From positions 4,175,001 to 4,239,000 of the forward strand of contig NZ_CP098023.1 of the NCBI RefSeq assembly GCF_030440425.1: a stretch of 64,000 bases of DNA. Direction: 5' to 3'. This document shows positions 1 to 64,000 of the stretch, piece by piece; position 1 is the stretch's first letter; every line of letters begins with the position of its first letter. This DNA comes from Microbulbifer sp. MI-G (GTDB lineage: Bacteria > Pseudomonadota > Gammaproteobacteria > Pseudomonadales > Cellvibrionaceae). The notes beneath the pieces were generated by a model. That model saw only the letters and a list, made by a program, of their open reading frames with translations, searched no databases and had not been told where the DNA came from. Position numbers and translations under genes: made by a program.

Positions 1-472
1 CGCGGTTGAGGCGCACTGCAACATTGGATTCACTGATCCCCAAGACTTCGGAGATCTCCGCATAACTCAACCCCTCCAATCGCAGCGTCAAAGTCTGGCG
101 CAGCACCAGCGGCAATCCCCGAATCATATACAGCAAGCGCTCCCAGTCCCGCTGTGCGGCCAGGTTCTCGGCCGGGCCGGGCCGACTATCCTGTAGATTC
201 AGCAACTCTTCCTCGCCACTATGGTGCGGCTTGCGCCTGGATAGCTCAGTGACGCAGCGGTTGTGGGCAATACGGTAGACAAAGGTCTTGAGACTGGCCT
301 CGCCGCGAAATGCAGGCAGGGCCCGCCACAGACCCAGCCAGATTTCCTGTAACAGGTCTTCCCGTTCCGCAGCAGTGCGCACATAGCTGCGTGCAACGCG
401 GGAAACCCCCTCGGCGTAACTCGCCAGTGCCTGCTGAAATAATTGATCCCGCCGTTCCACCGCTAGCTCCAT
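1..472 (-). CDS. ECF-type RNA polymerase sigma factor (partial, 3' end outside window)
   Basis: Reading leftward from an ATG at 472, the frame stays open to the window edge (157 codons). It begins MELAVERRDQLFQQAL. A sigma-70 region 2 follows at about residues 10-75, with LQEIWLGLWRALPAF and then TFVYRIAHNRCVTELSRR. A linker leads to a region 4 helix-turn-helix with RQTLTLRLEGLSYAEISEVL and GISESNVAVRLNR. This domain order is that of extracytoplasmic-function sigma factors, which direct RNA polymerase to stress or envelope regulons. No anti-sigma gene is visible, and one could lie beyond the left edge. The subgroup cannot be named from the sequence. The family call is firm; the exact start is likely because the first residues already resemble region 2. 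Confidence 0.88.
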   Translation of the reverse strand, partial: MELAVERRDQLFQQALASYAEGVSRVARSYVRTAAEREDLLQEIWLGLWRALPAFRGEASLKTFVYRIAHNRCVTELSRRKPHHSGEEELLNLQDSRPGPAENLAAQRDWERLLYMIRGLPLVLRQTLTLRLEGLSYAEISEVLGISESNVAVRLNR

Positions 473-680
473 TATCTACAGGGACTACTGTATCGGTGGC
501 ACGGAAAACATTACAAAATTGTGCTGGATGGATGCACTGTTTTACAGTGCCCCCACCACTGCACAAGGCAATGGGCATGCACGGGTTAGTCCAAGCCCCA
601 AGGCAACACGCTGCATGGGGCTTACACTGGCGGACTCTCGCCGGGTAATACCAAGCCCAATCTCAGAGCGCCCACAACCA

Positions 681-704
681 GTGGCAGCAGCGCCCTGCTG
701 CCAC
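681..704 (-). terminator. Hairpin after hutG
   Basis: A perfect 10-bp stem GTGGCAGCAG/CTGCTGCCAC with a 4-base loop lies 27 bases past the hutG stop. It has no clear T run, so it may end or stabilise the hutIG transcript without being a classical Rho-independent terminator. The rest of 473-730 holds no supportable gene. Confidence 0.45.
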
Positions 705-730
705 ACTGCATTTTCCGTGCAGCTTTTTAT

Positions 731-1699
731 TTAGTCGGGCTGGCGGCCGCGCGCGGCTCCGTTGGCCATCTGGAAACCGAGGCGGGCGGCTGTGCGCGCG
801 GCATGGTCTTCAATATCGAAGTAGGGATTGAACTCCGCCATATCCGCAAGACAGACCTTGTTGGAATCCAGCACCGTATCCAGCAGAATTTCGAGCAGCT
901 CAAGGGGCACACCGCGGCCTGAGGGTGCGCTGACAGCGGGCATCACTGCTGCAGGCAGAACATCCAGGCATACCGTGAGATAGACAAAATCCACCCTGTG
1001 GATAAAAGCGCGAATCTGTGCCTGGACATCATCGAGATTCCAGCAATTGATTTCGCGGTCGCGAATCACCTCGGCACCCAGCGCATCCCCGCGGTGATAC
1101 AGTGCCGGCGTATTGGCATTATCCGCTGCACCCACGCACAGGTAGTTGAAGGGGCGGCCGTTGATGTCGCACTGTTCGGCGATTTGATAGAAGGGGGTGC
1201 CGGAAGAGCCCTTGGGGGCGGGAATGCGCAAATCCAGGTGGGCATCGAAATTGATAATGCCCAGGGTCTTTTCCCGATGCTGCTCGCGCATCCAGCGGGC
1301 GATGCCCTGATAACTGCCGAAAGCAATCTCGTGGCCCCCGCCCAACACCAGGGGGAAGTGGCCGTTGTCCAGCAACTCACTGATTCGCGCCCCAAGCAGG
1401 GATTGCCCGGATTCCAGGTCTTCCCGTTGCACACATACGTTACCGGCATCGTACAGCGGCAGGTCAAAGGTGGCCGGCAGATTGGCCATGGCCAGACGCA
1501 GGATGCGCGGACCCTTGGCCGCACCAATACGCCCTTTATTCCTGCGCACCCCTTCGTCGGAGGCAAAGCCGAGAATGGCGATACCGGGGGGGTTGTCCAA
1601 ATGCAGGGGCGAAATACGCTGGTGCCAGCGCTCTCCCGCAGGACCGTCCTCTGTGTCCGTGCGACCGCTCCACAAACGCATATCAGCCAGCTGTAACAT
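731..1699 (-). CDS. hutG: Formimidoylglutamase (HutG)
   Basis: Arginase-superfamily enzyme of 322 aa that hydrolyses N-formimidoyl-L-glutamate to glutamate and formamide, the last step of this form of histidine degradation (EC 3.5.3.8). Manganese-site motifs are visible: GGGHE at 120-124, DAHLD at 152-156 and CLDVLPAAVMP at 244-254. The last corresponds to the D-x-D motif of arginases, but its first position here is Cys244. The start overlaps the 3' end of hutI by 17 bases, so the two are translationally coupled in a leftward hutI-hutG operon. The presence of HutG of this type, with no HutF or formylglutamate deformylase here, points to the direct (formamide-producing) pathway. The assignment is secure from motifs, length and neighbours. 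Confidence 0.95.
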   Translation of the reverse strand: MLQLADMRLWSGRTDTEDGPAGERWHQRISPLHLDNPPGIAILGFASDEGVRRNKGRIGAAKGPRILRLAMANLPATFDLPLYDAGNVCVQREDLESGQSLLGARISELLDNGHFPLVLGGGHEIAFGSYQGIARWMREQHREKTLGIINFDAHLDLRIPAPKGSSGTPFYQIAEQCDINGRPFNYLCVGAADNANTPALYHRGDALGAEVIRDREINCWNLDDVQAQIRAFIHRVDFVYLTVCLDVLPAAVMPAVSAPSGRGVPLELLEILLDTVLDSNKVCLADMAEFNPYFDIEDHAARTAARLGFQMANGAARGRQPD

Positions 1700-2912
1700 C
1701 TCTGCCCCCCAGGAAAATCTGTGCGGGTTTCAATGCACCCACTTCATAAGCCAGTTGATCCGGGGTATCCATCGGCCACAGCACCATATCCGCGCGCAAC
1801 CCCGCATGCAGCACTCCGCGGGAACAGCAGAGCCCCAGGGCCCGCGCCGCCGCGCGGGTTACACCGGCCAGCGCTTCGGCGGGTGTAAGGCCAAACAGGT
1901 TGCAGCCCATATTCATCATCAGGCGCAGTGAGGCAATCGGGCAACTGCCCGGGTTCAGGTCGGTGGACAGGGCCATATCCACCCCGGCCTCGCGCAACCT
2001 GTCCACAGGGGGCAACTGGGTTTCATGCAGTGTATAAAAAGCCCCCGGCAACAAAACCGCTACCGTGCCGCTCTCGGCCATGGCCAGCACATCGGCATTA
2101 CTGATGAACTCTATGTGATCCGCCGAAAGTGCCCCGGCCGCAGCCGCCATGGCAGTGGCGCCGGTGTGGGCCAGCTGCTCGGCATGCACCTTCACGGGCA
2201 GGTCGAGTTTCCCGGCGGCATCAATCACGCGCTGACACTGCTCCACCGAAAAACCAATGGTCTCGCAAAACATATCCACCGCATCGGCCAGTTGCTCGCG
2301 TGCCACCGCCGGCAATATCTCATCGCAGATCAAATCGATATAGGCATCTGCGCGACCATCGTACTCCGGCGGCAGGGCATGGGCTGCCAAACAACTGGTG
2401 ACAATTTCCACCGGGTTGTGACGGGCCAGGCGGCGGGCGGTGCGCAATTGCTTGAGTTCGGTGTCCAGGTCCAGGCCGTAGCCGGATTTGATTTCCACCG
2501 TGGTGGCCCCTTCGGACATTAGTGCCCGCAGGCGCGGCTCCGACAGGCGGTACAGCTGCTCGGCGCTGGCCGCCCGGGTGGCGCGCACCGTGGAGAGAAT
2601 GCCACCGCCGGCGCGGGCCACAGCTTCATAACTTTCCCCCCCCAGTCGGCGGGCGAACTCAGAGGCGCGGTGACCGCCGTAAACCAGGTGCGTGTGGCAA
2701 TCGATCAAGCCCGGAGTCAACCACTGGCCTTCGCCATCAATGACAGTATCCGCAACAGAGTGAGGCAGCTCCCGGCGCGGTCCCAGCCAGACAATCCTGC
2801 CACCGGTAACCGCTAGCGCGGCATCCTCGACAGCGCCGTAGGCCCCCGGCATGGAAGGGTCCATGGTAGCGGCGTGAACATTGGTAATCAGCAAGTCACA
2901 GCGTTGTATCAT
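1683..2912 (-). CDS. hutI: Imidazolonepropionase (HutI)
   Basis: Amidohydrolase of 409 aa that converts 4-imidazolone-5-propanoate to N-formimidoylglutamate (EC 3.5.2.7), step three of histidine breakdown, in the cytoplasm. The metal-binding motif TPGLIDCHTHLVYGGHR has H73 and H75. Further family motifs are EIKSGYGLD, KVHAEQLAHTG and ALSTDLNPGSCP, the last containing the conserved Asp that binds metal. Length matches the family (about 400-410). It is the first gene of a leftward operon with hutG, transcribed away from hutC. The 190-base gap to hutC holds a palindromic operator, so both directions are probably under HutC control. Confidence 0.96.
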   Translation of the reverse strand: MIQRCDLLITNVHAATMDPSMPGAYGAVEDAALAVTGGRIVWLGPRRELPHSVADTVIDGEGQWLTPGLIDCHTHLVYGGHRASEFARRLGGESYEAVARAGGGILSTVRATRAASAEQLYRLSEPRLRALMSEGATTVEIKSGYGLDLDTELKQLRTARRLARHNPVEIVTSCLAAHALPPEYDGRADAYIDLICDEILPAVAREQLADAVDMFCETIGFSVEQCQRVIDAAGKLDLPVKVHAEQLAHTGATAMAAAAGALSADHIEFISNADVLAMAESGTVAVLLPGAFYTLHETQLPPVDRLREAGVDMALSTDLNPGSCPIASLRLMMNMGCNLFGLTPAEALAGVTRAAARALGLCCSRGVLHAGLRADMVLWPMDTPDQLAYEVGALKPAQIFLGGRDVTAG

Positions 2913-3010
2913 AAGTGATTGAGCGGCGCGCTTTTCCTTGTTAAATCATAGATGCCCCGCCCGGGGCCGGGTGAACTTCGGTTGGGCAGCCTACCGGCCA
3001 GCCCGCCGGC

Positions 3011-3039
3011 TTGACAGTCACCCTGCCGGCTATCATAGT
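3011..3039 (+). promoter_or_regulatory. Predicted hutC promoter
   Basis: TTGACA (3011-3016) matches the sigma-70 -35 consensus exactly. A 17-base spacer leads to CATAGT (3034-3039), a 4/6 match to the -10 box. It lies about 65 bases upstream of the hutC ATG and just before the palindromic operator, so a bound repressor would sit at or just past the start of transcription. The promoter is predicted only. Confidence 0.5.
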
Positions 3040-3053
3040 GGCTATTCCCTTTA

Positions 3054-3076
3054 TTGTATATACAACCCTATACAAG
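3054..3076. promoter_or_regulatory. Predicted HutC operator (hutI-hutC intergenic region)
   Basis: TTGTATATACAA (3054-3065) is a perfect 12-base palindrome. It is followed at 3069-3076 by a half-site TATACAAG. HutC proteins are known to bind GTATAC-centred palindromes upstream of hut genes, so this is the obvious site for the GntR repressor encoded 27 bases downstream. Its position lets it control hutC and the divergent hutIG. Confidence 0.7.
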
Positions 3077-3102
3077 TGATACAGCACGGCGTCCCTGAAC
3101 CT

Positions 3103-3813
3103 ATGAATCCCACAAGCGAACCACGTTACGCCGCCATTAAACGCCACATCCGCCAGCAGATAGAAAGCGGGGCATGGCCGGTGCACTCCCAGGTGCCCTC
3201 GGAAAACCAGTTGGCGCAGGCGTTCAGTGTCAGCCGAATGACGGCGCGGCGCGCCCTCAGTGAACTGACCGAAGCACAGGTATTGATGCGTACCCAGGGG
3301 CTGGGCACTTTTGTCGCCGAACCGGTTCCCGCCGGCTCCCTGCTGGAGGTACGCAATATTGCCGATGAGATTTCTGCGCGCGGACACAGCTACAGCAATC
3401 GCATACTGCTGGCGCAACAGAGCATGGCCAGCGCCGAGATAGCCCGCGCACTGGGGCTGCCCGAACAGGCAAAGGTGTTCCACTCCATTATTGTGCACTG
3501 CGATAACGAGGTACCGATCCAGTGGGAGGAGCGGTTTACCAACCCGGCCCTGGCACCGGGGTATTTGCAGCAGGATTTCGCCAGTACCACCCCCAATGCC
3601 TATCTTTCCAGGGTTGCGCCATTAACAGAGGCAGACACCACCGTGGAGGCCATCGCGGCAGAGGCCGCTATCGCCTGCGCCCTGGAAATTACCCCCGGCG
3701 CAGCCTGTCTGCAGGTTTGGCGGCGCACCAAAAGCAGCGCCGGCACCGTGAGTTTTGCGCGTCTTGTGCACCCAGGCAACCGCTACCGCCTGGGGGCACA
3801 ACTGCGATTCTAG
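3103..3813 (+). CDS. hutC: Histidine utilization repressor (HutC, GntR family)
   Basis: 236-aa regulator starting MNPTSEPRYAAIKRHIRQ. An N-terminal GntR winged helix occupies residues ~8-74, with VPSENQLAQAFSVSRMTARR (31-50) as the recognition helix region and GLGTFVAEP as the wing. A C-terminal UTRA effector domain (~90-232) would sense urocanate, the known inducer of HutC proteins. An upstream in-frame start at 2938 would add 55 residues that run through the operator, so the ATG at 3103 is preferred and gives the usual HutC length. It sits between divergent hutIG and the downstream hutUH genes and probably represses both. Confidence 0.93.
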   Translation: MNPTSEPRYAAIKRHIRQQIESGAWPVHSQVPSENQLAQAFSVSRMTARRALSELTEAQVLMRTQGLGTFVAEPVPAGSLLEVRNIADEISARGHSYSNRILLAQQSMASAEIARALGLPEQAKVFHSIIVHCDNEVPIQWEERFTNPALAPGYLQQDFASTTPNAYLSRVAPLTEADTTVEAIAAEAAIACALEITPGAACLQVWRRTKSSAGTVSFARLVHPGNRYRLGAQLRF

Positions 3814-3862
3814 TGGCGGATTGGCCCCGAGCGCACAAAAAAACCGGCACGCCATCGCCGGG

Positions 3863-3870
3863 TGTATACA
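3863..3870. promoter_or_regulatory. Second candidate HutC half-operator before hutU
   Basis: TGTATACA is an 8-base perfect palindrome, 30 bases upstream of the hutU ATG. It shares the GTATAC core with the site at 3054-3065. It may give hutUH its own HutC-controlled promoter. The site is short, so confidence is limited. Confidence 0.45.
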
Positions 3871-3900
3871 GATTTAACCAACAGTTTTTGCGAGGAAAAC

Positions 3901-5577
3901 ATGTCTAACGAGAAACGCCACGACCCCCGCCGCCATATCCGCGCACCCCGGGGCACAAAGCTGAATGCCAAGAGCTGGCTGACCGAAGCACCGCTGCGCA
4001 TGCTGATGAACAACCTGGATGCGGAAGTGGCGGAGCGCCCGGAAGACCTGGTGGTGTACGGCGGCATCGGCCGCGCCGCGCGGGACTGGGATTGTTTTGA
4101 CAACATTGTCGCGGTCTTGAAGCGCCTGGAAAACGACGAAACCCTGCTGGTGCAATCGGGCAAACCCGTGGGTGTATTCAAAACCCACATCGATGCACCG
4201 CGCGTGCTGATTGCCAACTCCAACCTGGTACCCCACTGGGCCACTTGGGAGCACTTTAACGCGCTGGATAAAAAAGGACTGGCAATGTACGGCCAGATGA
4301 CCGCTGGCTCCTGGATCTATATCGGCTCCCAGGGCATCGTACAGGGCACCTATGAAACCTTTGCCGCAGTTGCACGCAAGCATTTTAACGGCGAAGCGAC
4401 CGGCAAGTGGATTCTCACCGGCGGTCTCGGCGGAATGGGTGGCGCCCAGCCCCTGGCAGCGACCATGGCCGGTTTCTGTATGATTGCGGTGGAGTGCGAT
4501 GAAACCCGAATCGATTTTCGCTTGCGCACCGGCTATGTCGATAAAAAAGCCACCCGCCTGGACGAAGCCCTGCAGATGATCGAGCAGGCACAGAAAAACA
4601 ACCAGGCCCTTTCTGTTGGCCTGCTGGGTAATGTTGCGGATATTTTTCCGGCGCTGGTCCAGCGCAATATCCTGCCCGATGTGGTTACCGACCAGACTTC
4701 TGCACACGATCCGTTAAATGGCTACCTGCCCAAAGGCTGGTCCCTGGAATACGCCGCTGAAATGCGTAAAAAAGACGAAGCGGCAGTCGTCAAGGCAGCC
4801 AAGCAGTCAATGGCCATTCAAGTCGAAGCCATGCTGGAACTGCAAAAACGCGGCGCCGCCACACTGGATTACGGTAACAATATTCGCCAGATGGCCCTCG
4901 AAGAAGGAGTTGAAAATGCCTTCGACTTCCCCGGCTTTGTGCCCGCCTATATCCGCCCGCTATTCTGCGAAGGGATCGGCCCTTTCCGCTGGGCGGCCCT
5001 GTCCGGCAACCCGGAAGATATTTACAAAACCGATGCCAAAGTTAAAGAACTGATCCCCGACAACCCGCAGCTGCACAACTGGCTGGATATGGCCCGCGAA
5101 CGCATTCATTTCCAGGGGCTGCCCGCGCGTATCTGCTGGGTGGGCCTGAAGGACCGCGCGCGCCTGGCGCTGGCGTTTAACGAGATGGTCGCCAGCGGCG
5201 AGTTGGAGGCACCGGTTGTCATCGGTCGCGATCACCTGGACAGCGGCTCGGTGGCCAGCCCCAACCGCGAAACCGAAGCCATGCTGGACGACTCCGATGC
5301 CGTTTCCGACTGGCCGCTGTTGAACGCTTTGCTGAACACGGCCTCCGGCGCCACCTGGGTGTCTATCCATCACGGCGGCGGTGTGGGCATGGGCTTTTCC
5401 CAACACGCCGGCGTTGTCATTGTGTGTGACGGTACCGAAGCCGCGCGAAAGCGCATTGAACGCGTACTGTGGAACGATCCCGCCACCGGTGTCATGCGCC
5501 ATGCCGATGCCGGTTACGACCGCGCAAAACACTGTGCAAACGCCCAGGGCCTGGATCTGCCCATGTTAAATGACTGA
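3901..5577 (+). CDS. hutU: Urocanate hydratase (HutU)
   Basis: 558-aa urocanase (EC 4.2.1.49) that adds water to urocanate to give 4-imidazolone-5-propanoate, using tightly bound NAD+ as an electrophile. The dinucleotide-binding stretch [11 protein letters not shown] is at 174-184, and the conserved [15 protein letters not shown] carries the family cysteine. Late motifs [17 protein letters not shown] and DAGYDRA are also present. The start at 3901 follows GCGAGGAAAAC; the frame extends upstream to 3862, but [11 protein letters not shown] gives the normal family N-terminus. hutH follows 117 bases later on the same strand. Confidence 0.97.
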
Positions 5578-5694
5578 AGGTTTCACGCAGTACACACGCG
5601 TACCGGCGCAACAATGGCACACCCGGGCAACTTTGTTTCAGGTTGTGGTTTAACCGGCACTGCAGAGTAAATTTAAATTTTGGTGACTGAAGAT

Positions 5695-7245
5695 ATGTAT
5701 CATCTGGAAATCGAACCCGGTCAATTGAGCCTGGCACAATTGCGCCGGGTTGCGCGCGAGCCGGTTCGGCTCTCCCTGGCGGCATCTGCCTATCCCGCTA
5801 TCAAGACCGCCGCCCACACCGTCGCCCAGGTAATTACCGAGGGGCGCACCGTATATGGCATCAATACCGGTTTTGGCCTGCTCGCCAATACGCGCATCGA
5901 AAAACACGATCTGGAAACGCTGCAGCGCGCCATTGTACTGAGCCACGCCGCCGGCACCGGCAGCTTTATGAGTGAGGCAGCCGTGCGTCTGCTGATGGTA
6001 TTGAAAATCAACTCACTCGCACGGGGTTTTTCCGGGGTGCGCCCACTGGTGATCGAGGCGCTAATGCAGCTGATCAATGCCGGCATTTACCCGGCCATTC
6101 CGGAAAAGGGTTCCGTGGGGGCTTCCGGTGACCTGGCACCGCTCGCCCATATGAGCGTGGTGTTGCTGGGAGAGGGCGAAGTCTTTATTCGCGGCGAGCG
6201 CAAAAGCGCACGGGAGGGGCTGCAGCGCGCCGGCCTGGAGCCCATTACCCTGGCCCCGAAAGAGGGGCTGGCCCTGCTGAACGGCACCCAGGCTTCCACC
6301 GCGTTTGCCCTGCTCGGCCTGTTTGCCACCGAAGACCTGTTCGCAGGTGCGCTCGTAGCCGGCGCCATTACGCTGGAGGCCGCCAAGGGCTCGCGCCGCC
6401 CCTTCGACGACCGCATCCACGCCGCTCGCGGCCAGCAGGCACAGCGGGATGTCGCCGCCGCTTATCGCGAATTGTTGGGCGAGCGCAGCCAGATCGGCGA
6501 CTCGCACCTGTCCTGCGACAAGGTGCAGGACCCCTATTCCCTGCGCTGCCAGCCCCAGGTCATGGGCGCCTGCCTGCAGCAGATGCGCTTTGCCGCCGAG
6601 GTGTTGCTGGCCGAAGGCAACGGGGTATCCGACAATCCATTGGTGTTTACCGACGAGGACACCCCGGAAAACACCGATATTATTTCCGGTGGCAATTTCC
6701 ACGCGGAGCCCGTGGCCATGGTGGCCGATAACCTGGCGCTGGCGCTGGCGGAAATCGGCGCCCTGTCGGAGCGCCGCATGGCACTGTTGATCGACAGCAG
6801 CCTGTCGGGCCTGCCGCCTTTTCTGGTGGAAAATGGCGGGGTCAATTCTGGTTTTATGATCGCCCAGGTAACTGCCGCGGCGTTGGCCAGCGAGAATAAA
6901 TCCCTCGCGCACCCCGCCAGCGTGGACTCCCTGCCCACGTCCGCCAACCAGGAAGACCATGTTTCCATGGCCACCTTTGCCGGCCGCCGCCTGCGGGACA
7001 TGGCCGATAACACCTGCGGTATCCTCGCGGTGGAAATGCTGGCCGCCTGCCAGGGGCTGGATTTTCGCGCCCCATTGAAAACCACGCAAAAGCTCGAGGA
7101 AGCCAAGGCAAAACTCCGTGAGCAGGTGCCCTTTTACGACAAGGACCGCTATTTTGCCCCGGACATTGAAATAGCCAGGCAACTCTTCAGCCAGGGCAGC
7201 TACCTGCAATCCATAGACCCCTCACTGCTGCCCAGCGGCCACTAA
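5695..7245 (+). CDS. hutH: Histidine ammonia-lyase (HutH)
   Basis: 516-aa MIO-dependent lyase (EC 4.3.1.3) that removes ammonia from L-histidine to give urocanate, the first step of the pathway. The Ala-Ser-Gly triad that cyclises into the MIO cofactor is at residues 143-145 in [12 protein letters not shown]. Other family motifs are [31 protein letters not shown] and [17 protein letters not shown]. The ATG at 5695 is preferred over in-frame GTG 5683 and TTG 5680 because MYHLEIEPG fits the family start. A strong GC-rich hairpin follows at 7290-7317. No histidine transporter gene is present next to the cluster. Confidence 0.97.
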
Positions 7246-7289
7246 ACGCCCACCGGCAGCTCAAGATCCGGTCTGCCGGGTATGGATCC

Positions 7290-7317
7290 GGGAGCACAGG
7301 GCGCCCCCTGTGCTCCC
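7290..7317 (+). terminator. Strong hairpin after hutH
   Basis: A 12-bp perfect stem GGGAGCACAGGG/CCCTGTGCTCCC with a CGCC loop lies 45 bases past the hutH stop. There is no T run after it, but stability and position suggest the end of hutUH transcription. The remainder of 7246-7534 shows no supportable gene. Confidence 0.55.
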
Positions 7318-7534
7318 TGCCTGTGCTGACCGGGCTGATGGTCGGCCTACGGGGCGGACCCTATGCTTCCAAGCGCTGAGCCCAGGGTGGGAGCCGGTTC
7401 CCCGCCTCCCCATAGCAACCCCAGCGGTCAGTGGAATGCGGTAGAACATTTTTTGCTCTTTATGATGAATTTCACGCCAAAAGTGCTAGGCTGAACAATA
7501 GAAGTCTCACCTGCCAACTGGCGTGGAGGTCTCC

Positions 7535-7855
7535 ATGAAACCGCTGCCCAGACGGCTGCTTGGTGGCTCTGGCTATGGGCTGGCCATGACCGCCGGCCTC
7601 TCCCTGTTGGCCTGTAGCGGCACTGGCGCCCCCTGTGCAACCGGCTGCCCAAGCAGTTATTACAACTGCGACACTGATTACTATTCACCGGCCCGCCACT
7701 ATTCGAACCGCGCGTGTGGCAATCGGCAATACCGCAGTGTCGATGGGAGCGGTGGCCTCCGTCATCGGACACCCCCTCTGGCACTCTACCGGGGCTCTCC
7801 CACCCCTTACCCACCCGACCTGCCCGATCCGCCCAAGCGCGCCAGACCGTACTGA
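7535..7855 (+). CDS. Small putative lipoprotein, Tyr/Pro-rich
   Basis: 106-aa protein beginning MKPLPRRLLGG, with a hydrophobic segment and lipobox LLAC at about residues 24-27, so likely an exported lipoprotein. GGAGG sits at 7524-7528 just before the ATG, which supports this start. The mature part opens with Tyr-rich sequence (SSYYNCDTDYYSPARHY). The second half in this frame is Arg/Pro-rich and unremarkable. The next frame over the same DNA (from about 7705) reads TARVAIGNTAVSMGAVASV, which looks more protein-like, so a frameshift inside the gene is possible. It sits directly before another Tyr-rich lipoprotein on the same strand. No function is recognised. Confidence 0.55.
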   Translation: MKPLPRRLLGGSGYGLAMTAGLSLLACSGTGAPCATGCPSSYYNCDTDYYSPARHYSNRACGNRQYRSVDGSGGLRHRTPPLALYRGSPTPYPPDLPDPPKRARPY

Positions 7856-7954
7856 CCATGCATTTCTGTGTCTGCCTGGCTGGCACACAAAAGGGGCTTG
7901 GCCCCACCGGCAAAGCCTCCCCGGGGGGAAACTTTGCTTACCGGAGAATGCACT

Positions 7955-8410
7955 ATGAATAGAGCTGTTAAGACGGTGATCACCATCACCACGGTATGCA
8001 CGGCCCTCGCCCTGGGTGCCTGCGCAACCGATGGCTATTACGGTGGAGGCTACTACTACACCTCCTCCTACAGCTATCCCTACGCCACTCCCAATTACTA
8101 CCCATCGAGCAACGTTTATCTCTCCTACCGGACACCGGTTTACCAGTACTACCGGTTCACACCACGCTACCGTTACTATTATGTCGGTGCCTACCCCTAC
8201 TACCGCGGTGTGCCCGCCTTTCGCGGCAACGCCCGCTACCGGGCCAGACATTACTACCGCGGTCTGCCCTACTACAACCGCTTCTACAGCCCACGCTCAT
8301 CCCACCTGCGCTACCGCGCTTACCATCGCGGGTATCGCGGCTACCATGGGCACCGTGGATATCGCGGCTATCGGGGCCATCACGGGCACCATCACCACGC
8401 AAGGTACTAG
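7955..8410 (+). CDS. Low-complexity Tyr/Arg/Gly/His-rich lipoprotein
   Basis: 151-aa protein starting MNRAVKTVITITTVCTAL, with lipobox ALGAC at residues 23-27. The mature protein is extraordinarily rich in tyrosine, with runs such as YYGGGYYYTSSYSYPYA and RYRYYYVGAYPYYRG. It ends in an Arg-Gly-Tyr-His tail (GYRGYHGHRGYRGYRGHHG) closing with HHHHARY. The preferred start is the ATG after CCGGAGAATGCACT; the frame extends upstream to 7868, but only this Met gives a signal peptide. Such aromatic/basic low-complexity envelope proteins have no firm role. Interaction with polysaccharide, metal or surface is only a guess. It is probably co-transcribed with the lipoprotein at 7535. Confidence 0.75.
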   Translation: MNRAVKTVITITTVCTALALGACATDGYYGGGYYYTSSYSYPYATPNYYPSSNVYLSYRTPVYQYYRFTPRYRYYYVGAYPYYRGVPAFRGNARYRARHYYRGLPYYNRFYSPRSSHLRYRAYHRGYRGYHGHRGYRGYRGHHGHHHHARY

Positions 8411-8637
8411 CATTCAGCGATCCGTGTTCCCAACCCCCCCACCAGTGCGCATCCGCGGTGGTGGGGGTAACAACACAACTATGAGGCCATGGGCAAACAA
8501 AACCCCTGCAGAGAAACCCCTGTCGGGGGTGATTCCGGCCCGATTCCCCGTTTTTCCGCAACTGTTCACGTCACTCCGCTTTCTACTTCCTGACCCTGCG
8601 GGATTCCCAGCCGCGCCATAATCCGGTACCCGGTCCG

Positions 8638-9783
8638 CTAGCCTTTCCCGGCCATACACGCGTCAACAGGGTATGCTGCCTCTGCCCGTTCGCCCGAACG
8701 GGAGCGGCGATATATGGCCCCGAGCTGGCGCAGTCTCTGCGCTCTCTCAACGGTATCCAGGGCTCCCAGGCGCTGGGCAGCAGTGTAAAAGGCTTCCCAG
8801 CTGCCGCTTTCAAGATACAGCTGGCGAAACGCGGGCACCTGGGACTCATACTCGGCGGCCAGCGCCAGGGTGGCATTGTTGGTTTTTTCTATATACACCC
8901 GATAGCGTTCGGGATTGGGCCAGTCGGCAGATATTGTCCGATAACACCGCCGCAGGCGCCTGAGTACCTGCGCTTTCTGGTCCCGCTTGAGATCGACCGG
9001 TTGCGAAGTGCGGTAAATGGATTCCAGCTGTCTGCGCGCCGTCAGCATCAGTTGCCGCACGGCCATTGTCTCGGTGCGCAACTCGGTGGCGGAACTGGTC
9101 AACCCCTGACTTTTAAGCCAGTCTGGCACGGCGATTTCCGAGACCGCCGTGGCGAAACTTTCATTGAACTGGGTATCTCCGGGAATATACACGCGCCTGT
9201 GTGCCAGCTCGTGAAACAACAGTCCCGCCAGTCTCTCCGGGGACCAGTTCACAAAGCTCGACAATGCCGGGTCATCGAACCAGCCGAGTGTACTGTAGGC
9301 AGGTACTGCGCCCAAATACACATCATACCCCTGCGCGCGCAGTTGAGCGGCCTTGGCCACCGCAGCGGATTGACGGAAATAGCCCCGGTAGCTGGCGCAG
9401 CCCGCTATGGGATAACACCAGCGCTTGGGAACAAGGGAAAATTCAGGGGCGGCGAACACATTCCAGATGGGATACTCACTGTCGAGGGCCACATAGGTAG
9501 CGTAAGCTTCGCCCACCGGCAGCCGCAACTCCCGCGCGGCGTAGGCCCGTATGTCCTGTATCAAGCGCAACTGCGCAAGCAGATGTGCGTCGGTGCCGGG
9601 CTCCTCAAGCAACGCCGCGATCGACTGTCGGGCGGAGAGGATACGCCACTGGCCGGCGGCAGCCTGTGAATAGTAAGCCACGGTTTCACAACCACCCAGT
9701 AGCACCGCTGCAACGATCAGTGCCCAGGCACGCAAAGCCCCGGAGTGCTTAGGCAACTTCGGGGTGGCAATACTGATATACAC
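8638..9783 (-). CDS. Predicted aminopeptidase lipoprotein (COG4324-like)
   Basis: 381-aa protein with an N-terminal hydrophobic segment and lipobox VLLGGC at about residues 27-32, hence probably anchored to a membrane in the periplasm. The centre contains LLFHELAHRRVYIPGDTQFN followed by ESFATAVSE. This is a zinc-peptidase HExxH motif, with a downstream Glu as plausible third ligand. Other segments, such as RGYFRQSAAVAKAAQLRAQG and VYLGAVPAYSTLGWFDDP, match my memory of the predicted-aminopeptidase family COG4324. Substrate is unknown. The gene lies alone, opposed to its neighbours. In the 227 bases between 8411 and 8637 I see no gene. Confidence 0.85.
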   Translation of the reverse strand: MYISIATPKLPKHSGALRAWALIVAAVLLGGCETVAYYSQAAAGQWRILSARQSIAALLEEPGTDAHLLAQLRLIQDIRAYAARELRLPVGEAYATYVALDSEYPIWNVFAAPEFSLVPKRWCYPIAGCASYRGYFRQSAAVAKAAQLRAQGYDVYLGAVPAYSTLGWFDDPALSSFVNWSPERLAGLLFHELAHRRVYIPGDTQFNESFATAVSEIAVPDWLKSQGLTSSATELRTETMAVRQLMLTARRQLESIYRTSQPVDLKRDQKAQVLRRLRRCYRTISADWPNPERYRVYIEKTNNATLALAAEYESQVPAFRQLYLESGSWEAFYTAAQRLGALDTVERAQRLRQLGAIYRRSRSGERAEAAYPVDACMAGKG

Positions 9784-9866
9784 TCTTTTTCCTGTTTGCG
9801 TTTTTCTGAGGTTTTACAACCTGCGCATCCATTTCCACCCGGTCACAGGTCTCCAAAGGGTATAGC

Positions 9867-10100
9867 ATGGTACCGGTCAACGCAGCCCTGACGGTCTTTG
9901 CACTGGTGTTCGCCGCCATTGCCTGGCTGCGGCTGCTGCGCATCGGCTTTGCCGATGGCAACCTGAGCGGATTGCTGGCCCTGTTTTTACCACCACTGGC
10001 GCTGTTATTACTCCTGCCCCGTTGGCGCGAAGAGACAGACCTGTTCCTGCTGGCAGGTGCTTCCTGCGGCAGCCTGCTGCTGGGGCAGTGGCTGCAGTGA
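9867..10100 (+). CDS. Small membrane protein, unknown
   Basis: 77-aa ORF with two or three hydrophobic segments (AALTVFALVFAAIAWL, LSGLLALFLPPLALLLLLP and a C-terminal LLAGASCGSLLLGQWL) separated by short charged links. The reading frame is compact and follows the end of the divergent aminopeptidase gene by 83 bases. No family is recognised. Overlapping ORFs exist on the other strand, but the hydrophobic pattern makes this strand the more convincing one. Confidence 0.5.
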   Translation: MVPVNAALTVFALVFAAIAWLRLLRIGFADGNLSGLLALFLPPLALLLLLPRWREETDLFLLAGASCGSLLLGQWLQ

Positions 10101-10203
10101 CTGCTTGTGTCGGGGAAAACCACACCCGGGTTGATCCAGGTCAAGGCGCCCGCGCATCCGGGCCATACACTGTATGGGTAAAAAATTGACGCAGGAGAGA
10201 GAG

Positions 10204-10404
10204 ATGGGAGCTTTAGTGGATCTATTTACCAGCTTTTCCGGCCTGCTCAGCCTGGCCGTTATTGGGTTCATGCTCCTTATGGCGGTTTTCCTGTTTCGCT
10301 GGGTTGGCAACAATGTGAGAAAGTCACTGGCAGAGCAGGAACGCAGGACACAGGGTTCTAAATCCAGCCCCGACAAGCAGACTGACACCGCCGTGTCTCT
10401 CTGA
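10204..10404 (+). CDS. DUF3149-type small membrane protein
   Basis: 66-aa protein MGALVDLFTSFSGLLSLAVI with one transmembrane helix (SLAVIGFMLLMAVFLFRWVG) and a polar C-terminal tail rich in Lys, Ser and Asp. The layout of a short LxDLF(T)xxxGLLSL start followed by a single helix is that of the DUF3149 family of gammaproteobacteria, whose function is unknown. The ATG at 10204 follows AGGAGAGAGAG, a good ribosome-binding site. The longer frame from 10174 would include that site and is rejected. The next 550 bases (10405-10955) carry no gene I can support. Confidence 0.7.
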   Translation: MGALVDLFTSFSGLLSLAVIGFMLLMAVFLFRWVGNNVRKSLAEQERRTQGSKSSPDKQTDTAVSL

Positions 10405-10955
10405 AGCCGAGATCCCTACCTAAGCGGTGCCGTGGTTGCAATGGATTGCGGGCTTATAACCCTGGCAATTCCCGCCACAGCCCGAAAAAAGCCGCAAGCC
10501 AGCTCAAACAAAATACATTGCGCCATTACCGTATGGCATCAACAGGCAAGGGCAGAAGTACCTGTTGTACAAGATCATTCACTCAGGCACATACGCGCAA
10601 AAGCACTGGCCCCGCCTGTGAGACTCCAATTGTTTGGCCAGGGTCACTGCCGGCAACAATGATGGCAAAGAGGAAGTTTAGCAAGCCAAACCGTGCGCTG
10701 CTTAACCTGCGCCCTGAGCATCCCATTGCACGATCACTCCCCGCAACAAGCAGGACCAGCTTACACCTGACCAAAGAGCGTGAATAACAACCAGCCCCCA
10801 CCTTACCCGAGCAGATCACAAGCTGCCTGGATACTATCTTGCCAAGTCAGATTATCGACGTAAACTTCGGACCGACATCTGGACGCAGAAATGCTTCCGA
10901 GAAAGTAATCAGGATATTCGTTACCATGGCGGATAGTATATAAACGCCAAGTCTT

Positions 10956-11351
10956 ATGATCCCAAAAATCGCCATATTTTATCTCATTGTTTTTATTACG
11001 TTGATTACCCTGAGATGGATGCGGCCAAACATTGTCACCCTTGCAGCATTCAGCTGGTTTGGTCCATTTCCAGAGGAAGGAGAGCTTTTGTCCAGCTTTA
11101 AGGCGAAAAGAATAAGGTATGCTTTCGGCTGGATAGTTCAATTTGCAGCCTATTTTTCTCTCTTAACCATTCTTGGCGTCTACTTTAAAAGCTATTTCAG
11201 CGAGACATTTTTTCTCGTAGCCAGCTTTGCAGGAATAATTGGCGGAGGAATGGCGCTTCTAGCCTGTATCGGGTTCTCAGTCTCATGGCTTAAAACTATC
11301 ATTATTGGCCCCAACCCTAAATGTGAGCGCCTGGCAGAATATGAAATATAA
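10956..11351 (+). CDS. Small membrane protein, unknown (first cassette-like gene)
   Basis: 131-aa protein with three likely membrane helices: IPKIAIFYLIVFITLITL at the start, IVQFAAYFSLLTILGVYF in the middle and a long FFLVASFAGIIGGGMALLAC near the end. A polar stretch (FPEEGELLSSFKAKRIRY) lies between the first two. Base composition is clearly AT-richer than genes to the left, marking entry into the accessory region. A 112-aa ORF overlaps on the other strand; the hydrophobic periodicity favours this one. No family is recognised. Confidence 0.6.
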   Translation: MIPKIAIFYLIVFITLITLRWMRPNIVTLAAFSWFGPFPEEGELLSSFKAKRIRYAFGWIVQFAAYFSLLTILGVYFKSYFSETFFLVASFAGIIGGGMALLACIGFSVSWLKTIIIGPNPKCERLAEYEI

Positions 11352-11490
11352 ACTTAACCAAGCCAAACCTTCACCAGCAATGCCGGCTGGGCCTGTACTC
11401 CGCAGCTTCTTTGCTCCATTTCAGCCCGTGTTGGTGGCATTGGTTTTATTCAGTTCAGATCAATAGAGTTTCAGTTGGAAAGTGTTAGAT
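11352..11490 (+). other. Degenerate attC-like site
   Basis: ACTTAAC (11352-11358) fits the RYYYAAC core directly after the stop codon, and GTTAGAT (11484-11490) fits GTTRRRY and overlaps the next ATG. Interior pairing is poor, so the site is called only from position and cores. Confidence 0.35.
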
Positions 11491-12259
11491 GATTGACAAA
11501 AACGGCTATATAAACGTCAGCGGTTCGCCGATGTATTACGAGCTAGCCGGCAACCCTAATGGTGAGCCACTGGTACTGCTGCATGGAGGCCTGGGTTCGA
11601 TCGGCGACCTGACGCCATTGTATAAATATATTGCTCCTGACTATTCATTAATAAGCATGGATTTTCGTGGTCATGGAAAGTCGCCATTGAATGGAGCCTC
11701 GCTGAGTTATGCACAGTACCAGAGTGATGTCCAAGAGGCGCTTTCTCACCTTGGTGTTAAACGGTACTCACTATTTGGTTTTAGTGATGGCGGCATTGTA
11801 GGTTACCGACTGGCGGCACAACAACCAGAGAGCGTTATTTGCTTGATCACACTTGGCTCACAATGGCGTTTAGAAGCTAATGACCCATCTATTGAGCTAT
11901 TGCGTGGCCTAACAGCTGAGTTTTGGGCTGAAAGGTTTCCTGCTGATGTCGATTCCTACAACGCTTCCAATCCAAAACCAGACTTCAAGAAGCTTGTGGA
12001 TGCAGTAAAAGCCGTGTGGCTTGATACTACAGAGTCTGGTTATCCGTGTGATTTGGTCGAAAGCATCACTTGTCCGAGCCTTATTATTCGAGGTGACAAT
12101 GATTTTCTCTTCTCACTCAATGAGGCGGCATTATTAAAAACCAAAATATCCGGTGCTGACTTTGCCAATATTCCATTTACAGAGCATGCCTCTCATCAGG
12201 AGTCACCGGAGTTGGTGGGTACAATTGTGAAACAATTTCTTTCTCAGCAAAAAGCCTAA
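11489..12259 (+). CDS. Alpha/beta-hydrolase fold protein (cassette)
   Basis: 256-aa hydrolase beginning MIDKNGYINVSGSPMYYELA. Oxyanion region LVLLHGGLG is at about 38-46, DFRGHGKS follows, and the nucleophile elbow GFSDGG carries a serine in the GxSxG pattern. The acidic residue is likely in RGDNDFLF and the catalytic His in TEHASHQ, so the triad is complete. The family includes esterases, haloperoxidase-like enzymes and proline iminopeptidase relatives; the substrate cannot be assigned. The gene begins at the end of an attC-like site and stops at another core (GCCTAAC), as expected of a cassette. Confidence 0.88.
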   Translation: MIDKNGYINVSGSPMYYELAGNPNGEPLVLLHGGLGSIGDLTPLYKYIAPDYSLISMDFRGHGKSPLNGASLSYAQYQSDVQEALSHLGVKRYSLFGFSDGGIVGYRLAAQQPESVICLITLGSQWRLEANDPSIELLRGLTAEFWAERFPADVDSYNASNPKPDFKKLVDAVKAVWLDTTESGYPCDLVESITCPSLIIRGDNDFLFSLNEAALLKTKISGADFANIPFTEHASHQESPELVGTIVKQFLSQQKA

Positions 12260-12296
12260 CAAGTACCTAAGAGAGCAGGGGTGACTACCACCCCTG
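12254..12296 (+). other. attC half-site and hairpin
   Basis: GCCTAAC at the hydrolase stop fits the R'' core, followed by a perfect 8-bp hairpin CAGGGGTG/CACCCCTG (12276-12296). No matching GTTRRRY end is found before the dispersed repeat begins at about 12316, so the site looks truncated by that repeat. Confidence 0.4.
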
Positions 12297-12315
12297 ATAT
12301 GCCGAAAATGGCTAC

Positions 12316-13091
12316 GCAGCCGGTAGGAATGCAACTTGGTGTCGCCTAAAGCTTCATATTCATTGCAGTCTTTGCAAAAAGCGCATACCGTAGGTCTGCT
12401 GCCCTAGTGCCCAGCCACTTCACCGGCGCAGTCAAACAATAATAAATAGATAACCAATACCGCAACGATCATTTTTTACCCTGCGAGTCGCCCCATAACG
12501 GCAGCGCCCGCGAGGAATCCATACGCAAAACACATAAACAAAAAAAGGCCGCATCATGACCGCGTAAATGATAGAAAAACGCCACCCCCCGGTGAGGACA
12601 CACCGAGAGATGGCTAACCCCAATAGATAAATAACCTATCTAGCGAGGCTGTCTTGAATGATACGCCATACACTCGTTCGTCTTCAATAAAGGTCTCCCT
12701 GAAGGCGCATTTTCCGAGTCACTCCGGCACCCGGCGGCCGAGTGTGCTATGGCGTTGCGTGATGATTGGTGTGGTCTTTTACTTTAGCCGCGCACCGCCT
12801 TTCTGGCTGCGCGCCCTGCATATTTCCCTTTGTTTTTTTCCACATGGACTACGCCTGCGGCGGGAGAAACCGCACAAAGCGCTGTGCTTTTTCTGCACCT
12901 TTCCGTCACAGGCGACTCAAGGAGCCTATAAAAATGCCTATATTACCCTGTCGATTGTTTCAGCCGGTGGAGCTGGGGGATTATTTTACCTTCACGCTGG
13001 TCGCCATCAAAGAGAACGCCGTAGACCTGCATATTGCGCCCGGTAGGGGTAACCAGGTGATGCGGGCTGTACGATTCCTGCAATGGTTGGA
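12316..13091 (+). repeat. Dispersed ~0.77 kb repeat, copy 1 (with CsrA-like gene)
   Basis: Sequence from GCAGCCGGT (12316) to about 13091 is collinear with 61556-62325, with the same relative spacing to within 6 bases over the first 610 positions. The best conserved block is 12600-12800, around GATGATACGCCATACACTCG-like sequence, and it includes GTGTGCTATGGCGTTGCGTG. The repeat contains a long leader and ends within a small gene (12934-13191). No terminal inverted repeats or transposase are visible, so the means of spread is unknown. Confidence 0.75.
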
Positions 13092-13191
13092 CGAAACCTA
13101 CCCACTGGATGCAGCCTGTGCGCTGGAGGAGGGGCCAATCGAAAAGCCCCCAGCCATTATCAGACCATTCAAGCCGCGACCCGATAAATAG
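12934..13191 (+). CDS. CsrA-like small protein, copy 1 (divergent)
   Basis: 85-aa protein MPILPCRLFQPVELGDYFTF, start preceded by CAAGGAGCCTATAAAA. Its first 44 residues align without gaps to E. coli CsrA (from memory). Shared positions are M1, I3, L4, R7, G15, D16, T19, T21, K26, N28, V30, V42 and R44. Hydrophobic positions 8, 14, 18, 22, 23, 25, 32 and 34 are also kept. L4 and R44 are the residues CsrA uses to bind RNA. CsrA is a dimeric post-transcriptional regulator that blocks translation at GGA motifs. The C-terminal 40 residues have no CsrA counterpart. The CsrA link is an inference from a visual alignment and needs a profile search. A second, shorter copy is at 62168. Confidence 0.6.
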   Translation: MPILPCRLFQPVELGDYFTFTLVAIKENAVDLHIAPGRGNQVMRAVRFLQWLDETYPLDAACALEEGPIEKPPAIIRPFKPRPDK

Positions 13192-13734
13192 ACGGGGCCC
13201 TCAGAGTCAGAGCGAGCGTCTCGAAAACCTGTGCAGCCATAAGCAGCACCGCCAACGCTTACCTTCCTGTGCTGTCACGGCGGGGAGGTCAGCGCAGCCA
13301 ATATGGCAAGCCAGTGCTTTTCTGCGCCGCACTGGTGGTGCTGTAAATACGCAAAGCTTGGTAGCTGCAGGCGGCGCTGCCGTGCCTGTACCGGAAAGGT
13401 GTGTCAACGGGAGAGAGGGAGAACGCTAAGCGATACGCCTATCCGGATAGTGGTGCAGTTTTACAGGCAATATGGCCAGATACGAGCCAGCATTTCGATC
13501 ATTGTGACCGTTATTTTTGAGAGGCGGGTAGCTTTCCCTAAAAAGTGAATAAATCCAATGGGTTACATTCATGGGTGATTTTTGGGATACTGGTCGCAGT
13601 GATCATTATTCCAGGTGGTTCGATAATACCAATTTATCGTATCTGATTGATCCACAGTCATTTTTTAATCGTTTGGCGTGATAAGAATCCAGAAATACTG
13701 GTCATGGTGATCAGTATACAAATGTTAAATACCT
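13192..13734. other. Stretch without supportable gene
   Basis: No ORF here has a convincing start, composition or family match. Two similar 23-base stretches occur at 13587-13609 and 13695-13717 (both ATACTGGTC...GTGATCA). The second forms a hairpin. TTTGGCGTGATAAG near 13673 resembles an attC end GGCGTTA with one change. Confidence 0.4.
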
Positions 13735-14124
13735 ATGAAGCATATCGCGTTGATAGCAACTTTCCTATTTTTGTATGGGTGTGCATTTCCTTACCCTCAC
13801 AACAATTGGAAGACACCCAAATTCACTGGCGTTGTATTAAGTGCAAAGACAGGAGAGCCAGTTGCGGGCGCAAAAGTTTTCTATGAGTCCAAACCAGAGC
13901 TTTATGCAATAACTGATCAAAATGGTTACTACGAGCTGATGCCACAAAAGGAATTCGAGCTTTTTGCTGTGATACTTCCTACGGCACATCCTATACCCAC
14001 AATGTTTAATTTGGTGGCAGTCTCCGAGGCAGGTAGTGCCATAGTTGAAACTGGGTCATGCATTGGCGATCCTGGCTTTGAGTGTAATGGACGCATACGA
14101 GAGGTAAATTTCAGTGTGCAGTAA
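13735..14124 (+). CDS. Lipoprotein with carboxypeptidase-regulatory-like domain (cassette)
   Basis: 129-aa protein starting MKHIALIATFLFLYGCAF, with lipobox FLYGC at residues 12-16. The mature part contains FTGVVLSAKTGEPVAGAKVF, then ITDQNGYYELMP. This is the beta-sandwich pattern of carboxypeptidase regulatory-like (CarboxypepD_reg) domains, often found in secreted or outer-membrane proteins. Two cysteines in GSCIGDPGFECNG could pair. Function is unknown. A clear attC site follows the stop within four bases. Confidence 0.75.
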   Translation: MKHIALIATFLFLYGCAFPYPHNNWKTPKFTGVVLSAKTGEPVAGAKVFYESKPELYAITDQNGYYELMPQKEFELFAVILPTAHPIPTMFNLVAVSEAGSAIVETGSCIGDPGFECNGRIREVNFSVQ

Positions 14125-14127
14125 AGC

Positions 14128-14180
14128 ATTTAACAAGGCGCTGCTGTCGGACAAATTTTTCGCAGAGCGCGGCGTTATAG
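14128..14180 (+). other. attC site
   Basis: ATTTAACAAGGCGCTGCTG opens the site and CAGAGCGCGGCGTTATAG closes it. The outer TAAC/GTTA and inner GCGCT/AGCGC arms pair, leaving extrahelical bases between. This is the best short attC in the array. Confidence 0.75.
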
Positions 14181-14205
14181 CTACCAATAGGATCGAGAGT
14201 ACTTA

Positions 14206-14421
14206 ATGTTCAAACAAATATGGAAAGGCTGGACTACAGCTGTTTCGGTTATCTTTACACCGCTGTTCCTGATTGTTTCCTTAGTTCAACCAAATGCCCC
14301 AGAAAGTATGCTTTTTGCAGCGCCATTGGTTCCTTTCATTGCAGCAGGGCAAGGTGTATTAATTGGGGCGCTTGTTTGTCTTGGTCTCAGGATCTTGGAG
14401 TTTAAAAATCAGTATGGGTGA
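14206..14421 (+). CDS. Small two-helix membrane protein (cassette)
   Basis: 71-aa protein MFKQIWKGWTTAVSVIFTPL with helices about 10-27 (TTAVSVIFTPLFLIVSLV) and 38-62 (APLVPFIAAGQGVLIGALVCLG). It lies between two attC sites, which defines it as a cassette gene. No family is recognised. A shorter overlapping frame at 14220 is judged to be a shadow. Confidence 0.6.
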   Translation: MFKQIWKGWTTAVSVIFTPLFLIVSLVQPNAPESMLFAAPLVPFIAAGQGVLIGALVCLGLRILEFKNQYG

Positions 14422-14430
14422 CATAAGCTC

Positions 14431-14507
14431 TAACAAGGCACTGTTGTTGCAGCCTTCGGCTGCTGGGACAGCCCACTTCTTGGCCCGCCCCAAAGTTTGG
14501 TGTTATT
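14431..14507 (+). other. attC site
   Basis: Starts TAACAAGGCACTGTTG just after the previous stop and ends TTTGGTGTTATTC. A central hairpin GCAGCC TTC GGCTGC is present. Confidence 0.65.
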
Positions 14508-14536
14508 CATCAGCGCAACTCTAAACTGAGGAAAAT

Positions 14537-15001
14537 ATGGAGATTAAAGTAGACGATTTAACAGATCCAAGAATTGCCGATTTTTTGGAGGAGCACATAA
14601 GTGATATGAAATCGGTTTCTCCCCCTGAAAGTAAGCATGCATTGGACCTTGATGCATTAAAGGAGCCAGATATTACCTTCTGGTCTGTTTGGCAACAAGG
14701 TGACCTCATTGGGTGTGGTGCCATCAAGGAGCTTGATAAAACGCACGGTGAGATAAAATCCATGCGCACCTGCTCCTCAAAGCGTGGTTCTGGTATTGGT
14801 GCGTCTCTTCTAAAACACATTCTTGATGAGGCAGCACTAAGGGGTTATGAAAGGGTCAGTTTAGAAACGGGTTCAATGCCCTTCTTTGATCCAGCTCGTA
14901 AACTATATAGCAAATTCGGGTTCAATTTCTGCCAACCATTCGCTGACTATAAACTAGATGCCAATAGCGTCTTTATGGAGCTGAAACTACCAAATGCATA
15001 A
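14537..15001 (+). CDS. GNAT-family N-acetyltransferase (cassette)
   Basis: 154-aa protein starting MEIKVDDLTDPRIADFLEEH. The acetyl-CoA binding loop has the GNAT pattern SSKRGSGIGASLLKHIL (motif A, R/Q-x-x-G-x-G/A) at about 92-108. It is followed by VSLETGSMPFFDPARKLYSK and a C-terminal FGF typical of the fold. Such enzymes transfer acetyl groups to small amines, antibiotics or protein N-termini; the acceptor is unknown. Acetyltransferases are common integron cargo. The stop codon is part of the following attC core. Confidence 0.88.
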   Translation: MEIKVDDLTDPRIADFLEEHISDMKSVSPPESKHALDLDALKEPDITFWSVWQQGDLIGCGAIKELDKTHGEIKSMRTCSSKRGSGIGASLLKHILDEAALRGYERVSLETGSMPFFDPARKLYSKFGFNFCQPFADYKLDANSVFMELKLPNA

Positions 15002-15090
15002 CAAGGCCAAGCAGGATCATGCAATGCAAAAAGCGCATTGTACTGGACGGCCTACACTGCGTTTCGTCCGCCCATGTTGGCAGCATTAAA
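14999..15090 (+). other. attC-like site
   Basis: TAACAAGGCCAAGCAGG overlaps the stop of the acetyltransferase; the other end reads GGCAGCATTAAAA, one change from GCGTTAAA. The interior GGACGGCCTACACTGCG and CCGCCCATG recur in the site at 16191-16289, tying both to one attC family. Confidence 0.55.
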
Positions 15091-15102
15091 AGGTATTTTA
15101 AA

Positions 15103-15822
15103 TTGAAGCTCGTGCTATTGCCAGGATTGGATGGAACAGGGATATTATTTGAGACAGTGCTTCCTGAACTAGGTGAAATGAATGTTGTGAGTTTTCCCTT
15201 GCCTCATGATATTTCACAAGATTATGAGTCACTGTCTAATCATGTGGCACAAAGGCTTCCTGATGAAGATTTTATCCTTGTAGCAGAATCCTTCTTTGGT
15301 GGTATTGCGGCTGTTCTTTCGCGCAAAGAAATTCCACGTCTCAAGGGAATAATATTCTTAGCTTCATTTCTATCTGCACCGAAACAGCTCTTGGCACGTT
15401 TATGTTCACATCTTCCTATTGGGTACTTCGCGAGGCTCCCGTTATCTGGCGTTATTCATCGTTTGTTTTTCCTGGGCTGGGCTGCAGAGGACAACGAGAT
15501 TGCATTGTTTAAGCGCGCAATAAAGGCCGCTCCTAATGGTGTGCTCAAAGCTAGGCTCAACGTAATTGCAAAGTGCCAATATGTTGGTTTTAGGTCAACT
15601 GTACCAACAGTGTATATTGGTGCCTCTAACGGTATGCTGATTCCGCCTCATATGAGGGAAAATTTCAAAGAAGCGTATCCGGGTGTTGAAATTACTGAGA
15701 TTGAAGGGCCTCATTTTATGCTTCAGGCTCAGCCAAAGGTTAGCGCAGCTGCAATTATCGAGGTAGCACACCTTTTAATAAGTAAAGGCACTGGACGCAA
15801 CAAAGCTGCGCCCGTGCTTTAG
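15103..15822 (+). CDS. Alpha/beta-hydrolase family protein (cassette)
   Basis: 239-aa protein if started at TTG 15103, reading LKLVLLPGLDGTGILFE. The frame remains open upstream, but that part lies in the attC site. PGLDGTG is the oxyanion-hole region. VAESFFGG (AESFFG, GxSxG-like with Ala first) is the nucleophile elbow, and EGPHFMLQ carries the candidate catalytic His. Family members include thioesterases and lipases; substrate is unknown. AAGG lies 8-11 bases before the TTG. The C-terminus runs into the next attC site, so its last residues are recombination-site sequence. Confidence 0.75.
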   Translation: MKLVLLPGLDGTGILFETVLPELGEMNVVSFPLPHDISQDYESLSNHVAQRLPDEDFILVAESFFGGIAAVLSRKEIPRLKGIIFLASFLSAPKQLLARLCSHLPIGYFARLPLSGVIHRLFFLGWAAEDNEIALFKRAIKAAPNGVLKARLNVIAKCQYVGFRSTVPTVYIGASNGMLIPPHMRENFKEAYPGVEITEIEGPHFMLQAQPKVSAAAIIEVAHLLISKGTGRNKAAPVL

Positions 15823-15831
15823 GCGTTAAAT
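15797..15831 (+). other. Short attC-like site
   Basis: GCAACAAAGC pairs loosely with GCTTTAGGCGTTAAAT. GTTAAAT is a perfect GTTRRRY core, three bases before the next ATG. The 5' core is GCAAC rather than TAAC and lies inside the hydrolase gene. Confidence 0.5.
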
Positions 15832-15833
15832 GT

Positions 15834-16196
15834 ATGCGCACGATAGAAGAAATATACAAGGAAGTAGAGTCAACACCTGATTTTTCGGGGCATAAGATTT
15901 CTTTTGCCAACTATAGGAATGACTATGGGGATACCCCACTTCACATAGTCTGTAACTGGGGTGATTGCGAAGCGATTCAAGCATTGGTGTCTGAGGGCGC
16001 TGATCTAAACGCAATTGGTGAAACTGGCTTTACCCCTTTACACTGTGCTGCCGAGCAAAATAAGCCTGAAGTAATCAATCTGCTTATTAAACTTGGCGCT
16101 CAAATTGTTACAAATACAAACGGTGAAACACCGGTAGAGCTAGCTCAATATCTAGGTTGCATGGAGGCAGTCAGTGCATTCAACCAAAACATTTAA
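15834..16196 (+). CDS. Ankyrin-repeat protein (cassette)
   Basis: 120-aa protein with two clear ankyrin repeats: YGDTPLHIVCNWGDCEAIQA followed by GADLNAIGE, and GFTPLHCAAEQNKPEVINLL followed by GAQI. A third partial unit begins NGETPVELAQYLG. Ankyrin repeats mediate protein-protein contact; the partner is unknown. There is no signal peptide, so it is probably cytoplasmic. It is flanked by attC sites on both sides. Confidence 0.88.
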   Translation: MRTIEEIYKEVESTPDFSGHKISFANYRNDYGDTPLHIVCNWGDCEAIQALVSEGADLNAIGETGFTPLHCAAEQNKPEVINLLIKLGAQIVTNTNGETPVELAQYLGCMEAVSAFNQNI

Positions 16197-16289
16197 CCAT
16201 GCGCAGCATTCGCCCGCAAAGAGCGCGGTCTGGGACGGCCTCCACTGCGCCTTGCTTCGTTTCGGCCGCCCATGTGCGCGACGTTATAT
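16191..16289 (+). other. attC site
   Basis: ATTTAAC at the ankyrin stop fits RYYYAAC; the far end is GCGCGACGTTATAT. The interior carries GGGACGGCCTCCACTGCG and GGCCGCCCATGTGCGCG, paired arms related to those at 14999-15090. Confidence 0.7.
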
Positions 16290-16314
16290 TTTCGCAGGAT
16301 AGCCCGCACTTGCT

Positions 16315-16733
16315 ATGAGAAAAATAGTTCGATCACCCCTTATGATGCATTTAAAAAAGGTAGAACCCATGGTTTTGGTCTACTGCTAGATGCTGTACTG
16401 AATGATCCGCACAAAATAAGAGTTATAGTTGTCGATAATCCAGAGGTACTGTTTTAGACTTGCTGGATTGGAGAAAATGTCCTGCACTGATTGGCCGTCG
16501 AGAATAAGCATGAAGAAATTCGCTTGTTGAGAAGCTTGGTTTCACCTATACCTCAGTATGCTTTAGTTGAAGCTGTCGAGCAAAAGCTTTCTGAAACAAT
16601 TATTACTTTACTAGAGTTCGGCGCAGAAGTTATCCCCAGTGAAATCACGAGGGCACTAAACAATGAGTACTTTAGCCATAGTAAAAAATCGCTTGTTCGG
16701 CGGCACTTTATCCAGTTCAGGTATGAAATATAA
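16315..16733 (+). pseudogene. Broken cassette gene, frameshifted
   Basis: Protein-like sequence is split over frames. HGFGLLLDAVLNDPHKIRV and VIVVDNPE stand in one frame up to a TAG at 16455. A neighbouring frame then reads VLDLLDWRKCPALIG. The first frame resumes at about 16491 with AVENKHEEIRLLRSLVSP and continues to the stop at 16731. Two compensating shifts would restore one ORF of about 130 residues. The later part (ALVEAVEQKLSETIITLLEF, GAEVIPSE) has the helix-turn-helix spacing of ankyrin-like repeats, so it may be a relative of the gene before it. The true start is unclear; ATG 16315 or an upstream codon inside the attC site are possible. Confidence 0.5.
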
Positions 16734-16790
16734 CATTCAAAGGCATGGGATAAAGTGCTGCGCACTTCACCCATACTTTAAACGTTATGA
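16731..16790 (+). other. attC site
   Basis: TAACATTCAAAGGCATGGG opens and CCCATACTTTAAACGTTATG closes the site, with a perfect internal hairpin AAGTGC TGC GCACTT. Both cores abut genes. Confidence 0.65.
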
Positions 16791-16814
16791 TTTAAGCTAA
16801 TTGAGATTTGTTCT

Positions 16815-17294
16815 ATGAGAAAAATAATAATTCTTCTATATTCTACCATGCTTTCAGGCTGTGTTGCGTTACTACTTGCACCTGCTGTTATGAAAGCCAA
16901 TGGGGATCACTTCAAAGAATTGGAGTCACCGTCCATCAATATGGGTGCGGTCTATATCTTTAGAAAGTTCAAATTAGTTGCATCGATTTACTGCCAACCA
17001 TTTTCCATAAATGGGGAAAGAACCTCCTGCCTAAGAAATGGTGGATATATAAGACTGGAACTACAACCCGGTGAGCATGTTATTGGCTTTCCTAAGCGCG
17101 CTCTAGAGTTTGGTGAAGGTTTTGAGCAGAAAATTCTGGTAATTGGGGGCAAAACAAGTTTCTACGAATGGGGTACAGATATAGATAATATAAATTCTGT
17201 TGGAACCTCTACAAGCATGACATTTGTTGAATTTTTGATCGGACATACACAAGAATCGGCAGTTGCAATTTTAAAGGATCTAAGAAAATCATAA
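16815..17294 (+). CDS. Lipoprotein, DUF2846-like (cassette)
   Basis: 159-aa protein MRKIIILLYSTMLSGCVALL with lipobox MLSGC at about 12-16. The mature part contains AVYIFRKFKLVASIYCQPFS, then LQPGEHVIGFPKR and KTSFYEWGT. The order of a YIFR strand, a small-molecule-like beta region and LxPGxH resembles DUF2846-type periplasmic lipoproteins. That link is tentative and function is unknown. The stop overlaps the next attC core. Confidence 0.7.
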   Translation: MRKIIILLYSTMLSGCVALLLAPAVMKANGDHFKELESPSINMGAVYIFRKFKLVASIYCQPFSINGERTSCLRNGGYIRLELQPGEHVIGFPKRALEFGEGFEQKILVIGGKTSFYEWGTDIDNINSVGTSTSMTFVEFLIGHTQESAVAILKDLRKS

Positions 17295-17398
17295 CAAGAC
17301 GTTGCAGAACGACGCCCAAAGCCGTGTGCCTTTTGTGGTACAAGTTTAGCGACCACAAACGGCGCTCAACTTTGGCTGCAGCTGAACGCAGCGTTTTG
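17292..17398 (+). other. attC-like site (long)
   Basis: TAACAAGACGTTGCAG opens and CTGAACGCAGCGTTTTGC closes the site. The interior has arms CCAAAG.../...CTTTGG and TTTGTGGT/ACCACAAA that fold on each other. The far core is GTTTTGC, less typical. Confidence 0.55.
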
Positions 17399-17418
17399 CA
17401 TAAGGAGGAACATCGGCA

Positions 17419-17805
17419 GTGAAATGGATTTTGATCCTACTTTTTAATTTAACTCTTCTGGGCTGTTCTTTTTTGAATAACCCCTCAAAAGTGGTTGTTC
17501 TTAGAAAATCCGCCTACGATCATTGCCAAGCAACCTATAGCAATGAATTGGATCGAGCAAAGTGCATCAATCAAAAATACCTGCAAATATCTAAAGAGCA
17601 TGGCATTCCATACCAAGATATCACCGAAATATCTAATGCAGTTCGTTTGAGCTTGGCATCCAAAATTGTGTCTAACTCTATCAGTCAAGAGCAAGCTAAA
17701 ATAGCAATGGCTGGTGCTGGCTACATCCTAGATGCCGAGGAAGAAAATCGTAAGTACGCTAAAGGGGCTTACCCTAAAGAAAAGTGGCAAAGTCAGAATC
17801 AATAG
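17419..17805 (+). CDS. Small lipoprotein, unknown (cassette)
   Basis: 128-aa protein starting at GTG 17419 after AAGGAGGAA (17402-17410), an excellent ribosome-binding site. MKWILILLFNLTLLGCSFL gives a signal peptide with lipobox TLLGC. The rest is helical and polar, with cysteines at about 34 and 48 (DHCQATYSNELDRAKCINQK) that could pair. It ends in a charged tail. No family is recognised. Confidence 0.7.
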   Translation: MKWILILLFNLTLLGCSFLNNPSKVVVLRKSAYDHCQATYSNELDRAKCINQKYLQISKEHGIPYQDITEISNAVRLSLASKIVSNSISQEQAKIAMAGAGYILDAEEENRKYAKGAYPKEKWQSQNQ

Positions 17806-17887
17806 ATAGTAAAAATCAATAACGCAAACTTACCAATACAGTGCATTAAAGAGGCGGGCAATGTACTCTGTAGATAAAGGCGATCAA

Positions 17888-17942
17888 TAGCGCCTGCGGC
17901 TGGACAAAGCACTGCGTGCTTTGTCCATTACCTTGGCGTTAG
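17888..17942 (+). other. attC site
   Basis: TAGCGCC and GGCGTTA pair with one mismatch around a perfect 11-bp hairpin GGACAAAGCAC TGC GTGCTTTGTCC. It lies about 80 bases after the previous stop and 12 before the next ATG. Confidence 0.65.
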
Positions 17943-17953
17943 AAGTCATCATT

Positions 17954-18625
17954 ATGTATCGATCCTTATGGATAATTTTTGTAACTGCATTCTTTTATTG
18001 TTGCTCTTTGAATCAAGAGAAACTTGCAGGAGAGTCCATATATTTCAAGCATAAAAATGATGATGTGTTCTGGGAAAATATTGTGGGCTATGGCAGATTT
18101 CAGAAGGAAGTTCTCCAGAAGCCTACATCTGTATATCACAGTGCCTTCGGTCATGGTTACTGTATGTCTGAAGAAGTAACATTTGAGGCCAAGAAATACC
18201 TTAAGGGAACTGGCTCTGATCTTATAGAGTTTGCACAAAACAAAATCGATTATTATCGCCCAATCGCTGAGGATATTGGATTTAGCGAGGCTGTACTATT
18301 TCTTTCAAAAAATGAGCATCGCGGAATATGGTCTACCCGTAGTGTAAGAATTGATAACTTTGAAGGAGAGTCTCGCATTTACAGGCCAATTGACATTATG
18401 CATTTTCTATCCTTTGAAAATTTAGAATCTCTGCATATAGAGTACAAAGAACCTTTTGAGTGGGGTGTAGAAATTGGCTTATTATCAGAACAAAACCTCG
18501 ACAAACTGAAGGGCAAGGGCATTTTGTCTTATCGGCCAGATCCGCAGGACAAAAATGGTAACTTATACCTATTAGAAATGTATAAATATATTAGTGTTGA
18601 GGCACTGCTAAGCAATGATTTCTAA
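17954..18625 (+). CDS. Hypothetical exported protein (cassette)
   Basis: 223-aa protein starting MYRSLWIIFVTAFFYCCSLN, a hydrophobic leader ending in a possible lipobox (FYCC). The mature part is acidic and aromatic, with no motif I recognise. AVLFLSKNEHRGIWSTRSVR is a well-ordered segment. The frame opens at 17921, but ATG 17954 gives the leader and follows the attC end. The stop codon is part of the next attC core. Confidence 0.65.
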   Translation: MYRSLWIIFVTAFFYCCSLNQEKLAGESIYFKHKNDDVFWENIVGYGRFQKEVLQKPTSVYHSAFGHGYCMSEEVTFEAKKYLKGTGSDLIEFAQNKIDYYRPIAEDIGFSEAVLFLSKNEHRGIWSTRSVRIDNFEGESRIYRPIDIMHFLSFENLESLHIEYKEPFEWGVEIGLLSEQNLDKLKGKGILSYRPDPQDKNGNLYLLEMYKYISVEALLSNDF

Positions 18626-18712
18626 CAAGTCAATCAACTTCTCGCCTTCGGCGCCGGACAGCTTACACTACACTTCGCTTTGTTCAAGTTGCCGATTTTT
18701 TTAGGCGTCAAA
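18623..18712 (+). other. attC-like site
   Basis: TAACAAGTCAATCAACTTC overlaps the previous stop; the far end TTTTTTAGGCGTCAAAAG differs from GCGTTA by one base. Interior hairpin GCCTTCGGCGCC. Confidence 0.5.
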
Positions 18713-18717
18713 AGTCT

Positions 18718-19029
18718 ATGGAAAATCTGATCTGTCCAAGCTGCAAGGGTGTAGCCGTAACAAAGGTTAAAAAATTAAAGGTTGCCTTTCTGGGTGGCGC
18801 TTTGCGATGTAGATTATGCGGGGAACAAATAAAGGTTGGCGGAAGCTTACTTGCAACTATTGCCGGTGCTGGCGCAGGCAGTGCTGCTTTATACGTTGCT
18901 CTTTACTCGTTAAAGATTGGATCTTGGTTTCCAATAGTTAGTGTCTTCGTTGTGGGTTGGACCTTTGCAGGTTTGGCCATATACCTTTCTGGATTAAAAC
19001 ACGTTGGCACAAAAAGGTTTCGTTTTTAG
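18718..19029 (+). CDS. Zinc-ribbon membrane protein (cassette)
   Basis: 103-aa protein MENLICPSCKGVAVTKVKKL. CPSC (residues 6-9) and CRLC (31-34) form a probable zinc ribbon. Two membrane helices follow, LLATIAGAGAGSAALYVALY and FPIVSVFVVGWTFAGLAIYL, and then a basic tail. Zinc-ribbon-plus-TM proteins are common but functionally unassigned. It is flanked by attC-like sequence. Confidence 0.7.
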   Translation: MENLICPSCKGVAVTKVKKLKVAFLGGALRCRLCGEQIKVGGSLLATIAGAGAGSAALYVALYSLKIGSWFPIVSVFVVGWTFAGLAIYLSGLKHVGTKRFRF

Positions 19030-19037
19030 ACCGGAAC

Positions 19038-19092
19038 CTTTAACAAGCGTAGGCACAGGATGCAGCAAAGCCTCGTCCATACTTTACACGTG
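19038..19092 (+). other. Degenerate attC-like site
   Basis: CTTTAACAAGCGTAGG follows the zinc-ribbon gene. The far end may be CTTTACACGTGATG, which lacks a good GTTA core. Called mainly from position. Confidence 0.35.
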
Positions 19093-19446
19093 ATGAACCA
19101 AACCATGATTGGAACAATCAGTACATTTCTGGTATTTTTATCTTTTAAAAATCCAGGTGAAGAAGATATACCAGTATGGCAATATACGATTCCGGGTTCG
19201 TCATATATTCAAGGTCAATACAGTGAAGAAACTAATCCAATAATTGCGAGGGTATCTTTTAGTAAAGAGGGAGATGTACTGGCTATTGACTTCTTAAGAA
19301 AAAGCACTCTTCCTGAATTGAATGAAGAAGCCAAACAAAATATTCTGAATGAGTCTCCATTCCCAGAATTTAGCGATATGTCTGAAGAGGAAAAAAATCA
19401 TCAGTTGGTAAAAATGATTTATGCAGTACCTTGCAAGAGCCCATAA
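19093..19446 (+). CDS. TonB C-terminal-domain-like small protein (cassette)
   Basis: 117-aa protein, start placed at ATG 19093 (MNQTMIGTISTFLVFLSF, a hydrophobic leader); the frame is open from 19060. The core PIIARVSFSKEGDVLAIDFL, then LPELNEEAKQNILNESPFPEF, matches the TonB_C pattern: a strand with small residues, a turn with G-x-V, a strand, a helix with A-hxxh, then SPFP. TonB domains pass proton-motive energy to outer-membrane receptors. A free-standing one in a cassette could be an adaptor or decoy, but that is conjecture. Confidence 0.6.
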   Translation: MNQTMIGTISTFLVFLSFKNPGEEDIPVWQYTIPGSSYIQGQYSEETNPIIARVSFSKEGDVLAIDFLRKSTLPELNEEAKQNILNESPFPEFSDMSEEEKNHQLVKMIYAVPCKSP

Positions 19447-19545
19447 TAAAGGAATCTTGCAGTGCTTATTTAGCGGTATGGACAAATTGACGCGCTTTGC
19501 ACCAAAAACAACTTGCCGAAAATTACGGTGTTGTGCAACTATATG

Positions 19546-19856
19546 AATTATCAAAATATACACAAGAAAGTAAAGTATGTTTGTCTGGCGTTGTTTCCGG
19601 TTGGTTTCATTTTCGGAGGGATCGCCGAAATTCCACATAATACAGAACGAGCAGCTAACTACTTTTTTTCGTTGGAGCGACATTCATGGTCTCATACTGC
19701 TTAAATGGTATTGAAAGAGGGGAAATTGAGCTGCTTTCTTATGCAGACAAACTCGATAAGAGGAGAGAACCTGTGCTCTTTTGGTTATTTGTTTCGAGTG
19801 TTTTGATCTGCTCAGTTATAGCGGCACCAGTTTTATTGTACAGAGTATTTGCATAA
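19546..19856 (+). pseudogene. Membrane protein split by a poly-T frameshift (cassette)
   Basis: The first frame (ATG 19546, MNYQNIHKKVKYVCLALFPV) has a membrane helix CLALFPVGFIFGGIAE and runs to TAA at 19702. At a run of seven T (19663-19669) the next frame takes over with FFVGATFMVSYCLNGIERGE and a final helix PVLFWLFVSSVLICSVIAAP, ending at TAA 19856. One extra T, or a -1 ribosomal shift, would join them into one protein of about 103 residues with three helices. The downstream part alone is a 56-aa ORF from ATG 19686. It could be a real mutation, a homopolymer sequencing error or programmed slippage. An attC half-site (TAACAAGCG) overlaps the last stop. Confidence 0.6.
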
Positions 19857-20220
19857 CAAGCGACTGTGATCCAAAGTCAACCCAGAAAGATGTTTTGCCC
19901 CAAAACCATTTAAACAGTACACCACTCGCAATTGTTCTTAACCATGGTGTTCAGAATTGTCATAATTTTTTGTATACAAGCAGTCTAAGAACAACTTCAA
20001 GATTATCTAAAATCGGAGCACGGGCAATTACCCATTTAGCCAGAGGGCGATCTATTTTCTGACCTTCAAATAGACGATGAAGACTTTGAATATGGCCTAG
20101 TGCAGGAAATCTCGGAAAGTACTGGTCGCTCTCTGAACAATGCAGAAAACACTCCCTATTATGGGCAGGCAAACACTGTAAGGAACCTTGTTTATTTTTT
20201 TAATAAGCAGCCTGCAGAAA
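19854..20220. other. End of array; no gene seen
   Basis: TAACAAGCGACTG begins at the last cassette stop, but no closing GTTA arm is found. The following 360 bases contain only short, unconvincing ORFs. This marks the right edge of the accessory region before the autotransporter. Confidence 0.45.
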
Positions 20221-20250
20221 AAGCGCCCGTTGCAGATGCAACGGGCGCTT
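20216..20250 (-). terminator. Rho-independent terminator of the autotransporter gene
   Basis: On the minus strand a perfect 14-bp stem AAGCGCCCGTTGCA/TGCAACGGGCGCTT with a two-base loop is followed directly by TTTTT. It lies 12 bases after the stop at 20263. Confidence 0.9.
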
Positions 20251-20262
20251 GTGCTTCGGTGG

Positions 20263-22518
20263 TTAGAAACGGTAGCTCACACTGATAGCGCCGGTTTCGG
20301 AAGTGGGGCGCGCAGTCAGGTTGGCGCTGACGTCAATGGCACTGGCCAACTGCCAGCGCAGGCCGACCTGGGCCCCGGCGCCGTCCTCGAACAGGCCGGT
20401 GTCGGTGCTGTCATAGCTGGGCATGGCGTTCATATTCCCCTCTATGGATTTCACTCCAACCTCCAGCGAGTCGGTTTCATTGCCGGTGGTGTCTTCATAC
20501 CAGATCTGGCCGTAGGCACTGACCGAGTTCCAGTCCATGCTGGCAAAGGCGCCGACGCGCATGGTGGTATAGCGGCGCTCCTGGGCGCCAAAACTCATGC
20601 CGAAGGGGTCGCGCTCGACACCGCTGGCGTCAGTGTAGGTAAAGCCGCTTATGGCATCTTCGCTGTATGCATCCACCTTCACCCTGGTCTGGGTGGCGTT
20701 AGCGAAGGGGCCAAACTGCGCTGCACCGGTGGAGAGGTTCACCCCGCCAGTAAGGCTGAGGGACAGACTTTCACCGCCGGTGCTGGCATCGAGGCTCTGG
20801 TTGAAACTGCTGCCCAAACGCAGGTTGCGCGATATGCGGTCGTAATCCATATCGGTGAGGGTGGCGCTGGCGTCGATGAAAAATATGTCGTGGTGGAAGC
20901 GCCCGAACAGGCTGTAGTTGGTTGCGGTGGATTCCACGGCGGACAGGCTGTTGTCTGCCTCCATGTCGCTGCGACTCAGGGCAAAGCCCACTTCGGCATT
21001 GTCGCGCAGGGCGTAAGTGGCCCCGATCAGCCCCCCGCTGCCGTCGCCGCTGGCAGCCAGGCCCAGGCTGCCATCGTAATCGTTCTCGCCAAACACACCG
21101 CTCACAAATACTTCACTGTGTGCGTCGCGGTAGCGGCTGCCCAGCAGACGGGCGTCCAGGGTGTTGGTATGGGTGCGGGCGGCCTGCACATTCAAGTCGG
21201 GCAATTGGCCGGCAACCTGGGCGGCGTTCACCACTGCGGTATAGTAGTCGGCCAGTAAATTCTGACCCACCTGGGTTGGGTGTATTCCGTCATTGAAAAG
21301 TAATCTGGCGTCGTTCGGATCGCTGCCGCTGATACCGTACACCGGGTGTTCGATACAGTCGCCGCCGCTGCCGTCATAACAGAATCTGCTCTGGTCCAGG
21401 TCTGGCGACAAGCCAAATGCGGCGGCGTTGGCGAGCGATACCTGAAGCACGCCGAACTGGTCCACTATCAGTACGCCATCTATATCCCGGGCGGCGCTGA
21501 CCAGCGTCTGGTTGAAGGCGTTGCTGGCGGCGCCAGCCCCAGCCAGGGTATTTTGGATGGCGCCGTCCAGTTGCGCCTGGGCCTCCTCCGCAGTAATCAA
21601 CCCTGCGGCCACGGCATTTTGCAGTTGTGCCGCCTCGGCACTGCCGGCGACAGCAGCACTGACCGCTGCGAACAGCCCCGGAGTTTTGCTTACGTCGGGC
21701 ACATTGGACACCAGGATATAGTTGGCACCGGCATCCGACAGGGCACCGGCGGCATCCGCCAGTATATTCGCGGCAGTGTTGATGTCGGCTGTGTATTGGC
21801 CGTCGTCGATGGTGTTGGAGAGGAGTGCGCCGAAACCGCCGATCAGGTCGTTGCCACCGCCATTGACCCAGTAGAGCGCCTTAGGGTCTGCACGGCCAAA
21901 TGTGGTTTCCAGGTAACCGAGACCCAGGGGGTGGGGGTTGCCGGTGATGCCGGAGTCGGCCACGATGGCCGCCAGTGCCGCGTCATCGCCCTGAAGAAAC
22001 AATCCCAGCTGTTCCAGGTCAGGGTAGAGCCCGGTGCTGGTTTCGCGCGTTGGGTCAGGCAGCAGTGCGCTGACAAAGTTGTGGGCGTCAACGTCGAGGG
22101 TCATACCGTTTTGGGACAGGTAGTTCAAGTAACCCCGGGTGCCGAGAATGTTCAACAGCACGTCGGCGGTGTGATGGCCACCGACGGCCCAGCCGCCGCC
22201 CACATTGGGCAGGGCGGCCTGGACTTGCGCCTGGGCGGAGGCGAGCAGCTCCGCTTCACTGAGGCTGGGGTCCACCTCCGGCAGGCAGAGATTGAGGTCG
22301 GCACAGGAGGGCGTGAGCGGTCCCAGGCCCAGTTGCTGGGACATAATGCTGATGGCAGCCTGTTTGTTGTCGCCACTGGTAAAGATACCGGCGTTGCCCA
22401 CATCGGTGAGGCTATCGCCGAAGGCGACCACCTGGCTGAAAGGGGACTCCTGGGCATAGGCGGTGGATGCACATACGAGGGCGATTGCCGCCGCGAGGCT
22501 GCGCTTGGCATTGGACAT
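20263..22518 (-). CDS. GDSL esterase/lipase autotransporter (EstA-like)
   Basis: 751-aa protein starting MSNAKRSLAAAIALVCASTA with a signal peptide cleaved near AYA-QE (residues 20-24). The GDSL domain follows: block I VAFGDSLTDVGN with S36, block III WVNGGGNDL with the oxyanion Asn, block V DGIHPT with catalytic Asp and His. It spans to about residue 465. An Ala-rich helical linker leads to a C-terminal beta-barrel of about 270 residues ending in Phe (AISVSYRF), the mark of an outer-membrane autotransporter. EstA-type proteins display the esterase on the cell surface. ATG 22518 is chosen because CAGGAGAGAATT precedes it and the signal peptide begins there; an upstream frame to 22644 is not needed. 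Confidence 0.93.
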   Translation of the reverse strand: MSNAKRSLAAAIALVCASTAYAQESPFSQVVAFGDSLTDVGNAGIFTSGDNKQAAISIMSQQLGLGPLTPSCADLNLCLPEVDPSLSEAELLASAQAQVQAALPNVGGGWAVGGHHTADVLLNILGTRGYLNYLSQNGMTLDVDAHNFVSALLPDPTRETSTGLYPDLEQLGLFLQGDDAALAAIVADSGITGNPHPLGLGYLETTFGRADPKALYWVNGGGNDLIGGFGALLSNTIDDGQYTADINTAANILADAAGALSDAGANYILVSNVPDVSKTPGLFAAVSAAVAGSAEAAQLQNAVAAGLITAEEAQAQLDGAIQNTLAGAGAASNAFNQTLVSAARDIDGVLIVDQFGVLQVSLANAAAFGLSPDLDQSRFCYDGSGGDCIEHPVYGISGSDPNDARLLFNDGIHPTQVGQNLLADYYTAVVNAAQVAGQLPDLNVQAARTHTNTLDARLLGSRYRDAHSEVFVSGVFGENDYDGSLGLAASGDGSGGLIGATYALRDNAEVGFALSRSDMEADNSLSAVESTATNYSLFGRFHHDIFFIDASATLTDMDYDRISRNLRLGSSFNQSLDASTGGESLSLSLTGGVNLSTGAAQFGPFANATQTRVKVDAYSEDAISGFTYTDASGVERDPFGMSFGAQERRYTTMRVGAFASMDWNSVSAYGQIWYEDTTGNETDSLEVGVKSIEGNMNAMPSYDSTDTGLFEDGAGAQVGLRWQLASAIDVSANLTARPTSETGAISVSYRF

Positions 22519-22744
22519 AATTCTCTCCTGTCGCGTATTTCTAGCGACCCCGGCAATTTGGCAAATGGCTCCGGAGGAGGCCGAGTTGGACGGGGCACAC
22601 TGTAATCGTGACAGAATGCTACCAACCTGAACTTCGATTTTCATCTTTTTCCCGCCGTAAAATCACTGCAGATTTCACTGGTGGTGATTTGACTTTCGAT
22701 ACCGGACTGCTCCTCCTGAGAGAGTGCGACCAAAAGTTAGGACT

Positions 22745-22930
22745 GGCTCGCCCTGTGGTCGACTTCTACTGGTGAGTTATCTACGCCACTGCCAACAGGA
22801 TGCCGCTGAACACAAATGGGCTATCCTCGTTCTGCTGGTGAAAGCACTACATCAGGAATGGCCCAAAGTAGAGATTGCCTTGCGGGGAGACAACGGTTCC
22901 TGCCACCAGTGCCCGGCGCAAACAAATAAC
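22745..22930 (+). pseudogene. IS transposase remnant (DDE type, IS1380/IS4-like)
   Basis: A fragment reading LRHCQQDAAEHKWAILVLLV, then KALHQEWPKVEIALRGDNG, resembles the catalytic-core stretch of DDE transposases of the IS1380/IS4 kind, where WPxVxIxxRGDxG carries the second catalytic Asp. Sequence on either side is not transposase-like and no inverted repeats are seen, so it is a decayed relic. The rest of 22519-23269 has no supportable gene. Confidence 0.5.
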
Positions 22931-23269
22931 GGGGTAAGGGGAAATTGCATCCAGCCCAGCCTGAATCGAACAAAACCCGTTCATCCCGATACAAAATCCG
23001 GCGGAAAATCAGCATCGCCTCGCCCCTCAATTGAGAAGCATAAACTGCTATGGCGTTAAGCTGGCAGTGCAAAATCCGGCCCCCATACTGCACTTATCGT
23101 TTCGACCCTTAACAGTTTCCGGGCTTAAAAAAACAAGACAAGCCGGTTATAAAACGCAGAAAATAATTAGCTGTGCACGGAGGTTGGGTTGAATTCAGCA
23201 CAGAACAAGCACTGTCAGCGCGCACGCAAAAAGCATATACTGAATCGCAAAATAAAATTCGAAAAAGTG

Positions 23270-23851
23270 ATGAAACTTTACTACACTCCAAGATCCCATT
23301 TTTCCCGGAAAGTAAGGATATTAATCGACGCGTTTAATTTAGATGTCGATCTAGTCGATATCGGTAACGTAGCCGAGCAATTTATTGGCGTTTTTGGTCC
23401 TAATCCACTGATGAAAGTACCAACACTTATTGATAAAGGCGTTCCAGTCTTTGATTCAGATTATATTGCTCAGTACCTGGTACAACAATTTGACAGCAGC
23501 GACCGATTCCAAGTTTTAACCAATGATGCAAAGGTATTGAATGCGCGTGCGGTGATGAATGGCGTTATGTCTGCCGAAGTTGAGTTGATTCTTGCAGAAC
23601 GAAGCGGGATAGCCACTGATGCCTATCCACGTTTTGATAAGATAAGAGGCTCTATAAGCAACGGCTTAGATTGGTTGGAGTCGCGTGCTGAGATGTTTCC
23701 CAATCAGCCTACATACTTGCGCTTTCATTTAAATTCCATGTGGGATCATTTAGCGCTGTATGGACTTGTCTCTCTCGACTACCCGAAGTTGTATGATAGC
23801 GTCGAACGGCTGAGAACCCTTACATATGTTGAGAAAAGCGCTCCTAGATGA
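23270..23851 (+). CDS. Glutathione S-transferase-like protein
   Basis: 193-aa protein starting MKLYYTPRSHFSRKVRILID, the N-terminal thioredoxin-like fold of GSTs with the active-site Ser in PRSHFS. NPLMKVPTLI contains the cis-Pro motif that binds glutathione, and FDSDYIAQYL carries the Glu/Asp-Ser contact. An all-helical C-terminal half follows. Substrate is unknown. The frame is open upstream to 23189, but the GST fold starts at this ATG. The base composition is AT-rich, like the cassette region, although no attC site flanks it. Confidence 0.88.
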   Translation: MKLYYTPRSHFSRKVRILIDAFNLDVDLVDIGNVAEQFIGVFGPNPLMKVPTLIDKGVPVFDSDYIAQYLVQQFDSSDRFQVLTNDAKVLNARAVMNGVMSAEVELILAERSGIATDAYPRFDKIRGSISNGLDWLESRAEMFPNQPTYLRFHLNSMWDHLALYGLVSLDYPKLYDSVERLRTLTYVEKSAPR

Positions 23852-23992
23852 AATGGCACCTAAAGAATAAGGAGCGGTTGCGCCTGCCGCAACCTATTTG
23901 GTTGTTGAACGAGCCCGGCCAGCTCTAGTGATATAAATACATCGGAAGGGAATGCATGTGGGAGGGTTGTCGTTAGTCTCGGTTCTTTTTTC

Positions 23993-24041
23993 CAGGTGGC
24001 AATGCCTTGCCCGATTGGCGATAAAAAATCGTTGCCACCTG
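23993..24041. repeat. Inverted repeat in tatC downstream region
   Basis: CAGGTGGCAA (23993-24002) and TTGCCACCTG (24032-24041) are perfect 10-base inverted repeats 29 bases apart. It lies past the tatC stop and past the GST gene, which is convergent with tatC. It may form a long hairpin, but no T run makes it a clear terminator in either direction. Confidence 0.45.
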
Positions 24042-24078
24042 CTAAAACAGTTCCCTGTGAATCGCCCCGCCGCCCGCA

Positions 24079-24834
24079 TTATCCTCCTTCCGCCGGGGTT
24101 TTACCGGGGCTCGATTTTACCCAGCGCCCAAAAAGAATGCCCACCTCAAACAACAGCCACATAGGCAGGGCCAGCAGGGATTGGGAAATCACATCCGGTG
24201 GTGTCAGCAGCATACCGATCAGAAAACATCCCACAATTACATAGGGGCGTTTTTGCGCCAGCACCTTGGCGTCCACCGCACCACTCCAGATCAGCAGCAC
24301 GGTTGCAATGGGAATTTCAAAGGCGAAACCGAAAGCAAAGAACAGCTTCAGCACCAGGTCGAGGTAACTGCGCATATCCGGCATGACCTTGATATCCGCA
24401 GGTGCCGCCCCCACAAAGAAATCAAATAAAATGGGGAATACCACAAAGTAGGCGAAGGCAATGCCCGCATAAAAAAGCACTACGCTGGTCATCAGGATCG
24501 GGATGGCTATCCGTTTTTCATTCTTGTACAGGCCGGGGGCGATAAAGGCCCAGGCCTGATACAGTACAAACGGGATGGCAATAAAGAAAGCCAGGATAAA
24601 TGTGGTTTTAAACGGGGTCAAAAAAGTGGAAGTCACTTCTGTGGCTATCATTCCCGCATCGCCAAGCAACCTACCCTGCAATGGATTGGCAATATAATCG
24701 TAAATCTCCGCAGCAAAAGGCACCATGCCGGCGAATAAGATCACCACCACCAACAGGATGCGCAGCAGACGGTCTCGCAACTCAATCAGGTGGTCAATAA
24801 ACGGCTGGTGACTGTCCGGTGGCTGATCGCTCAT
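24079..24834 (-). CDS. tatC: Twin-arginine translocase subunit TatC
   Basis: 251-aa polytopic inner-membrane protein with six helices. MSDQPPDSHQPFIDHLIELR begins with the conserved HLxELRxR signature. Further family marks are LTPFKTTFILAFFIAIPFVL, APGLYKNEKR and FAFGFAFEIP. TatC binds the twin-arginine signal of folded cargo and docks it to TatB/TatA. It is the last gene of a leftward tatA-tatB-tatC run, two bases after tatB. Confidence 0.97.
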   Translation of the reverse strand: MSDQPPDSHQPFIDHLIELRDRLLRILLVVVILFAGMVPFAAEIYDYIANPLQGRLLGDAGMIATEVTSTFLTPFKTTFILAFFIAIPFVLYQAWAFIAPGLYKNEKRIAIPILMTSVVLFYAGIAFAYFVVFPILFDFFVGAAPADIKVMPDMRSYLDLVLKLFFAFGFAFEIPIATVLLIWSGAVDAKVLAQKRPYVIVGCFLIGMLLTPPDVISQSLLALPMWLLFEVGILFGRWVKSSPGKTPAEGG

Positions 24835-24836
24835 GG

Positions 24837-25403
24837 CTAGCTGTCTTTTTCCTGTTGCGATTCTTTTTCTGTATCCCGGGTGATATTGTTGGGGTGGTCC
24901 GGATTCATGTCCGGATCACCGAAATCGTGCCAGTGTTCCGGGTATTCCGGGTCCTGAAGTTCCTCTGCCGTTTCATCCTGCTCGGGCAGGTAGTCCTCTT
25001 TTTCCGCTCGCGGGTGGGTGGGAGTGGGCTCGGCTGGAACAGTGTTTTCGGCAGCTTCCGTCTGCGCCGGTTCCCCTTTGGGGAGCGGCGTCCCGGAGGC
25101 GGTTTCGCGGGCCTGCTGATTCAGGGAATCGGTGATTTCCTGGCTGGTTTGTGTGAAGGTCTGCTCCATTTCCCGGCGGCTCTCTTCGATTTCCCGCAGG
25201 ATGCGCTCGTTGTGCAGTTCACGGCGGATATCATCGGCACCCACTTCCTTTTCCAGTTCCTCGCGGGCGCTGTGCAGGGTGCGCTTCAGTGCGGACCACC
25301 AGCGCGCAGTGGTGCGGATGGCGTCGGGCAGGCGCTCCGGTCCCACCACAAGCAGGGCCACAACGGCGACCACCAGTAGTTCAAAAAAGCCGATATCAAA
25401 CAC
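24837..25403 (-). CDS. tatB: Sec-independent translocase subunit TatB
   Basis: 188-aa protein with one N-terminal membrane helix (MFDIGFFELLVVAVVALLVV), then the GPERLPDAIRT hinge and a long amphipathic helix. The acidic, Pro-rich C-terminal tail is longer than that of E. coli TatB (171 aa). TatB links TatC-bound cargo to the TatA pore. It abuts tatC and follows tatA by 28 bases. Confidence 0.95.
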   Translation of the reverse strand: MFDIGFFELLVVAVVALLVVGPERLPDAIRTTARWWSALKRTLHSAREELEKEVGADDIRRELHNERILREIEESRREMEQTFTQTSQEITDSLNQQARETASGTPLPKGEPAQTEAAENTVPAEPTPTHPRAEKEDYLPEQDETAEELQDPEYPEHWHDFGDPDMNPDHPNNITRDTEKESQQEKDS

Positions 25404-25431
25404 GAAGCACCACTCCCGTAATGGTTGCGGT

Positions 25432-25713
25432 TTACTTGTCCTGGGACTGCTTGTCTTTTTCCCTGGTCACATTGCCCTGGTCAGGCTTTGTCTCCGCATC
25501 CTGCTGCAGGCGCCCGGGATCTTTGTCCTTCTCGAGATCTTTATCCTTCTCGGCATCCTTGCTTTTGTCATCGTCCTTGATCGCCTTGCGGAAACCCTTG
25601 ATGGCGCCACCCAGATCCCCTCCGAGATTTTTCAGGCGCTTGGTTCCAAACAGCAGCAGGACAATCACCAGAATAATCAACAACTGCCAGATGCTAATTC
25701 CACCGAATCCCAT
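25432..25713 (-). CDS. tatA: Sec-independent translocase subunit TatA
   Basis: 93-aa protein [20 protein letters not shown] with one membrane helix, the hinge [20 protein letters not shown] and a highly charged tail. An in-frame ATG four codons upstream (25725) exists, but GGAGA lies five bases before ATG 25713, and MGFGGIS is the usual beginning. TatA forms the oligomeric channel for folded proteins. Confidence 0.95.
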
Positions 25714-25840
25714 AATTGTCTCCATATCATTTACTTCAACAGCCAGGTCGGGCTCTGCGTGTCCCGGCTGCCAGGGGTTTAGCCGTAATGCCTCAGAAGC
25801 CCTTTATAACCCAGTATCACAGGGGGCTCCCAATCCGTAT

Positions 25841-26179
25841 TCAGTCCTCATTGGACCGCGCTGCTTTTTCCTCCAGGCCGGAAAGACCGAAACGACGGCC
25901 CAGTTCACGCAGCACATCCTGTGAATTTGCGCCCAGATGAGACAGCATCACCAGGGAGTGAAACCAGAGATCCGCTGTTTCGGCAATCATATCCCGATTG
26001 TCACCGCTGGTCTGCGCATCCTTGGCCGCGAGAATGGCCTCTGTGGCTTCCTCTCCGACCTTTTCCAGAATCTTGTTCAGTCCCTTTTCATGCAGGCTGG
26101 CCACATAGGACTGTTGCGCGTCTCCTTCGCCTTTGCGATCTTCCAATACGGTGTCCAGTTGCCGCAGCAGGTCTCTCAT
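25841..26179 (-). CDS. hisE: Phosphoribosyl-ATP pyrophosphatase (HisE)
   Basis: 112-aa MazG-like enzyme (EC 3.6.1.31) that cleaves PR-ATP to PR-AMP in histidine biosynthesis, step two. [20 protein letters not shown] starts the protein, and [19 protein letters not shown] provides the metal-binding Glu residues. [13 protein letters not shown] completes the pattern. The frame extends to 26239, but that part overlaps hisI. Located between hisI and tatA as in Pseudomonas. Confidence 0.95.
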
Positions 26180-26187
26180 GACGGGGC

Positions 26188-26589
26188 TCACTTGTAGATG
26201 GCTTCGGGGTCCTGGATCACCGGCAGGTTTACCTGCCACCCACCATCGCTAAAACGCTGGTAAAAGCAGCTGCTGCGCCCGGTGTGACAGGCAATGCCGC
26301 CTTGCTGTTCCACCAGCAGCAATACCGTGTCACCGTCACAGTCAAGGCGCATCTCGTGCACCCTCTGCTGGAAACCGGAAGACTCGCCCTTGCGCCACAG
26401 GCTTTTGCGCGAACGCGACCAGTAAACCGCATAACCCTCACTGGCGGTGAGTGCCAGGGATTCGCGATTCATCCACGCCAGCATCAACACCTGCCCAGTG
26501 TTAAAGTCCTGGGCAATGGCGGGCACCAGGCCGTCGCTGTTCCAGCAGACCTGGTCGAGAAAACCGCTCGTCGCTTTTGCCTGAGTCAA
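26188..26589 (-). CDS. hisI: Phosphoribosyl-AMP cyclohydrolase (HisI)
   Basis: 133-aa enzyme (EC 3.5.4.19), histidine biosynthesis step three. Motifs: [58 protein letters not shown] and [11 protein letters not shown], with the zinc-binding Cys residues. The start is judged to be TTG at 26589, because AAGGAGGAGACA sits immediately before it. The frame is open far upstream, into ubiB, but that part is Ala/Arg-rich shadow sequence. The gene stops 8 bases before hisE. Confidence 0.94.
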
Positions 26590-26642
26590 TGTCTCCTCCT
26601 TCGGAGTTGCAAGTGTAGGCCGCTCCGCCGGCCTGGCCAGAG

Positions 26643-28253
26643 CTAGGGCCAGAGTAACAGCACCAGGGCAGCGAAACCCAGGGCCCAGCCCGAGGGCGGC
26701 AGCTGCTCCAGCCACTGCGGTTTGCTCAGGGCCACGGCACCGGCGGCGAGGAGCACGCCGCCCACGCGGCGCAGGTAGCGCCAGCGCCCCCGGCGCTGAC
26801 CGCCCGCCAGCTTCTCGCCAATCGTTTCCAACTGAGGCGCCAGTTCCCGCGACTGCTCCAGGGCAGAGTACACAAGCTGCGGCATCTGCGGGAATTTCTC
26901 CAGCCACTCCGGGCCGTAGCGCTTTATTTCACCCAGGAGCGTTTTCGGGTGAATGCGCTCGCGCATCCAGCGCTCCAAAAATGGATGCGCAGTCTTCCAC
27001 AGATCCAGCTGTGGATAAAGCTGCCGGCCCAAACCTTCGATATTCAGCAGGGTCTTCTGCAACAATACCAGTTGCGGTTGCACCGCCATATCGAAACGGC
27101 GCGCAGTCTGAAACAGGCTGATGAGCACCCGCGCAAAGGAGATCTCCCCCAGGGGTTTTTCGAAGATGGGCTCGCACACGGCCCGGATTGACGCCTCGAA
27201 GGTGTTCACCGGGGTGTCGGCCCGAACCCACCCGCTCTGCACATGCAGCTCCGCCACCATGCGGTAATCGCGGCGGAACATGGCGAGCAGGTTGCGCGCC
27301 AGATAATACTGATCCTCCCGCGACAGGCTGCCCACAATAGCGGTATCGACAGCGATATATTGCGGGCGTTGCGGGTGCTCGCGGGACACAAAGATATTGC
27401 CCGGGTGCATGTCCGCGTGGAAGAAATTGTATTCAAACACCTGCTTGAAGAAAATTTCCACTCCCCGCTCGGCGAGCAGCTGCATATTGGTATTCTGGGC
27501 ACGCAACTGCGCCAGGTCGGTAACGGGGATACCCTCAATACGCTCCAGCACCAATACGTTGGTGCGGGTGTATTCCCAGTACACCTCGGGCACATACAGC
27601 AGTGGAGACGCGTTGAAGTTGCGCCGCAGCTGGGTACCGTTGGCGGCCTCGCGCACCAGATCCAGTTCACCCTCGATGGTATGCCGATAGTCCTCTACCA
27701 CCTCCACCGGGCGCAGGCGGCGTCCGTCCGGCACAAAGCGCTCAATAGCGCGGGCGATCACCCCCAGCAGGCGCAGGTCCTCCTGAATCACTTCATGAAT
27801 GCCGGGCCGCAATACCTTCACCACCACCGATTCACCGGAGTTGAGCACGGCGGCATGCACCTGGGCCACCGAGGCCGCGGCAAGCGGCGCGCGCTCAAAA
27901 CTGGCGAAAACCGCATCGACACTCGCCCCCAGGGCTTCCTCGATCAGCGCGGTGCACCGATCACTGGGAAAGGGGGGCACCTTGTCCTGCAGGTCGCCGA
28001 GCTGTACCACGATATCCGCCGGCAGCAGGTCGGGACGGGTAGAGAGCAACTGGCCGAACTTGACGAAAATAGGACCCAGGGCTTCAAGGGCACAACGCAG
28101 GCTCTCGCCGCGCGCCGCCTTTGGCTGCGGCAACAGGGTGAGTGGCGCCAGCAATCCGCGCAGCCACAGTGGGCGGTGCTCCACCGGCAACAGCCGGTCG
28201 AGGCGGTAGCGCAGAAAAACCCGCGCAATAGTGAGGCTGCGAAGAAGGGGCAA
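26643..28253 (-). CDS. ubiB: Ubiquinone biosynthesis kinase-like protein UbiB
   Basis: 536-aa member of the ABC1/ADCK/UbiB atypical kinase family. The KxGQ signature is at [16 protein letters not shown], the Ala-rich loop at [11 protein letters not shown], the catalytic loop at [14 protein letters not shown] and the metal-binding Asp in [12 protein letters not shown] (DxAxxG). The C-terminus carries hydrophobic segments that anchor it to the inner membrane. UbiB supports aerobic coenzyme Q synthesis, probably by ATP-driven handling of CoQ lipids. It lies between ubiJ and hisI. Confidence 0.96.
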
Positions 28254-28255
28254 AA

Positions 28256-28885
28256 CTACTCTGCCTCCCTGCGCGCAAATTGCGCCTGCAGCAGATGCAC
28301 ACGCGCTTCGAGACGCTCTGTGGCCAGAGACAGTTCGGCGAGGTCTTCCACAAAGGCCTCAAACTGCGCCTGCGGTGGCGTCAGATGCCACTCTTCGCTA
28401 ATAGTTTCCGCTGCCGCAGCCGGTGCGCGGTTGAGATTGGCACTCAGCCAACTGCTGGCACCGCGCAACACAGTGCCGATCGTGTGTGCGGGAATATCGC
28501 CAACCAGTTGCGCCAGCGGGGCCTCCCAGTCGATATCCAGATCGCGCATGATCCCCTGCAATTCCGCCAGCAGGGTACTCGAACCACTGATGGAAACACC
28601 CAGTGCCGCAGGGGTTGCATCCGGGTCTTTCAGCAGGCGCAGAAAGGCCACCGCCGAGCCGCGCACCCGGGTAGTGGCACGTTCCTCTTCTCGCTGGCGC
28701 AAACACACCCGGTCGCCCTCAATGCAAAGACAGCCCACCATCTGGGGGGCCGTCAGGTCGAACGCCAGGATTTTGCCATCCAGCCCCTGCAGGCGAGCTC
28801 GCGTGGCCGGATCGTATTGCAGGGCGGTGTTGATGGCGGTTTCCAGCGCGAGATCAAATCCCGCGCGAAAAGCTGGGTCGTTCAT
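28256..28885 (-). CDS. ubiJ: Ubiquinone biosynthesis accessory factor UbiJ
   Basis: 209-aa protein with an SCP2 lipid-binding domain in the first half ([20 protein letters not shown] and [20 protein letters not shown]). The C-terminal coiled-coil-rich segment is [20 protein letters not shown] and following. UbiJ forms part of the soluble Ubi metabolon that presents CoQ intermediates. The start at 28885 follows directly from the SCP2 homology; the frame extends to 28972 but overlaps ubiE. Stop and ubiB start are two bases apart. Confidence 0.92.
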
Positions 28886-28934
28886 GACAGTTCTGCCTCG
28901 TGCCTGGAAAAACACGGGTATCCCTCGGCGCAGT

Positions 28935-29684
28935 TCAGGGCTTGATCCCCCGGTGCAGTGCCACGATACCACCGGTCATATTATGGAATTCACATTCGAC
29001 AAAACCCGCCTCCACCATCATCTGCTTGAGGGTTTCCTGGTTCGGGTGCCGGCGAATACTTTCCGCCAGGTAGCGGTAGCTGTCCGCATCGTTGGCCACC
29101 AGTTTGCCCATCAACGGCAGCAGGCGGAAGGAGTACTGATCGTAGATCTTTTCCAGCAGCCGGGACTGCGGTTTGGAAAACTCCAGCACCAGCAGACGGC
29201 CACCGGCCTTCAGTACCCGCAACATGTCGCGCAGGGCCAGATCCTTGTCGGTGACATTGCGCAGGCCGAAAGCGATGGTGATGCAGTCGAAAGTATTGTC
29301 GGGAAAGGGCAGGTACTGGGCATCCGCCTGCACCGGCACCACATTGCCGGCGATACCGCAGTCGATCAGGCGATCGCGGCCCACCTCCAGCATTGATGCG
29401 TTGATATCCGCCAGCACCACCTGACCGCTGGCACCCACGATACGCGAGAAGCGCGCGGTGAGATCGCCGGTGCCCCCGGCGATATCCAGAATCTGCTGCC
29501 CCGGCCGCGCGCCGGACAACTCGATGGTAAACCGCTTCCAGAGGCGGTGGATGCCACCGGACATCAAATCGTTCATCACATCGTAGCGCGACGCCACCGA
29601 GTGGAACACTTCCGCCACACGACCGGCCTTTTCCTCCACCGGAACCTCTTGATAGCCGAAGTGGGTGGTCTTGCGATCCTTCAT
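28935..29684 (-). CDS. ubiE: C-methyltransferase UbiE (ubiquinone/menaquinone)
   Basis: 249-aa SAM-dependent methyltransferase (EC 2.1.1.163/2.1.1.201). The SAM-binding motif is [16 protein letters not shown]. UbiE signatures [19 protein letters not shown] and [20 protein letters not shown] are both present. It methylates the benzoquinol ring in CoQ and menaquinone synthesis. It is the first gene of the leftward ubiE-ubiJ-ubiB-hisI-hisE-tatABC run. Confidence 0.97.
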
Positions 29685-29901
29685 GTCCTGCCTGCCGAGT
29701 GAACCTTGGAAGCGCTATTGTACATTGGCCGGGCCCGCCGGGCACGACCGCCGGCTAAACTGTAAACCCGGCTATTCGGGCTGCCGAACCGATTGCACCT
29801 CGGCGCAACGTCAGGTTGCCGGCACAGCTCAGCGGTCACCCTGCAAGATCGGCAAACCGGCCCTCGAACCGATTGGCGCTCAGTGGGCAACAGCGGAAAC
29901 C

Positions 29902-30726
29902 ATGGTCTACCGACTCAACAGCAAGCAAACACTTGCAGCGGCCCTCGCAGCCACGGCACAGGCGGAGGTTGCCGACGCCATCTCGGCACTGAACACACTG
30001 CCCGAGCACGAGGCGGTGCACGAGGTGCGCAAGCACTGCAAGAAAATGCGCGCGCTGCTGCGCCTGATACGTGCAGACCACAAGGCGCTGTACCGGCGTG
30101 AGAATGCCCACTACCGCACCCTCGCCAACCAGTTGTCCGCCAATCGCGATCTGGTGTCGATCCATGATGCCTTTGCCGCGATTGCCAAGCCCGCCGATTT
30201 CCCCCGCACCCATGCTTTTATCACCGGGCGCAGCGGCCAGCTCGGCGACCGGGCAGCACTGGGGCAGGTTGGTGAGTTGCTGCTGCAGGGCGCCGGGCGT
30301 ATCCTGTTCTGGCCCCTGGCACAATTGCGCTGGGAGCACAGCCAACGCGGGTTTCTGAACACCTATCGGCACGCCTGCAGCCTGAAAACGGTGGCGATTT
30401 CACGCAAATCCGCCGAGGCCCTGCACCAATACCGCAAGCGCACAAAAGACCACTGGTACCACTGCCGACTGCTGCAAGAGCGCTATCCACCACTGGCTGA
30501 TCGCTGCACTCCGCTCGAAGCCCTTGCCCAGGCCCTGGGCGATTGGCGCGACCTGTACCTGCTGTGCACCCTGTTAAAGGCTGAAGAGGAGGCTCTATCG
30601 GGCGAGTTGATCCCGCTGCTGGAGACCGCCAGTCAGCGAAGGGCCGCACTCTTCCACCAGATCAAGCGCCTGAGTGCGGATCTGTTCCCGAGAGGAAAAT
30701 TCGCGCTGTTCGGCGCGCACACATAG
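29902..30726 (+). CDS. CHAD-domain protein
   Basis: 274-aa all-helical protein. The CHAD domain is recognised by conserved His/Lys/Arg repeats: EAVHEVRKHCKKMRALLRLI near residues 36-55 and ALHQYRKRTKDHWYHCRLLQ near 174-193. CHAD domains bind inorganic polyphosphate and localise to polyphosphate granules. No CYTH domain is attached. The start at ATG 29902 is chosen because upstream sequence in the frame is shadow of the ubiE promoter region. It stands between divergent ubiE and nfeD. Confidence 0.88.
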   Translation: MVYRLNSKQTLAAALAATAQAEVADAISALNTLPEHEAVHEVRKHCKKMRALLRLIRADHKALYRRENAHYRTLANQLSANRDLVSIHDAFAAIAKPADFPRTHAFITGRSGQLGDRAALGQVGELLLQGAGRILFWPLAQLRWEHSQRGFLNTYRHACSLKTVAISRKSAEALHQYRKRTKDHWYHCRLLQERYPPLADRCTPLEALAQALGDWRDLYLLCTLLKAEEEALSGELIPLLETASQRRAALFHQIKRLSADLFPRGKFALFGAHT

Positions 30727-30885
30727 ACGGCATTCGGGTGGGGCGATTTCCCGGCTGCCCACCGACCCTCTGGATGCAACGTTGTATGCCAACAACCCCG
30801 GCGGGATAGCCGCAGGTAATTTATCGACCATTGAGGACTTTTGGCATAACATTCAACAGAAATACATAACAAGGGGAAACTGGCC

Positions 30886-31347
30886 ATGCTGGACTGGTTG
30901 AATACCCATATCGCTTACTGGCACTGGCTGGTGCTGGGCCTGCTGCTGGTGACGGCGGAAATCTTCGTTTCCGGATTCGTTCTGTTCTGGTTTGGGCTGG
31001 CCGCGCTTCTGGTAGGCACCTTGCTCCTGGTCGCCGACCTGTCCATCGCCCTGCAACTGCTGCTGTGGATCGGTGCCTCCATAACTGCACTGTTGCTGTG
31101 GCTGACGTTTATCAAACCCAAATGGCGCGATCGTACCTCCGCCGGTATGGCGGCTGAGGCACTGAACGGGCAAGTGGGGATGGTGATTGAATCCAACACG
31201 GGCAGAAACCGCGGCAAACTGAAATTCCCGGCACCCATTCTCGGTGAGGAGGAGTGGCTGTTTCTCTGCACTACAGATATGGCGGTGGGCGAGCGGGTTC
31301 AGGTCACGGACATTTCCGGTAACACGCTGATTGTTACAGCACTTTAA
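30886..31347 (+). CDS. NfeD family membrane protein
   Basis: 153-aa protein with three membrane helices near the start (HWLVLGLLLVTAEIFVSGFV, LFWFGLAALLVGTLLLV and ALQLLLWIGASITALLLWL). A C-terminal OB-fold beta domain follows, with LNGQVGMVIE and GERVQVTDISGNTLIV. NfeD proteins pair with SPFH/stomatin proteins and are thought to help organise membrane microdomains. The partner gene follows 38 bases downstream. Confidence 0.9.
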   Translation: MLDWLNTHIAYWHWLVLGLLLVTAEIFVSGFVLFWFGLAALLVGTLLLVADLSIALQLLLWIGASITALLLWLTFIKPKWRDRTSAGMAAEALNGQVGMVIESNTGRNRGKLKFPAPILGEEEWLFLCTTDMAVGERVQVTDISGNTLIVTAL

Positions 31348-31385
31348 TTCAAAAAATTACGCATTTATTCGGGGAGGAGAAACCG

Positions 31386-32231
31386 GTGGAAGGTTTGTAT
31401 GTTGTTGTGGCGCTGGTGGTACTGGTGGTCATTACCATCGCCAAAGGGGTACGTATTGTGCCGCAGGGTTTCAAGCACATCGTCCAGAGACTGGGCAAAT
31501 ACCACAAGACACTGAAGCCGGGCATGAACGTGGTGATCCCCTACATTGACCAGATTCCCTACAAGGTCACTACCAAGGACATCGTGCTCGATATTCCGTC
31601 ACAGGAAGTCATCACCCAGGACAATGCCACCATCATTGCCAATGCGGTTGCCTACATCAACATCATCGCACCGGAAAAAGCGGTTTACGGTGTGGAGGAC
31701 TATACCATTGCGATTCAAAACCTGGTGCAGACGGCGCTGCGCTCTATTGTTGGTGAAATGTCTTTGGATGCGGCACTTTCGTCACGTGAGCTGATTAAAG
31801 CAAAACTCAAGGAAGGGATTTCCGACGATATCGCCGATTGGGGCATCAACCTGAAAACCGTGGAGATCCAGGACATCAACCCCTCGCCAACCATGCAAAA
31901 GGCCATGGAGGAACAGGCTGCGGCGGAGCGCCAACGCCGCGCAACCGTGACCCGGGCCGAGGGGGAGAAACAAGCGGCAATTCTGGAGGCGGACGGGCGC
32001 CTGGAAGCTTCCAGGCGCGATGCCAAGGCCCAGGTTGTGCTGGCTGATGCGAGCCGCGAGGCCATCGAACGGGTGACCCAGGCCATCGGCAACCAGGAAA
32101 TGCCGGTGATGTATCTACTCGGTGAGCGCTATATCAGTGCGCTGTCCGAACTCTCCCAGTCCGACAACGCCAAGAATGTGATTTTGCCGGCAGACCTGCC
32201 GCAGGCAGTAAAGGGATTGTTAAATCGCTAA
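31386..32231 (+). CDS. SPFH/Band 7 (slipin/stomatin-like) protein
   Basis: 281-aa protein starting at GTG 31386, with GGGGAGGAGAAACCG just before it. The N-terminal helix (LYVVVALVVLVVITIA) leads into a Band 7 domain: VPQGFKHIVQRLGKYHKTL, DIVLDIPSQEVITQDNATI and SLDAALSSRELIKAKLKEGI. A coiled-coil stretch follows (MEEQAAAERQRRATVTRAEG). It resembles QmcA and slipins. With the NfeD protein just upstream, it forms the common NfeD-SPFH pair. Confidence 0.93.
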   Translation: MEGLYVVVALVVLVVITIAKGVRIVPQGFKHIVQRLGKYHKTLKPGMNVVIPYIDQIPYKVTTKDIVLDIPSQEVITQDNATIIANAVAYINIIAPEKAVYGVEDYTIAIQNLVQTALRSIVGEMSLDAALSSRELIKAKLKEGISDDIADWGINLKTVEIQDINPSPTMQKAMEEQAAAERQRRATVTRAEGEKQAAILEADGRLEASRRDAKAQVVLADASREAIERVTQAIGNQEMPVMYLLGERYISALSELSQSDNAKNVILPADLPQAVKGLLNR

Positions 32232-32447
32232 CCCGGCCAACACCGGTGCCGGGGGTTGTCCCGCAGCGCCGGGTTGATCAACGTCACCCACGCCCTGCCA
32301 ATCAGCCCGGCAATACTCCGTGAATCCGGCGGTATTAGAGCCGCCGCTCGGCCAGCGCGGACCCTGCATGGGCACCACGACACGCAGTCGCAACCGAATA
32401 TTGCCAGGCGAATCAAACAGGTCCCGGAAGACCTGTTTGCCGGGCTG

Positions 32448-34016
32448 TTAATACTCCAGCAAGCCTCCAGCGCGGGCCATGACGTGGAACAGGTAATTCT
32501 GCTCATTGGTGCCGCTCACCAGGTGCGCGCCGGGGCCGCGCGCCCAGACTCCCACGTCTTCGCCCGCATGGGATTCACTGCCCGTGGGCACCAGGGCATC
32601 CTGGCGGTAATCCACGGCGGTGGTGTCGGTACTGGTGAGATCCCTGCGACCCCCGTGATCATCGGCACTGTGGCCCGGGCCATTGGCATACGTCAGCGTG
32701 GTATAGGGCAGGCCATCCGCTGCCAGGGCGTAGGCGGTTTCCGCTTCACCACTACTGTCATTCCCCACAACTTTGCCGAGAATCGGATTGCCGCGGGTCG
32801 GGTAACCCGCAATGGTCATCACGTGACTGTGATCTGCAGTCACAATAATCAGGGTGTCCTCTGCACTGGTGTTATCCATTGCATACTGGATCGCCTCGGC
32901 AAACGCCACGGCATCTGTAAGGGCGGTATAGGCATTGCCGGCGTGATGACCGTGGTCAATGCGACCGGACTCCACCATCAGAAAATAACCATCGGTATTT
33001 TTCTGTAACAACTTCAGGCCTGTGGCTGTCATCTCGGCAAGGGAGGGTTCACCGGCAGCGTCATTACCGCGATCGGCCTCATAGCGCATATGCGAGGGGT
33101 GAAACAGGCCCAGCAGTTTGTCCGTGGAGGCAATATCCACGGCCTCGAAACCCGCACTGTCCTCTACATAGATGGCATTGGTTACCCCATCGCCATAGCG
33201 CGCCTGCCATTCCCGGATCAGGTGGCGACCATCTGCACGGCGCCCTTTTTCGCCCTCCAGATCGGTCACTTCAGCGGGCAGAAAACTGCGACGCCCGCCC
33301 CCCATGGCCACATCGATTCCATCACCGGCCTCCAGTGCAACAAATTGCGCCGCAATGTCGCGACAGCCATTCGGAGCAGAGGCTTCCCACCCCCGCTCAG
33401 GTACCTTGGCATAAGTGGCCGCCGGTGTGGCATGGGTAATACGCGCGGTGCTGATAATGCCGGTGCTCTTATTCAGCGCCTCGGCCAGTTCAATGACGGT
33501 GGTCAGCGGGCGATCCAGGCTCGCGCTACAATCCCCGCGCGCCACATCCTCTGCCACACTCAATACGCCGGCCTTGGTCTTCACACCGGTGACCAATGCC
33601 GTCATAGTCCCGGCGGAATCGGGGGTCTGCTGGTTCGTATTGTAGGTTTTCACCAGCCCCGAGAAGGGCATCCTCTCAAAGCTGAGCTGGTACTCCTCGC
33701 CACTGAGACCCCGCTGTTGCCCGGCGAGAATTCGTGCAGCGGTGACCGTGGAAATGCCCATACCGTCGCCAACAAACAAAATGATATTTTTCGCAGCACC
33801 GGGGGTATTGTTGATGGCCTGTGCCCGGGCTGCTTCCACAGCCTGCTGGCCCTCCTTAAACCAGTGGCTGTCGCGCTGGACCTGTGGCAGGCCCAGTACC
33901 GACACCTGTGCTTCAGGCAGTTCTGCAGGGCCCTGGCTGCTGGCATCGTCATCACTGCAACCTACGCAAAGCAGGGCCACTGAAAAAGCCAAAACGGTCT
34001 TTTTGATTACTGTCAT
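32448..34016 (-). CDS. Alkaline phosphatase, lipoprotein form
   Basis: 522-aa PhoA-family phosphomonoesterase (EC 3.1.3.1). The leader ends in lipobox LLCVGCSDDD, so it is probably membrane-anchored. Active-site motifs: FVGDGMGISTVTAARI (first metal Asp), QQTPDSAGTMTALVTGVKTK with the nucleophilic Ser after Asp, GRIDHGHHAGNAYTAL, and VTADHSHVMTIAGYPTRG with metal-binding Asp/His. It releases phosphate from organic esters outside the cytoplasm. A second paralogue lies 17 bases upstream on the same strand. No Pho box was recognised. The 216 bases after its stop hold no gene. Confidence 0.95.
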   Translation of the reverse strand: MTVIKKTVLAFSVALLCVGCSDDDASSQGPAELPEAQVSVLGLPQVQRDSHWFKEGQQAVEAARAQAINNTPGAAKNIILFVGDGMGISTVTAARILAGQQRGLSGEEYQLSFERMPFSGLVKTYNTNQQTPDSAGTMTALVTGVKTKAGVLSVAEDVARGDCSASLDRPLTTVIELAEALNKSTGIISTARITHATPAATYAKVPERGWEASAPNGCRDIAAQFVALEAGDGIDVAMGGGRRSFLPAEVTDLEGEKGRRADGRHLIREWQARYGDGVTNAIYVEDSAGFEAVDIASTDKLLGLFHPSHMRYEADRGNDAAGEPSLAEMTATGLKLLQKNTDGYFLMVESGRIDHGHHAGNAYTALTDAVAFAEAIQYAMDNTSAEDTLIIVTADHSHVMTIAGYPTRGNPILGKVVGNDSSGEAETAYALAADGLPYTTLTYANGPGHSADDHGGRRDLTSTDTTAVDYRQDALVPTGSESHAGEDVGVWARGPGAHLVSGTNEQNYLFHVMARAGGLLEY

Positions 34017-34033
34017 GGTGAATTACCCCCAAT

Positions 34034-35581
34034 CTACTCTTCTGTTACCGGCAGGGCCGCCGCGCCAACCATCAGGTGAAAAACCGCATTCTGATCGAGG
34101 CTTCCCTGTACCAATTCGGCACCGGCGCCGATCGCGTGCAGACTGATATCCTCACCGGCATGGCTCTCCGCGGCAAGCGGCACCAGCGCCTCTTGATGGA
34201 AGCCAGGCGCCTGGGTGTCCACTCCGGCCAGATCCGTGCGCCCGCTATCGGCCGCTATACCATAACGGTCATCTGCATCGGTGTTGTCACCCAGGTCCGC
34301 AAAGCCAAGGCCATTGGCGTAACTCAAGGTGGTATAGGGCCTGCCGTCCGCCGCTGTTTCCTCTTCGGGTTCCGCCGCACCACTGCCATCATTGCCGATG
34401 ACTTTTCCGAGAATCGGGTTGCCTCTGGTGGGGTAGCCGGCGATGGTCATGACGTGGCTGTGGTCCGCGGTCACCAGAATCAGGGTTTCCTCCAGATCCA
34501 CTTTCTCCAGGGCCGTTGTTACCGCATCGGAAAAGGCAATGGTGTCGTGCAGTGCATTGTAGGCATTACCGGCATGGTGGGCGTGATCAATACGGCCGGA
34601 CTCCACCATCAGGAAGTAACCCTCCGCATTTTTCTGCAGCAACTCGATCGCGGCATCGGTCATTTCGGCAATGCTGGGCTCATCGATGTCCCTGGCGATA
34701 CGGTCTGCATCGTAATGCATATGGCTGGAGCTAAAGAGACCTAACAGCTTCTCCGTGGAGACGGGGTTCACATCGGCCAGTGCTGCCCCGGTCTGCACAT
34801 ATTCGGCGCGCTGGTCATCTGCATAGCGCTCCAGCCACTCACTGGTGAGGTCGCGGCCATCCTCCCGCCGACCGCCAGCGGCGGTGGTTGTGAAACTGCG
34901 TCGCCCGCCACCGAGCATGACATCTATGCCATCTCCGTATGCCAGCTCAACCATTTGCGTGGCGATATCCACACATTTCCCCTCAGCGCTGTACTCCCAG
35001 TTGCGCTCCGGACTGCGCGCATAGGTAGCGGCCGGGGTGGCATGGGTGAGGCGGGCAGTAGAAACGATACCAGTAGATTTGCCACGGCTCTCCATCAATT
35101 CGAGAAAGGTGTTCAATGCCCTGCCCTCAGTGCCCGGGCAGTCGGCACGCTGTGCAGCACTCTCGATATTGATGACCCCGGCACGGGTTTTCACACCGGT
35201 CATCATCGCGGTCATGGTACCGGCGGAATCGGGCGTCTGCTGGTTGGTGTTGTAGGTCTTGATCAGTGCACTGTAGGGAAATTGCTCAAACGATAAATAG
35301 TTCTCTTCCCCGGGCTCACCGCGCAGCTGCCCCTCACGGATGCGTGCCGCAGTCTGGGTGGATATCCCCATACCGTCGCCAACAAACAGGATGACATTTT
35401 TCGCTGTGCTTCCCCCGCGGGGGAGACTTGCACGCGCTGCCAGGCGATCGGCACCATCGGTGAACCAGACACTACCTGTCTGGTAGTCCGGTAAATCCGC
35501 CGCTGAAACAGCGCAGGCGAAGAGCATAATAAGGGGAACCATACAAGAGGCGCTGGGTGCGCAGGCCAGGGTCTTTGCCAC
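34034..35581 (-). CDS. Alkaline phosphatase, secreted form
   Basis: 515-aa paralogue of the neighbouring gene with the same motifs: FVGDGMGISTQTAARI, QQTPDSAGTMTAMMTGVKTR, GRIDHAHHAGNAYNAL and VTADHSHVMTIAGYPTRGNP. Its signal peptide ends near VSAADLPD with no lipobox, so this one is probably soluble in the periplasm. The tight tandem arrangement suggests gene duplication and co-transcription. The middle and C-terminal insert (GLGFADLGDNTDADDRYG) differs from the lipoprotein form. Confidence 0.95.
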   Translation of the reverse strand: MAKTLACAPSASCMVPLIMLFACAVSAADLPDYQTGSVWFTDGADRLAARASLPRGGSTAKNVILFVGDGMGISTQTAARIREGQLRGEPGEENYLSFEQFPYSALIKTYNTNQQTPDSAGTMTAMMTGVKTRAGVINIESAAQRADCPGTEGRALNTFLELMESRGKSTGIVSTARLTHATPAATYARSPERNWEYSAEGKCVDIATQMVELAYGDGIDVMLGGGRRSFTTTAAGGRREDGRDLTSEWLERYADDQRAEYVQTGAALADVNPVSTEKLLGLFSSSHMHYDADRIARDIDEPSIAEMTDAAIELLQKNAEGYFLMVESGRIDHAHHAGNAYNALHDTIAFSDAVTTALEKVDLEETLILVTADHSHVMTIAGYPTRGNPILGKVIGNDGSGAAEPEEETAADGRPYTTLSYANGLGFADLGDNTDADDRYGIAADSGRTDLAGVDTQAPGFHQEALVPLAAESHAGEDISLHAIGAGAELVQGSLDQNAVFHLMVGAAALPVTEE

Positions 35582-35767
35582 GGTGGGTCTCTCCGAAGCT
35601 CGTGAATTTGGCGAGCATTAGAGACCGGAAATATGACAATAGAATTACCTGCCGGCCAATTTCTCAAGCGCCTTGCCCGTGGCGGTTGGGGTAGACAAAA
35701 TAGTTACCGCCATGAGAAAAAAAGGGGTAAAAATACGCTTTGCACCCTGCCCAGGCCACAGTGGCGT

Positions 35768-36142
35768 TTAGCCGATAAACTTCACCACTCCTTCCTCCGG
35801 GTCGCGACGCTTGCCCTCCGCGCGCAGGCGTTGCAGATAGCGGTCCCAGTTATTGGTAAAATTTTGCGCCAATTCACGCAGGTATTCCCAGGTATAGATG
35901 CCGCTGTCATGGCCGTCATCGAACTCGATTTTCAGCGCATAGCGCCCGGCGGCCGCAATCCGCTCGATGCCTACATGGAGTTTTCCACTGACCAGCGCCG
36001 GCTCACCGGCACCGTGGCCCCGCACTTCCGCACTGGGGGAAAAGACGCGCAGGTATTCCGCCGGCAGGGTGAACTCGGCATCGCCGAATACCAGCTGCAG
36101 GCTTTTGTCGGCACGATTTAAACGGACTTTTTGCGGCTTCAT
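35768..36142 (-). CDS. DUF971 protein (gamma-butyrobetaine hydroxylase-like N-terminal domain)
   Basis: 124-aa protein starting MKPQKVRLNRADKSLQLVFG, with the DUF971 pattern: LPAEYLRVFSPSAEVRGHG and LKIEFDDGHDSGIYTWEYLR. The domain is also found at the N-terminus of gamma-butyrobetaine hydroxylases and in some Fe-S assembly proteins; its own role is not established. The start directly abuts the hslU stop, as in many gammaproteobacteria. Confidence 0.9.
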   Translation of the reverse strand: MKPQKVRLNRADKSLQLVFGDAEFTLPAEYLRVFSPSAEVRGHGAGEPALVSGKLHVGIERIAAAGRYALKIEFDDGHDSGIYTWEYLRELAQNFTNNWDRYLQRLRAEGKRRDPEEGVVKFIG

Positions 36143-37462
36143 TTACAGGATAAAACGCGAGAGATCCTCGTTCTGGCTGAGTTCGCCCAGGTGGCTGTCC
36201 ACATAGGCGGCATCCACGGTCAGGCTCTGGCTGCCATCATCACCGGCATTGAAGGAAATCTCCTCCAGCAGGCGCTCCAGCACCGTGTGCAGGCGGCGCG
36301 CACCGATATTTTCCGTGCGCTCGTTGACCTCGTAGGCCACCTCGGCGATACGGCGGATACCATCCTCGCTAAACTGCAGCGCCAGCCCTTCGGTGGCGAG
36401 CAGGGCCCTCTGCTGCTCGGTGAGCGAGGCGGACGGCTCGGTGAGGATGCGCTCGAAATCCGCAGAGGAAAGTGAACCCAACTCAACGCGAATTGGCAGG
36501 CGTCCCTGCAACTCGGGAATCAGGTCCGAGGGTTTGGACAGATGGAAGGCACCGGAGGCGATAAACAGGATATGGTCTGTCTTGATCATGCCGTACTTGG
36601 TGTTGACGGTACTGCCCTCGATCAGCGGCAGCAGGTCGCGCTGCACGCCCTCGCGGGACACATCGGCACCACCACTCTCCTGGCGCTTGGCCACCTTGTC
36701 GATCTCGTCGATAAAGACAATCCCGTTTTGTTCCGCGGCGCGGATCGCACGGCCTTTCACATCCTCATCATTGACCAGTTTTGCGGCCTCCTCGTCGGTC
36801 AGCTGCTTGAGCGCCTGCCTGACCGGCAGCTTGCGCTTGCGTGTCTTGCCCTGGGACATATTCGAGAACATCCCCTGCAGCTGACTGGTCATCTCCTCCA
36901 TACCCGGAGGGGCCATGATCTCCACCCCTATGGGCGCTACGGCCATATCGATCTCAACTTCCTTGTCATCCAACTCACCCTCGCGCAACTTCTTGCGAAA
37001 CAGCTGGCGTGTGCTGCTGTCCTTTTCGCCGGGCTCTGTGCTGCGCGCCGGCGGCAGCAGGGCGTCGAGAATGCGCTCCTCCGCCGCATCCATCGCGCGC
37101 TGTTGGACCCCGACCATGGCCAGTTCGCGTTCCTGTTTCACCGCCATTTCCACCAGGTCGCGCACGATGGATTCCACATCGCGGCCCACATAACCCACTT
37201 CGGTGAATTTGGTTGCCTCCACCTTGATAAAGGGGGCATTGGCCAGCTTTGCCAGACGGCGGGCGATCTCGGTTTTTCCCACCCCGGTAGGGCCGATCAT
37301 AAGGATATTTTTGGGAGTGATTTCGACACGCAGTTCCTCGTTCACCTGCATACGGCGCCAGCGGTTGCGCAGCGCAATGGCGACAGCGCGCTTGGCATCC
37401 TGCTGACCGACGATATGGCGATCGAGTTCATGGACGATTTCACGGGGAGTCATCTGGGACAT
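36143..37462 (-). CDS. hslU: HslU ATPase of the HslUV protease
   Basis: 439-aa AAA+ unfoldase. Walker [21 protein letters not shown] and Walker [14 protein letters not shown] are both present. The GYVG pore loop is in [18 protein letters not shown], the I-domain lies between them, and sensor/arginine-finger region [19 protein letters not shown] is near the end. The C-terminal EDLSRFIL tail is the part that docks into HslV. It unfolds substrates for HslV in the cytoplasm. 55 bases separate it from hslV. Confidence 0.97.
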
Positions 37463-37517
37463 ACGGATTCCTGCAAAACATTCGGGCGGGCCTGGCGCGC
37501 TGCAACAGGCGCGGCAT

Positions 37518-38057
37518 CTAAAAGGTCAATTCTTCGATGGTGTGGTTCTGATTGGTGTAAACGCAGATATCACCGGCAATTTTCAGGCCCTGTTCAACGA
37601 TCGCACGTGCGTCCATTTCGGTATTGTCGAGCAGCGCCCGCGCAGCGGACTGGGCAAAGGGGCCACCGGAACCGATGGCGATCAGATCGTCCTCCGGCTG
37701 AATGACGTCACCGTTGCCTGTCACAATCAGGCTGGCACTGGCATCGGCCACCGCCAGCAGGGCTTCGAGGCGACGCAGGGCGCGGTCGGTGCGCCAGTCT
37801 TTGGCCAGCTCCACGGCAGCGCGGGTCAACTGGCCACCGTGGGCCTCCAGCTTGGCCTCGAAGCGCTCAAACAGGGTGAAGGCGTCCGCTGTACCGCCGG
37901 CAAAGCCGGCGATGACCTTGTCTTTGTACAGGCGGCGTACCTTGCGGGCATTGCCCTTCATGATGGTGTTTCCCAGGGATACCTGGCCGTCGCCGCCGAT
38001 CACTACTGTGTTGTTGCGGCGGCAGGATAAAATGGTGGTTCCGCGATACTGTTCCAA
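37518..38057 (-). CDS. hslV: HslV peptidase of the HslUV protease
   Basis: 179-aa proteasome-beta-like threonine protease. [16 protein letters not shown] carries the catalytic Thr at residue 7, with a six-residue leader (also known in some relatives) to be removed. [37 protein letters not shown] and [16 protein letters not shown] complete the family pattern. Together with HslU it degrades misfolded and regulatory proteins. It follows the SPOR-domain gene, as in E. coli (ftsN-hslV-hslU). Confidence 0.97.
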
Positions 38058-38214
38058 TGGAGACCTCTCGGGTTACGCGTGGGCTTCAGCAGCGGGCGTT
38101 AGGTGCCAGCGGTGCCGAACATTGCCTTTAAGCTAGGTAAATGAGGACGCAGCAGGTTGATTTCAACAACCACCAGTGCAATTGCGATACCGGGAGCCCC
38201 CATCCAGAACGGCT

Positions 38215-38775
38215 TTAATGGGCGGGGCGCTTCAACACCAACGGCATCAGGCTGTGCTCTGCCAGCACCTGGCGCGCCTTGGCCATGCGTGAGCGATTGC
38301 TGAAAGGCCCTACCAGCACCCGGTGCCAGGTGCCGCGGCTGTCGCTGGCGGACTCCACCTTGACATCCAGGTTGGCCAAGGTCAGCCGCGCGCGCAGGCG
38401 CTCGGCTTCCGCCGCCTCGCGAAAGGAGGCTGCCTGCAGAATATAAACCTGTTGGGGAGACGCACCGGTCTCGCGATGTGCCGAACCTTGCTCCCCCTGG
38501 TGGCGCGCGGACCTGGCCACCTTCGGCGGTGGCACCGAGACCTCGTTTTCCTTTAACAGGGTGTAGAAATCAAAGCGCGGCTGGGAGGGCGCCTCCGCCG
38601 CCGGCTCGGCCGCCTGTAACTGGTTGTCGCCAACACCCTTCCCGGCCCCGGCAATACCGTATTGGAAGAGCAGAAAAACCGCGAAGCCGCCGACAATATT
38701 GCCCAGGGCAAACCATCCCCAGGCGGGTTTACCCGCAGAATGTTGATTGCGACGGTTGGTTTTGCGACGGCTCAT
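38215..38775 (-). CDS. FtsN-like SPOR-domain cell division protein
   Basis: 186-aa protein: short cytoplasmic basic stretch (MSRRKTNRRNQHSAGKPAWG), one membrane helix (LGNIVGGFAVFLLFQYGIAG), a periplasmic linker with FDFYTLLKENEVSVPPP, and a C-terminal SPOR domain (VYILQAASFREAAEAERLRA and WHRVLVGPFSNRSRMAKARQ). SPOR domains bind denuded peptidoglycan at the septum. Position between priA and hslV matches ftsN. The protein is shorter than E. coli FtsN, so I keep the call as FtsN-like. Confidence 0.88.
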   Translation of the reverse strand: MSRRKTNRRNQHSAGKPAWGWFALGNIVGGFAVFLLFQYGIAGAGKGVGDNQLQAAEPAAEAPSQPRFDFYTLLKENEVSVPPPKVARSARHQGEQGSAHRETGASPQQVYILQAASFREAAEAERLRARLTLANLDVKVESASDSRGTWHRVLVGPFSNRSRMAKARQVLAEHSLMPLVLKRPAH

Positions 38776-38857
38776 CGAAAGTCTCTTCCCCAGCTGGTCT
38801 GCCCGAACAGTGCATTGTACCGTCATTTCCGGCAAGAGCCCTGTACCCCGGCAATAT

Positions 38858-41047
38858 TCAGGACAAATCCTGTGCATCCATATCCACCGCCCAGCGCAGG
38901 CGACGATTGGTGTTCCTCTCGGCCCAGGTCGATACCTGTGCCAGCAGGGGTTGCAATTGCGCGCGCTGCTGGGCAATCACCTGCACATAAAAGCGGAAGC
39001 GCCCCGACTTGCGCTCCAGCAGGGCCGGCACCGGCCCCAAATAAAGCAGTTGCGGAGAGGGCGGCGCCAAGGATTGCATAAACCGGCGCGCATCCTGCAA
39101 AAATGCCTCTGCCCAGGCGGGCTCCTCGCACTCCGCGCGCACCAGCGCCATGGCCCTTGCGGGGGGCAACTGTGCTGTGGTGCGATCCCTCAGCAACTGG
39201 CGTGCAAAATCACTATAGCCTTTCTCCAACAGCCTCTGCAGCAGCGGGTGCTCTGGATAACGGCTCTGCACCAGCACGCGCCCGCGCAGACTGCCGCGCC
39301 CAGCGCGACCCGCCACCTGCGCCAGCAACTGCCCGGTGCGCTCTGGGGCGCGGAAATCGGCACTGAACAGACCGCTGTCGGCATCCTGAATCACCACCAG
39401 GGTTACCCTCGGCAGGTGGTGCCCCTTCGCCAGCATCTGTGTCCCCAGCAGCAGACAGGGCAGGCCGTCCCGTGCCGGCGCCAGCAGTCTGTCCAGCGCC
39501 TGTTTACTGGCCGTGGTGTCCCGGTCGATGCGAATGACCGGGTAACTGGCAAAGCGCTGCAGTAACAGCTCCTCGCTGCGCTCAGTGCCGCCGCCGAGGG
39601 CGGAGATCGAGCGGCTGTGGCACTGGGGGCAGCTGTCTAGCAGCGGGCGACGGTAATCGCAGTGGTGGCAGCGCAGCTGGCGCTGGCGACGGTGCAGGGT
39701 CAACTTGCTGGAACAGTGCGCACAATCGGCGATCCAGCCGCAGTCGTCACAGGTCAGTGCCGGCGCGAAACCGCGTCGGTTGAGAAATACCAGGGCCTGC
39801 TCGCCCCGCGCCAGCGCATCGTCAATATGGCGCAGTGCCTGGGGCGCGAACCCCGCTTCCAGGGACTCGTGCAGGGTTGGCACCACATGGAGTTGCGGCG
39901 GGTGCGCATCGCCGGCACGCCGGCATAGGCGCAGGTGTCGGTAGCGGCCACTGAGGGCATTGTGCAGGGTTTCCAGTGCGGGCGTGGCGGAACCCAGCAG
40001 TACCGGTACATCGGTATCGCGCGCCAACACCACCGCCAGGTCTCGGGCGGAATAGCGCACGCCATCCTGCTGTTTAAAGGAGGCGTCGTGTTCCTCATCG
40101 ACAATCACCAGCCCAAGCCTCGGCAGCGGGGTCATAATGACCGATCGGGTACCGATAACGATATCCGCCTGGCCTGCGGCAGCGGCGAGCCAGGATTGGG
40201 CGCGCTCGCCCTCGGCCAAACCGGAGTGCAGGGCGGCGATGCTGTGAGCGGGAAACCGGGCCGCGATACGCCTCAGGGTCTGTGGTGTGAGCCCTATTTC
40301 CGGTACCAACAGCAACGCCTGGCGCCCCGCAGCCAATACCCGCTCTATCAGGCGCAGGTAAATTTCCGTCTTGCCACTGCCGGTAACCCCCTCCAGCAAA
40401 GTGGCAGAGAAACCGCTGCAATCCATCGCATCCAGTACCTGCTGCTGCTCGCTGTTCAGCTTCGGCGCCGGAGAGGGCTCCGCCCCAGGCAATGGCGGCG
40501 GCACTGTGGGACCGGCAACCCATTCCACCAGCCCGCGCGCCTGCAGCGCACGGCCAGTGGCCGTTGAAAATCCCTGTGCCTTCAGGTGCGCACGACTCTG
40601 TCTGCCACTGCACAGCAGCCTCTGTAGCAGAGCCTGTTGCTTAGGCGCCCGCGTCAGTGCCGTGTCCGGCAGGCCTTTGCCCTCTGTGGTGAGCTGCAGC
40701 CACTGCTCAGCCCAGTGGTGGGCGGGCCTGCCCCTGCGCAGGGCGGCGGGCATGGCGGCTGCAAACACCTCTCCCACAGGTGCCTGGTAGTAATCGGCAA
40801 TCCAGGAGAGGAATCTGCGGCTGTGCTCATCAAACAACGCCGTACTGTCGATTTGCTCCAGCGCGGGCTTCAGTTCCGCCAGTGGCGACTCCTCCGCGAT
40901 AGCCACCAGTACCGCCACCAGTTTGCGCCCGGCAAAGGGCACCCACAGGCGCTGGCCCGGAGCCAGCGCCTGTGGTGAGAGACCCTCGGGGGGCAGATAA
41001 TCAAACAGGCGCCGCAGCGGCACGGGTACCGCCAATTGTAAGATCAC
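38858..41047 (-). CDS. priA: Primosomal replication restart helicase PriA
   Basis: 729-aa protein from GTG 41047 (VILQLAVPVPLRRLFDYLPP), close to the 732 aa of E. coli PriA. An in-frame ATG at 41116 would add 23 residues without similarity. The N-terminal DNA-binding domain is followed by Walker A LLEGVTGSGKTEIYLRLIER, the DEEH box VIVDEEHDASFKQQDGVRYS, and the zinc-binding insert with CDDCGWIADCAHC, CHHC and CPQC. The late helicase motif is VAGRAGRGSLRGRVLVQSRY. It reloads the replisome at stalled forks. In Pseudomonas argS lies between priA and the SPOR gene; here they are 82 bases apart. Confidence 0.95.
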   Translation of the reverse strand: MILQLAVPVPLRRLFDYLPPEGLSPQALAPGQRLWVPFAGRKLVAVLVAIAEESPLAELKPALEQIDSTALFDEHSRRFLSWIADYYQAPVGEVFAAAMPAALRRGRPAHHWAEQWLQLTTEGKGLPDTALTRAPKQQALLQRLLCSGRQSRAHLKAQGFSTATGRALQARGLVEWVAGPTVPPPLPGAEPSPAPKLNSEQQQVLDAMDCSGFSATLLEGVTGSGKTEIYLRLIERVLAAGRQALLLVPEIGLTPQTLRRIAARFPAHSIAALHSGLAEGERAQSWLAAAAGQADIVIGTRSVIMTPLPRLGLVIVDEEHDASFKQQDGVRYSARDLAVVLARDTDVPVLLGSATPALETLHNALSGRYRHLRLCRRAGDAHPPQLHVVPTLHESLEAGFAPQALRHIDDALARGEQALVFLNRRGFAPALTCDDCGWIADCAHCSSKLTLHRRQRQLRCHHCDYRRPLLDSCPQCHSRSISALGGGTERSEELLLQRFASYPVIRIDRDTTASKQALDRLLAPARDGLPCLLLGTQMLAKGHHLPRVTLVVIQDADSGLFSADFRAPERTGQLLAQVAGRAGRGSLRGRVLVQSRYPEHPLLQRLLEKGYSDFARQLLRDRTTAQLPPARAMALVRAECEEPAWAEAFLQDARRFMQSLAPPSPQLLYLGPVPALLERKSGRFRFYVQVIAQQRAQLQPLLAQVSTWAERNTNRRLRWAVDMDAQDLS

Positions 41048-41143
41048 TCTCTGCTGAACCGCCTCTTGCACCCTGCCCCCGGTGGCTATTCCAAAAACCC
41101 TTAGTGTACCTGGCACGGTGAAATACAGGACGGTAAATTTTAC

Positions 41144-41194
41144 TTGCGGACTCTAACTTTTAGAGTAAACTGACACAACTCTAAATATTAGAGT
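41144..41194 (+). promoter_or_regulatory. Promoter with two identical inverted-repeat operators
   Basis: ACTCTAA-CTT-TTAGAGT (41150-41166) and ACTCTAA-ATA-TTAGAGT (41178-41194) are two perfect 7-base inverted repeats, centres 28 bases apart, before the gene at 41221. A plausible promoter is TTGCGG (41144-41149) with TAAACT (41166-41171), 16-base spacer, so the first site fills the spacer. A dimeric regulator could repress by steric block. The winged-helix gene at 41787 is the natural candidate regulator. Confidence 0.75.
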
Positions 41195-41220
41195 TTGTTA
41201 AAACAACCGGAGTGATCTTC

Positions 41221-41790
41221 ATGACTGACCTGAACAATATCAGGGACAACCTGGACTATGTCAGCAGCGCCGTGCGCAGCGGCCCATCGCGGGGCGGTAT
41301 ACCCGCACTTTATTTTCTTTGGGGCCTATTGATTTTTATCGGCTTTACCCTGGCCGACTTCGCGCCGCAATTGACTGGCTTCTACTTCCTGATCGTGGGT
41401 CCCGCCGGCGGTCTGTTTAGCTGGTGGCTGGGTGCGCGCACGGGGCGGCGGGAGGGCGTGAATGATGCCGCCCTGGGGCAAAGATACGGTCTGCACTGGC
41501 TGGTAAGCGGCGCGGCCTTCCTGCTGGCTTTTATCTCCCTGATCAGTGCGCGGGAAGCGGCTGGACCCGAGCTGTTTCTGCTGGTTGCCGGACTGTCCTA
41601 TAGCCTGGCTGGTGTGCACCTGGAGCGGCCATTGCTCTACAGCGGCCTTCTGATGCTGGCCTGCTACGGGGGCATGGTACTGATATCCCCCCCTTATGCC
41701 TGGACGCTGACGGGTCTGGTTGTGGGCATCTCGCTGCTGTGGGCCGGCTTCGCTCAGCGCGCAGAACACCACCGCGAGAGGTCACAATGA
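41221..41790 (+). CDS. Multi-pass membrane protein
   Basis: 189-aa protein starting MTDLNNIRDNLDYVSSAVRS (a soluble helix). Six likely helices follow: YFLWGLLIFIGFTLADFA, TGFYFLIVGPAGGLFSWWLG, LHWLVSGAAFLLAFISLI, LFLLVAGLSYSLAGVHL, LLYSGLLMLACYGGMVLI and LTGLVVGISLLWAGFA. No family is firmly recognised. It overlaps the start of the next gene by four bases (ATGA), so it is co-translated with the regulator; membrane protein plus small regulator pairs often act as sensor and repressor. Confidence 0.8.
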   Translation: MTDLNNIRDNLDYVSSAVRSGPSRGGIPALYFLWGLLIFIGFTLADFAPQLTGFYFLIVGPAGGLFSWWLGARTGRREGVNDAALGQRYGLHWLVSGAAFLLAFISLISAREAAGPELFLLVAGLSYSLAGVHLERPLLYSGLLMLACYGGMVLISPPYAWTLTGLVVGISLLWAGFAQRAEHHRERSQ

Positions 41791-42083
41791 AAGCCCTGGG
41801 GGACTTAAACCCTGCCCTGGAACACCGGATACGCCTCGCCATCTGCGTGCTGTTGGCAAAGCACGGGGAAATCAGCTTTTCCCGCTTTAAGCAGCAACTG
41901 GCGGCAACAGATGGCAACCTCGGCGCCCAGTTGCGGCGGCTGGAGGAGCAGGGCTTTATCGATCTGCGCAAGGATCTATTAGAGCGCAAACCCGTCACCT
42001 GGTACCGCCTCACCACGGAAGGTAGAAAGGCGCTGGAACAACACCTGGAGGCCCTGCAACAATTGATTTCGGCAATGGACTAG
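41787..42083 (+). CDS. Small winged-helix transcriptional regulator
   Basis: 98-aa protein MKALGDLNPALEHRIRLAIC with a single winged-helix domain: recognition part ISFSRFKQQLAATDGNLGAQ, LRRLEEQGFIDLRKDLLERK, and wing TWYRLTTEGRKALEQH. It matches the HTH_34/ArsR-MarR-like small regulators often paired with a membrane gene. The start overlaps the upstream stop by four bases. It probably binds the ACTCTAA inverted repeats at 41150-41194 and represses its own operon; this is inference. Confidence 0.88.
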   Translation: MKALGDLNPALEHRIRLAICVLLAKHGEISFSRFKQQLAATDGNLGAQLRRLEEQGFIDLRKDLLERKPVTWYRLTTEGRKALEQHLEALQQLISAMD

Positions 42084-42239
42084 ACCCTGCGCAGGGAGAG
42101 GGCGGTAGGACTTGAACGCCGGCGCTAATCTGATAGTATGCGCCGACTTTTTAAACGGCCTGGAGCCACTCGGGTTCCTGTTCCAACGGCGATGCCGTGC
42201 CCGGCAATGATCGGGTGGCGGTATCGAAATGAGGCAATC

Positions 42240-42452
42240 ATGAAAGCAGATATCCACCCTAATTACACCGACATCACTGCCACCTGCTCCTGCGGCAATG
42301 TGATCAAAACCCGCTCCACTCTGGGCAAAGACCTGCAGATCGATGTGTGCTCCCAGTGCCACCCTTTCTACACTGGCAAGCAGAAACAAGCGACCACTGG
42401 TGGCCGCGTGGACCGCTTCAAGCAGCGTTTTGGCAGCCGTATCGGCAAATAG
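42240..42452 (+). CDS. rpmE: 50S ribosomal protein L31 (zinc form)
   Basis: 70-aa protein [20 protein letters not shown]. The four zinc ligands CSC...C..C are visible in [13 protein letters not shown] and [12 protein letters not shown], so this is the C+ type rather than the zinc-free paralogue. The basic tail [14 protein letters not shown] contacts 5S rRNA. ATG 42240 is the standard start; the frame runs on upstream without similarity. In E. coli rpmE also lies next to priA; here two genes separate them. A strong terminator follows. Confidence 0.97.
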
Positions 42453-42500
42453 TGCGCACGGCGGATCAAGGCGCTCACCGACGAAAGCGGCGAGCGCAGT

Positions 42501-42537
42501 AAAAAAAGCACCGAGGAGCGCCTTCGGTGCTTTTTTT
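42501..42537 (+). terminator. Rho-independent terminator after rpmE
   Basis: AGCACCGA/TCGGTGCT stem (42507-42514 and 42524-42531) with flanking A7 and T7. Symmetrical flanks could stop transcription in both directions. Confidence 0.92.
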
Positions 42538-42719
42538 ATGTCTGGGTGTTTCCCGCCTGTACCGCTGCGCAACCAGGCAAAAACGATTCGGGACGCTTAA
42601 GATTGTGGGTAGTGATGATAAGCCTGTCCCTGAAAAGGGCGTATTTGGCGGCTCAACATTCCGCTTTTGGCCAACCGACAGGGGTCAGAGAGTAGGAATT
42701 AGCGGTCTGTCATGGCTTC

Positions 42720-42792
42720 GGCGCTTGTAGCCACAAGCGCCGCCGGTTATTCTCTGGGTCCCCGCAGTAACCGGGATAACACCGTGGTGTTA
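42720..42792 (+). promoter_or_regulatory. Palindrome-rich leader before the malic enzyme gene
   Basis: Three inverted repeats stand in series. GGCGCTTGT/ACAAGCGCC (42720-42741, 4-base loop) comes first. CCGGTTA/TAACCGG (42743-42749 and 42768-42774) follows, and TAACACC-GT-GGTGTTA (42777-42792) comes last. The last lies 32 bases before the ATG and could be an operator. None matches a riboswitch I know. No gene is seen between 42453 and 42823. Confidence 0.45.
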
Positions 42793-42823
42793 CCCCCACA
42801 GTTTTCGAGAGAACAGTTCTCAA

Positions 42824-44077
42824 ATGACGGATTCATTGCGCCAGGCAGCACTGGACTATCACGCGCTGCCCAGTCCCGGCAAACTATCAGTTGAACTGAC
42901 CACCGCCGCCGAAACACAGGAAGACCTGTCTTTGGCCTACAGCCCCGGCGTGGCCGAACCGGTGCGCGAAATTGCCAAAAACCCCGAGGCAGCCTACCTC
43001 TATACCGGCAAGAGCAATCTGGTGGCTGTGATTACCAATGGCAGTGCCATTCTCGGTCTCGGCAACCTGGGGCCGCTCGCCTCCAAACCGGTCATGGAGG
43101 GGAAGTCGCTGCTGTTTAAGCGCTTTGCCGGGATCAACTCGGTGGATATCGAGGTGGATGCCAGCAGCCCGGAACAGTTTGTCCAGACCGTTGCCGCCAT
43201 TGCCAATACCTTCGGCGGTATCAACCTGGAGGATATCAAGGCCCCGGAATGTTTCTATATCGAGGAGGCGTTGATCGAGCGCTGTCCGGTGCCGGTTTTC
43301 CATGACGATCAACACGGCACCGCCATAGTGACGGTGGCGGCGATGCTCAATGCACTGGAAATCCAGGATAAAAAAATCCATGCGGTGCGCATGGTCTGTC
43401 TCGGCGCCGGCGCTGCTGCAACCGCTTGCTGCAAACTGCTGCTGGCCGCCGGGGCCCGCAAAGAGCAGATCACCATGCTCGACAGCCGCGGGGTGATCCA
43501 CTCCGGCCGCACCGACATCAATGCCTACAAGGGTGAGTGGGCAAGGGATACGGAGATGCGTACGCTCGACGATGCCATCACCGGCGCCGACGTATTTCTC
43601 GGGGTATCCGGCTCAGACCTGCTCTCCGCCGAGCAGTTGCAGCGCATGGCGCCCAAGCCAGTGGTTTTCGCCTGCTCCAACCCGAACCCCGAAATCAAAC
43701 CGGAACTGGCCCACAGTGTGCGCAGCGACCTGGTCCTGGCCACCGGGCGCTCCGACTATCCCAACCAGGTGAACAACGTACTCTGCTTTCCTTTTATTTT
43801 TCGCGGAGCACTGGATGTGCGCGCGGCGCGCATCAATGAACAGATGAAATTAGCGGCAATCGACGCCATTCGTAAGATCGCCCATCTGCCGGTACCGGAC
43901 TCAGTACGCGAAGGCTTCGGCGGCGTCGAGCTTACCTTCGGCCCCGGCTATATTCTGCCCAAGCCTACTGACCCACGCCTGCTGCCGGAAGTGGCCGCCG
44001 CTGTGGCCCGCGCCGCCGTGGACAGCGGTTGCGCATGCCTTCCCTTTCCCGAGCACTACCCACTGGAACCCCTTTAG
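42824..44077 (+). CDS. Malic enzyme (short form, NAD(P)-dependent)
   Basis: 417-aa oxidative decarboxylase that converts malate to pyruvate and CO2 (EC 1.1.1.38/40). AYSPGVAEPVREIAKNPEAA gives the first conserved block. PVPVFHDDQHGTAIVTVAAM carries the metal-binding Asp residues, MVCLGAGAAATACCKLLLAA is the dinucleotide-binding loop, and FACSNPNPEI is near the C-terminus. It lacks the phosphotransacetylase-like C-terminal domain found in E. coli MaeB, so it is the short bacterial type. Cofactor preference cannot be read with confidence. Confidence 0.93.
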   Translation: MTDSLRQAALDYHALPSPGKLSVELTTAAETQEDLSLAYSPGVAEPVREIAKNPEAAYLYTGKSNLVAVITNGSAILGLGNLGPLASKPVMEGKSLLFKRFAGINSVDIEVDASSPEQFVQTVAAIANTFGGINLEDIKAPECFYIEEALIERCPVPVFHDDQHGTAIVTVAAMLNALEIQDKKIHAVRMVCLGAGAAATACCKLLLAAGARKEQITMLDSRGVIHSGRTDINAYKGEWARDTEMRTLDDAITGADVFLGVSGSDLLSAEQLQRMAPKPVVFACSNPNPEIKPELAHSVRSDLVLATGRSDYPNQVNNVLCFPFIFRGALDVRAARINEQMKLAAIDAIRKIAHLPVPDSVREGFGGVELTFGPGYILPKPTDPRLLPEVAAAVARAAVDSGCACLPFPEHYPLEPL

Positions 44078-44213
44078 GCATTGCCGCACAAAAATCCTCC
44101 TCTCAACCCGTTCCAGCAGGGGTTTGCCGCGCCTGTGCCAAAGGACTTCTTGAGCCACACCGCGCCCGTCGCTAAACTGCCTTCCTGTCACAGCATCAAA
44201 GTTGCCCAACATA

Positions 44214-44651
44214 ATGATTCACGTGTATGTGCTGTCCAACCAGCACCAGCAGTTTCTGAGTAAAAGTGGCGAATGGCTGGACGGCCGTGAGCCGAGCAGG
44301 CTGTTCCGCAGTGAGCACAAGGATATCGCCATCAACCAGATGTTCGAGGCCAATACCCGTGATGTCAGCCTGCGCATTGAGTTATTGCAGTGCGATTTGA
44401 ACAATAAGGGCCAGCCCCTGATTCCAGCAGAGGCTCTGGCAGCTGTCTCAGGCACCAGCCCTCAGGGCGAGCCGGAAATTCCCCCGGCGGCGCCGGAAGA
44501 GGTACCCCCGCAGCGCAATCCAGAACTGAACCCTCAACCAGAACCCGAGGTCGCGCCGGAGCAGGCACCCGAGGTCGCACCAGAGCCCGCCCCGGAGGAA
44601 ACACCCGCACAACCCGACGAACGTAGATCCAAATCGGAGTCGACCGCCTGA
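44214..44651 (+). CDS. Hypothetical protein with Pro/Glu-rich repeat tail
   Basis: 145-aa protein MIHVYVLSNQHQQFLSKSGE. The first ~75 residues look globular (EWLDGREPSRLFRSEHKDIA and DVSLRIELLQCDLNNKG). The second half is an extended acidic tail built of P-E/A units (PEVAPEQAPEVAPEPAPEE), ending in a charged stretch. Such PE tails often act as spacers. An in-frame start at 44202 is possible. No family recognised. It precedes gshA on the same strand. Confidence 0.65.
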   Translation: MIHVYVLSNQHQQFLSKSGEWLDGREPSRLFRSEHKDIAINQMFEANTRDVSLRIELLQCDLNNKGQPLIPAEALAAVSGTSPQGEPEIPPAAPEEVPPQRNPELNPQPEPEVAPEQAPEVAPEPAPEETPAQPDERRSKSESTA

Positions 44652-44732
44652 ACGGTCGCGCTTTCAGCTCCGGCACAAGCCACCCGACACAGCGATGAAA
44701 GTGTGCGTCCCGGAAGTACCAAGGAGATTCGA

Positions 44733-46316
44733 GTGCCAATTCCCCACCTAGCCGCCCTCGCGCAGGCCCAGCCTGTGCAACTGCTCAGGGGCATACGTCG
44801 CGGCCTGGAAAAAGAGAGCCTGCGGGTTGCCCGCGACGGCACCCTGGCACAGACACCGCACGCGCAGACACTGGGCTCGGCACTCACCCACGAGAGCATC
44901 ACCACGGATTTTTCCGAAGCCCTGCTGGAGTTCATCACGCCGCCGGTAGCCACCCCAGAAGAGGCCCTGCACATTCTCGATCGCATTCACCGGTATACCT
45001 ACAGTCAAATCGGCGACGAGCGCCTGTGGGTCAACAGCATGCCCTGTGCCATCGGCGCGGATAAGGATATTCCGGTGGCGCGCTACGGCGACTCCCACAG
45101 CGGCACCATGAAAACCATCTACCGCCTCGGCCTGGGGCTGCGCTATGGCCGTGCCATGCAAACCATCGCCGGCATCCACTACAATTTCTCCCTGCCAGAC
45201 GGCTTCTGGCTGTGGCTGCACGAGTTTGAGAACAGCAGCGAATCCCTGCGCAGCTTCAAGACCCGCCGCTATTTCGACCTGATTCGCAATTTCCGCCGCA
45301 ACTACTGGCTGTTGATCTATCTATTTGGCGCGGCGCCGGCGGTATGCTCTTCGTTTGTGGAGGGCCGCCAACACAAACTGGCCCCGTTCAACGGCGACAG
45401 CCACACCCTCTACGCCCCTCACGCCACCTCACTGCGCATGGGCGATCTGGGATACAACAGTGATGTACAACAATCCCTGATTGTTTGCTACAACGATCTG
45501 CGCAGCTATCTTTCCACCCTGTGCTCCGCCATCAGCCGCCCCTACAATCCCTACCGGGCGCTGGGTATAAAGGATGCAGACGGCCACTACCAACAGCTAT
45601 CTGCCGGCATACTACAGATCGAAAATGAATTCTACTCGCCCATTCGCCCCAAAAACCCGACCAAGCGCGGCGAGACGGCGCTGTCTGCTCTGAACAATCG
45701 CGGCGTCGAGTATGTCGAGGTGCGCTGCCTCGACCTGAATCCTTTTGCGCCTCTCGGCATCGATGCACAGCAAATGCGTTTTCTCGACAGTTTCCTGTTG
45801 CACTGCCTGCTCACAGACAGCCCCAAAGCCAGCGACGCCGACTACCGGGCAACCCAGGAAAATCAACAGCGTATCGTCTATCGCGGCAACGAGGCGAAGT
45901 TGCCGTTAAACCACAATGGTACAGTGCGCGCACTCGGCGATTGGGGACTCCAGCTGCTCGATGAAATAGACACGGTTGCCGAGCTGCTCGACAGCGCCTG
46001 GGGCGGCAATCAGTACCGCAGTGCCGTGGATATACAGCGCGCCAAGGTTCGTGGCGAGACACCCACGCCATCACAACAGATACTGGCGGAATTGGAGGCG
46101 CAACAACTGAATTTCTTTCAGTGGGCCATGGAAAAAGCCGAACAGCACCGCCGCTATTTCCTCGACCGTCCGCTCAATAGCAACGCAGTGCGCGAATTCT
46201 CCCGCCTCGCGGAGAAATCTTTGCTCAGGCAGAAGCAGGTTGAAGCGGATGACAAAGGTTCTTTTGAAGACTTTCTCAGCCACTACTACGCACAATACCT
46301 CTGTTGCCAGGACTAG
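44733..46316 (+). CDS. gshA: Glutamate-cysteine ligase
   Basis: 527-aa gammaproteobacterial (type 1) GshA (EC 6.3.2.2) that joins glutamate and cysteine, the first step of glutathione synthesis. RGIRRGLEKESLRVARDG, LTHESITTDFSEALLEFITP, AGIHYNFSLPDGFW and YVEVRCLDLNPFAPLGIDAQ are signature blocks. The start is read as GTG 44733, with AAGGAGATTCGA just before it. The longer frame to 44703 would include that site. acpH follows at 50 bases. Confidence 0.95.
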   Translation: MPIPHLAALAQAQPVQLLRGIRRGLEKESLRVARDGTLAQTPHAQTLGSALTHESITTDFSEALLEFITPPVATPEEALHILDRIHRYTYSQIGDERLWVNSMPCAIGADKDIPVARYGDSHSGTMKTIYRLGLGLRYGRAMQTIAGIHYNFSLPDGFWLWLHEFENSSESLRSFKTRRYFDLIRNFRRNYWLLIYLFGAAPAVCSSFVEGRQHKLAPFNGDSHTLYAPHATSLRMGDLGYNSDVQQSLIVCYNDLRSYLSTLCSAISRPYNPYRALGIKDADGHYQQLSAGILQIENEFYSPIRPKNPTKRGETALSALNNRGVEYVEVRCLDLNPFAPLGIDAQQMRFLDSFLLHCLLTDSPKASDADYRATQENQQRIVYRGNEAKLPLNHNGTVRALGDWGLQLLDEIDTVAELLDSAWGGNQYRSAVDIQRAKVRGETPTPSQQILAELEAQQLNFFQWAMEKAEQHRRYFLDRPLNSNAVREFSRLAEKSLLRQKQVEADDKGSFEDFLSHYYAQYLCCQD

Positions 46317-46366
46317 CGGCGACTGGCACCGGGTGAGGCGCCAATGACACCCCTGTGGATAACCCC

Positions 46367-46969
46367 ATGAACTACCTGGCACACCTGCTGCTCTCCGGAC
46401 CCGAGGCGCGCTGGCGCCTTGGCGGTCTGCTGGGCGACTTTGTGAAGGGTCCGCTGCACGGTGAGCGGCCAGCGTCCATTGAAGCGGGGATACGGCTGCA
46501 CCGCCGTATTGATGCCGCCACCGCGGCCCACGAGGCCTATCGCGTTGCACTGCAGGTGCCGGACCCCAGGTGGCGCCGCTATGCCGGTATTGCCCTGGAT
46601 ATCTGGTTCGACCACCTGCTGGCACAGAACTGGCGCCAGTGGCACCCGCTGGATCTGGAGGACTTCTGCACCGGCTGCTGGAGAGACTTTCGCAGCGACA
46701 GACGGTATATTCCACCCCGTGCAATGGCATTTATTGACCGCGCAGAGCAATTGAAACTACTGCAGAACTACCGCCAGGAGCGGGTCGCCGGCCTCACCCT
46801 CGAACGTATCGGGCAACGCCTGCGCCACCCGGTTGCCCTGCAGGAAATGCTGCCCGAGCTGAACGCCGGGCGGGAGCAACTGGAACACAACTTCAACGCA
46901 CTAATGACCGACTTGAATCTCGAAGCCGTCCGGTTTCGGCAGCACTATTCAGGATCTGACAAGCCATGA
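46367..46969 (+). CDS. acpH: Acyl carrier protein phosphodiesterase (AcpH)
   Basis: 200-aa enzyme of the HD-like AcpH family (EC 3.1.4.14) that removes phosphopantetheine from acyl carrier protein. MNYLAHLLLSGPEARWRLGG is the classical start (MNFLAHLHLA type), then LLGDFVKG, RLHRRIDAATAAHEAYR and YAGIALDIWFDHLLAQNW with the conserved metal-binding Asp/His. An upstream in-frame GTG (46355) exists. Its stop overlaps dsbB by four bases (ATGA). Confidence 0.92.
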   Translation: MNYLAHLLLSGPEARWRLGGLLGDFVKGPLHGERPASIEAGIRLHRRIDAATAAHEAYRVALQVPDPRWRRYAGIALDIWFDHLLAQNWRQWHPLDLEDFCTGCWRDFRSDRRYIPPRAMAFIDRAEQLKLLQNYRQERVAGLTLERIGQRLRHPVALQEMLPELNAGREQLEHNFNALMTDLNLEAVRFRQHYSGSDKP

Positions 46970-47457
46970 CACTACCCAACCCGCGCATTACTTTTCTGTT
47001 GGTTTTTCTATTCGTTATTTTTCTGCTCGGCTGCGCTTTTTACCTGGAGTACGCGCGCGGCCTGGAGCCCTGCAAACTGTGTATCACTCAACGGGTGATG
47101 CTGCTCGGTGTTGGGCTCGTCTCTCTGATCGCCTTCCTACACAATCCCGACACCATCGGCAGGCGCGTTTACGGGCTGCTGGTCTCCATCTGGGCTGTGG
47201 GCGGGCTCTACTTCGCCGGACGCCAGCTGTGGCTGCAGTCCCTGCCGGAAGACCAGGTGCCCGCATGCGGTCCCGGTATCAGCTATATGCTCGACGCTTT
47301 CCCTGCGACCGATGTGTTCAGGGCGCTGCTCACCGGTGATGGTAACTGCGCCGAGGTGCAGTGGACCATGATGGGCCTGAGTATTCCGGGCTGGTCCGCA
47401 CTGGGCTTTGCCGGGCTGATCCTGTTTGGCGGCTGGCAGGCATTCCGCAAACCCTGA
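46966..47457 (+). CDS. dsbB: Disulfide bond formation protein B
   Basis: 163-aa inner-membrane quinone reductase with four helices. The first redox pair CKLC lies in ARGLEPCKLCITQRVM; the second periplasmic loop has cysteines in VPACGPGISYML and DGNCAEVQW. It reoxidises DsbA and passes electrons to quinone. Proximity to rsd and the FKBP gene mirrors the Pseudomonas dsbH-algQ region. Confidence 0.95.
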   Translation: MTLPNPRITFLLVFLFVIFLLGCAFYLEYARGLEPCKLCITQRVMLLGVGLVSLIAFLHNPDTIGRRVYGLLVSIWAVGGLYFAGRQLWLQSLPEDQVPACGPGISYMLDAFPATDVFRALLTGDGNCAEVQWTMMGLSIPGWSALGFAGLILFGGWQAFRKP

Positions 47458-47492
47458 CAACAACCGGTGGCAACCGCGCCGCCCCTGGCGAG

Positions 47493-47885
47493 ATGGCCTC
47501 ACTTACTCCGTGCAACATAACCCAGTGGCTGGGCGGCGGCGCCATCCTGTTCGGGTGTGAGCGCCTCGGCGACTTCCTCAGCGACACGCTTTCCCTGCCC
47601 GTGCCCGGCGCTGTTGTTGGATTGCTGCTCCTGCTGTGTGGTTTGATGCTCTATGGCCGGGTCCCCCGCGGACTGGCCAGAATCAGCACACAGCTACTCT
47701 ACCTGTTACCACTGTTATTACTGCCCGCCGCGGTGGGCGTTTTTTTCCTGCGCGACCTGACGATCTCCGACTGGTTCGCCCTGTGCACCGCCATTGTGTT
47801 TGGCACCCTGATCAGCCTGACCCTGAGCGCGCTGTTGCTGCGAAAGTTGTTGCACCAATCCACCGGAGCGGAAAGGCGTGACTGA
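47493..47885 (+). CDS. CidA/LrgA-family holin-like protein
   Basis: 130-aa protein with four hydrophobic segments: ITQWLGGGAILFGCERLGDF, LPVPGAVVGLLLLLCGLML, LLYLLPLLLLPAAVGVFFL, and ALCTAIVFGTLISLTLSALL. The PVPGAVVGLLLL and LPAAVGV motifs are those of CidA/LrgA proteins. These modulate murein hydrolase export or pyruvate-related transport. The stop overlaps the start of the LrgB-like gene by eight bases, the usual lrgAB pair. Confidence 0.9.
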   Translation: MASLTPCNITQWLGGGAILFGCERLGDFLSDTLSLPVPGAVVGLLLLLCGLMLYGRVPRGLARISTQLLYLLPLLLLPAAVGVFFLRDLTISDWFALCTAIVFGTLISLTLSALLLRKLLHQSTGAERRD

Positions 47886-48567
47886 GCTGTTACACAGCCC
47901 CCTGTTTGCCCTGGCCCTGAGCCTGGGGGCATTTTTGCTTGGCGTGACCCTTTACCGATACGTTGCCACGGTGCTTTTGCACCCTATTGTCACCGCCAGT
48001 TTGGTCGTGGTGGCAGTGCTCGTCATTCTGGATATCCCCTACCGCAGTTATCAAAATGCCAGTGGGCTGCTCTATGCCCTGCTCAGTCCTGCAGTAGTGG
48101 CCCTGGCGGTACCGCTCAAGCAAAACCTGGCTGTCATTCGCCGCGCCGGCTGGCCACTACTGGTGACGATCGCTGTCGGTGCCATTCTCGCCCCCGTCAT
48201 CGCCATTGCCATCGCACTCCTGCTGGGCGCGGGCGAAACGGCCCTGTTGGCGCTCAGTGGAAAATCCATCACCACGCCCATTGCATTGGCGCTCGCGGAA
48301 AAAATGCACGCGGCGCTGAGTCTCACAGCGGGCATCGTGGTTTTTACCGGTATTGTCGGCGCCCTGGCGGGTCCGCCTTTGCTGCACCGCCTGGGTATCC
48401 GCGACGAACGCATCCTGGGGGTTGCCCTGGGCATCAACGCCCACGCTGTCGGCACTGCCCGCGCGCTGGAAATCAGTGCCCTGTGCGGTGCCTGCGCCGC
48501 CCTCGCCATGGGGCTCTGCGGCGCCCTGACTGCCATATTATTGCCACTGATTATCGGTATTCATTAA
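47878..48567 (+). CDS. CidB/LrgB-family membrane protein
   Basis: 229-aa polytopic protein from GTG 47878 (VTELLHSPLFALALSLGAF). Signature blocks: LLSPAVVALAVPLKQNLAVI, ALSGKSITTPIALALAEKMH and ALGINAHAVGTARALEIS. LrgB proteins work with their LrgA partner in controlled autolysis and in pyruvate-related transport. The overlap with the preceding gene implies translational coupling. Confidence 0.93.
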   Translation: MTELLHSPLFALALSLGAFLLGVTLYRYVATVLLHPIVTASLVVVAVLVILDIPYRSYQNASGLLYALLSPAVVALAVPLKQNLAVIRRAGWPLLVTIAVGAILAPVIAIAIALLLGAGETALLALSGKSITTPIALALAEKMHAALSLTAGIVVFTGIVGALAGPPLLHRLGIRDERILGVALGINAHAVGTARALEISALCGACAALAMGLCGALTAILLPLIIGIH

Positions 48568-48732
48568 TCCTCCGCTGTGTGCAGGCAGTGACCCATACAC
48601 GCGCCCGTGTTCTGGCGTGGATTGTGCTCTTTGCCTTGCTGCCGGCGGAGCAATCCCTTATCTTGGCGAGGCCTTCGGAACCGGCAATAAAGCTGGTCGC
48701 GGGGGCGAGAGTGACAAAAGGAAATCCTGGAA

Positions 48733-49191
48733 ATGCTGGAAAACTGTAAATCGGCACGCGAACGCTGGGGTGGTGTCAGCGAAATTATCGACCGATGGCT
48801 GCAATCACGGCAAACGCTATTGGTGAGCTTTTACCACCTTTTGGAAAAAAAGCAATTCAGTGAGAGCGACCTGGACACCGAAGGCAAGGTGCGCCAGTTG
48901 TGCCAACTGCTGGTGGATTATGTTTCAGCCGGTCACTTTGAAGTCTATGAACAACTGATGCGCGAAGGACAGGCATTCGATGACAAACAGGGACTGCAGA
49001 AAGCGCATGAACTCTATCGGGATATAGATACCACAACGGATATCGCTGTCGACTTCAATGACAAGTATCTGGAAACCGATGACCTGTCCAGCCTGGCTCC
49101 GGATCTCTCGCGACTGGGTGAGGCCCTGGAAACCCGCTTCAGTTCGGAAGACCGGATGATTGCCCTGCTGCACACCGCACACAAAAACTAG
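48733..49191 (+). CDS. rsd: Anti-RNA polymerase sigma-70 factor Rsd/AlgQ
   Basis: 152-aa helical protein MLENCKSARERWGGVSEIID. RQTLLVSFYHLLEKK, QLCQLLVDYVSAGHFEVYEQ and ALETRFSSEDRMIALLHT match the Rsd/AlgQ family. Rsd binds region 4 of the primary sigma factor and in E. coli also stimulates SpoT hydrolase; AlgQ regulates alginate genes in Pseudomonas. It is followed by the FKBP gene and the AlgP-like gene as in Pseudomonas. Confidence 0.92.
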   Translation: MLENCKSARERWGGVSEIIDRWLQSRQTLLVSFYHLLEKKQFSESDLDTEGKVRQLCQLLVDYVSAGHFEVYEQLMREGQAFDDKQGLQKAHELYRDIDTTTDIAVDFNDKYLETDDLSSLAPDLSRLGEALETRFSSEDRMIALLHTAHKN

Positions 49192-49315
49192 CCCGCTCCA
49201 GGCTGGAGCAGTGCTCCCACGGCGTCAGCCCGTTTTCGGTATGTACCCCGCTTCAGGTCAGCCACAATGAGCCGCGGCTGATCCCGGGGAATATCGATTG
49301 ATCCACTGCCAACGA

Positions 49316-49342
49316 ACAGGGGCGCCCTGTGAGCGCCCCTGT
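49316..49342. terminator. Bidirectional hairpin between rsd and FKBP gene
   Basis: Perfect 10-bp stem ACAGGGGCGC/GCGCCCCTGT with a 7-base loop between two convergent genes. T runs are weak on both sides. Position suggests a shared terminator. Confidence 0.6.
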
Positions 49343-49365
49343 TAAGCAAAGTTCCGAAAGTCAAA

Positions 49366-50163
49366 TCACTCAGACTGCGGCTCACTCTTTTTGTCTTCTT
49401 CTGTTTTCTCCGGCGCCTCAGCACTGCTGACATTGGCTTTGTGCAGTTCCACCTCAAAAATCAACGTCGCATTGGGGCCGATCTTGCCACCGGCACCCCC
49501 CGGGCCATAGGCGAGTTCAGAGGGAATATACAGCTCCCATTTCGAACCCTCTTTCATCAACTGCAGGGCTTCGGTCCACCCTTTGATCACACCGCTGACC
49601 GGAAACTGGACCGGCTCACCACGGGCATAGGAGCTGTCGAATTCCTCACCATTGATCAGGGTGCCCTTGTAATCCACTTCAACGGTGCTGTCGGCGCCGG
49701 GGGTGTTGCCAGAGCCTTCGGTAATCACCTTGTACTGAAGGCCGGAATCGGTGGTGATTACACCGTCCTTCTTGGCATTCTCTGTAAGGAAAGCCTCGCC
49801 TTCTTTCAGGTTTTTCTCGGCAGTTTCTTTAAATTCTTGCTCTTGCTGAGCCAGCATCTCCTGCTGTTTCTTCTGCATTTTTTCCTGGAAGGCGGCGATG
49901 GTCTGCTGCTTCTCCTCATCGGATAGGCGCGGTTCGCGGTCGCTGGCGACATCCTCAAGTGCCATCAACACCACCTGAGGGTCCAGCTTCACATCCTGGG
50001 CCTGGAGGCGCTTGGCCATATCTTCGGCAATGATATAGCTGACCTTCCTCTCCTGGGTGTCCAGGGCAATTTCTTTTTCCTGTTCCTGTTTGGATCCCTG
50101 CTTGTCACAGCCGGTCAGCACCAGGCCAAGGGCAATTGCTGCAGCCAAAGGGTATTTATTCAT
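49366..50163 (-). CDS. FKBP-type peptidyl-prolyl isomerase, lipoprotein (FkpA/Mip-like)
   Basis: 265-aa protein [20 protein letters not shown] with lipobox VLTGC at 15-19. A helical dimerisation domain ([20 protein letters not shown], then a Glu/Gln-rich coil) is followed by the FKBP domain: [40 protein letters not shown] and [20 protein letters not shown]. Such Mip/FkpA proteins fold exported proteins in the periplasm. ATG 50163 gives the signal peptide; the upstream frame to 50226 does not. Confidence 0.95.
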
Positions 50164-50618
50164 GGGTGTTGTCTCTTTGTCCGTATTGCGTTTATGGATT
50201 TGCGCTTGACCTTGGTCCAACGCCATCGGCGGTCTCCCGAGCGGCCCTGTACCAGCCCGAAGCCGCCAGGCGCACCTTATCCACCGGTGCGAACAAGTCT
50301 AACCCAAGGCGACTCCCAGTGCATACCGCAGACGCGCACACTGTGCAGGACACCACATCCCCCCGTAGGGTTCCGATTGGCACTGCTTAAAATGCACGAC
50401 CTGCGCTTTTTTCACTGCGTTCGGCATACATTTTTTTTAAAAACAGCGCTATTATCAGTCACTCACCGGTTGTTGTTCCGGACTGTGTGAGATTCTTTCC
50501 GGTTTCGGAGCGATGCACAGTGCGCACGCCTCTACTTGAACGGTGTCGTTCGTGTTTAGGCAAGGCAAGTGCACTGCCCGGATGTGCCAATCGATAATAA
50601 ACGTCAGGACATTTACTC

Positions 50619-51518
50619 ATGGCTGCAAAACGAAAAGCTGTCAATCCGGTCGCAGAACTGGAAGCGCAAATATCCAAACTCACTGTCAAGCTGGATAAAG
50701 CCCGCAACAAAAAGGTTACCGATGCCGAAAAGGCGGTATTGAAAGCCGGAAAGGCTTTCACCACGGCAAAAGACAAACTGGCCGGGGCCAAGGCCAAACT
50801 CACAGGCGCCCGCACCGCGGCCAAAGCTAGCAAGACCGCCGCTACCAAAAAGCGCGTCGATAGCGCCAAGGCCAATGTCGAGAAGTGCAGCGAAACACTG
50901 CAGCTCGCCAGAGCCTCTTTCGCCGATGCGAAAGCACTGCAAGCCCTGGCGAAAGCCGAGCGCAAGGCAGCCGAGACCGTGCGCAAGGCCGCAGCCACAG
51001 CGGCGAGGCAACTTGGCAAGGCCCGGCCCAAGGCCAGCCAGTCCAAGTCCACAGTGGTGAAGAGGACCACGGCAAAAACCACCGTCAAAGCGACTACAGC
51101 GGCCAGTGCAAAGCCCACAAAAAAAATCGTCGCCAAAAAGCCCGTTGAGAAAACCACCAAAGCACGCAAGGCTGCGGCAAAGAGTGCAACTCCCAAAGCG
51201 AAAAAGCCGCTGACCAAGACTGAAAAGTCAGCAGCACCAGCGGTGAAAAAGGTCGCCAAACCTACCGCCAGCAAAGCGGCAGCCCCCAAGCCCAAGGCAC
51301 CGGCAAAACCCGCGAAAACAGAAAAATCAGCGAGTGAAAAGCCCAAGAAGGCAGAACCCGGTCAAACAGCCGTATCGCAAAAGGCCAAACCCGATGTGAA
51401 AACCACCACCACTCCCAAGCAGGAACTGCCGTTGGAAACCACTCCCCCAACGCCAGGCATTACGCCAGCCACCCCTGCCAACAGCCTGTTTTCCGCGGAG
51501 GGGCACAGCGGTGAGTAA
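50619..51518 (+). CDS. algP: AlgP-like histone H1-type protein
   Basis: 299-aa very basic protein. Residues 1-130 form a helical coil (MAAKRKAVNPVAELEAQISK and similar). The rest is a Lys/Ala/Pro/Thr tail with motifs such as AKPTKKIVAKKPVEKTTKA and AAAPKPKAPAKPAKTEK, like eukaryotic H1 and Pseudomonas AlgP. AlgP binds DNA and influences alginate gene expression. Gene order rsd, FKBP, this gene matches the Pseudomonas algQ-algP region. A GC-poor run with T8 and A5 lies 180 bases upstream (near 50430). The 390 bases before it show no gene. Confidence 0.85.
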   Translation: MAAKRKAVNPVAELEAQISKLTVKLDKARNKKVTDAEKAVLKAGKAFTTAKDKLAGAKAKLTGARTAAKASKTAATKKRVDSAKANVEKCSETLQLARASFADAKALQALAKAERKAAETVRKAAATAARQLGKARPKASQSKSTVVKRTTAKTTVKATTAASAKPTKKIVAKKPVEKTTKARKAAAKSATPKAKKPLTKTEKSAAPAVKKVAKPTASKAAAPKPKAPAKPAKTEKSASEKPKKAEPGQTAVSQKAKPDVKTTTTPKQELPLETTPPTPGITPATPANSLFSAEGHSGE

Positions 51519-51726
51519 TTGACCCGCATAGGCCAGCCCCACCACGCCGGCCGATCGCACTTCGCCCTGGGAGGACGCAAACGCCAAACACCGGTTGCGC
51601 TTGCGGCCCTCCCCAGGGCGCTGGACAATCCCGGCACTTTGTATTTTTTCTGCAATCCGTACTTCAGCCGCCTGACTGCCCGAGGCATATCCCACGCACA
51701 GCTACGGCAGCCGGGGAGCAGGGGGC

Positions 51727-52227
51727 TTACCCGGTACCCAGGCCTTTCGAACTCGCCAGATAGCTCTCTATCAGACCCACCCAACGGGCCTGTTCCTTTT
51801 CTAACAGACCGTATTGCTGAGCGGCCAGCTCCAGGGCCGGGCGATCACCCGACCAATCCCCAGCGCAATTTGTCCACAGCATCGCCAGTTGCAGGCGCTC
51901 CAGTTTGAGTTCGTAGCGCTTGCACATCTCGTAGACCCCCAAAACACGGGGGCACAGATACCCCAGTAGGCGGCGCAAATGCCGCAGGCTGCGGATCATT
52001 GATCGCCTCGGTAGCAAACTGCGATCGACCACCCGCCAGAGTTCATCACTCAACTGGCGCCCACAGACAGCGGCATAGCTCGCCCACAACATCATACATA
52101 CGTCAGCACCCCGCCTGTCCTGACAGTGCAGCAGGAAAGTTTTCACATCATTGTGGTGATAAAACACCAGGCTGAACTGCCACAGGGGGTTTTCCTGCAG
52201 GAGAGATGGAGGTGCGGTTTGTGTCAC
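51727..52227 (-). CDS. TIGR02444 family protein
   Basis: 166-aa protein starting MTQTAPPSLLQENPLWQFSL. LWQFSLVFYHHNDVKTFLLH, then LQDRRGADVCMMLWASYAA-like sequence, and LRHLRRLLGYLCPRVLGVYE are the pattern of this conserved, uncharacterised Pseudomonas-type family (TIGR02444). It is probably a cytoplasmic helical protein. It lies between the AlgP-like gene and the ABC-F gene, a neighbourhood known from Pseudomonas. Confidence 0.8.
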   Translation of the reverse strand: MTQTAPPSLLQENPLWQFSLVFYHHNDVKTFLLHCQDRRGADVCMMLWASYAAVCGRQLSDELWRVVDRSLLPRRSMIRSLRHLRRLLGYLCPRVLGVYEMCKRYELKLERLQLAMLWTNCAGDWSGDRPALELAAQQYGLLEKEQARWVGLIESYLASSKGLGTG

Positions 52228-52328
52228 GTTAGAATCCTCACTTTTTGTGCACCGGCGCCATCGGCGATGATGCCCGCTGCCGCCGCATAGCCTAGCATCC
52301 CTCGGGCTGTTTCCATGAGGTTTTTACA

Positions 52329-54248
52329 GTGATCAATTTGCAAGGTGTCTCCCTGCAGCGGGGGGCACGGGAACTGTTGCTCAGCGCGGATTGCCGCATT
52401 TTCCCCGGCCACAAGGTGGGGATTATCGGCGCGAATGGCTGTGGCAAGTCCACCCTGTTCCAGCTATTGCTCGGCCAGTTGGAGAGCGATGCCGGCCAGG
52501 TGGATTTGCCGAACACCTGGCGTATCGCCCATATGGCCCAAGAGGTCGAGGCCAGCGACCAGCCCGCCCTCGACTATGTCCTCGATGGCGACAGAGCACT
52601 GCGCCAGTTACAAAAACAGCTGGCGGCAGCGGAGAGCTGCAGTGATACCGATGGTCACGAGTTGGCAGAACTGCACGAGCGTATGGCGAGTATTGATGGC
52701 TACAGCGGACCGGCGCGGGCAGCGCAATTGCTCAGTGGCCTGGGATTCTCCCACACCGAGCAACAACGGCCGGTGCACAGTTTTTCCGGTGGCTGGCGCA
52801 TCCGCCTCAATCTCGCGCGCGCTCTGATGTGCCCGGCAGATCTGATGCTGCTGGACGAACCCACCAACCACTTGGACCTCGATGCCACCCTGTGGCTGGA
52901 GCAGTGGCTGCAGCGCTTCCCCGGTACACTGCTGATGATTTCCCACGACCGGGATTTCCTCGACGCAGTTGTCGACGGCATTGTCAGTTTCGAGCGACAA
53001 AAACTGGTGTTCTACAGCGGCAACTACAGCGCTTTTGAGCGCGCACGCGCCGAGCGTCTGGCGCAGCAACAGCTTCAGTACGAAAAGCAGCGGGCCGAGC
53101 GCGCACATATGGAAGATTTCGTGCGGCGCTTTCGCGCCAAGGCCAGTAAAGCCAAACAGGCCCAGAGCCGTTTAAAGGCGCTGGACCGCATGGCCCGGAT
53201 CGCCCCGGCCCATGTGGACTCTCCCTTCCAGTTCACTCTGCCGTGCGCAGAAAAAACCTCCAATCCCCTGGTCGACCTGCGTGAGGCAGACATCGGCTAT
53301 ACCGGTAAGGTCGTGGTCCATAAAGTGCAGCTGGGTATCCAGCCGGGCCGTCGTATCGGTTTGCTCGGCCCCAACGGCGCGGGCAAATCCTCACTGATCA
53401 AGACCCTTGCCGGGCAACTTCCCCCCCTGAGTGGCGAGCGCCAGTGCGGGGAGCACCTGGCGATTGGCTATTTTGCCCAACACCAGCTGGAAGCCCTCGA
53501 CACTGCCGCCTCCCCGCTACTACACCTGCAGAGGCTGAGTACCGATGCCAGCGAACAGTCCCTGCGCGATTTTCTCGGCGGTTATGGTTTTGTTGGCGAC
53601 CGGGTATTTGAGACCGTGGCGGGCTTTTCCGGAGGAGAAAAGGCACGCCTGGCCCTGGCGATCCTGGCCTGGCAAAAACCCAATCTGCTACTGCTGGACG
53701 AACCCACCAACCACCTGGACCTGGAAATGCGCCACGCCCTGACCCTGGCGCTGGCGGAGTTTTCCGGCGCTGTGGTGCTGGTTTCCCATGACCGCCACCT
53801 GCTCGCCAATACCGCCGATGAATTTATTCTGGTGGCAGATGGACGCGCCGAACCCTACAGCGGCGACCTGGAAGAGTATAAGCAGTGGCTATTGGGCTAC
53901 AATCGCGAGAAAAAACGCCGCGGGGAAACAACACCGGACACTGCCGGGGACAACACCGGCCCGGTCGGGGACAAAAAAACCCAGCGGCGCACCGCCGCTG
54001 CACTGCGCGAGCAGTGGAAACCCCTGGCAAAAAAACTGAAAACCCTCGAGCACCAGTTGTCTTCAGCAGAGAAACAACTGTCCCAAACCCGGGAAAAACT
54101 CGCGGACGAAAGCCTTTACAGCGGCGGGCAGCATGAAGAGATCGCCCGACTCAACCAGGTGCAAACCGAACAGAGCGAGAGGCTCGCAGCGCTGGAATTG
54201 GAGTGGCTGGAAACTTCCGAACAGCTGGAGGCATTACGCGGTGAATAG
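52329..54248 (+). CDS. ABC-F family ATPase (YheS-like)
   Basis: 639-aa soluble protein with two ABC cassettes. First: GANGCGKSTLFQLL, FSGGWRIRLNLARAL and LMLLDEPTNHLDLDATLWLE. Second: GPNGAGKSSLIKTL, FSGGEKARLALAILA and LLLLDEPTNHLDLEMRHALT. The linker between them is the arm-bearing P-site tRNA interaction motif (AQQQLQYEKQRAERAHMEDF). A C-terminal coiled coil (EHQLSSAEKQLSQTREKLAD) closes it. ABC-F proteins act on ribosomes rather than in transport. It is most like YheS by length and C-terminal coil. Confidence 0.94.
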   Translation: MINLQGVSLQRGARELLLSADCRIFPGHKVGIIGANGCGKSTLFQLLLGQLESDAGQVDLPNTWRIAHMAQEVEASDQPALDYVLDGDRALRQLQKQLAAAESCSDTDGHELAELHERMASIDGYSGPARAAQLLSGLGFSHTEQQRPVHSFSGGWRIRLNLARALMCPADLMLLDEPTNHLDLDATLWLEQWLQRFPGTLLMISHDRDFLDAVVDGIVSFERQKLVFYSGNYSAFERARAERLAQQQLQYEKQRAERAHMEDFVRRFRAKASKAKQAQSRLKALDRMARIAPAHVDSPFQFTLPCAEKTSNPLVDLREADIGYTGKVVVHKVQLGIQPGRRIGLLGPNGAGKSSLIKTLAGQLPPLSGERQCGEHLAIGYFAQHQLEALDTAASPLLHLQRLSTDASEQSLRDFLGGYGFVGDRVFETVAGFSGGEKARLALAILAWQKPNLLLLDEPTNHLDLEMRHALTLALAEFSGAVVLVSHDRHLLANTADEFILVADGRAEPYSGDLEEYKQWLLGYNREKKRRGETTPDTAGDNTGPVGDKKTQRRTAAALREQWKPLAKKLKTLEHQLSSAEKQLSQTREKLADESLYSGGQHEEIARLNQVQTEQSERLAALELEWLETSEQLEALRGE

Positions 54249-54379
54249 CCTGCCCAAAAACGCTGTCGATGCGCGCCCGAACACGAGCCGGACCGGGTCA
54301 GAACCCGTCCAGCCCGCCAACGCCGGAAATGTTGTTTCCTGACCCAGCGGGCCGATGTACCCGCCCCGGGAAACCCAGC

Positions 54380-55237
54380 TCATCGGATACATCCATACTC
54401 ATCCACGGCGATACCGATCGGGGTATTTGGACACTGGTCCAGATAGGTGGGCACCCCATCAAAATCCGAATCCAAAGGGCATCCATCGAGATGCACATCG
54501 ATACCAACCGGCGTTTGCGGGCACTGATCGGTTGCATCGATAACCCCGTCGGCATCCTCGTCATACCAGAAATCCGGATATTCAACCCACTGGTAACCTA
54601 CTGCAATACTGGCAAATCCATCCACCCCGCCCTCTTCTATACCCTGAAAAAGACGCACATCCGCACGCGCCTGCCAGCGCGGTCCCAGGCTGTATTTGAT
54701 TCCGAGACCGAGATTAAACATCGTCTGGCGATCATCCCAATTGCAATCGTCTCCCGGATATTCAAGTTCGTAACGACAAACATCCGGATATTCATCCTCC
54801 CTGTCTGCATAGTAGCGATCCGGTGCATCATCGAACTCTATACGGATCTCACCGATACCAAAGGCAACATAGGGTTGCCAGCAAAAGTTACCGCAGAATT
54901 GTCCCGCGAACTGGTAGAGCAAATCCAGGTGATAATTGTACACTTCCACCTTCTCGGGAATTTCCTTGACATTCACCGTAAAGTAATCAACAACGCCTTC
55001 CATAGCCCAGTAATTGGTCATATTGAACCCGAGACCAAGGCCGACACCCGTGGTATCCCGCAGGGTGTAATCCTGAAATGGTGTGCCGTTGAGACGATCG
55101 TCGTGGAACCAGTATTTGCCGCCTTTCGCATAGAGATTGAGCGTTCCCACAAAGTCAGCATCCACTTGTGCACTCAACACAACAAATAAAAAAACGATAC
55201 AGCGCAGCTTGGAAGCTACCATGTGATAATTTTCCAT
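54380..55237 (-). CDS. Outer-membrane beta-barrel with thrombospondin type 3 repeats (OmpA-like, no OmpA domain)
   Basis: 285-aa protein if started at ATG 55237 (ATG 55222 and TTG 55249 are alternatives). A signal peptide (CIVFLFVVLSAQVDA) is followed by an eight-strand-like barrel with GLGLGFNMTNYWAMEGVVDY and LGLGIKYSLGPRWQARADVR. Two TSP3 calcium-binding repeats close it, DEDADGVIDATDQCPQTP and DSDFDGVPTYLDQCPNTP. In most relatives an OmpA-like peptidoglycan-binding domain follows; here the frame stops right after DEYGCIR, and none is seen in other frames. It may be truncated or a real short variant. Confidence 0.85.
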   Translation of the reverse strand: MENYHMVASKLRCIVFLFVVLSAQVDADFVGTLNLYAKGGKYWFHDDRLNGTPFQDYTLRDTTGVGLGLGFNMTNYWAMEGVVDYFTVNVKEIPEKVEVYNYHLDLLYQFAGQFCGNFCWQPYVAFGIGEIRIEFDDAPDRYYADREDEYPDVCRYELEYPGDDCNWDDRQTMFNLGLGIKYSLGPRWQARADVRLFQGIEEGGVDGFASIAVGYQWVEYPDFWYDEDADGVIDATDQCPQTPVGIDVHLDGCPLDSDFDGVPTYLDQCPNTPIGIAVDEYGCIR

Positions 55238-55249
55238 CCGTGGCACCAA

Positions 55250-56467
55250 ATTCTATTAGGAATTCATTGCTGTCAAAATCACCTGGCAATGCACTGAAAC
55301 CACGGACAGCAAATTGCCGTCACTCATTGCAGCGTGATTTTCACTCCCTGCCTGATTCGAACGCCTGTTTATCACACCGAACACCAAACTGCCGGGTGAG
55401 CACAGCCTCAAAGAGGTAACCGCCACTGACTGTAGGTCCCTGCAACTCAAAATGCTATCTAACGACGCTTTTGCACCTGGTTTGCTCAGGGGGAATTCAA
55501 CGAAGCGGAAATCTCTGCCTCATTATCAGTTTGATAAAATTGCGATCAGTACTAGCAGCATAGACTGGAAAAAGCGCATAACGCCCGTAAACAGGACCAG
55601 CGCAAGTAATCCCGACGCCAAGTATCAATACCCGATCAAAAGCAATTCCGCTGAGGCCATATAGCGGATTTAACAACGGCGCTGACACTGCAACGCTGTT
55701 GTTTTTCCGGAAAAAAATCGCTGCCAAACTATGACAACCGCTTTTTTATGGCATTAAAAAAACAAGCGAAAAGCAATATTCAAGCGACAACGTGCTACCA
55801 TACGCCTTGTCAGTCCGAGGGCAGGCTGCAACGGATGCGATGTTCAGATATACACAAAAACCGCTCTTCTGAAAAAACTGGACACCGTGGGGCACAGCAA
55901 GGCCACCGGGATACCAGTGGATCTCCGTGCATTTCCACAGTTATTGGTTCCTGGATAGCTGATGACAACCCGCCACACAGCCAATCCATTGTTTCTTGAC
56001 TTAACAGCTGGTTTTCCAGGCAATAGAACAGTGTAGAAACTCCACTCGCGGGGGATGTGACCTATCTCCTCGCGCAGTTGCGATACCAGAAGCTGACAGG
56101 CTCCGAGCTGTTGACCCATTATTTTCCTTTCTTACCAAAGGATAAAAAGCAACCCGGCCTCCCGAATCGCTGATTTTTTCTTTGTTGTCAACCCAAGCCA
56201 GTGCGCCAAATCCACATAGCGGGTAATGTGCAACAACCCGCTCAAGCAAAAACCGGTTTTCATAGACGGACGACAAACGAGACGGGTTCGGCCGATGGTG
56301 ATTCAAGGCGGGTTGAAAGTACGTTCTGGTATTGAGGAGTGGTATAAGGCCCTCGGCCATGCACTGGATAGCCACACCGGGATTTCAGTGAGACGTCAAA
56401 AAAAGCTGTCTTATGATTTTTTGCAGCACACTACCGCGGTTCTGATCCGATTTGACCAAAAACAAGA
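55250..56467. other. Gene-poor stretch 3' of tRNA-Arg
   Basis: About 1.2 kb without a gene I can name. The best candidate is a minus-strand ORF at 55844-56119 (listed separately). Composition is mixed and several short ORFs overlap. Its location at the 3' side of a tRNA gene is the usual place for integrated elements, but no integrase and no repeat of the tRNA end was found. Confidence 0.45.
55844..56119 (-). CDS. Hypothetical protein
   Basis: 91-aa ORF MGQQLGACQLLVSQLREEIG with AAAGGAAAATA directly before the ATG, a good ribosome-binding site. The first 60 residues look protein-like (HIPREWSFYTVLLPGKPAVK); the end is less so. No family recognised. It may be a remnant. Confidence 0.35.
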   Translation of the reverse strand: MGQQLGACQLLVSQLREEIGHIPREWSFYTVLLPGKPAVKSRNNGLAVWRVVISYPGTNNCGNARRSTGIPVALLCPTVSSFFRRAVFVYI

Positions 56468-56544
56468 TGGCCCGCTCGGAGGGATTCGAACCCCCGACTT
56501 CCACCTCCGGAGGGTGGCGCTCTATCCAGCTGAGCTACGAGCGG
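56468..56544 (-). tRNA. tRNA-Arg (anticodon CCG)
   Basis: 77 bases including an encoded CCA. Acceptor CCGCTCG pairs with CGAGCGG, G73 is the discriminator, and T8-A9 are present. The D arm is GCTC/GAGC, the anticodon stem CCACC/GGTGG encloses loop CTCCGGA, giving anticodon CCG (codon CGG), and the T arm has loop TTCGAAT. All arms pair, with one G-U in the T stem. Confidence 0.97.
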
Positions 56545-56824
56545 GTAGTGTGGGGCCTGGACCATCAACCCCTGTGGCCTGTTGGAAAGGGCCGATACCC
56601 CGTGATCCGCCCCCGGACGCACAAGAACAATGCTGTCTTCTGCCAGGGCAAGAGTGACTGCCGGTACGGAGTGGGCGGAGTATACAGAAGCAGTGCGGGG
56701 TGTGAAAGGCATTGTGTCGGCTCAACCGGCCTTTGGCAAGGACTGGTGGTGTGCTTATAATGCGTGGCGTTGAAGTACGCAGTGGTATGGGGTGAATTCT
56801 GTTCGGTCCTTTGAGGGGGGTAGT

Positions 56825-57241
56825 ATGAAGAGTATTTTGGGTTTTGTGGCGGCACTGACCGTCAGTGCGGCTGCCGCAGTGGCCCAGTCTGTTGACCAGG
56901 AGATTGCCGAGCGTATTGCTCCGGCGGGCAAAACCTGTATGAAAGGTGAGGCATGTGCAGCAGCGGTAGCAGCGGCACCGGAGAGTGCCAGTGCCGCTGG
57001 ACGCAGTGGCGAGCAGATCTACAACGCGAGCTGTTTCACCTGTCACGCAGCCGGCGTAGCGGGTGCACCCAAGCTCGGCGATGTGGCCGCCTGGGCGCCG
57101 CGGATCGCCAAGGGCATGGAGACGCTCTACAGCAACGCCATCAACGGTATCAATGCCATGCCGCCCAAAGGCCTGTGTATGGATTGCAGCGATGACGAAA
57201 TCAAAGCGACCGTCGACTATATGGTGGAAAAAAGCAAGTAG
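56825..57241 (+). CDS. Cytochrome c5-family protein
   Basis: 138-aa periplasmic c-type cytochrome. Signal peptide MKSILGFVAALTVSAAAAVAQ; haem-binding CFTCH in IYNASCFTCHAAGVAGAPKL; axial Met likely in NGINAMPPKGLCM. The extra Cys pair in GLCMDCSDD is typical of c5. It carries electrons between respiratory complexes. GAGGGGGG lies seven bases before the ATG. In the family an N-terminal Ala-rich part precedes the fold, as here. Confidence 0.93.
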   Translation: MKSILGFVAALTVSAAAAVAQSVDQEIAERIAPAGKTCMKGEACAAAVAAAPESASAAGRSGEQIYNASCFTCHAAGVAGAPKLGDVAAWAPRIAKGMETLYSNAINGINAMPPKGLCMDCSDDEIKATVDYMVEKSK

Positions 57242-57258
57242 CCGCTTACGCTACCCGG

Positions 57259-57285
57259 AGGCCGCTCAAGGAGCGGCCTTTTTTG
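57259..57285 (+). terminator. Rho-independent terminator after cytochrome c5
   Basis: GGCCGCTC AAG GAGCGGCC followed by TTTTTT: a textbook stem of 8 bp with a T run, starting 19 bases after the stop. Confidence 0.95.
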
Positions 57286-57367
57286 TTCGCCGGTCATGGC
57301 CTATGCCCCACGAGAGTACCAGGCGCTGCTGGCGCAACAAGGATAAAGGTATCGCGCTGCGCGCACC

Positions 57368-59401
57368 TCAATCAAACATGCGCAACAACGACCCCAGGGT
57401 CTCCTCTCCCTTTGTCTGATTCTGCTGCGGCGTGGTTTTGCCGAATCCCTCCCGAATTACATCCTCCTCGGGCAATTCATCCAAAAAGCGGCTGGGCGTG
57501 GTGTCCTGAATTTCGCCGAACTGCTTGCGCTTGCCGGCCAGGGTCATCGTCAGCGTGCGCTGCGCGCGGGTGATACCGACGTAGGTGAGACGGCGCTCCT
57601 CTTCAATATTGTCATCTTCGATACTGTTGCGATGCGGCAGCAGGTTTTCCTCCATGCCGATCATAAAGACATGGGGGAATTCCAGGCCCTTGGCGGCGTG
57701 CAGCGTCATCAGACTGACCTTATCGGTAGCCTCCTCTTCCTCCTGGCGCTCCAGCATATCCCGCAGGATCAGCTTGGAGATGGCCTGTTCCAGGCGGATA
57801 TCCTGCTCCAGTGCATCATCGGTGCCCGCCATGATCTTGTTGAGGGACTCCAGCAGCCAGTACACATTCTCCATGCGCTTCTCAGCCACTTTCTCACTGC
57901 TGGCGTTTTGCGCCAGCCAGCCGGCGTAGTCGATATCCTCCAGCATTTCGCGCAGGGCCTCGCTGGCAGTGGTTTCGCGGCAGTTGCGCTGTACACCCTC
58001 GAGCCACAGGGCAAAGCGGTTGAGACGTTCGTAGCCCTGTTCGTTAATCTGGGCCTTGAAGCCCAGTTCGCAACAGGCCTTGAACAGGGAGACCTCGCGA
58101 CTTTTGGCATAGTGGCCCAGGGTTTCCAGGCTGCTGGTGCCAATCTGGCGGCGCGGGGTGTTGATAATCCTCAGGAAAGCGTTGTCATCGTCGGGATTCA
58201 CCAGCAAGCGGAGGTAGGCCATCACGTCCTTGATCTCGGTGCGGGCGAAAAACGAGGTGCCCCCGGACATCTGGTAAGGGATTTGGTGTTCCTGCAGCTT
58301 CAGCTCCACCAAGCGCGCCTGGTGGTTACCGCGGTAGAGCACGGCGAAATCCCTGAATTTGCAGCCGCGACGGCTTTTTTGCAGGTAGATCTCGTTGGCG
58401 ATGCGCTCGGCCTCGTCATTTTCGTTGATCATCCTGATCACGCGAATCTCTTCCCCCAGGCCGCGATCGGACCACAGCGCCTTGTCAAACTCATGGGGAT
58501 TATGGGCGATCAACTGGTTGGCCACTTTGAGAATACGACTGGTGGAGCGGTAGTTTTGTTCCAGCTTGATCAGGCGCAGGCCGGGGAAATCGGTCTTGAG
58601 GGCAGTCATATTCTCCGGTCGCGCGCCGCGCCAGGCGTAGATGGACTGATCGTCGTCCCCCACCACCGTGAGACTGCCGCGATCCCCCAGCAGCAGTTTC
58701 ACCAGCAGGTACTGGGCATTGTTGGTGTCCTGGTATTCGTCCACCAGCAGGTAGCGGATCTTCCTGCGCCAGCGCAGCAGCAACTCCGGGTCACTGTCGA
58801 ACAGCTGCACCGGCAGCAGGATCAAGTCGTCGAAGTCCACCGCATTATACGCCTTGAGGGCCTCGCAGTAGCGATCGTAGGCAATGGCAATGGCCTGTTC
58901 ACCGGGGCTCTGTGCCTGCTCCAGGGCCCGGCGCGGTGTGCGCATATCATTCTTCCAGTTGGAGATCTGGTTCTGCACCCGGTCGAGCAGGTCCGTATCC
59001 AGATCACCATCGCGCAGCATCAGCTCCTTGATCAAGGCGCGGGCGTCCTCGGCATCGAAGATGGAGAAGCCCGGCTTCAGGCCGGCAGCGCGATATTCCT
59101 TGCGCAGGATATTCAGGCCCAGGTTGTGGAAGGTGGATACGACAAGGCCATGACTTGCCCTGGAGCGCTTGCCATCCGGCCCCGCCAGCAGTTTGCCCAC
59201 CCGCTCTTTCATTTCTCGCGCGGCCTTGTTGGTAAAGGTGAGGGCAGCGATATTGCGCGCGGCGTAGCCACACTGCTCGATCAGGTAAACGATCTTGCGG
59301 GTGATGACGCTGGTCTTGCCGGAGCCGGCACCGGCCAGTACCAGGCAGGGACTATCGACATATTTCACCGCTTCCGATTGGCGGGGATTGAGCTGGGTCA
59401 T
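57368..59401 (-). CDS. rep: ATP-dependent DNA helicase Rep
   Basis: 677-aa superfamily 1 helicase from ATG 59401 (MTQLNPRQSEAVKYVDSPCL). Motifs: I AGAGSGKTSVITRKI, Ia LTFTNKAAREMKERV, II LLVDEYQDTNNAQY, III TVVGDDDQSIYAWRGA, IV LEQNYRSTSRIL, V MTLHAAKGLEFPHVFMIGME and VI RRLTYVGITRAQ. Length and the YCEALKAYNAVDFDDL stretch match Rep rather than UvrD. Rep clears proteins ahead of forks and works with PriA at restart. An in-frame upstream TTG at 59473 would add 24 unrelated residues. Confidence 0.95.
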   Translation of the reverse strand: MTQLNPRQSEAVKYVDSPCLVLAGAGSGKTSVITRKIVYLIEQCGYAARNIAALTFTNKAAREMKERVGKLLAGPDGKRSRASHGLVVSTFHNLGLNILRKEYRAAGLKPGFSIFDAEDARALIKELMLRDGDLDTDLLDRVQNQISNWKNDMRTPRRALEQAQSPGEQAIAIAYDRYCEALKAYNAVDFDDLILLPVQLFDSDPELLLRWRRKIRYLLVDEYQDTNNAQYLLVKLLLGDRGSLTVVGDDDQSIYAWRGARPENMTALKTDFPGLRLIKLEQNYRSTSRILKVANQLIAHNPHEFDKALWSDRGLGEEIRVIRMINENDEAERIANEIYLQKSRRGCKFRDFAVLYRGNHQARLVELKLQEHQIPYQMSGGTSFFARTEIKDVMAYLRLLVNPDDDNAFLRIINTPRRQIGTSSLETLGHYAKSREVSLFKACCELGFKAQINEQGYERLNRFALWLEGVQRNCRETTASEALREMLEDIDYAGWLAQNASSEKVAEKRMENVYWLLESLNKIMAGTDDALEQDIRLEQAISKLILRDMLERQEEEEATDKVSLMTLHAAKGLEFPHVFMIGMEENLLPHRNSIEDDNIEEERRLTYVGITRAQRTLTMTLAGKRKQFGEIQDTTPSRFLDELPEEDVIREGFGKTTPQQNQTKGEETLGSLLRMFD

Positions 59402-59554
59402 AGATGGGGCTACATGGTTGCGCGACGGAAAAGCGGGGGATTCTATCAGCCTTGGCTCGATTCCTCCCAGCACCCGTACGAAGGTTCGCCTGGGCGTGTA
59501 CTTTGACGGTGGGATTGGCTATAAATGCGCCCTATTCTCTGCCTGTGTCATCCC

Positions 59555-59773
59555 ATGCAACAACCCATTGCCGGTTATCATCTGGATGGAGAGGGTCACT
59601 GGGTAGCCGAGCTTGCCTGTGGCCACTGCCAGCATGTGCGCCACAATCCGCCCTGGACCAACCGGCCCTGGGTAATCACTGAGGCGGGGCGCGCATCCAG
59701 ATTGGGCGTTCAACTCAACTGCAGGAAATGCGATGCGGGGCTGCCGCCCGATAAACTCGAAAAGGCGCTATAG
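59555..59773 (+). CDS. DUF3565 protein
   Basis: 72-aa protein [20 protein letters not shown] with metal-type Cys/His pattern [19 protein letters not shown] and CRKC near the end. This is the DUF3565 family, function unknown, possibly zinc-binding. An upstream start at 59525 is less likely. It is followed two bases later by the UPF0178 gene. Confidence 0.85.
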
Positions 59774-59775
59774 CC

Positions 59776-60231
59776 ATGACAAGAATCTGGGTCGATGCCG
59801 ATGCCTGCCCGGTGGTCATCAAGGAAATTCTGTTCCGCGCTGCAGAGCGCACTGCAACAGAAATGACCCTGGTAGCAAACCAGGCAGTCAGGGTGCCGCC
59901 GTCCCGTTATATCCGCTCCCTGCAGGTGACCGCGGGCTTTGATGTGGCCGACAATGAAATTGTGCAGCGCTGTGCAGCCGGGGATCTGGTGATCACCAGC
60001 GATATCCCCCTGGCGGCGGAGGTCATTGATAAGGGCGCCGAGGCCCTGAACCCCCGCGGTGAACGCTACACCAAGGCCAATATCCGCGCGCGCCTGAATA
60101 TGCGCGACTTTATGGATACCCTGCGTTCCAGCGGCGTGCATACCGGTGGCCCGCCGGCGCTCAGCCAGGCGGATCGCAAAGCCTTCGCCGATCAGTTGGA
60201 CCGGTGGCTGGCAAAGTGCCGCAACGAATAA
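59776..60231 (+). CDS. UPF0178 (YaiI/YqxD, DUF188) protein
   Basis: 151-aa protein [46 protein letters not shown] and [19 protein letters not shown] are the family signatures. The fold is PIN-like with conserved Asp residues, so nuclease action has been suspected, but no activity is firmly established. Confidence 0.92.
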
Positions 60232-60246
60232 GCCTGGGGGTCAACA

Positions 60247-60744
60247 TTGGACAGTTTCAGGCTGGAGCCAATGCGGGCAACACAATTCTCAACACTGATG
60301 TCCTGGCTGCCGGATCGACAGCAGTGCCAGCAGTGGGGCGGCCCGCAGTTCCGCTTTCCTTTCAATAGGGCATCTTTCCTTGAGGATTGCCGCTGGCCGG
60401 AGTTGCCAAGCTACGTTCTCCAGAACCGTGAGGGTAAACTGCTCGCCTTTGGCCAGTATTACCGACACCTGGGCCGCTGTCATTTGGGACGCTTGATTGT
60501 TTCTCCCAATCATCGCGGGACCGGGCTGGGAAGCACTCTGGTTACCCGGCTCGCACAAACCGGTATCAAAGCCTTGGAGGTCACTGAGTGCTCCTTATTT
60601 GTACTGCGCACTAATTTGGCAGCACGCAGACTTTATGAAAAGCTGGGCTTTGTGGTGACCGCCTATCCAGAGCAGCGTGAGTGGCTCGACGCCTGTGATT
60701 TTATGGTCGCCCCGGCCGAAGGTTTCAAGGAGAACAAATCATAA
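60247..60744 (+). CDS. GNAT-family N-acetyltransferase
   Basis: 165-aa protein from TTG 60247; ATG 60271 (MRATQFS) is an alternative. The acetyl-CoA site is LIVSPNHRGTGLGSTLVTRL (R-G-x-G-L-G), then LFVLRTNLAARRLYEKLGF, both typical of GNATs. Acceptor unknown. The RIM-like GNAT gene follows 15 bases on, so both may be co-expressed. Confidence 0.88.
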   Translation: MDSFRLEPMRATQFSTLMSWLPDRQQCQQWGGPQFRFPFNRASFLEDCRWPELPSYVLQNREGKLLAFGQYYRHLGRCHLGRLIVSPNHRGTGLGSTLVTRLAQTGIKALEVTECSLFVLRTNLAARRLYEKLGFVVTAYPEQREWLDACDFMVAPAEGFKENKS

Positions 60745-60759
60745 AATAGTTATTAACCA

Positions 60760-61329
60760 ATGGCTGAACTAATACAACCAAACACCGAACGCCTGCAATT
60801 ACGCCAGTGGCGAGAGGCAGACAAACCCGCTCTCGCCGTAATGAATACCGACCCCAGGGTAATGGCATTTTTTCCTGCACTACTCACACGGGGAGAAAGT
60901 GATGCGGGTGTCGATCGTAACAGTACATATATAGAAGAGTATGGCTGGGGCTTCTGGGCGCTGGAACTTAAAGAGAGCGGTGAATTTCTCGGCTTTGTCG
61001 GCATCAAACCAGTCCCCGATGATCTGCCGTTTGCCCCTGCGGTAGAAATTGGTTGGCGCTTGGCCCATCCCCACTGGGGCAAGGGCTACGCCACTGAAGC
61101 TGCGCGCGCATCCCTGGCGGTGGCCTTTGAACGTTTACAACTGGCCGAAGTGGCCTCCTTCACTGCCCTGCCAAATCTTCGCTCCCAGCGGGTGATGGAG
61201 CGCCTTGGTATGCAGCGGGATGCCCTGGTGTTTGCCCATCGCCAGGTGCCCGCTGAAAGCCCGCTGTCGCGTCACTGCCTGTATCGGTTGACCGCAAAAG
61301 ACTGGGGCCAAATGGTCGCGGCGAAATAA
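60760..61329 (+). CDS. GNAT acetyltransferase, RimJ/RimL type
   Basis: 189-aa protein MAELIQPNTERLQLRQWREA, the typical RimJ/RimL beginning (T-x-R-L-x-L-R-x-W). EIGWRLAHPHWGKGYATEAA holds the acetyl-CoA motif and ALPNLRSQRVMERLGMQRD the late conserved helix. Such enzymes acetylate protein N-termini or small amines. Last recognisable core gene before the right-hand accessory region. Confidence 0.92.
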   Translation: MAELIQPNTERLQLRQWREADKPALAVMNTDPRVMAFFPALLTRGESDAGVDRNSTYIEEYGWGFWALELKESGEFLGFVGIKPVPDDLPFAPAVEIGWRLAHPHWGKGYATEAARASLAVAFERLQLAEVASFTALPNLRSQRVMERLGMQRDALVFAHRQVPAESPLSRHCLYRLTAKDWGQMVAAK

Positions 61330-61555
61330 TAACACCAGCACAAAGCACTGTTATTGACCCTGAGCGTTTTTAATGGAGTCAGAGGTGAGTGGGCCAAGTG
61401 ATTGGAGCCCTTTTTCCGGGCAATAAACTAATGCCTTTTCCGCTATGGTACATGGAGAAGGGGCAAGGTGTTAATCCGTGGGCGATAGGCAAAAAACAAT
61501 CCCGGATGTCCGGGGAATCAATGCTCAATGCCTTGATGCACAACAAACCACTTCA
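61330..61555. other. Stretch without supportable gene
   Basis: A 66-aa ORF begins at 61389 but shows no family features and runs into the dispersed repeat. Nothing else is supported. Confidence 0.4.
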
Positions 61556-62325
61556 GCAGCCGGTGGGAACTGAACTTGATGTTACCTGAAGCTTCACCTT
61601 GATTGTATTCCTTGCTAAAAGACATTGGGGTTGATCTGCTGCCCTAGCGTCCAACCAGTAAACCGGCGCAAGCGAAAAAAACCAATAAAAAGAGCGCGAA
61701 GAATATCGCTCTACCCACGAGACGCCCGGTAACGGAGCGCTCGCAGGTAATCCATCACTACAATAAACTTCAAAAAACAAAGAAGAACCGCATCATGACC
61801 GCGTAAATAAGAGAAAAACGCCACCTCCCAGTGCGGACAACATCGAGAGATGGCTAGCCCCAATAGATAACTAAGATATCTAGCGAGGCTGTCTTGAATG
61901 ATACGCCATACACTCGTTCGCCTTCAATAAACGTCTCCCTGAAGGCGCGTTTTGCGAGTCACCCGGGCACCCGGGGGCGGAGTGTGCTGTGGCGTTGCGT
62001 GATGATTGGTGCGGTCTTTTACTTGAGCCGCGCACCGCTCCGGCTGTGCACGCTGCAATTTTCCCTTTGCTTTTTTTCCCACACGGATTACGCCTGCGGC
62101 GAGAGAAGCGGCGCTATGGGTTTTTGCCCGGCGTTTCTGTCACAGGCGACATAAGGAACCATTAAAAATGCCTATATTACCCTGTCGACTATTTCAGCCA
62201 ATGGAACTGGAGGATTATTTCACCTTCACGCTGGTCGCCATCAAGGAGCATACGGTAGATCTGCACATTGCACCCGGTAAGGGTAACCGCGTGATGCGGG
62301 CCGTGCATTTCCTGCAGCTATTTGT
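61556..62325 (+). repeat. Dispersed ~0.77 kb repeat, copy 2 (with CsrA-like gene)
   Basis: Collinear with 12316-13091, from GCAGCCGGT to within the small gene at 62168. The best matching block is 61850-62010. Substitutions and small indels show the copies are not recent. See the first copy for details. Confidence 0.75.
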
Positions 62326-62356
62326 CGATACTTTAATTAGTGTGAACAGGCCCTAG
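62168..62356 (+). CDS. CsrA-like small protein, copy 2 (divergent)
   Basis: 62-aa protein MPILPCRLFQPMELEDYFTF, start preceded by AAGGAACCATTAAAA. It aligns without gaps to copy 1 over the first 50 residues, then the sequence changes (LFVDTLISVNRP) and ends early. CsrA-like positions M1, I3, L4, R7, D16, T19, T21, K26, V30, K38, V42 and R44 are kept. The 62-aa length equals that of CsrA (61 aa), so the core alone may suffice. Confidence 0.6.
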   Translation: MPILPCRLFQPMELEDYFTFTLVAIKEHTVDLHIAPGKGNRVMRAVHFLQLFVDTLISVNRP

Positions 62357-62426
62357 AAGAAAGTCTCGTATATTTTCGTGGTTTATAAGCAGGTAGTTCA
62401 GTGCAAGTGAACTACCACAATTTAGT

Positions 62427-62765
62427 CTATCTACAGGCTGCCCGAGTGGCGATGGCATTGGGCAGAGTGTCTTGAATTACCTGGCCGTTCTCGTCTTCGA
62501 ACAGAATTGACATGCTGGTGAATTCTACTGGCACACATTGCAAAGGTATTCGCGCCACATTGTTAATAAGAAGTCCATGAGTTTCTGCTTGTACGACGCT
62601 ACACTCCCCCTCAGCATCCTTGATGTTGACTGTGGTGGGGAAAATGACAAAAGGGTAAGCTTCTTGCAGATTTATTGTCCTGTCAACCAAGCGACAATTT
62701 GCATAGCTAAGACTGGTGAAAAAGTTGGAAAATATTATTAAAAAAATTGGCAATATTTTATTCAT
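62427..62765 (-). CDS. Small secreted protein, unknown
   Basis: 112-aa protein MNKILPIFLIIFSNFFTSLS with signal peptide cleaved near SYA-NC. Four cysteines in the mature part (NCRLVDRTINLQ, GECSVVQAE, PLQCVPVEF and AACR) could form two disulfides. No family is recognised. AT-rich and isolated, in line with acquired DNA. Confidence 0.65.
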   Translation of the reverse strand: MNKILPIFLIIFSNFFTSLSYANCRLVDRTINLQEAYPFVIFPTTVNIKDAEGECSVVQAETHGLLINNVARIPLQCVPVEFTSMSILFEDENGQVIQDTLPNAIATRAACR

Positions 62766-63200
62766 ATTGTTATTCCCTTAACAAAGATATGGTTAATGTT
62801 GTGATTCAGCATAGAAAGCAAGGCAATCCATGTGCGCGTTTTATAACGCAGACTTTTTTCATTTCAAGGGAATTTCTCACAACTCTTTCTCAACCAAGCA
62901 TCGCTTATTCAGTTTGATTAATAGGAATACAGTGGATCAGGCAGACTAAAGCTTTGATATGTCAATATATGCTATTGCTTGCATTAAAGAAGTTCTTTGA
63001 GAGTCCAGCTGTTTCCGCGAGCCCCCTTTAGTTGCTTCTTATACAGACGAAAAAAGAATCAGTCATTAGCTACCGCCAGCCCCGCTTTGCTTCCCCCGAA
63101 TTTTTTGTAATCTCTAAAGTGTGTTTCTTGCTTTTCCTCTCGGTCACGGAGTGATCGCGACAATAAATTGAAATTCTCTTTATCTGCCTCAGATCAAATC
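62766..63200. other. Stretch without gene
   Basis: About 435 AT-rich bases between the small secreted protein and the broken gene. No ORF, RNA gene or repeat could be supported. Confidence 0.4.
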
Positions 63201-63254
63201 TGTGCATAAGATAAGAATTGCTACAGACCTATACGTAAGCTACAACCTAAAAAA

Positions 63255-63600
63255 GTGGATGCGGCCTTTTCTGAAACCGAGGCGACCAAGAATCCCACCG
63301 ATGCTGAAAAGTCGTTTATTGCGCTGTATAACGCCCCGGTGGATGCTCCCATTGTCAATCGGAATTCATTCGGTGATACGCAATTTGACTGGCTGATGGG
63401 TGCGCTGAACCCCGGTGACAGTGCCGCTGAGGTGATGAGGGAAGGGGGGAGCTACCGGGGAATATTCCTTTAAAGGTAATGGCTATGTCCGCGGTGGCAT
63501 CTTTGACCCTATCCAGTTACAGCAGTCCGGCAACGTAATCAGCTTTGTGCTTAAAAAAGGAATGAAGAGATTGCACAAAAAATGCGCAAAGCTAGGCGTT
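63255..63600 (+). pseudogene. Frameshifted gene fragment, unknown family
   Basis: From 63255 one frame reads AAFSETEATKNPTDAEKSFI and continues to NPGDSAAEVMREGG. It then hits a stop at 63471, shortly after a run of six G. The next frame continues in step with ATGEYSFKGNGYVRGGIFDP and QLQQSGNVISFVLKKG. Together they look like one protein broken at the G run at about 63446-63451. No family is recognised. Both ends are uncertain. Confidence 0.45.
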
Positions 63601-63625
63601 GGACTCCAGTGTATTGTCATACGCC

Positions 63626-64000
63626 TTACTCCCCTGCTAGTGCTGATAGCCAAGTTACACTGCGTACTACAGTCATCGGTAATGCCGCCTGATGGTCACC
63701 TTCAATCACTACATGCTTCAAAGACAAGCTCTTATCATTTCTACTTTTTAGTATGGCAATCAGTTTTTCTGCATGCTCACCAAGCTCCTTTTCCAGAGAG
63801 CCATATGAAACGAAAACGTTTGCATTCAGGCTCTTCGTTTCTGATTCTGAATGAGATGCCAATTCAATTAGATGGGGTATATCACCCACAAGTGATGGGC
63901 TGCCGAGAATGTAGTTTTTAAAGGTATCCGGCTGAGTAAACAATATATAGGCGCCAAATTCACTTCCAAGTGAATATCCAAAAAAAGTGCGGTTACCAGG
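63626..64000 (-). CDS. Putative esterase, alpha/beta hydrolase (partial, N-terminus outside window)
   Basis: The frame is open to the right edge, so the start is beyond the window; the TTG at 63943 is internal. The visible 124 residues include the nucleophile elbow GYSLGSEFGAYI (GxSxG), then NYILGSPSL, VFVSYGSLEKELGEHAEKLI and the catalytic-His segment VVIEGDHQAAL. This layout fits the putative esterase family of IroE/Fes-like enzymes. Substrate unknown. Confidence 0.8.
   Translation of the reverse strand, partial: PGNRTFFGYSLGSEFGAYILFTQPDTFKNYILGSPSLVGDIPHLIELASHSESETKSLNANVFVSYGSLEKELGEHAEKLIAILKSRNDKSLSLKHVVIEGDHQAALPMTVVRSVTWLSALAGE

Follow-up and report, generated by a model that had tools for sequence, protein, structure and literature searches.

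Integrons are defined by the trio of intI, attI, and attC. Sedentary chromosomal integrons carry cassettes mostly of unknown function together with attC sites that are typical of the genus, and cassettes are also found at attG sites, which occur at places lacking an integron platform and are not known to be homologues of attI. Clusters of attC lacking an integrase are referred to as CALIN (PMC9892861, PMC9024848). A CALIN in the Shewanella prophage M16-3 begins with an attI, and the same prophage has a complete integron with IntI (PMC9892861); in class 1 and class 2 integrons, delta-attI-type cassettes mostly have short attI pieces replacing attC (PMC12901181). Within the portions of the literature searched, an attI-bearing CALIN in a prophage and cassettes of the delta-attI type were found, with no report of a genome-wide multiplication of attI.

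Microbulbifer sp. MI-G (G000; genome 99.99% complete) is a marine bacterium, and was compared as part of a set of 48 Microbulbifer genomes (MI-G counted). The window analysed here is a 64-kb stretch of this genome, in which the region at 10.9–19.9 kb is probably an integrase-less integron array that retains an attI of its own, and one of many bare landing pads, with IntI acting in trans or since lost.

Results

An attC array in two attI-headed segments

The presence of an attC cluster, as the original prediction had claimed, was borne out by matches above background, and sequence comparison confirmed the array as a real integron attC cluster. A covariance model was trained on 17 attC sites from intI-linked arrays of other genomes only (of 59 reference attCs, 18 have ≤100 letters, one a near-duplicate that was omitted), and gave six matches at E ≤ 10 in a search of both strands of the whole window, all on the + strand within 14130–18711 (best E 1.8e-7). 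With filters off, the interval 10400–20300 held eight matches at E < 0.004 (starting at 14130, 14430, 14998, 15775, 16193, 16730, 17291, and 18622) and five more at E 1.1–9. A two-block matrix built from the relatives' 59 attCs found five matches scoring ≥20 on the + strand of the region, compared to 0.72 expected per 64 kb from 60 Markov shuffles, with three of the five above the shuffle maximum of 33.9; the single further match in the window at this score was at 45120 on the − strand. An early arm-pairing scan for attC had a symmetric, uninformative outcome, and the matrix and covariance model were used instead. Spacers of the array share 76–81% similarity with elements of an intI-linked array (L048) in genome G045.

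The predicted cassette borders of TAACAAG and GCGTTA held in part. TAACAAG occurs ten times in the window (shuffle mean, 5.3; a count of ten reached in 2 of 100 shuffles), and the eight copies in the region are all on the + strand; the cores of some attC sites carry mutations (GCATTA at 15089, GCGTCA at 18710) and several junctions are weak or incomplete (near 12257, 17822–17942, 19040, and 19854). The GC content drops in the array from about 0.59 to 0.38–0.49, but is 0.55 at 12501–13500.

The array sits in an insertion of ~13 kb between a DUF3149 gene and a gene that, from its sequence, we take to be tatC. A GDSL autotransporter is located in the same insertion. A fixed gene order would have spoken against the prediction, and the order is not fixed: in 9/9 relatives examined tatC comes next after the DUF3149 gene and no array intervenes, and the sequence after attI in the sister genome (G039) is dissimilar. 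The array is composed of a decayed attI with two cassettes (10882–12263) and a second segment from 12292, in which a dispersed csrA-like element joined to a second attI (12292–13727) precedes about eleven further cassettes. From left to right, the features are:

10174–10404, +, DUF3149 gene, conserved left flank (Pfam PF11346; synteny)
10882–10944, +, attI relic, decayed and without the crossover GTTA (79% similarity across 63 nt with another MI-G attI copy, E 2.5e-7)
10956–11351, +, cassette ORF, 131 aa, no Pfam family
11350–11442, +, attC-like element, decayed (76–78% to two elements of intI-linked L048)
11489–12259, +, cassette ORF, alpha/beta hydrolase, 256 aa (PF00561)
12292–13456, +, dispersed csrA-like element (many copies in MI-G and the sister genome, mostly 77–87%)
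12551–12691, +, structured 5′ RNA of the csrA-like element (RNAalifold)
12934–13191, +, CsrA-like ORF, 85 aa (conservation among copies; hhalign)
13456–13727, +, attI region, crossover core 13699–13727 (homology to intI-adjacent DNA; core pattern; alignment)
13735–14124, +, cassette ORF, CarboxypepD_reg-like, 129 aa (PF13715, under its cut-off)
14130–14178, +, attC (covariance model 39.6 bits, E 1.4e-6)
14206–14421, +, cassette ORF, 71 aa (relative of the same cassette in MI-G array L171)
14430–14506, +, attC (covariance model 21.1 bits, E 0.0025, filters off)
14537–15001, +, cassette ORF, GNAT acetyltransferase (PF00583)
14998–15089, +, attC, core mutated to GCATTA (covariance model 31.6 bits)
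15103–15822, +, cassette ORF, hydrolase-like (PF12697, under its cut-off, scan from 15019; start placed downstream of attC)
15775–15829, +, attC (covariance model 43.7 bits, E 1.8e-7)
15834–16196, +, cassette ORF, ankyrin repeats (PF12796)
16193–16287, +, attC (covariance model 37.1 bits)
16491–16733, +, probable remnant cassette ORF, 80 aa
16730–16788, +, attC (covariance model 20.3 bits, E 0.0037, filters off)
16815–17294, +, cassette ORF, DUF2846-like (PF11008, under its cut-off)
17291–17397, +, attC (covariance model 32.3 bits)
17419–17805, +, cassette ORF, 128 aa, no Pfam family
17954–18625, +, cassette ORF, no Pfam family (scan from 17921; start chosen at ATG)
18622–18711, +, attC, core mutated to GCGTCA (covariance model 24.4 bits; 81% to an element of intI-linked L048)
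18718–19029, +, cassette ORF, zinc-ribbon-like (PF03966, under its cut-off)
19060–19446, +, cassette ORF, TonB_2-like (PF13103, under its cut-off)
24079–24834, −, tatC, conserved right flank (80–88% aa to 9 relatives)

The attC-like element at 11350–11442 had no covariance-model match in either the filtered whole-window search or the filters-off search of 10400–20300, and at the 3′ end of the alpha/beta hydrolase cassette there is a TAACAAG at 12257 where a complete attC was not found. Compared to ten intI arrays of relatives, the cassette proteins had only two weak matches (28–32%), and PADLOC returned matches in 1/10 cassette ORFs, both ankyrin-related by position. The 71-aa cassette is 80% similar to its relative in L171 over window positions 14172–14439, a match that begins at the upstream junction and extends 10 nt into the attC that follows (ORF dN/dS, 0.13).

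The attI sites and the csrA-like element

The original prediction had called for a search for attI, and had overlooked both sites of the window; attI was found here and elsewhere in the genome. One site, at ~13456–13727, appears intact and occupies the head of the array as in a complete integron, and the other, at 10882–10944, is decayed. Positions 13456–13613 are 70–71% similar to DNA adjoining intI in two genomes (G030 and G045), positions 13694–13728 are 91% similar to G030, and the site aligns with six attIs that adjoin intI. Its core forms a near-perfect dyad. Of 15 sites chosen for the alignment, 13 are included; the 6-mismatch core pattern missed the relic and the site at locus L020. 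Similarity to the sister genome reaches window position 10872, ~275 nt before the sister's own attI core.

The prediction of cassettes throughout the region stands for the attC array and fails at 12292–13456, where the csrA-like element occupies the place at which intI would be expected. The copy numbers of this element are lower bounds, as only 7 of 52 candidates in MI-G and 7 of 54 in the sister genome were scored in the leader search; attI was lacking from 3/13 copies examined. The 5′ RNA at 12551–12691, folded from 32 of 33 leader 5′ regions (L245 omitted), has five pairs with compensatory change and is common to the 5′ regions of csrA paralogues. Rfam had no match to it up to E 5, two weak miRNA-family matches on 12250–13760, and only tRNA in the whole window at gathering scores. 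The 85-aa ORF is intact in 16/17 other copies examined, with dN < dS in 9/9 ungapped comparisons, and aligned to CsrA by hhalign (probability 35.8, E 3.8e-4). For three members searched, the leader ORF had no Pfam match at E ≤ 10, to PF02599 (CsrA domain) or any other family, and in a PDB profile search a CsrA homologue appeared only at E 1.5, after an unrelated chain at E 1.1. In G034, PF02599 matches scored 11.9–17.7 bits, and three of these lie no more than 150 nt from leader matches.

Integron integrases in the genus

The prediction of an orphan array (CALIN) was supported, and the search for intI that it proposed for the rest of the genome returned nothing above the TIGR02249 cut-off across MI-G; an integrase above this cut-off was present in 42/48 genomes of the genus (MI-G counted), and the sister genome likewise has no detected intI. 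The array has at least two clustered attC (six covariance matches) and no integrase over the cut-off in its genome. The best TIGR02249 match in MI-G was rejected as an IntI; it scores as Xer-like, its two pieces skip model positions 183–237, and the IntI-specific region of a complete integron was not found in it. A search for an IntI remnant in the window using tblastn with 20 genus IntI translations gave no convincing match (best E 0.072), and at locus L034 the best of the 20 sequences reached E 0.053. An apparent reverse orientation of some intI was dropped, as the loci had not been re-oriented.

Dispersal of attI and comparison with the sister genome

A 29-nt attI core pattern recovered 91 sites in 14/48 genomes, with 0 reversed-control matches: 25 in MI-G, 40 in the sister genome, both lacking a detected intI, and 1–4 in each of 12 other genomes. 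The loci examined include 22 of the 25 MI-G sites, with carriers assigned for part of them only. Among 20 listed attC matches of MI-G (150 of 847 candidates scored), 17 lie within 6 kb downstream of a same-strand attI (random mean, 0.22) and three have no attI nearby, while 9/22 chromosomal attI sites have no attC match within 6 kb.

Prophage genes surround the attI clusters L169, L171, and L172 (10 proteins scanned), and some attI sites have Q-like and lysis genes close by, in regions resembling prophages. In three IMG/VR contigs, the records of which may be fragments, attI lies close to head or tail genes, and every one of the three has one or more attC matches. A candidate attI piece replacing the 3′ attC of a cassette was spotted by eye in L169 (~7505–7576); no such replacement was noticed in the window. 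With attI lacking intI at 25 or more genomic locations, among them prophage-like regions and positions behind csrA-like elements, these sites look like bare cassette landing pads.

Three loci with a common upstream flank were found between MI-G and the sister genome, at which the shared sequence ends at attI or shortly before it, and the stretches compared beyond attI gave no detected resemblance between cassettes. At the 506-kb locus of MI-G (C10 in the sister), similarity on the left ends at the attI GTTA and the right flank resumes at 85%, and the intervening 2.0 kb and 6.6 kb had no blastn or tblastx match at 1e-3. The two further loci had no match after attI in the limited stretches compared and no common right flank was found. 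The sister has no similarity to the window array after the attI at the same spot.

Discussion

The cassette insertions were presumably made by an IntI recombinase, which may have acted in trans. Such an IntI would have placed single cassettes directly behind the attI GTTA and would also have removed them by excision, with attC sites marking the cassette ends, and would have been either once encoded at the locus and lost or supplied in trans. With no detected intI in MI-G or its sister, any cassette exchange after the two diverged would require IntI in trans, late loss of the gene, or homologous recombination.

That the array is an ordinary decaying CALIN, cut off a chromosomal integron by deletion or rearrangement, with the attI sites as dead leftovers that serve as no landing pads and were dispersed by plain repeat or prophage duplication, is rather unlikely. 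The mutated attC cores, decayed first attI, probable remnant ORF, lack of intI, and csrA-like copies without attI are all in keeping with decay, but cassette similarity is missing after attI at the three shared loci and 17 of the 20 listed attC matches come after an attI. Homologous recombination among the numerous copies of attI or of the leader, rather than IntI, could have placed different DNA after a shared attI, as 25–40 similar copies per genome would permit exchange and neither genome has a detected intI. This is unlikely given that the 506-kb locus keeps both flanks while the stretch after attI differs, and that a single cassette recurs in another MI-G array with the match starting at its junction.

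The near-perfect dyad of the core and the prophage-like setting of some sites, close to Q-like and lysis genes, would also fit regulatory or phage operator sites that chance to precede cassettes and are not recombination sites, a very improbable reading considering the homology to DNA directly adjoining intI in several genomes and the end of similarity at GTTA at the 506-kb locus. That the cluster is a genomic island of small genes, its TAACAAG spacers due to chance and its origin unrelated to integrons, is scarcely credible; short, AT-rich, same-strand genes occur in islands too and the GDSL autotransporter shares the insertion, but the covariance model contradicts an island, the matrix is also against it, and spacers resemble elements of an intI-linked array.

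An integron array with its own attI and without an integrase thus stays the preferred reading, and, judging by the dispersal of attI, bare landing pads for cassettes may be able to spread without one, with prophages and csrA-like elements the putative carriers. Tentatively, the attI of a Microbulbifer lineage may be a mobile landing pad in its own right, carried without intI by prophages and csrA-like elements that would gain cassettes as cargo among head, tail, and lysis genes via host IntI in trans, possibly reaching 25–40 copies per genome and outlasting the host integrase. If true, a genome with dozens of attI, many of them at the head of cassette clusters, and no intI found, taken with phage contigs in which attI sits between structural genes, would imply that attI is able to spread by itself and that it can serve phages for loading cargo, explaining the origin of some CALINs and providing a cassette route between bacteria and phages.

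The array resembles sedentary chromosomal integrons in its cassettes and genus-typical attC, and differs in that no intI was found. Like attG sites, the MI-G sites lack a platform; they are homologues of attI, which attG sites are not known to be. As in the delta-attI cassettes described, attI-derived sequence occurs in arrays, and the delta-attI2 core AATAAAATGTTRRRY resembles ATATAAATGTTA here, but those cassettes belong to integrons of known class, whereas in MI-G the arrays are headed by attI regions and no intI was found in the genome. The CALIN headed by attI and, for some copies, the prophage-like location are shared with the account of Shewanella M16-3, from which MI-G departs in having no intI found and in the 25–40 attI sites per genome of MI-G and its sister. 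Several attC, same-strand cassettes, and no integrase nearby are the features of a CALIN as described, with the difference that the Microbulbifer array is headed by an attI in a genome with many attI-headed places.

Integron cassette array of the window

The array reported at 10950–19863 is an integron array without an integrase yet with an attI, the docking site at an array's head. As the original prediction had described, AT-rich genes, all on one strand, alternate there with cassette-end (attC) sites. When both strands of the 64 kb were searched with a covariance model trained on 17 attC sites, all from arrays linked to the integron integrase gene (intI) of other Microbulbifer genomes and none from the window, six matches resulted (E ≤ 10), all within this region and on the plus strand (14130 to 18711); with filters off over 10400–20300, the model gave eight matches at E < 0.004 and another five at E 1.1–9. 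A matrix built on 59 intI-linked attC sites had five matches scoring ≥20 inside the region, three of them above the top score of 60 shuffles (33.9), and two window spacers shared 76–81% identity with elements of an intI-adjacent array in G045.

The claimed absence of an integrase held for the whole genome (G000; 4.48 Mb, two contigs, 99.99% complete), in which no IntI exceeded the TIGR02249 cut-off. The top match in that search was Xer-like, and a PF00589 search located nine tyrosine-recombinase places, eight above its cut-off. IntI over the cut-off was present in 42 of 48 genus genomes, G000 being among the 48; the six without were G000, G018, G025, G034, G042, and G039, the closest relative of G000 (flanking aminopeptidase, 89% identity vs 73% for the next best). 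Fragments appeared in the IntI search of G018 and G042, and G034 is 80% complete.

Comparison with related strains, proposed as a check, found the array absent between the DUF3149 gene and tatC in all nine relatives (L035–L043), where tatC follows ~0.3–1.4 kb after the DUF3149 gene and the attC model had no match at E ≤ 1; the G000 gap is ~13.7 kb. Similarity of G039 to G000 runs through window position 10872, with different DNA beyond. A GDSL autotransporter with host-like GC (20263–22644, minus strand; EstP-like, its score far under that model's cut-off) adjoins the array inside the insertion. A 100–130 nt repeat occurs at 23858–23991, L170 3772–3870, and L153 6539–6671, and the L170 and L153 regions sharing it hold attI or cassettes.

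attI sites and the csrA-like element

The window attI is alignable with intI-adjacent attIs of six genomes (G008, G012, G030, G036, G045, and G009), carries copies of a dyad resembling ATACTGGTCATGGTGATCAGTAT, and terminates in ATACAAATGTTA, immediately 5′ of cassette ORF 13735. Features at the array head were:

10882–10944: decayed attI copy, ahead of the first cassette
12292–13456: csrA-like element (leader), placed where intI would be expected; multi-copy in both G000 and G039
13456–13613: 70–71% identity to intI-adjacent DNA of G045 and G030
13694–13728: 91% identity to G030

The element has an 85-aa ORF that is also intact in 16 of 17 additional copies inspected; dN was lower than dS in each of nine ungapped comparisons. 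All source-named relatives were Microbulbifer (seven of 13 matches, plus two from a second search). No Pfam match was found for the ORF; its alignment to CsrA starts at the first residue (probability 35.8, E 3.8e-4), and a second profile comparison reached a CsrA chain at E 1.5 only. We infer that the ORF is CsrA-like. A predicted structured RNA in the element's 5′ region also occurs upstream of the coding sequence in csrA paralogues of other genomes, and compensatory change is seen in five pairs of the predicted fold, largely between two sequence groups. The Rfam search of the window copy had no match. Predicted RNAs before csrA-like or csrA genes, seen in several Microbulbifer genomes, were:

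12551–12691: window copy
L139–L144, L177, L208, L246, L247, L251–L253: copies at other loci

Toward the right edge of the window there is a second leader copy, truncated (61556–62316, plus strand; also L175), and just past it is an attI-like remnant (G000:C1:4239811–4239969, minus strand). PF02599 matches over the cut-off (csrA paralogues), among those listed, numbered at least 18 in G029, 12 in G045, 10 in G000, and 9 in G039. An attI of the window type was not found in G034 (80% complete) despite 49 first-look candidates for the leader core, seven of them scored.

Dispersal and carriers of attI

Across the 48 genomes, a 29-nt attI core pattern (≤3 mismatches) matched 91 times in 14 genomes, with none for the reversed pattern: 25 in G000, 40 in G039, and 1–4 in each of 12 others. 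By coordinate comparison, four of the 91 adjoin intI, whole or fragmentary (G030, G009, G036, and G024). Scoring 150 of the 847 attC candidates in G000 gave a listing of 20 matches, of which 17 were ≤6 kb downstream of a same-strand attI, vs 0.22 for random places; 13 of the 22 chromosomal attI sites had a listed attC ≤6 kb downstream and nine did not. In cluster L172, attI copies are spaced 0.66–1.5 kb apart, and the intervals contain ORFs plus some attC sites. At L169 ~7505–7576, a cassette end (TAACAAG) leads into an attI core, resembling an attC/attI hybrid.

Ten proteins scanned near G000 clusters L169, L171, and L172 included two endolysins, a holin, an HNH endonuclease, a DnaB-like helicase, an O-like replication protein, and two Q-like proteins (E 7e-4 and 1e-6), with two phage integrases ~8–14 kb from the clusters. 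At least five of the 25 G000 core-pattern sites, the window's among them, come after a csrA-like or csrA gene:

506694: attI after csrA-like/csrA gene
254557: as above
3785855: as above
4188699: as above
4406758: as above

Exact matches to a degenerate core pattern identified three IMG/VR contigs, which may be fragments and in which no IntI exceeded the cut-off. The order in L255 is a head-decoration gene, attI, a cassette-like ORF, an attC match (E 0.006), and later a tail-terminator gene; in L256, head genes, attI, and one attC match; in L254, attI ~2.6 kb past a tail gene, then three attC matches.

Three attI loci shared by G000 and G039 were found and compared, short of a full census. At 506 kb in G000 (G039 C10), the left flanks correspond (155–3223 to 1–3141; 94% then 79%) until similarity stops at the attI GTTA, and the right flanks resume at 85% (5252–9000 to 9789–13474); the middle stretches (2.0 kb vs 6.6 kb) matched one another in neither blastn nor tblastx (1e-3), and both contain attC matches. 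At the window locus and at 3.786 Mb (C19), similarity breaks at or just before attI, nothing was common in the post-attI stretches compared, and no right flank match was found. Cassette 14172–14439 is 80% identical to a relative in array L171 (dN/dS 0.13, single pair); the match begins at the cassette junction and stops 10 nt into the following attC, the rest of which differs.

Origin of the array and precedents

Most likely the array was built by IntI, though none was found in the present genome. A reading of the attI copies as bare landing pads, which IntI would have used either in trans or until intI was lost at a late stage, fits their large number, the phage or csrA-like settings of some, and the change of DNA past attI sites that the two genomes share. 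The part for which no precedent was met in the literature searched is the number of attI sites in genomes without intI. For other parts, two sources offer precedents: a Shewanella prophage attC cluster without integrase (CALIN) that has its own attI (PMC9892861), and delta-attI cassettes (PMC12901181).
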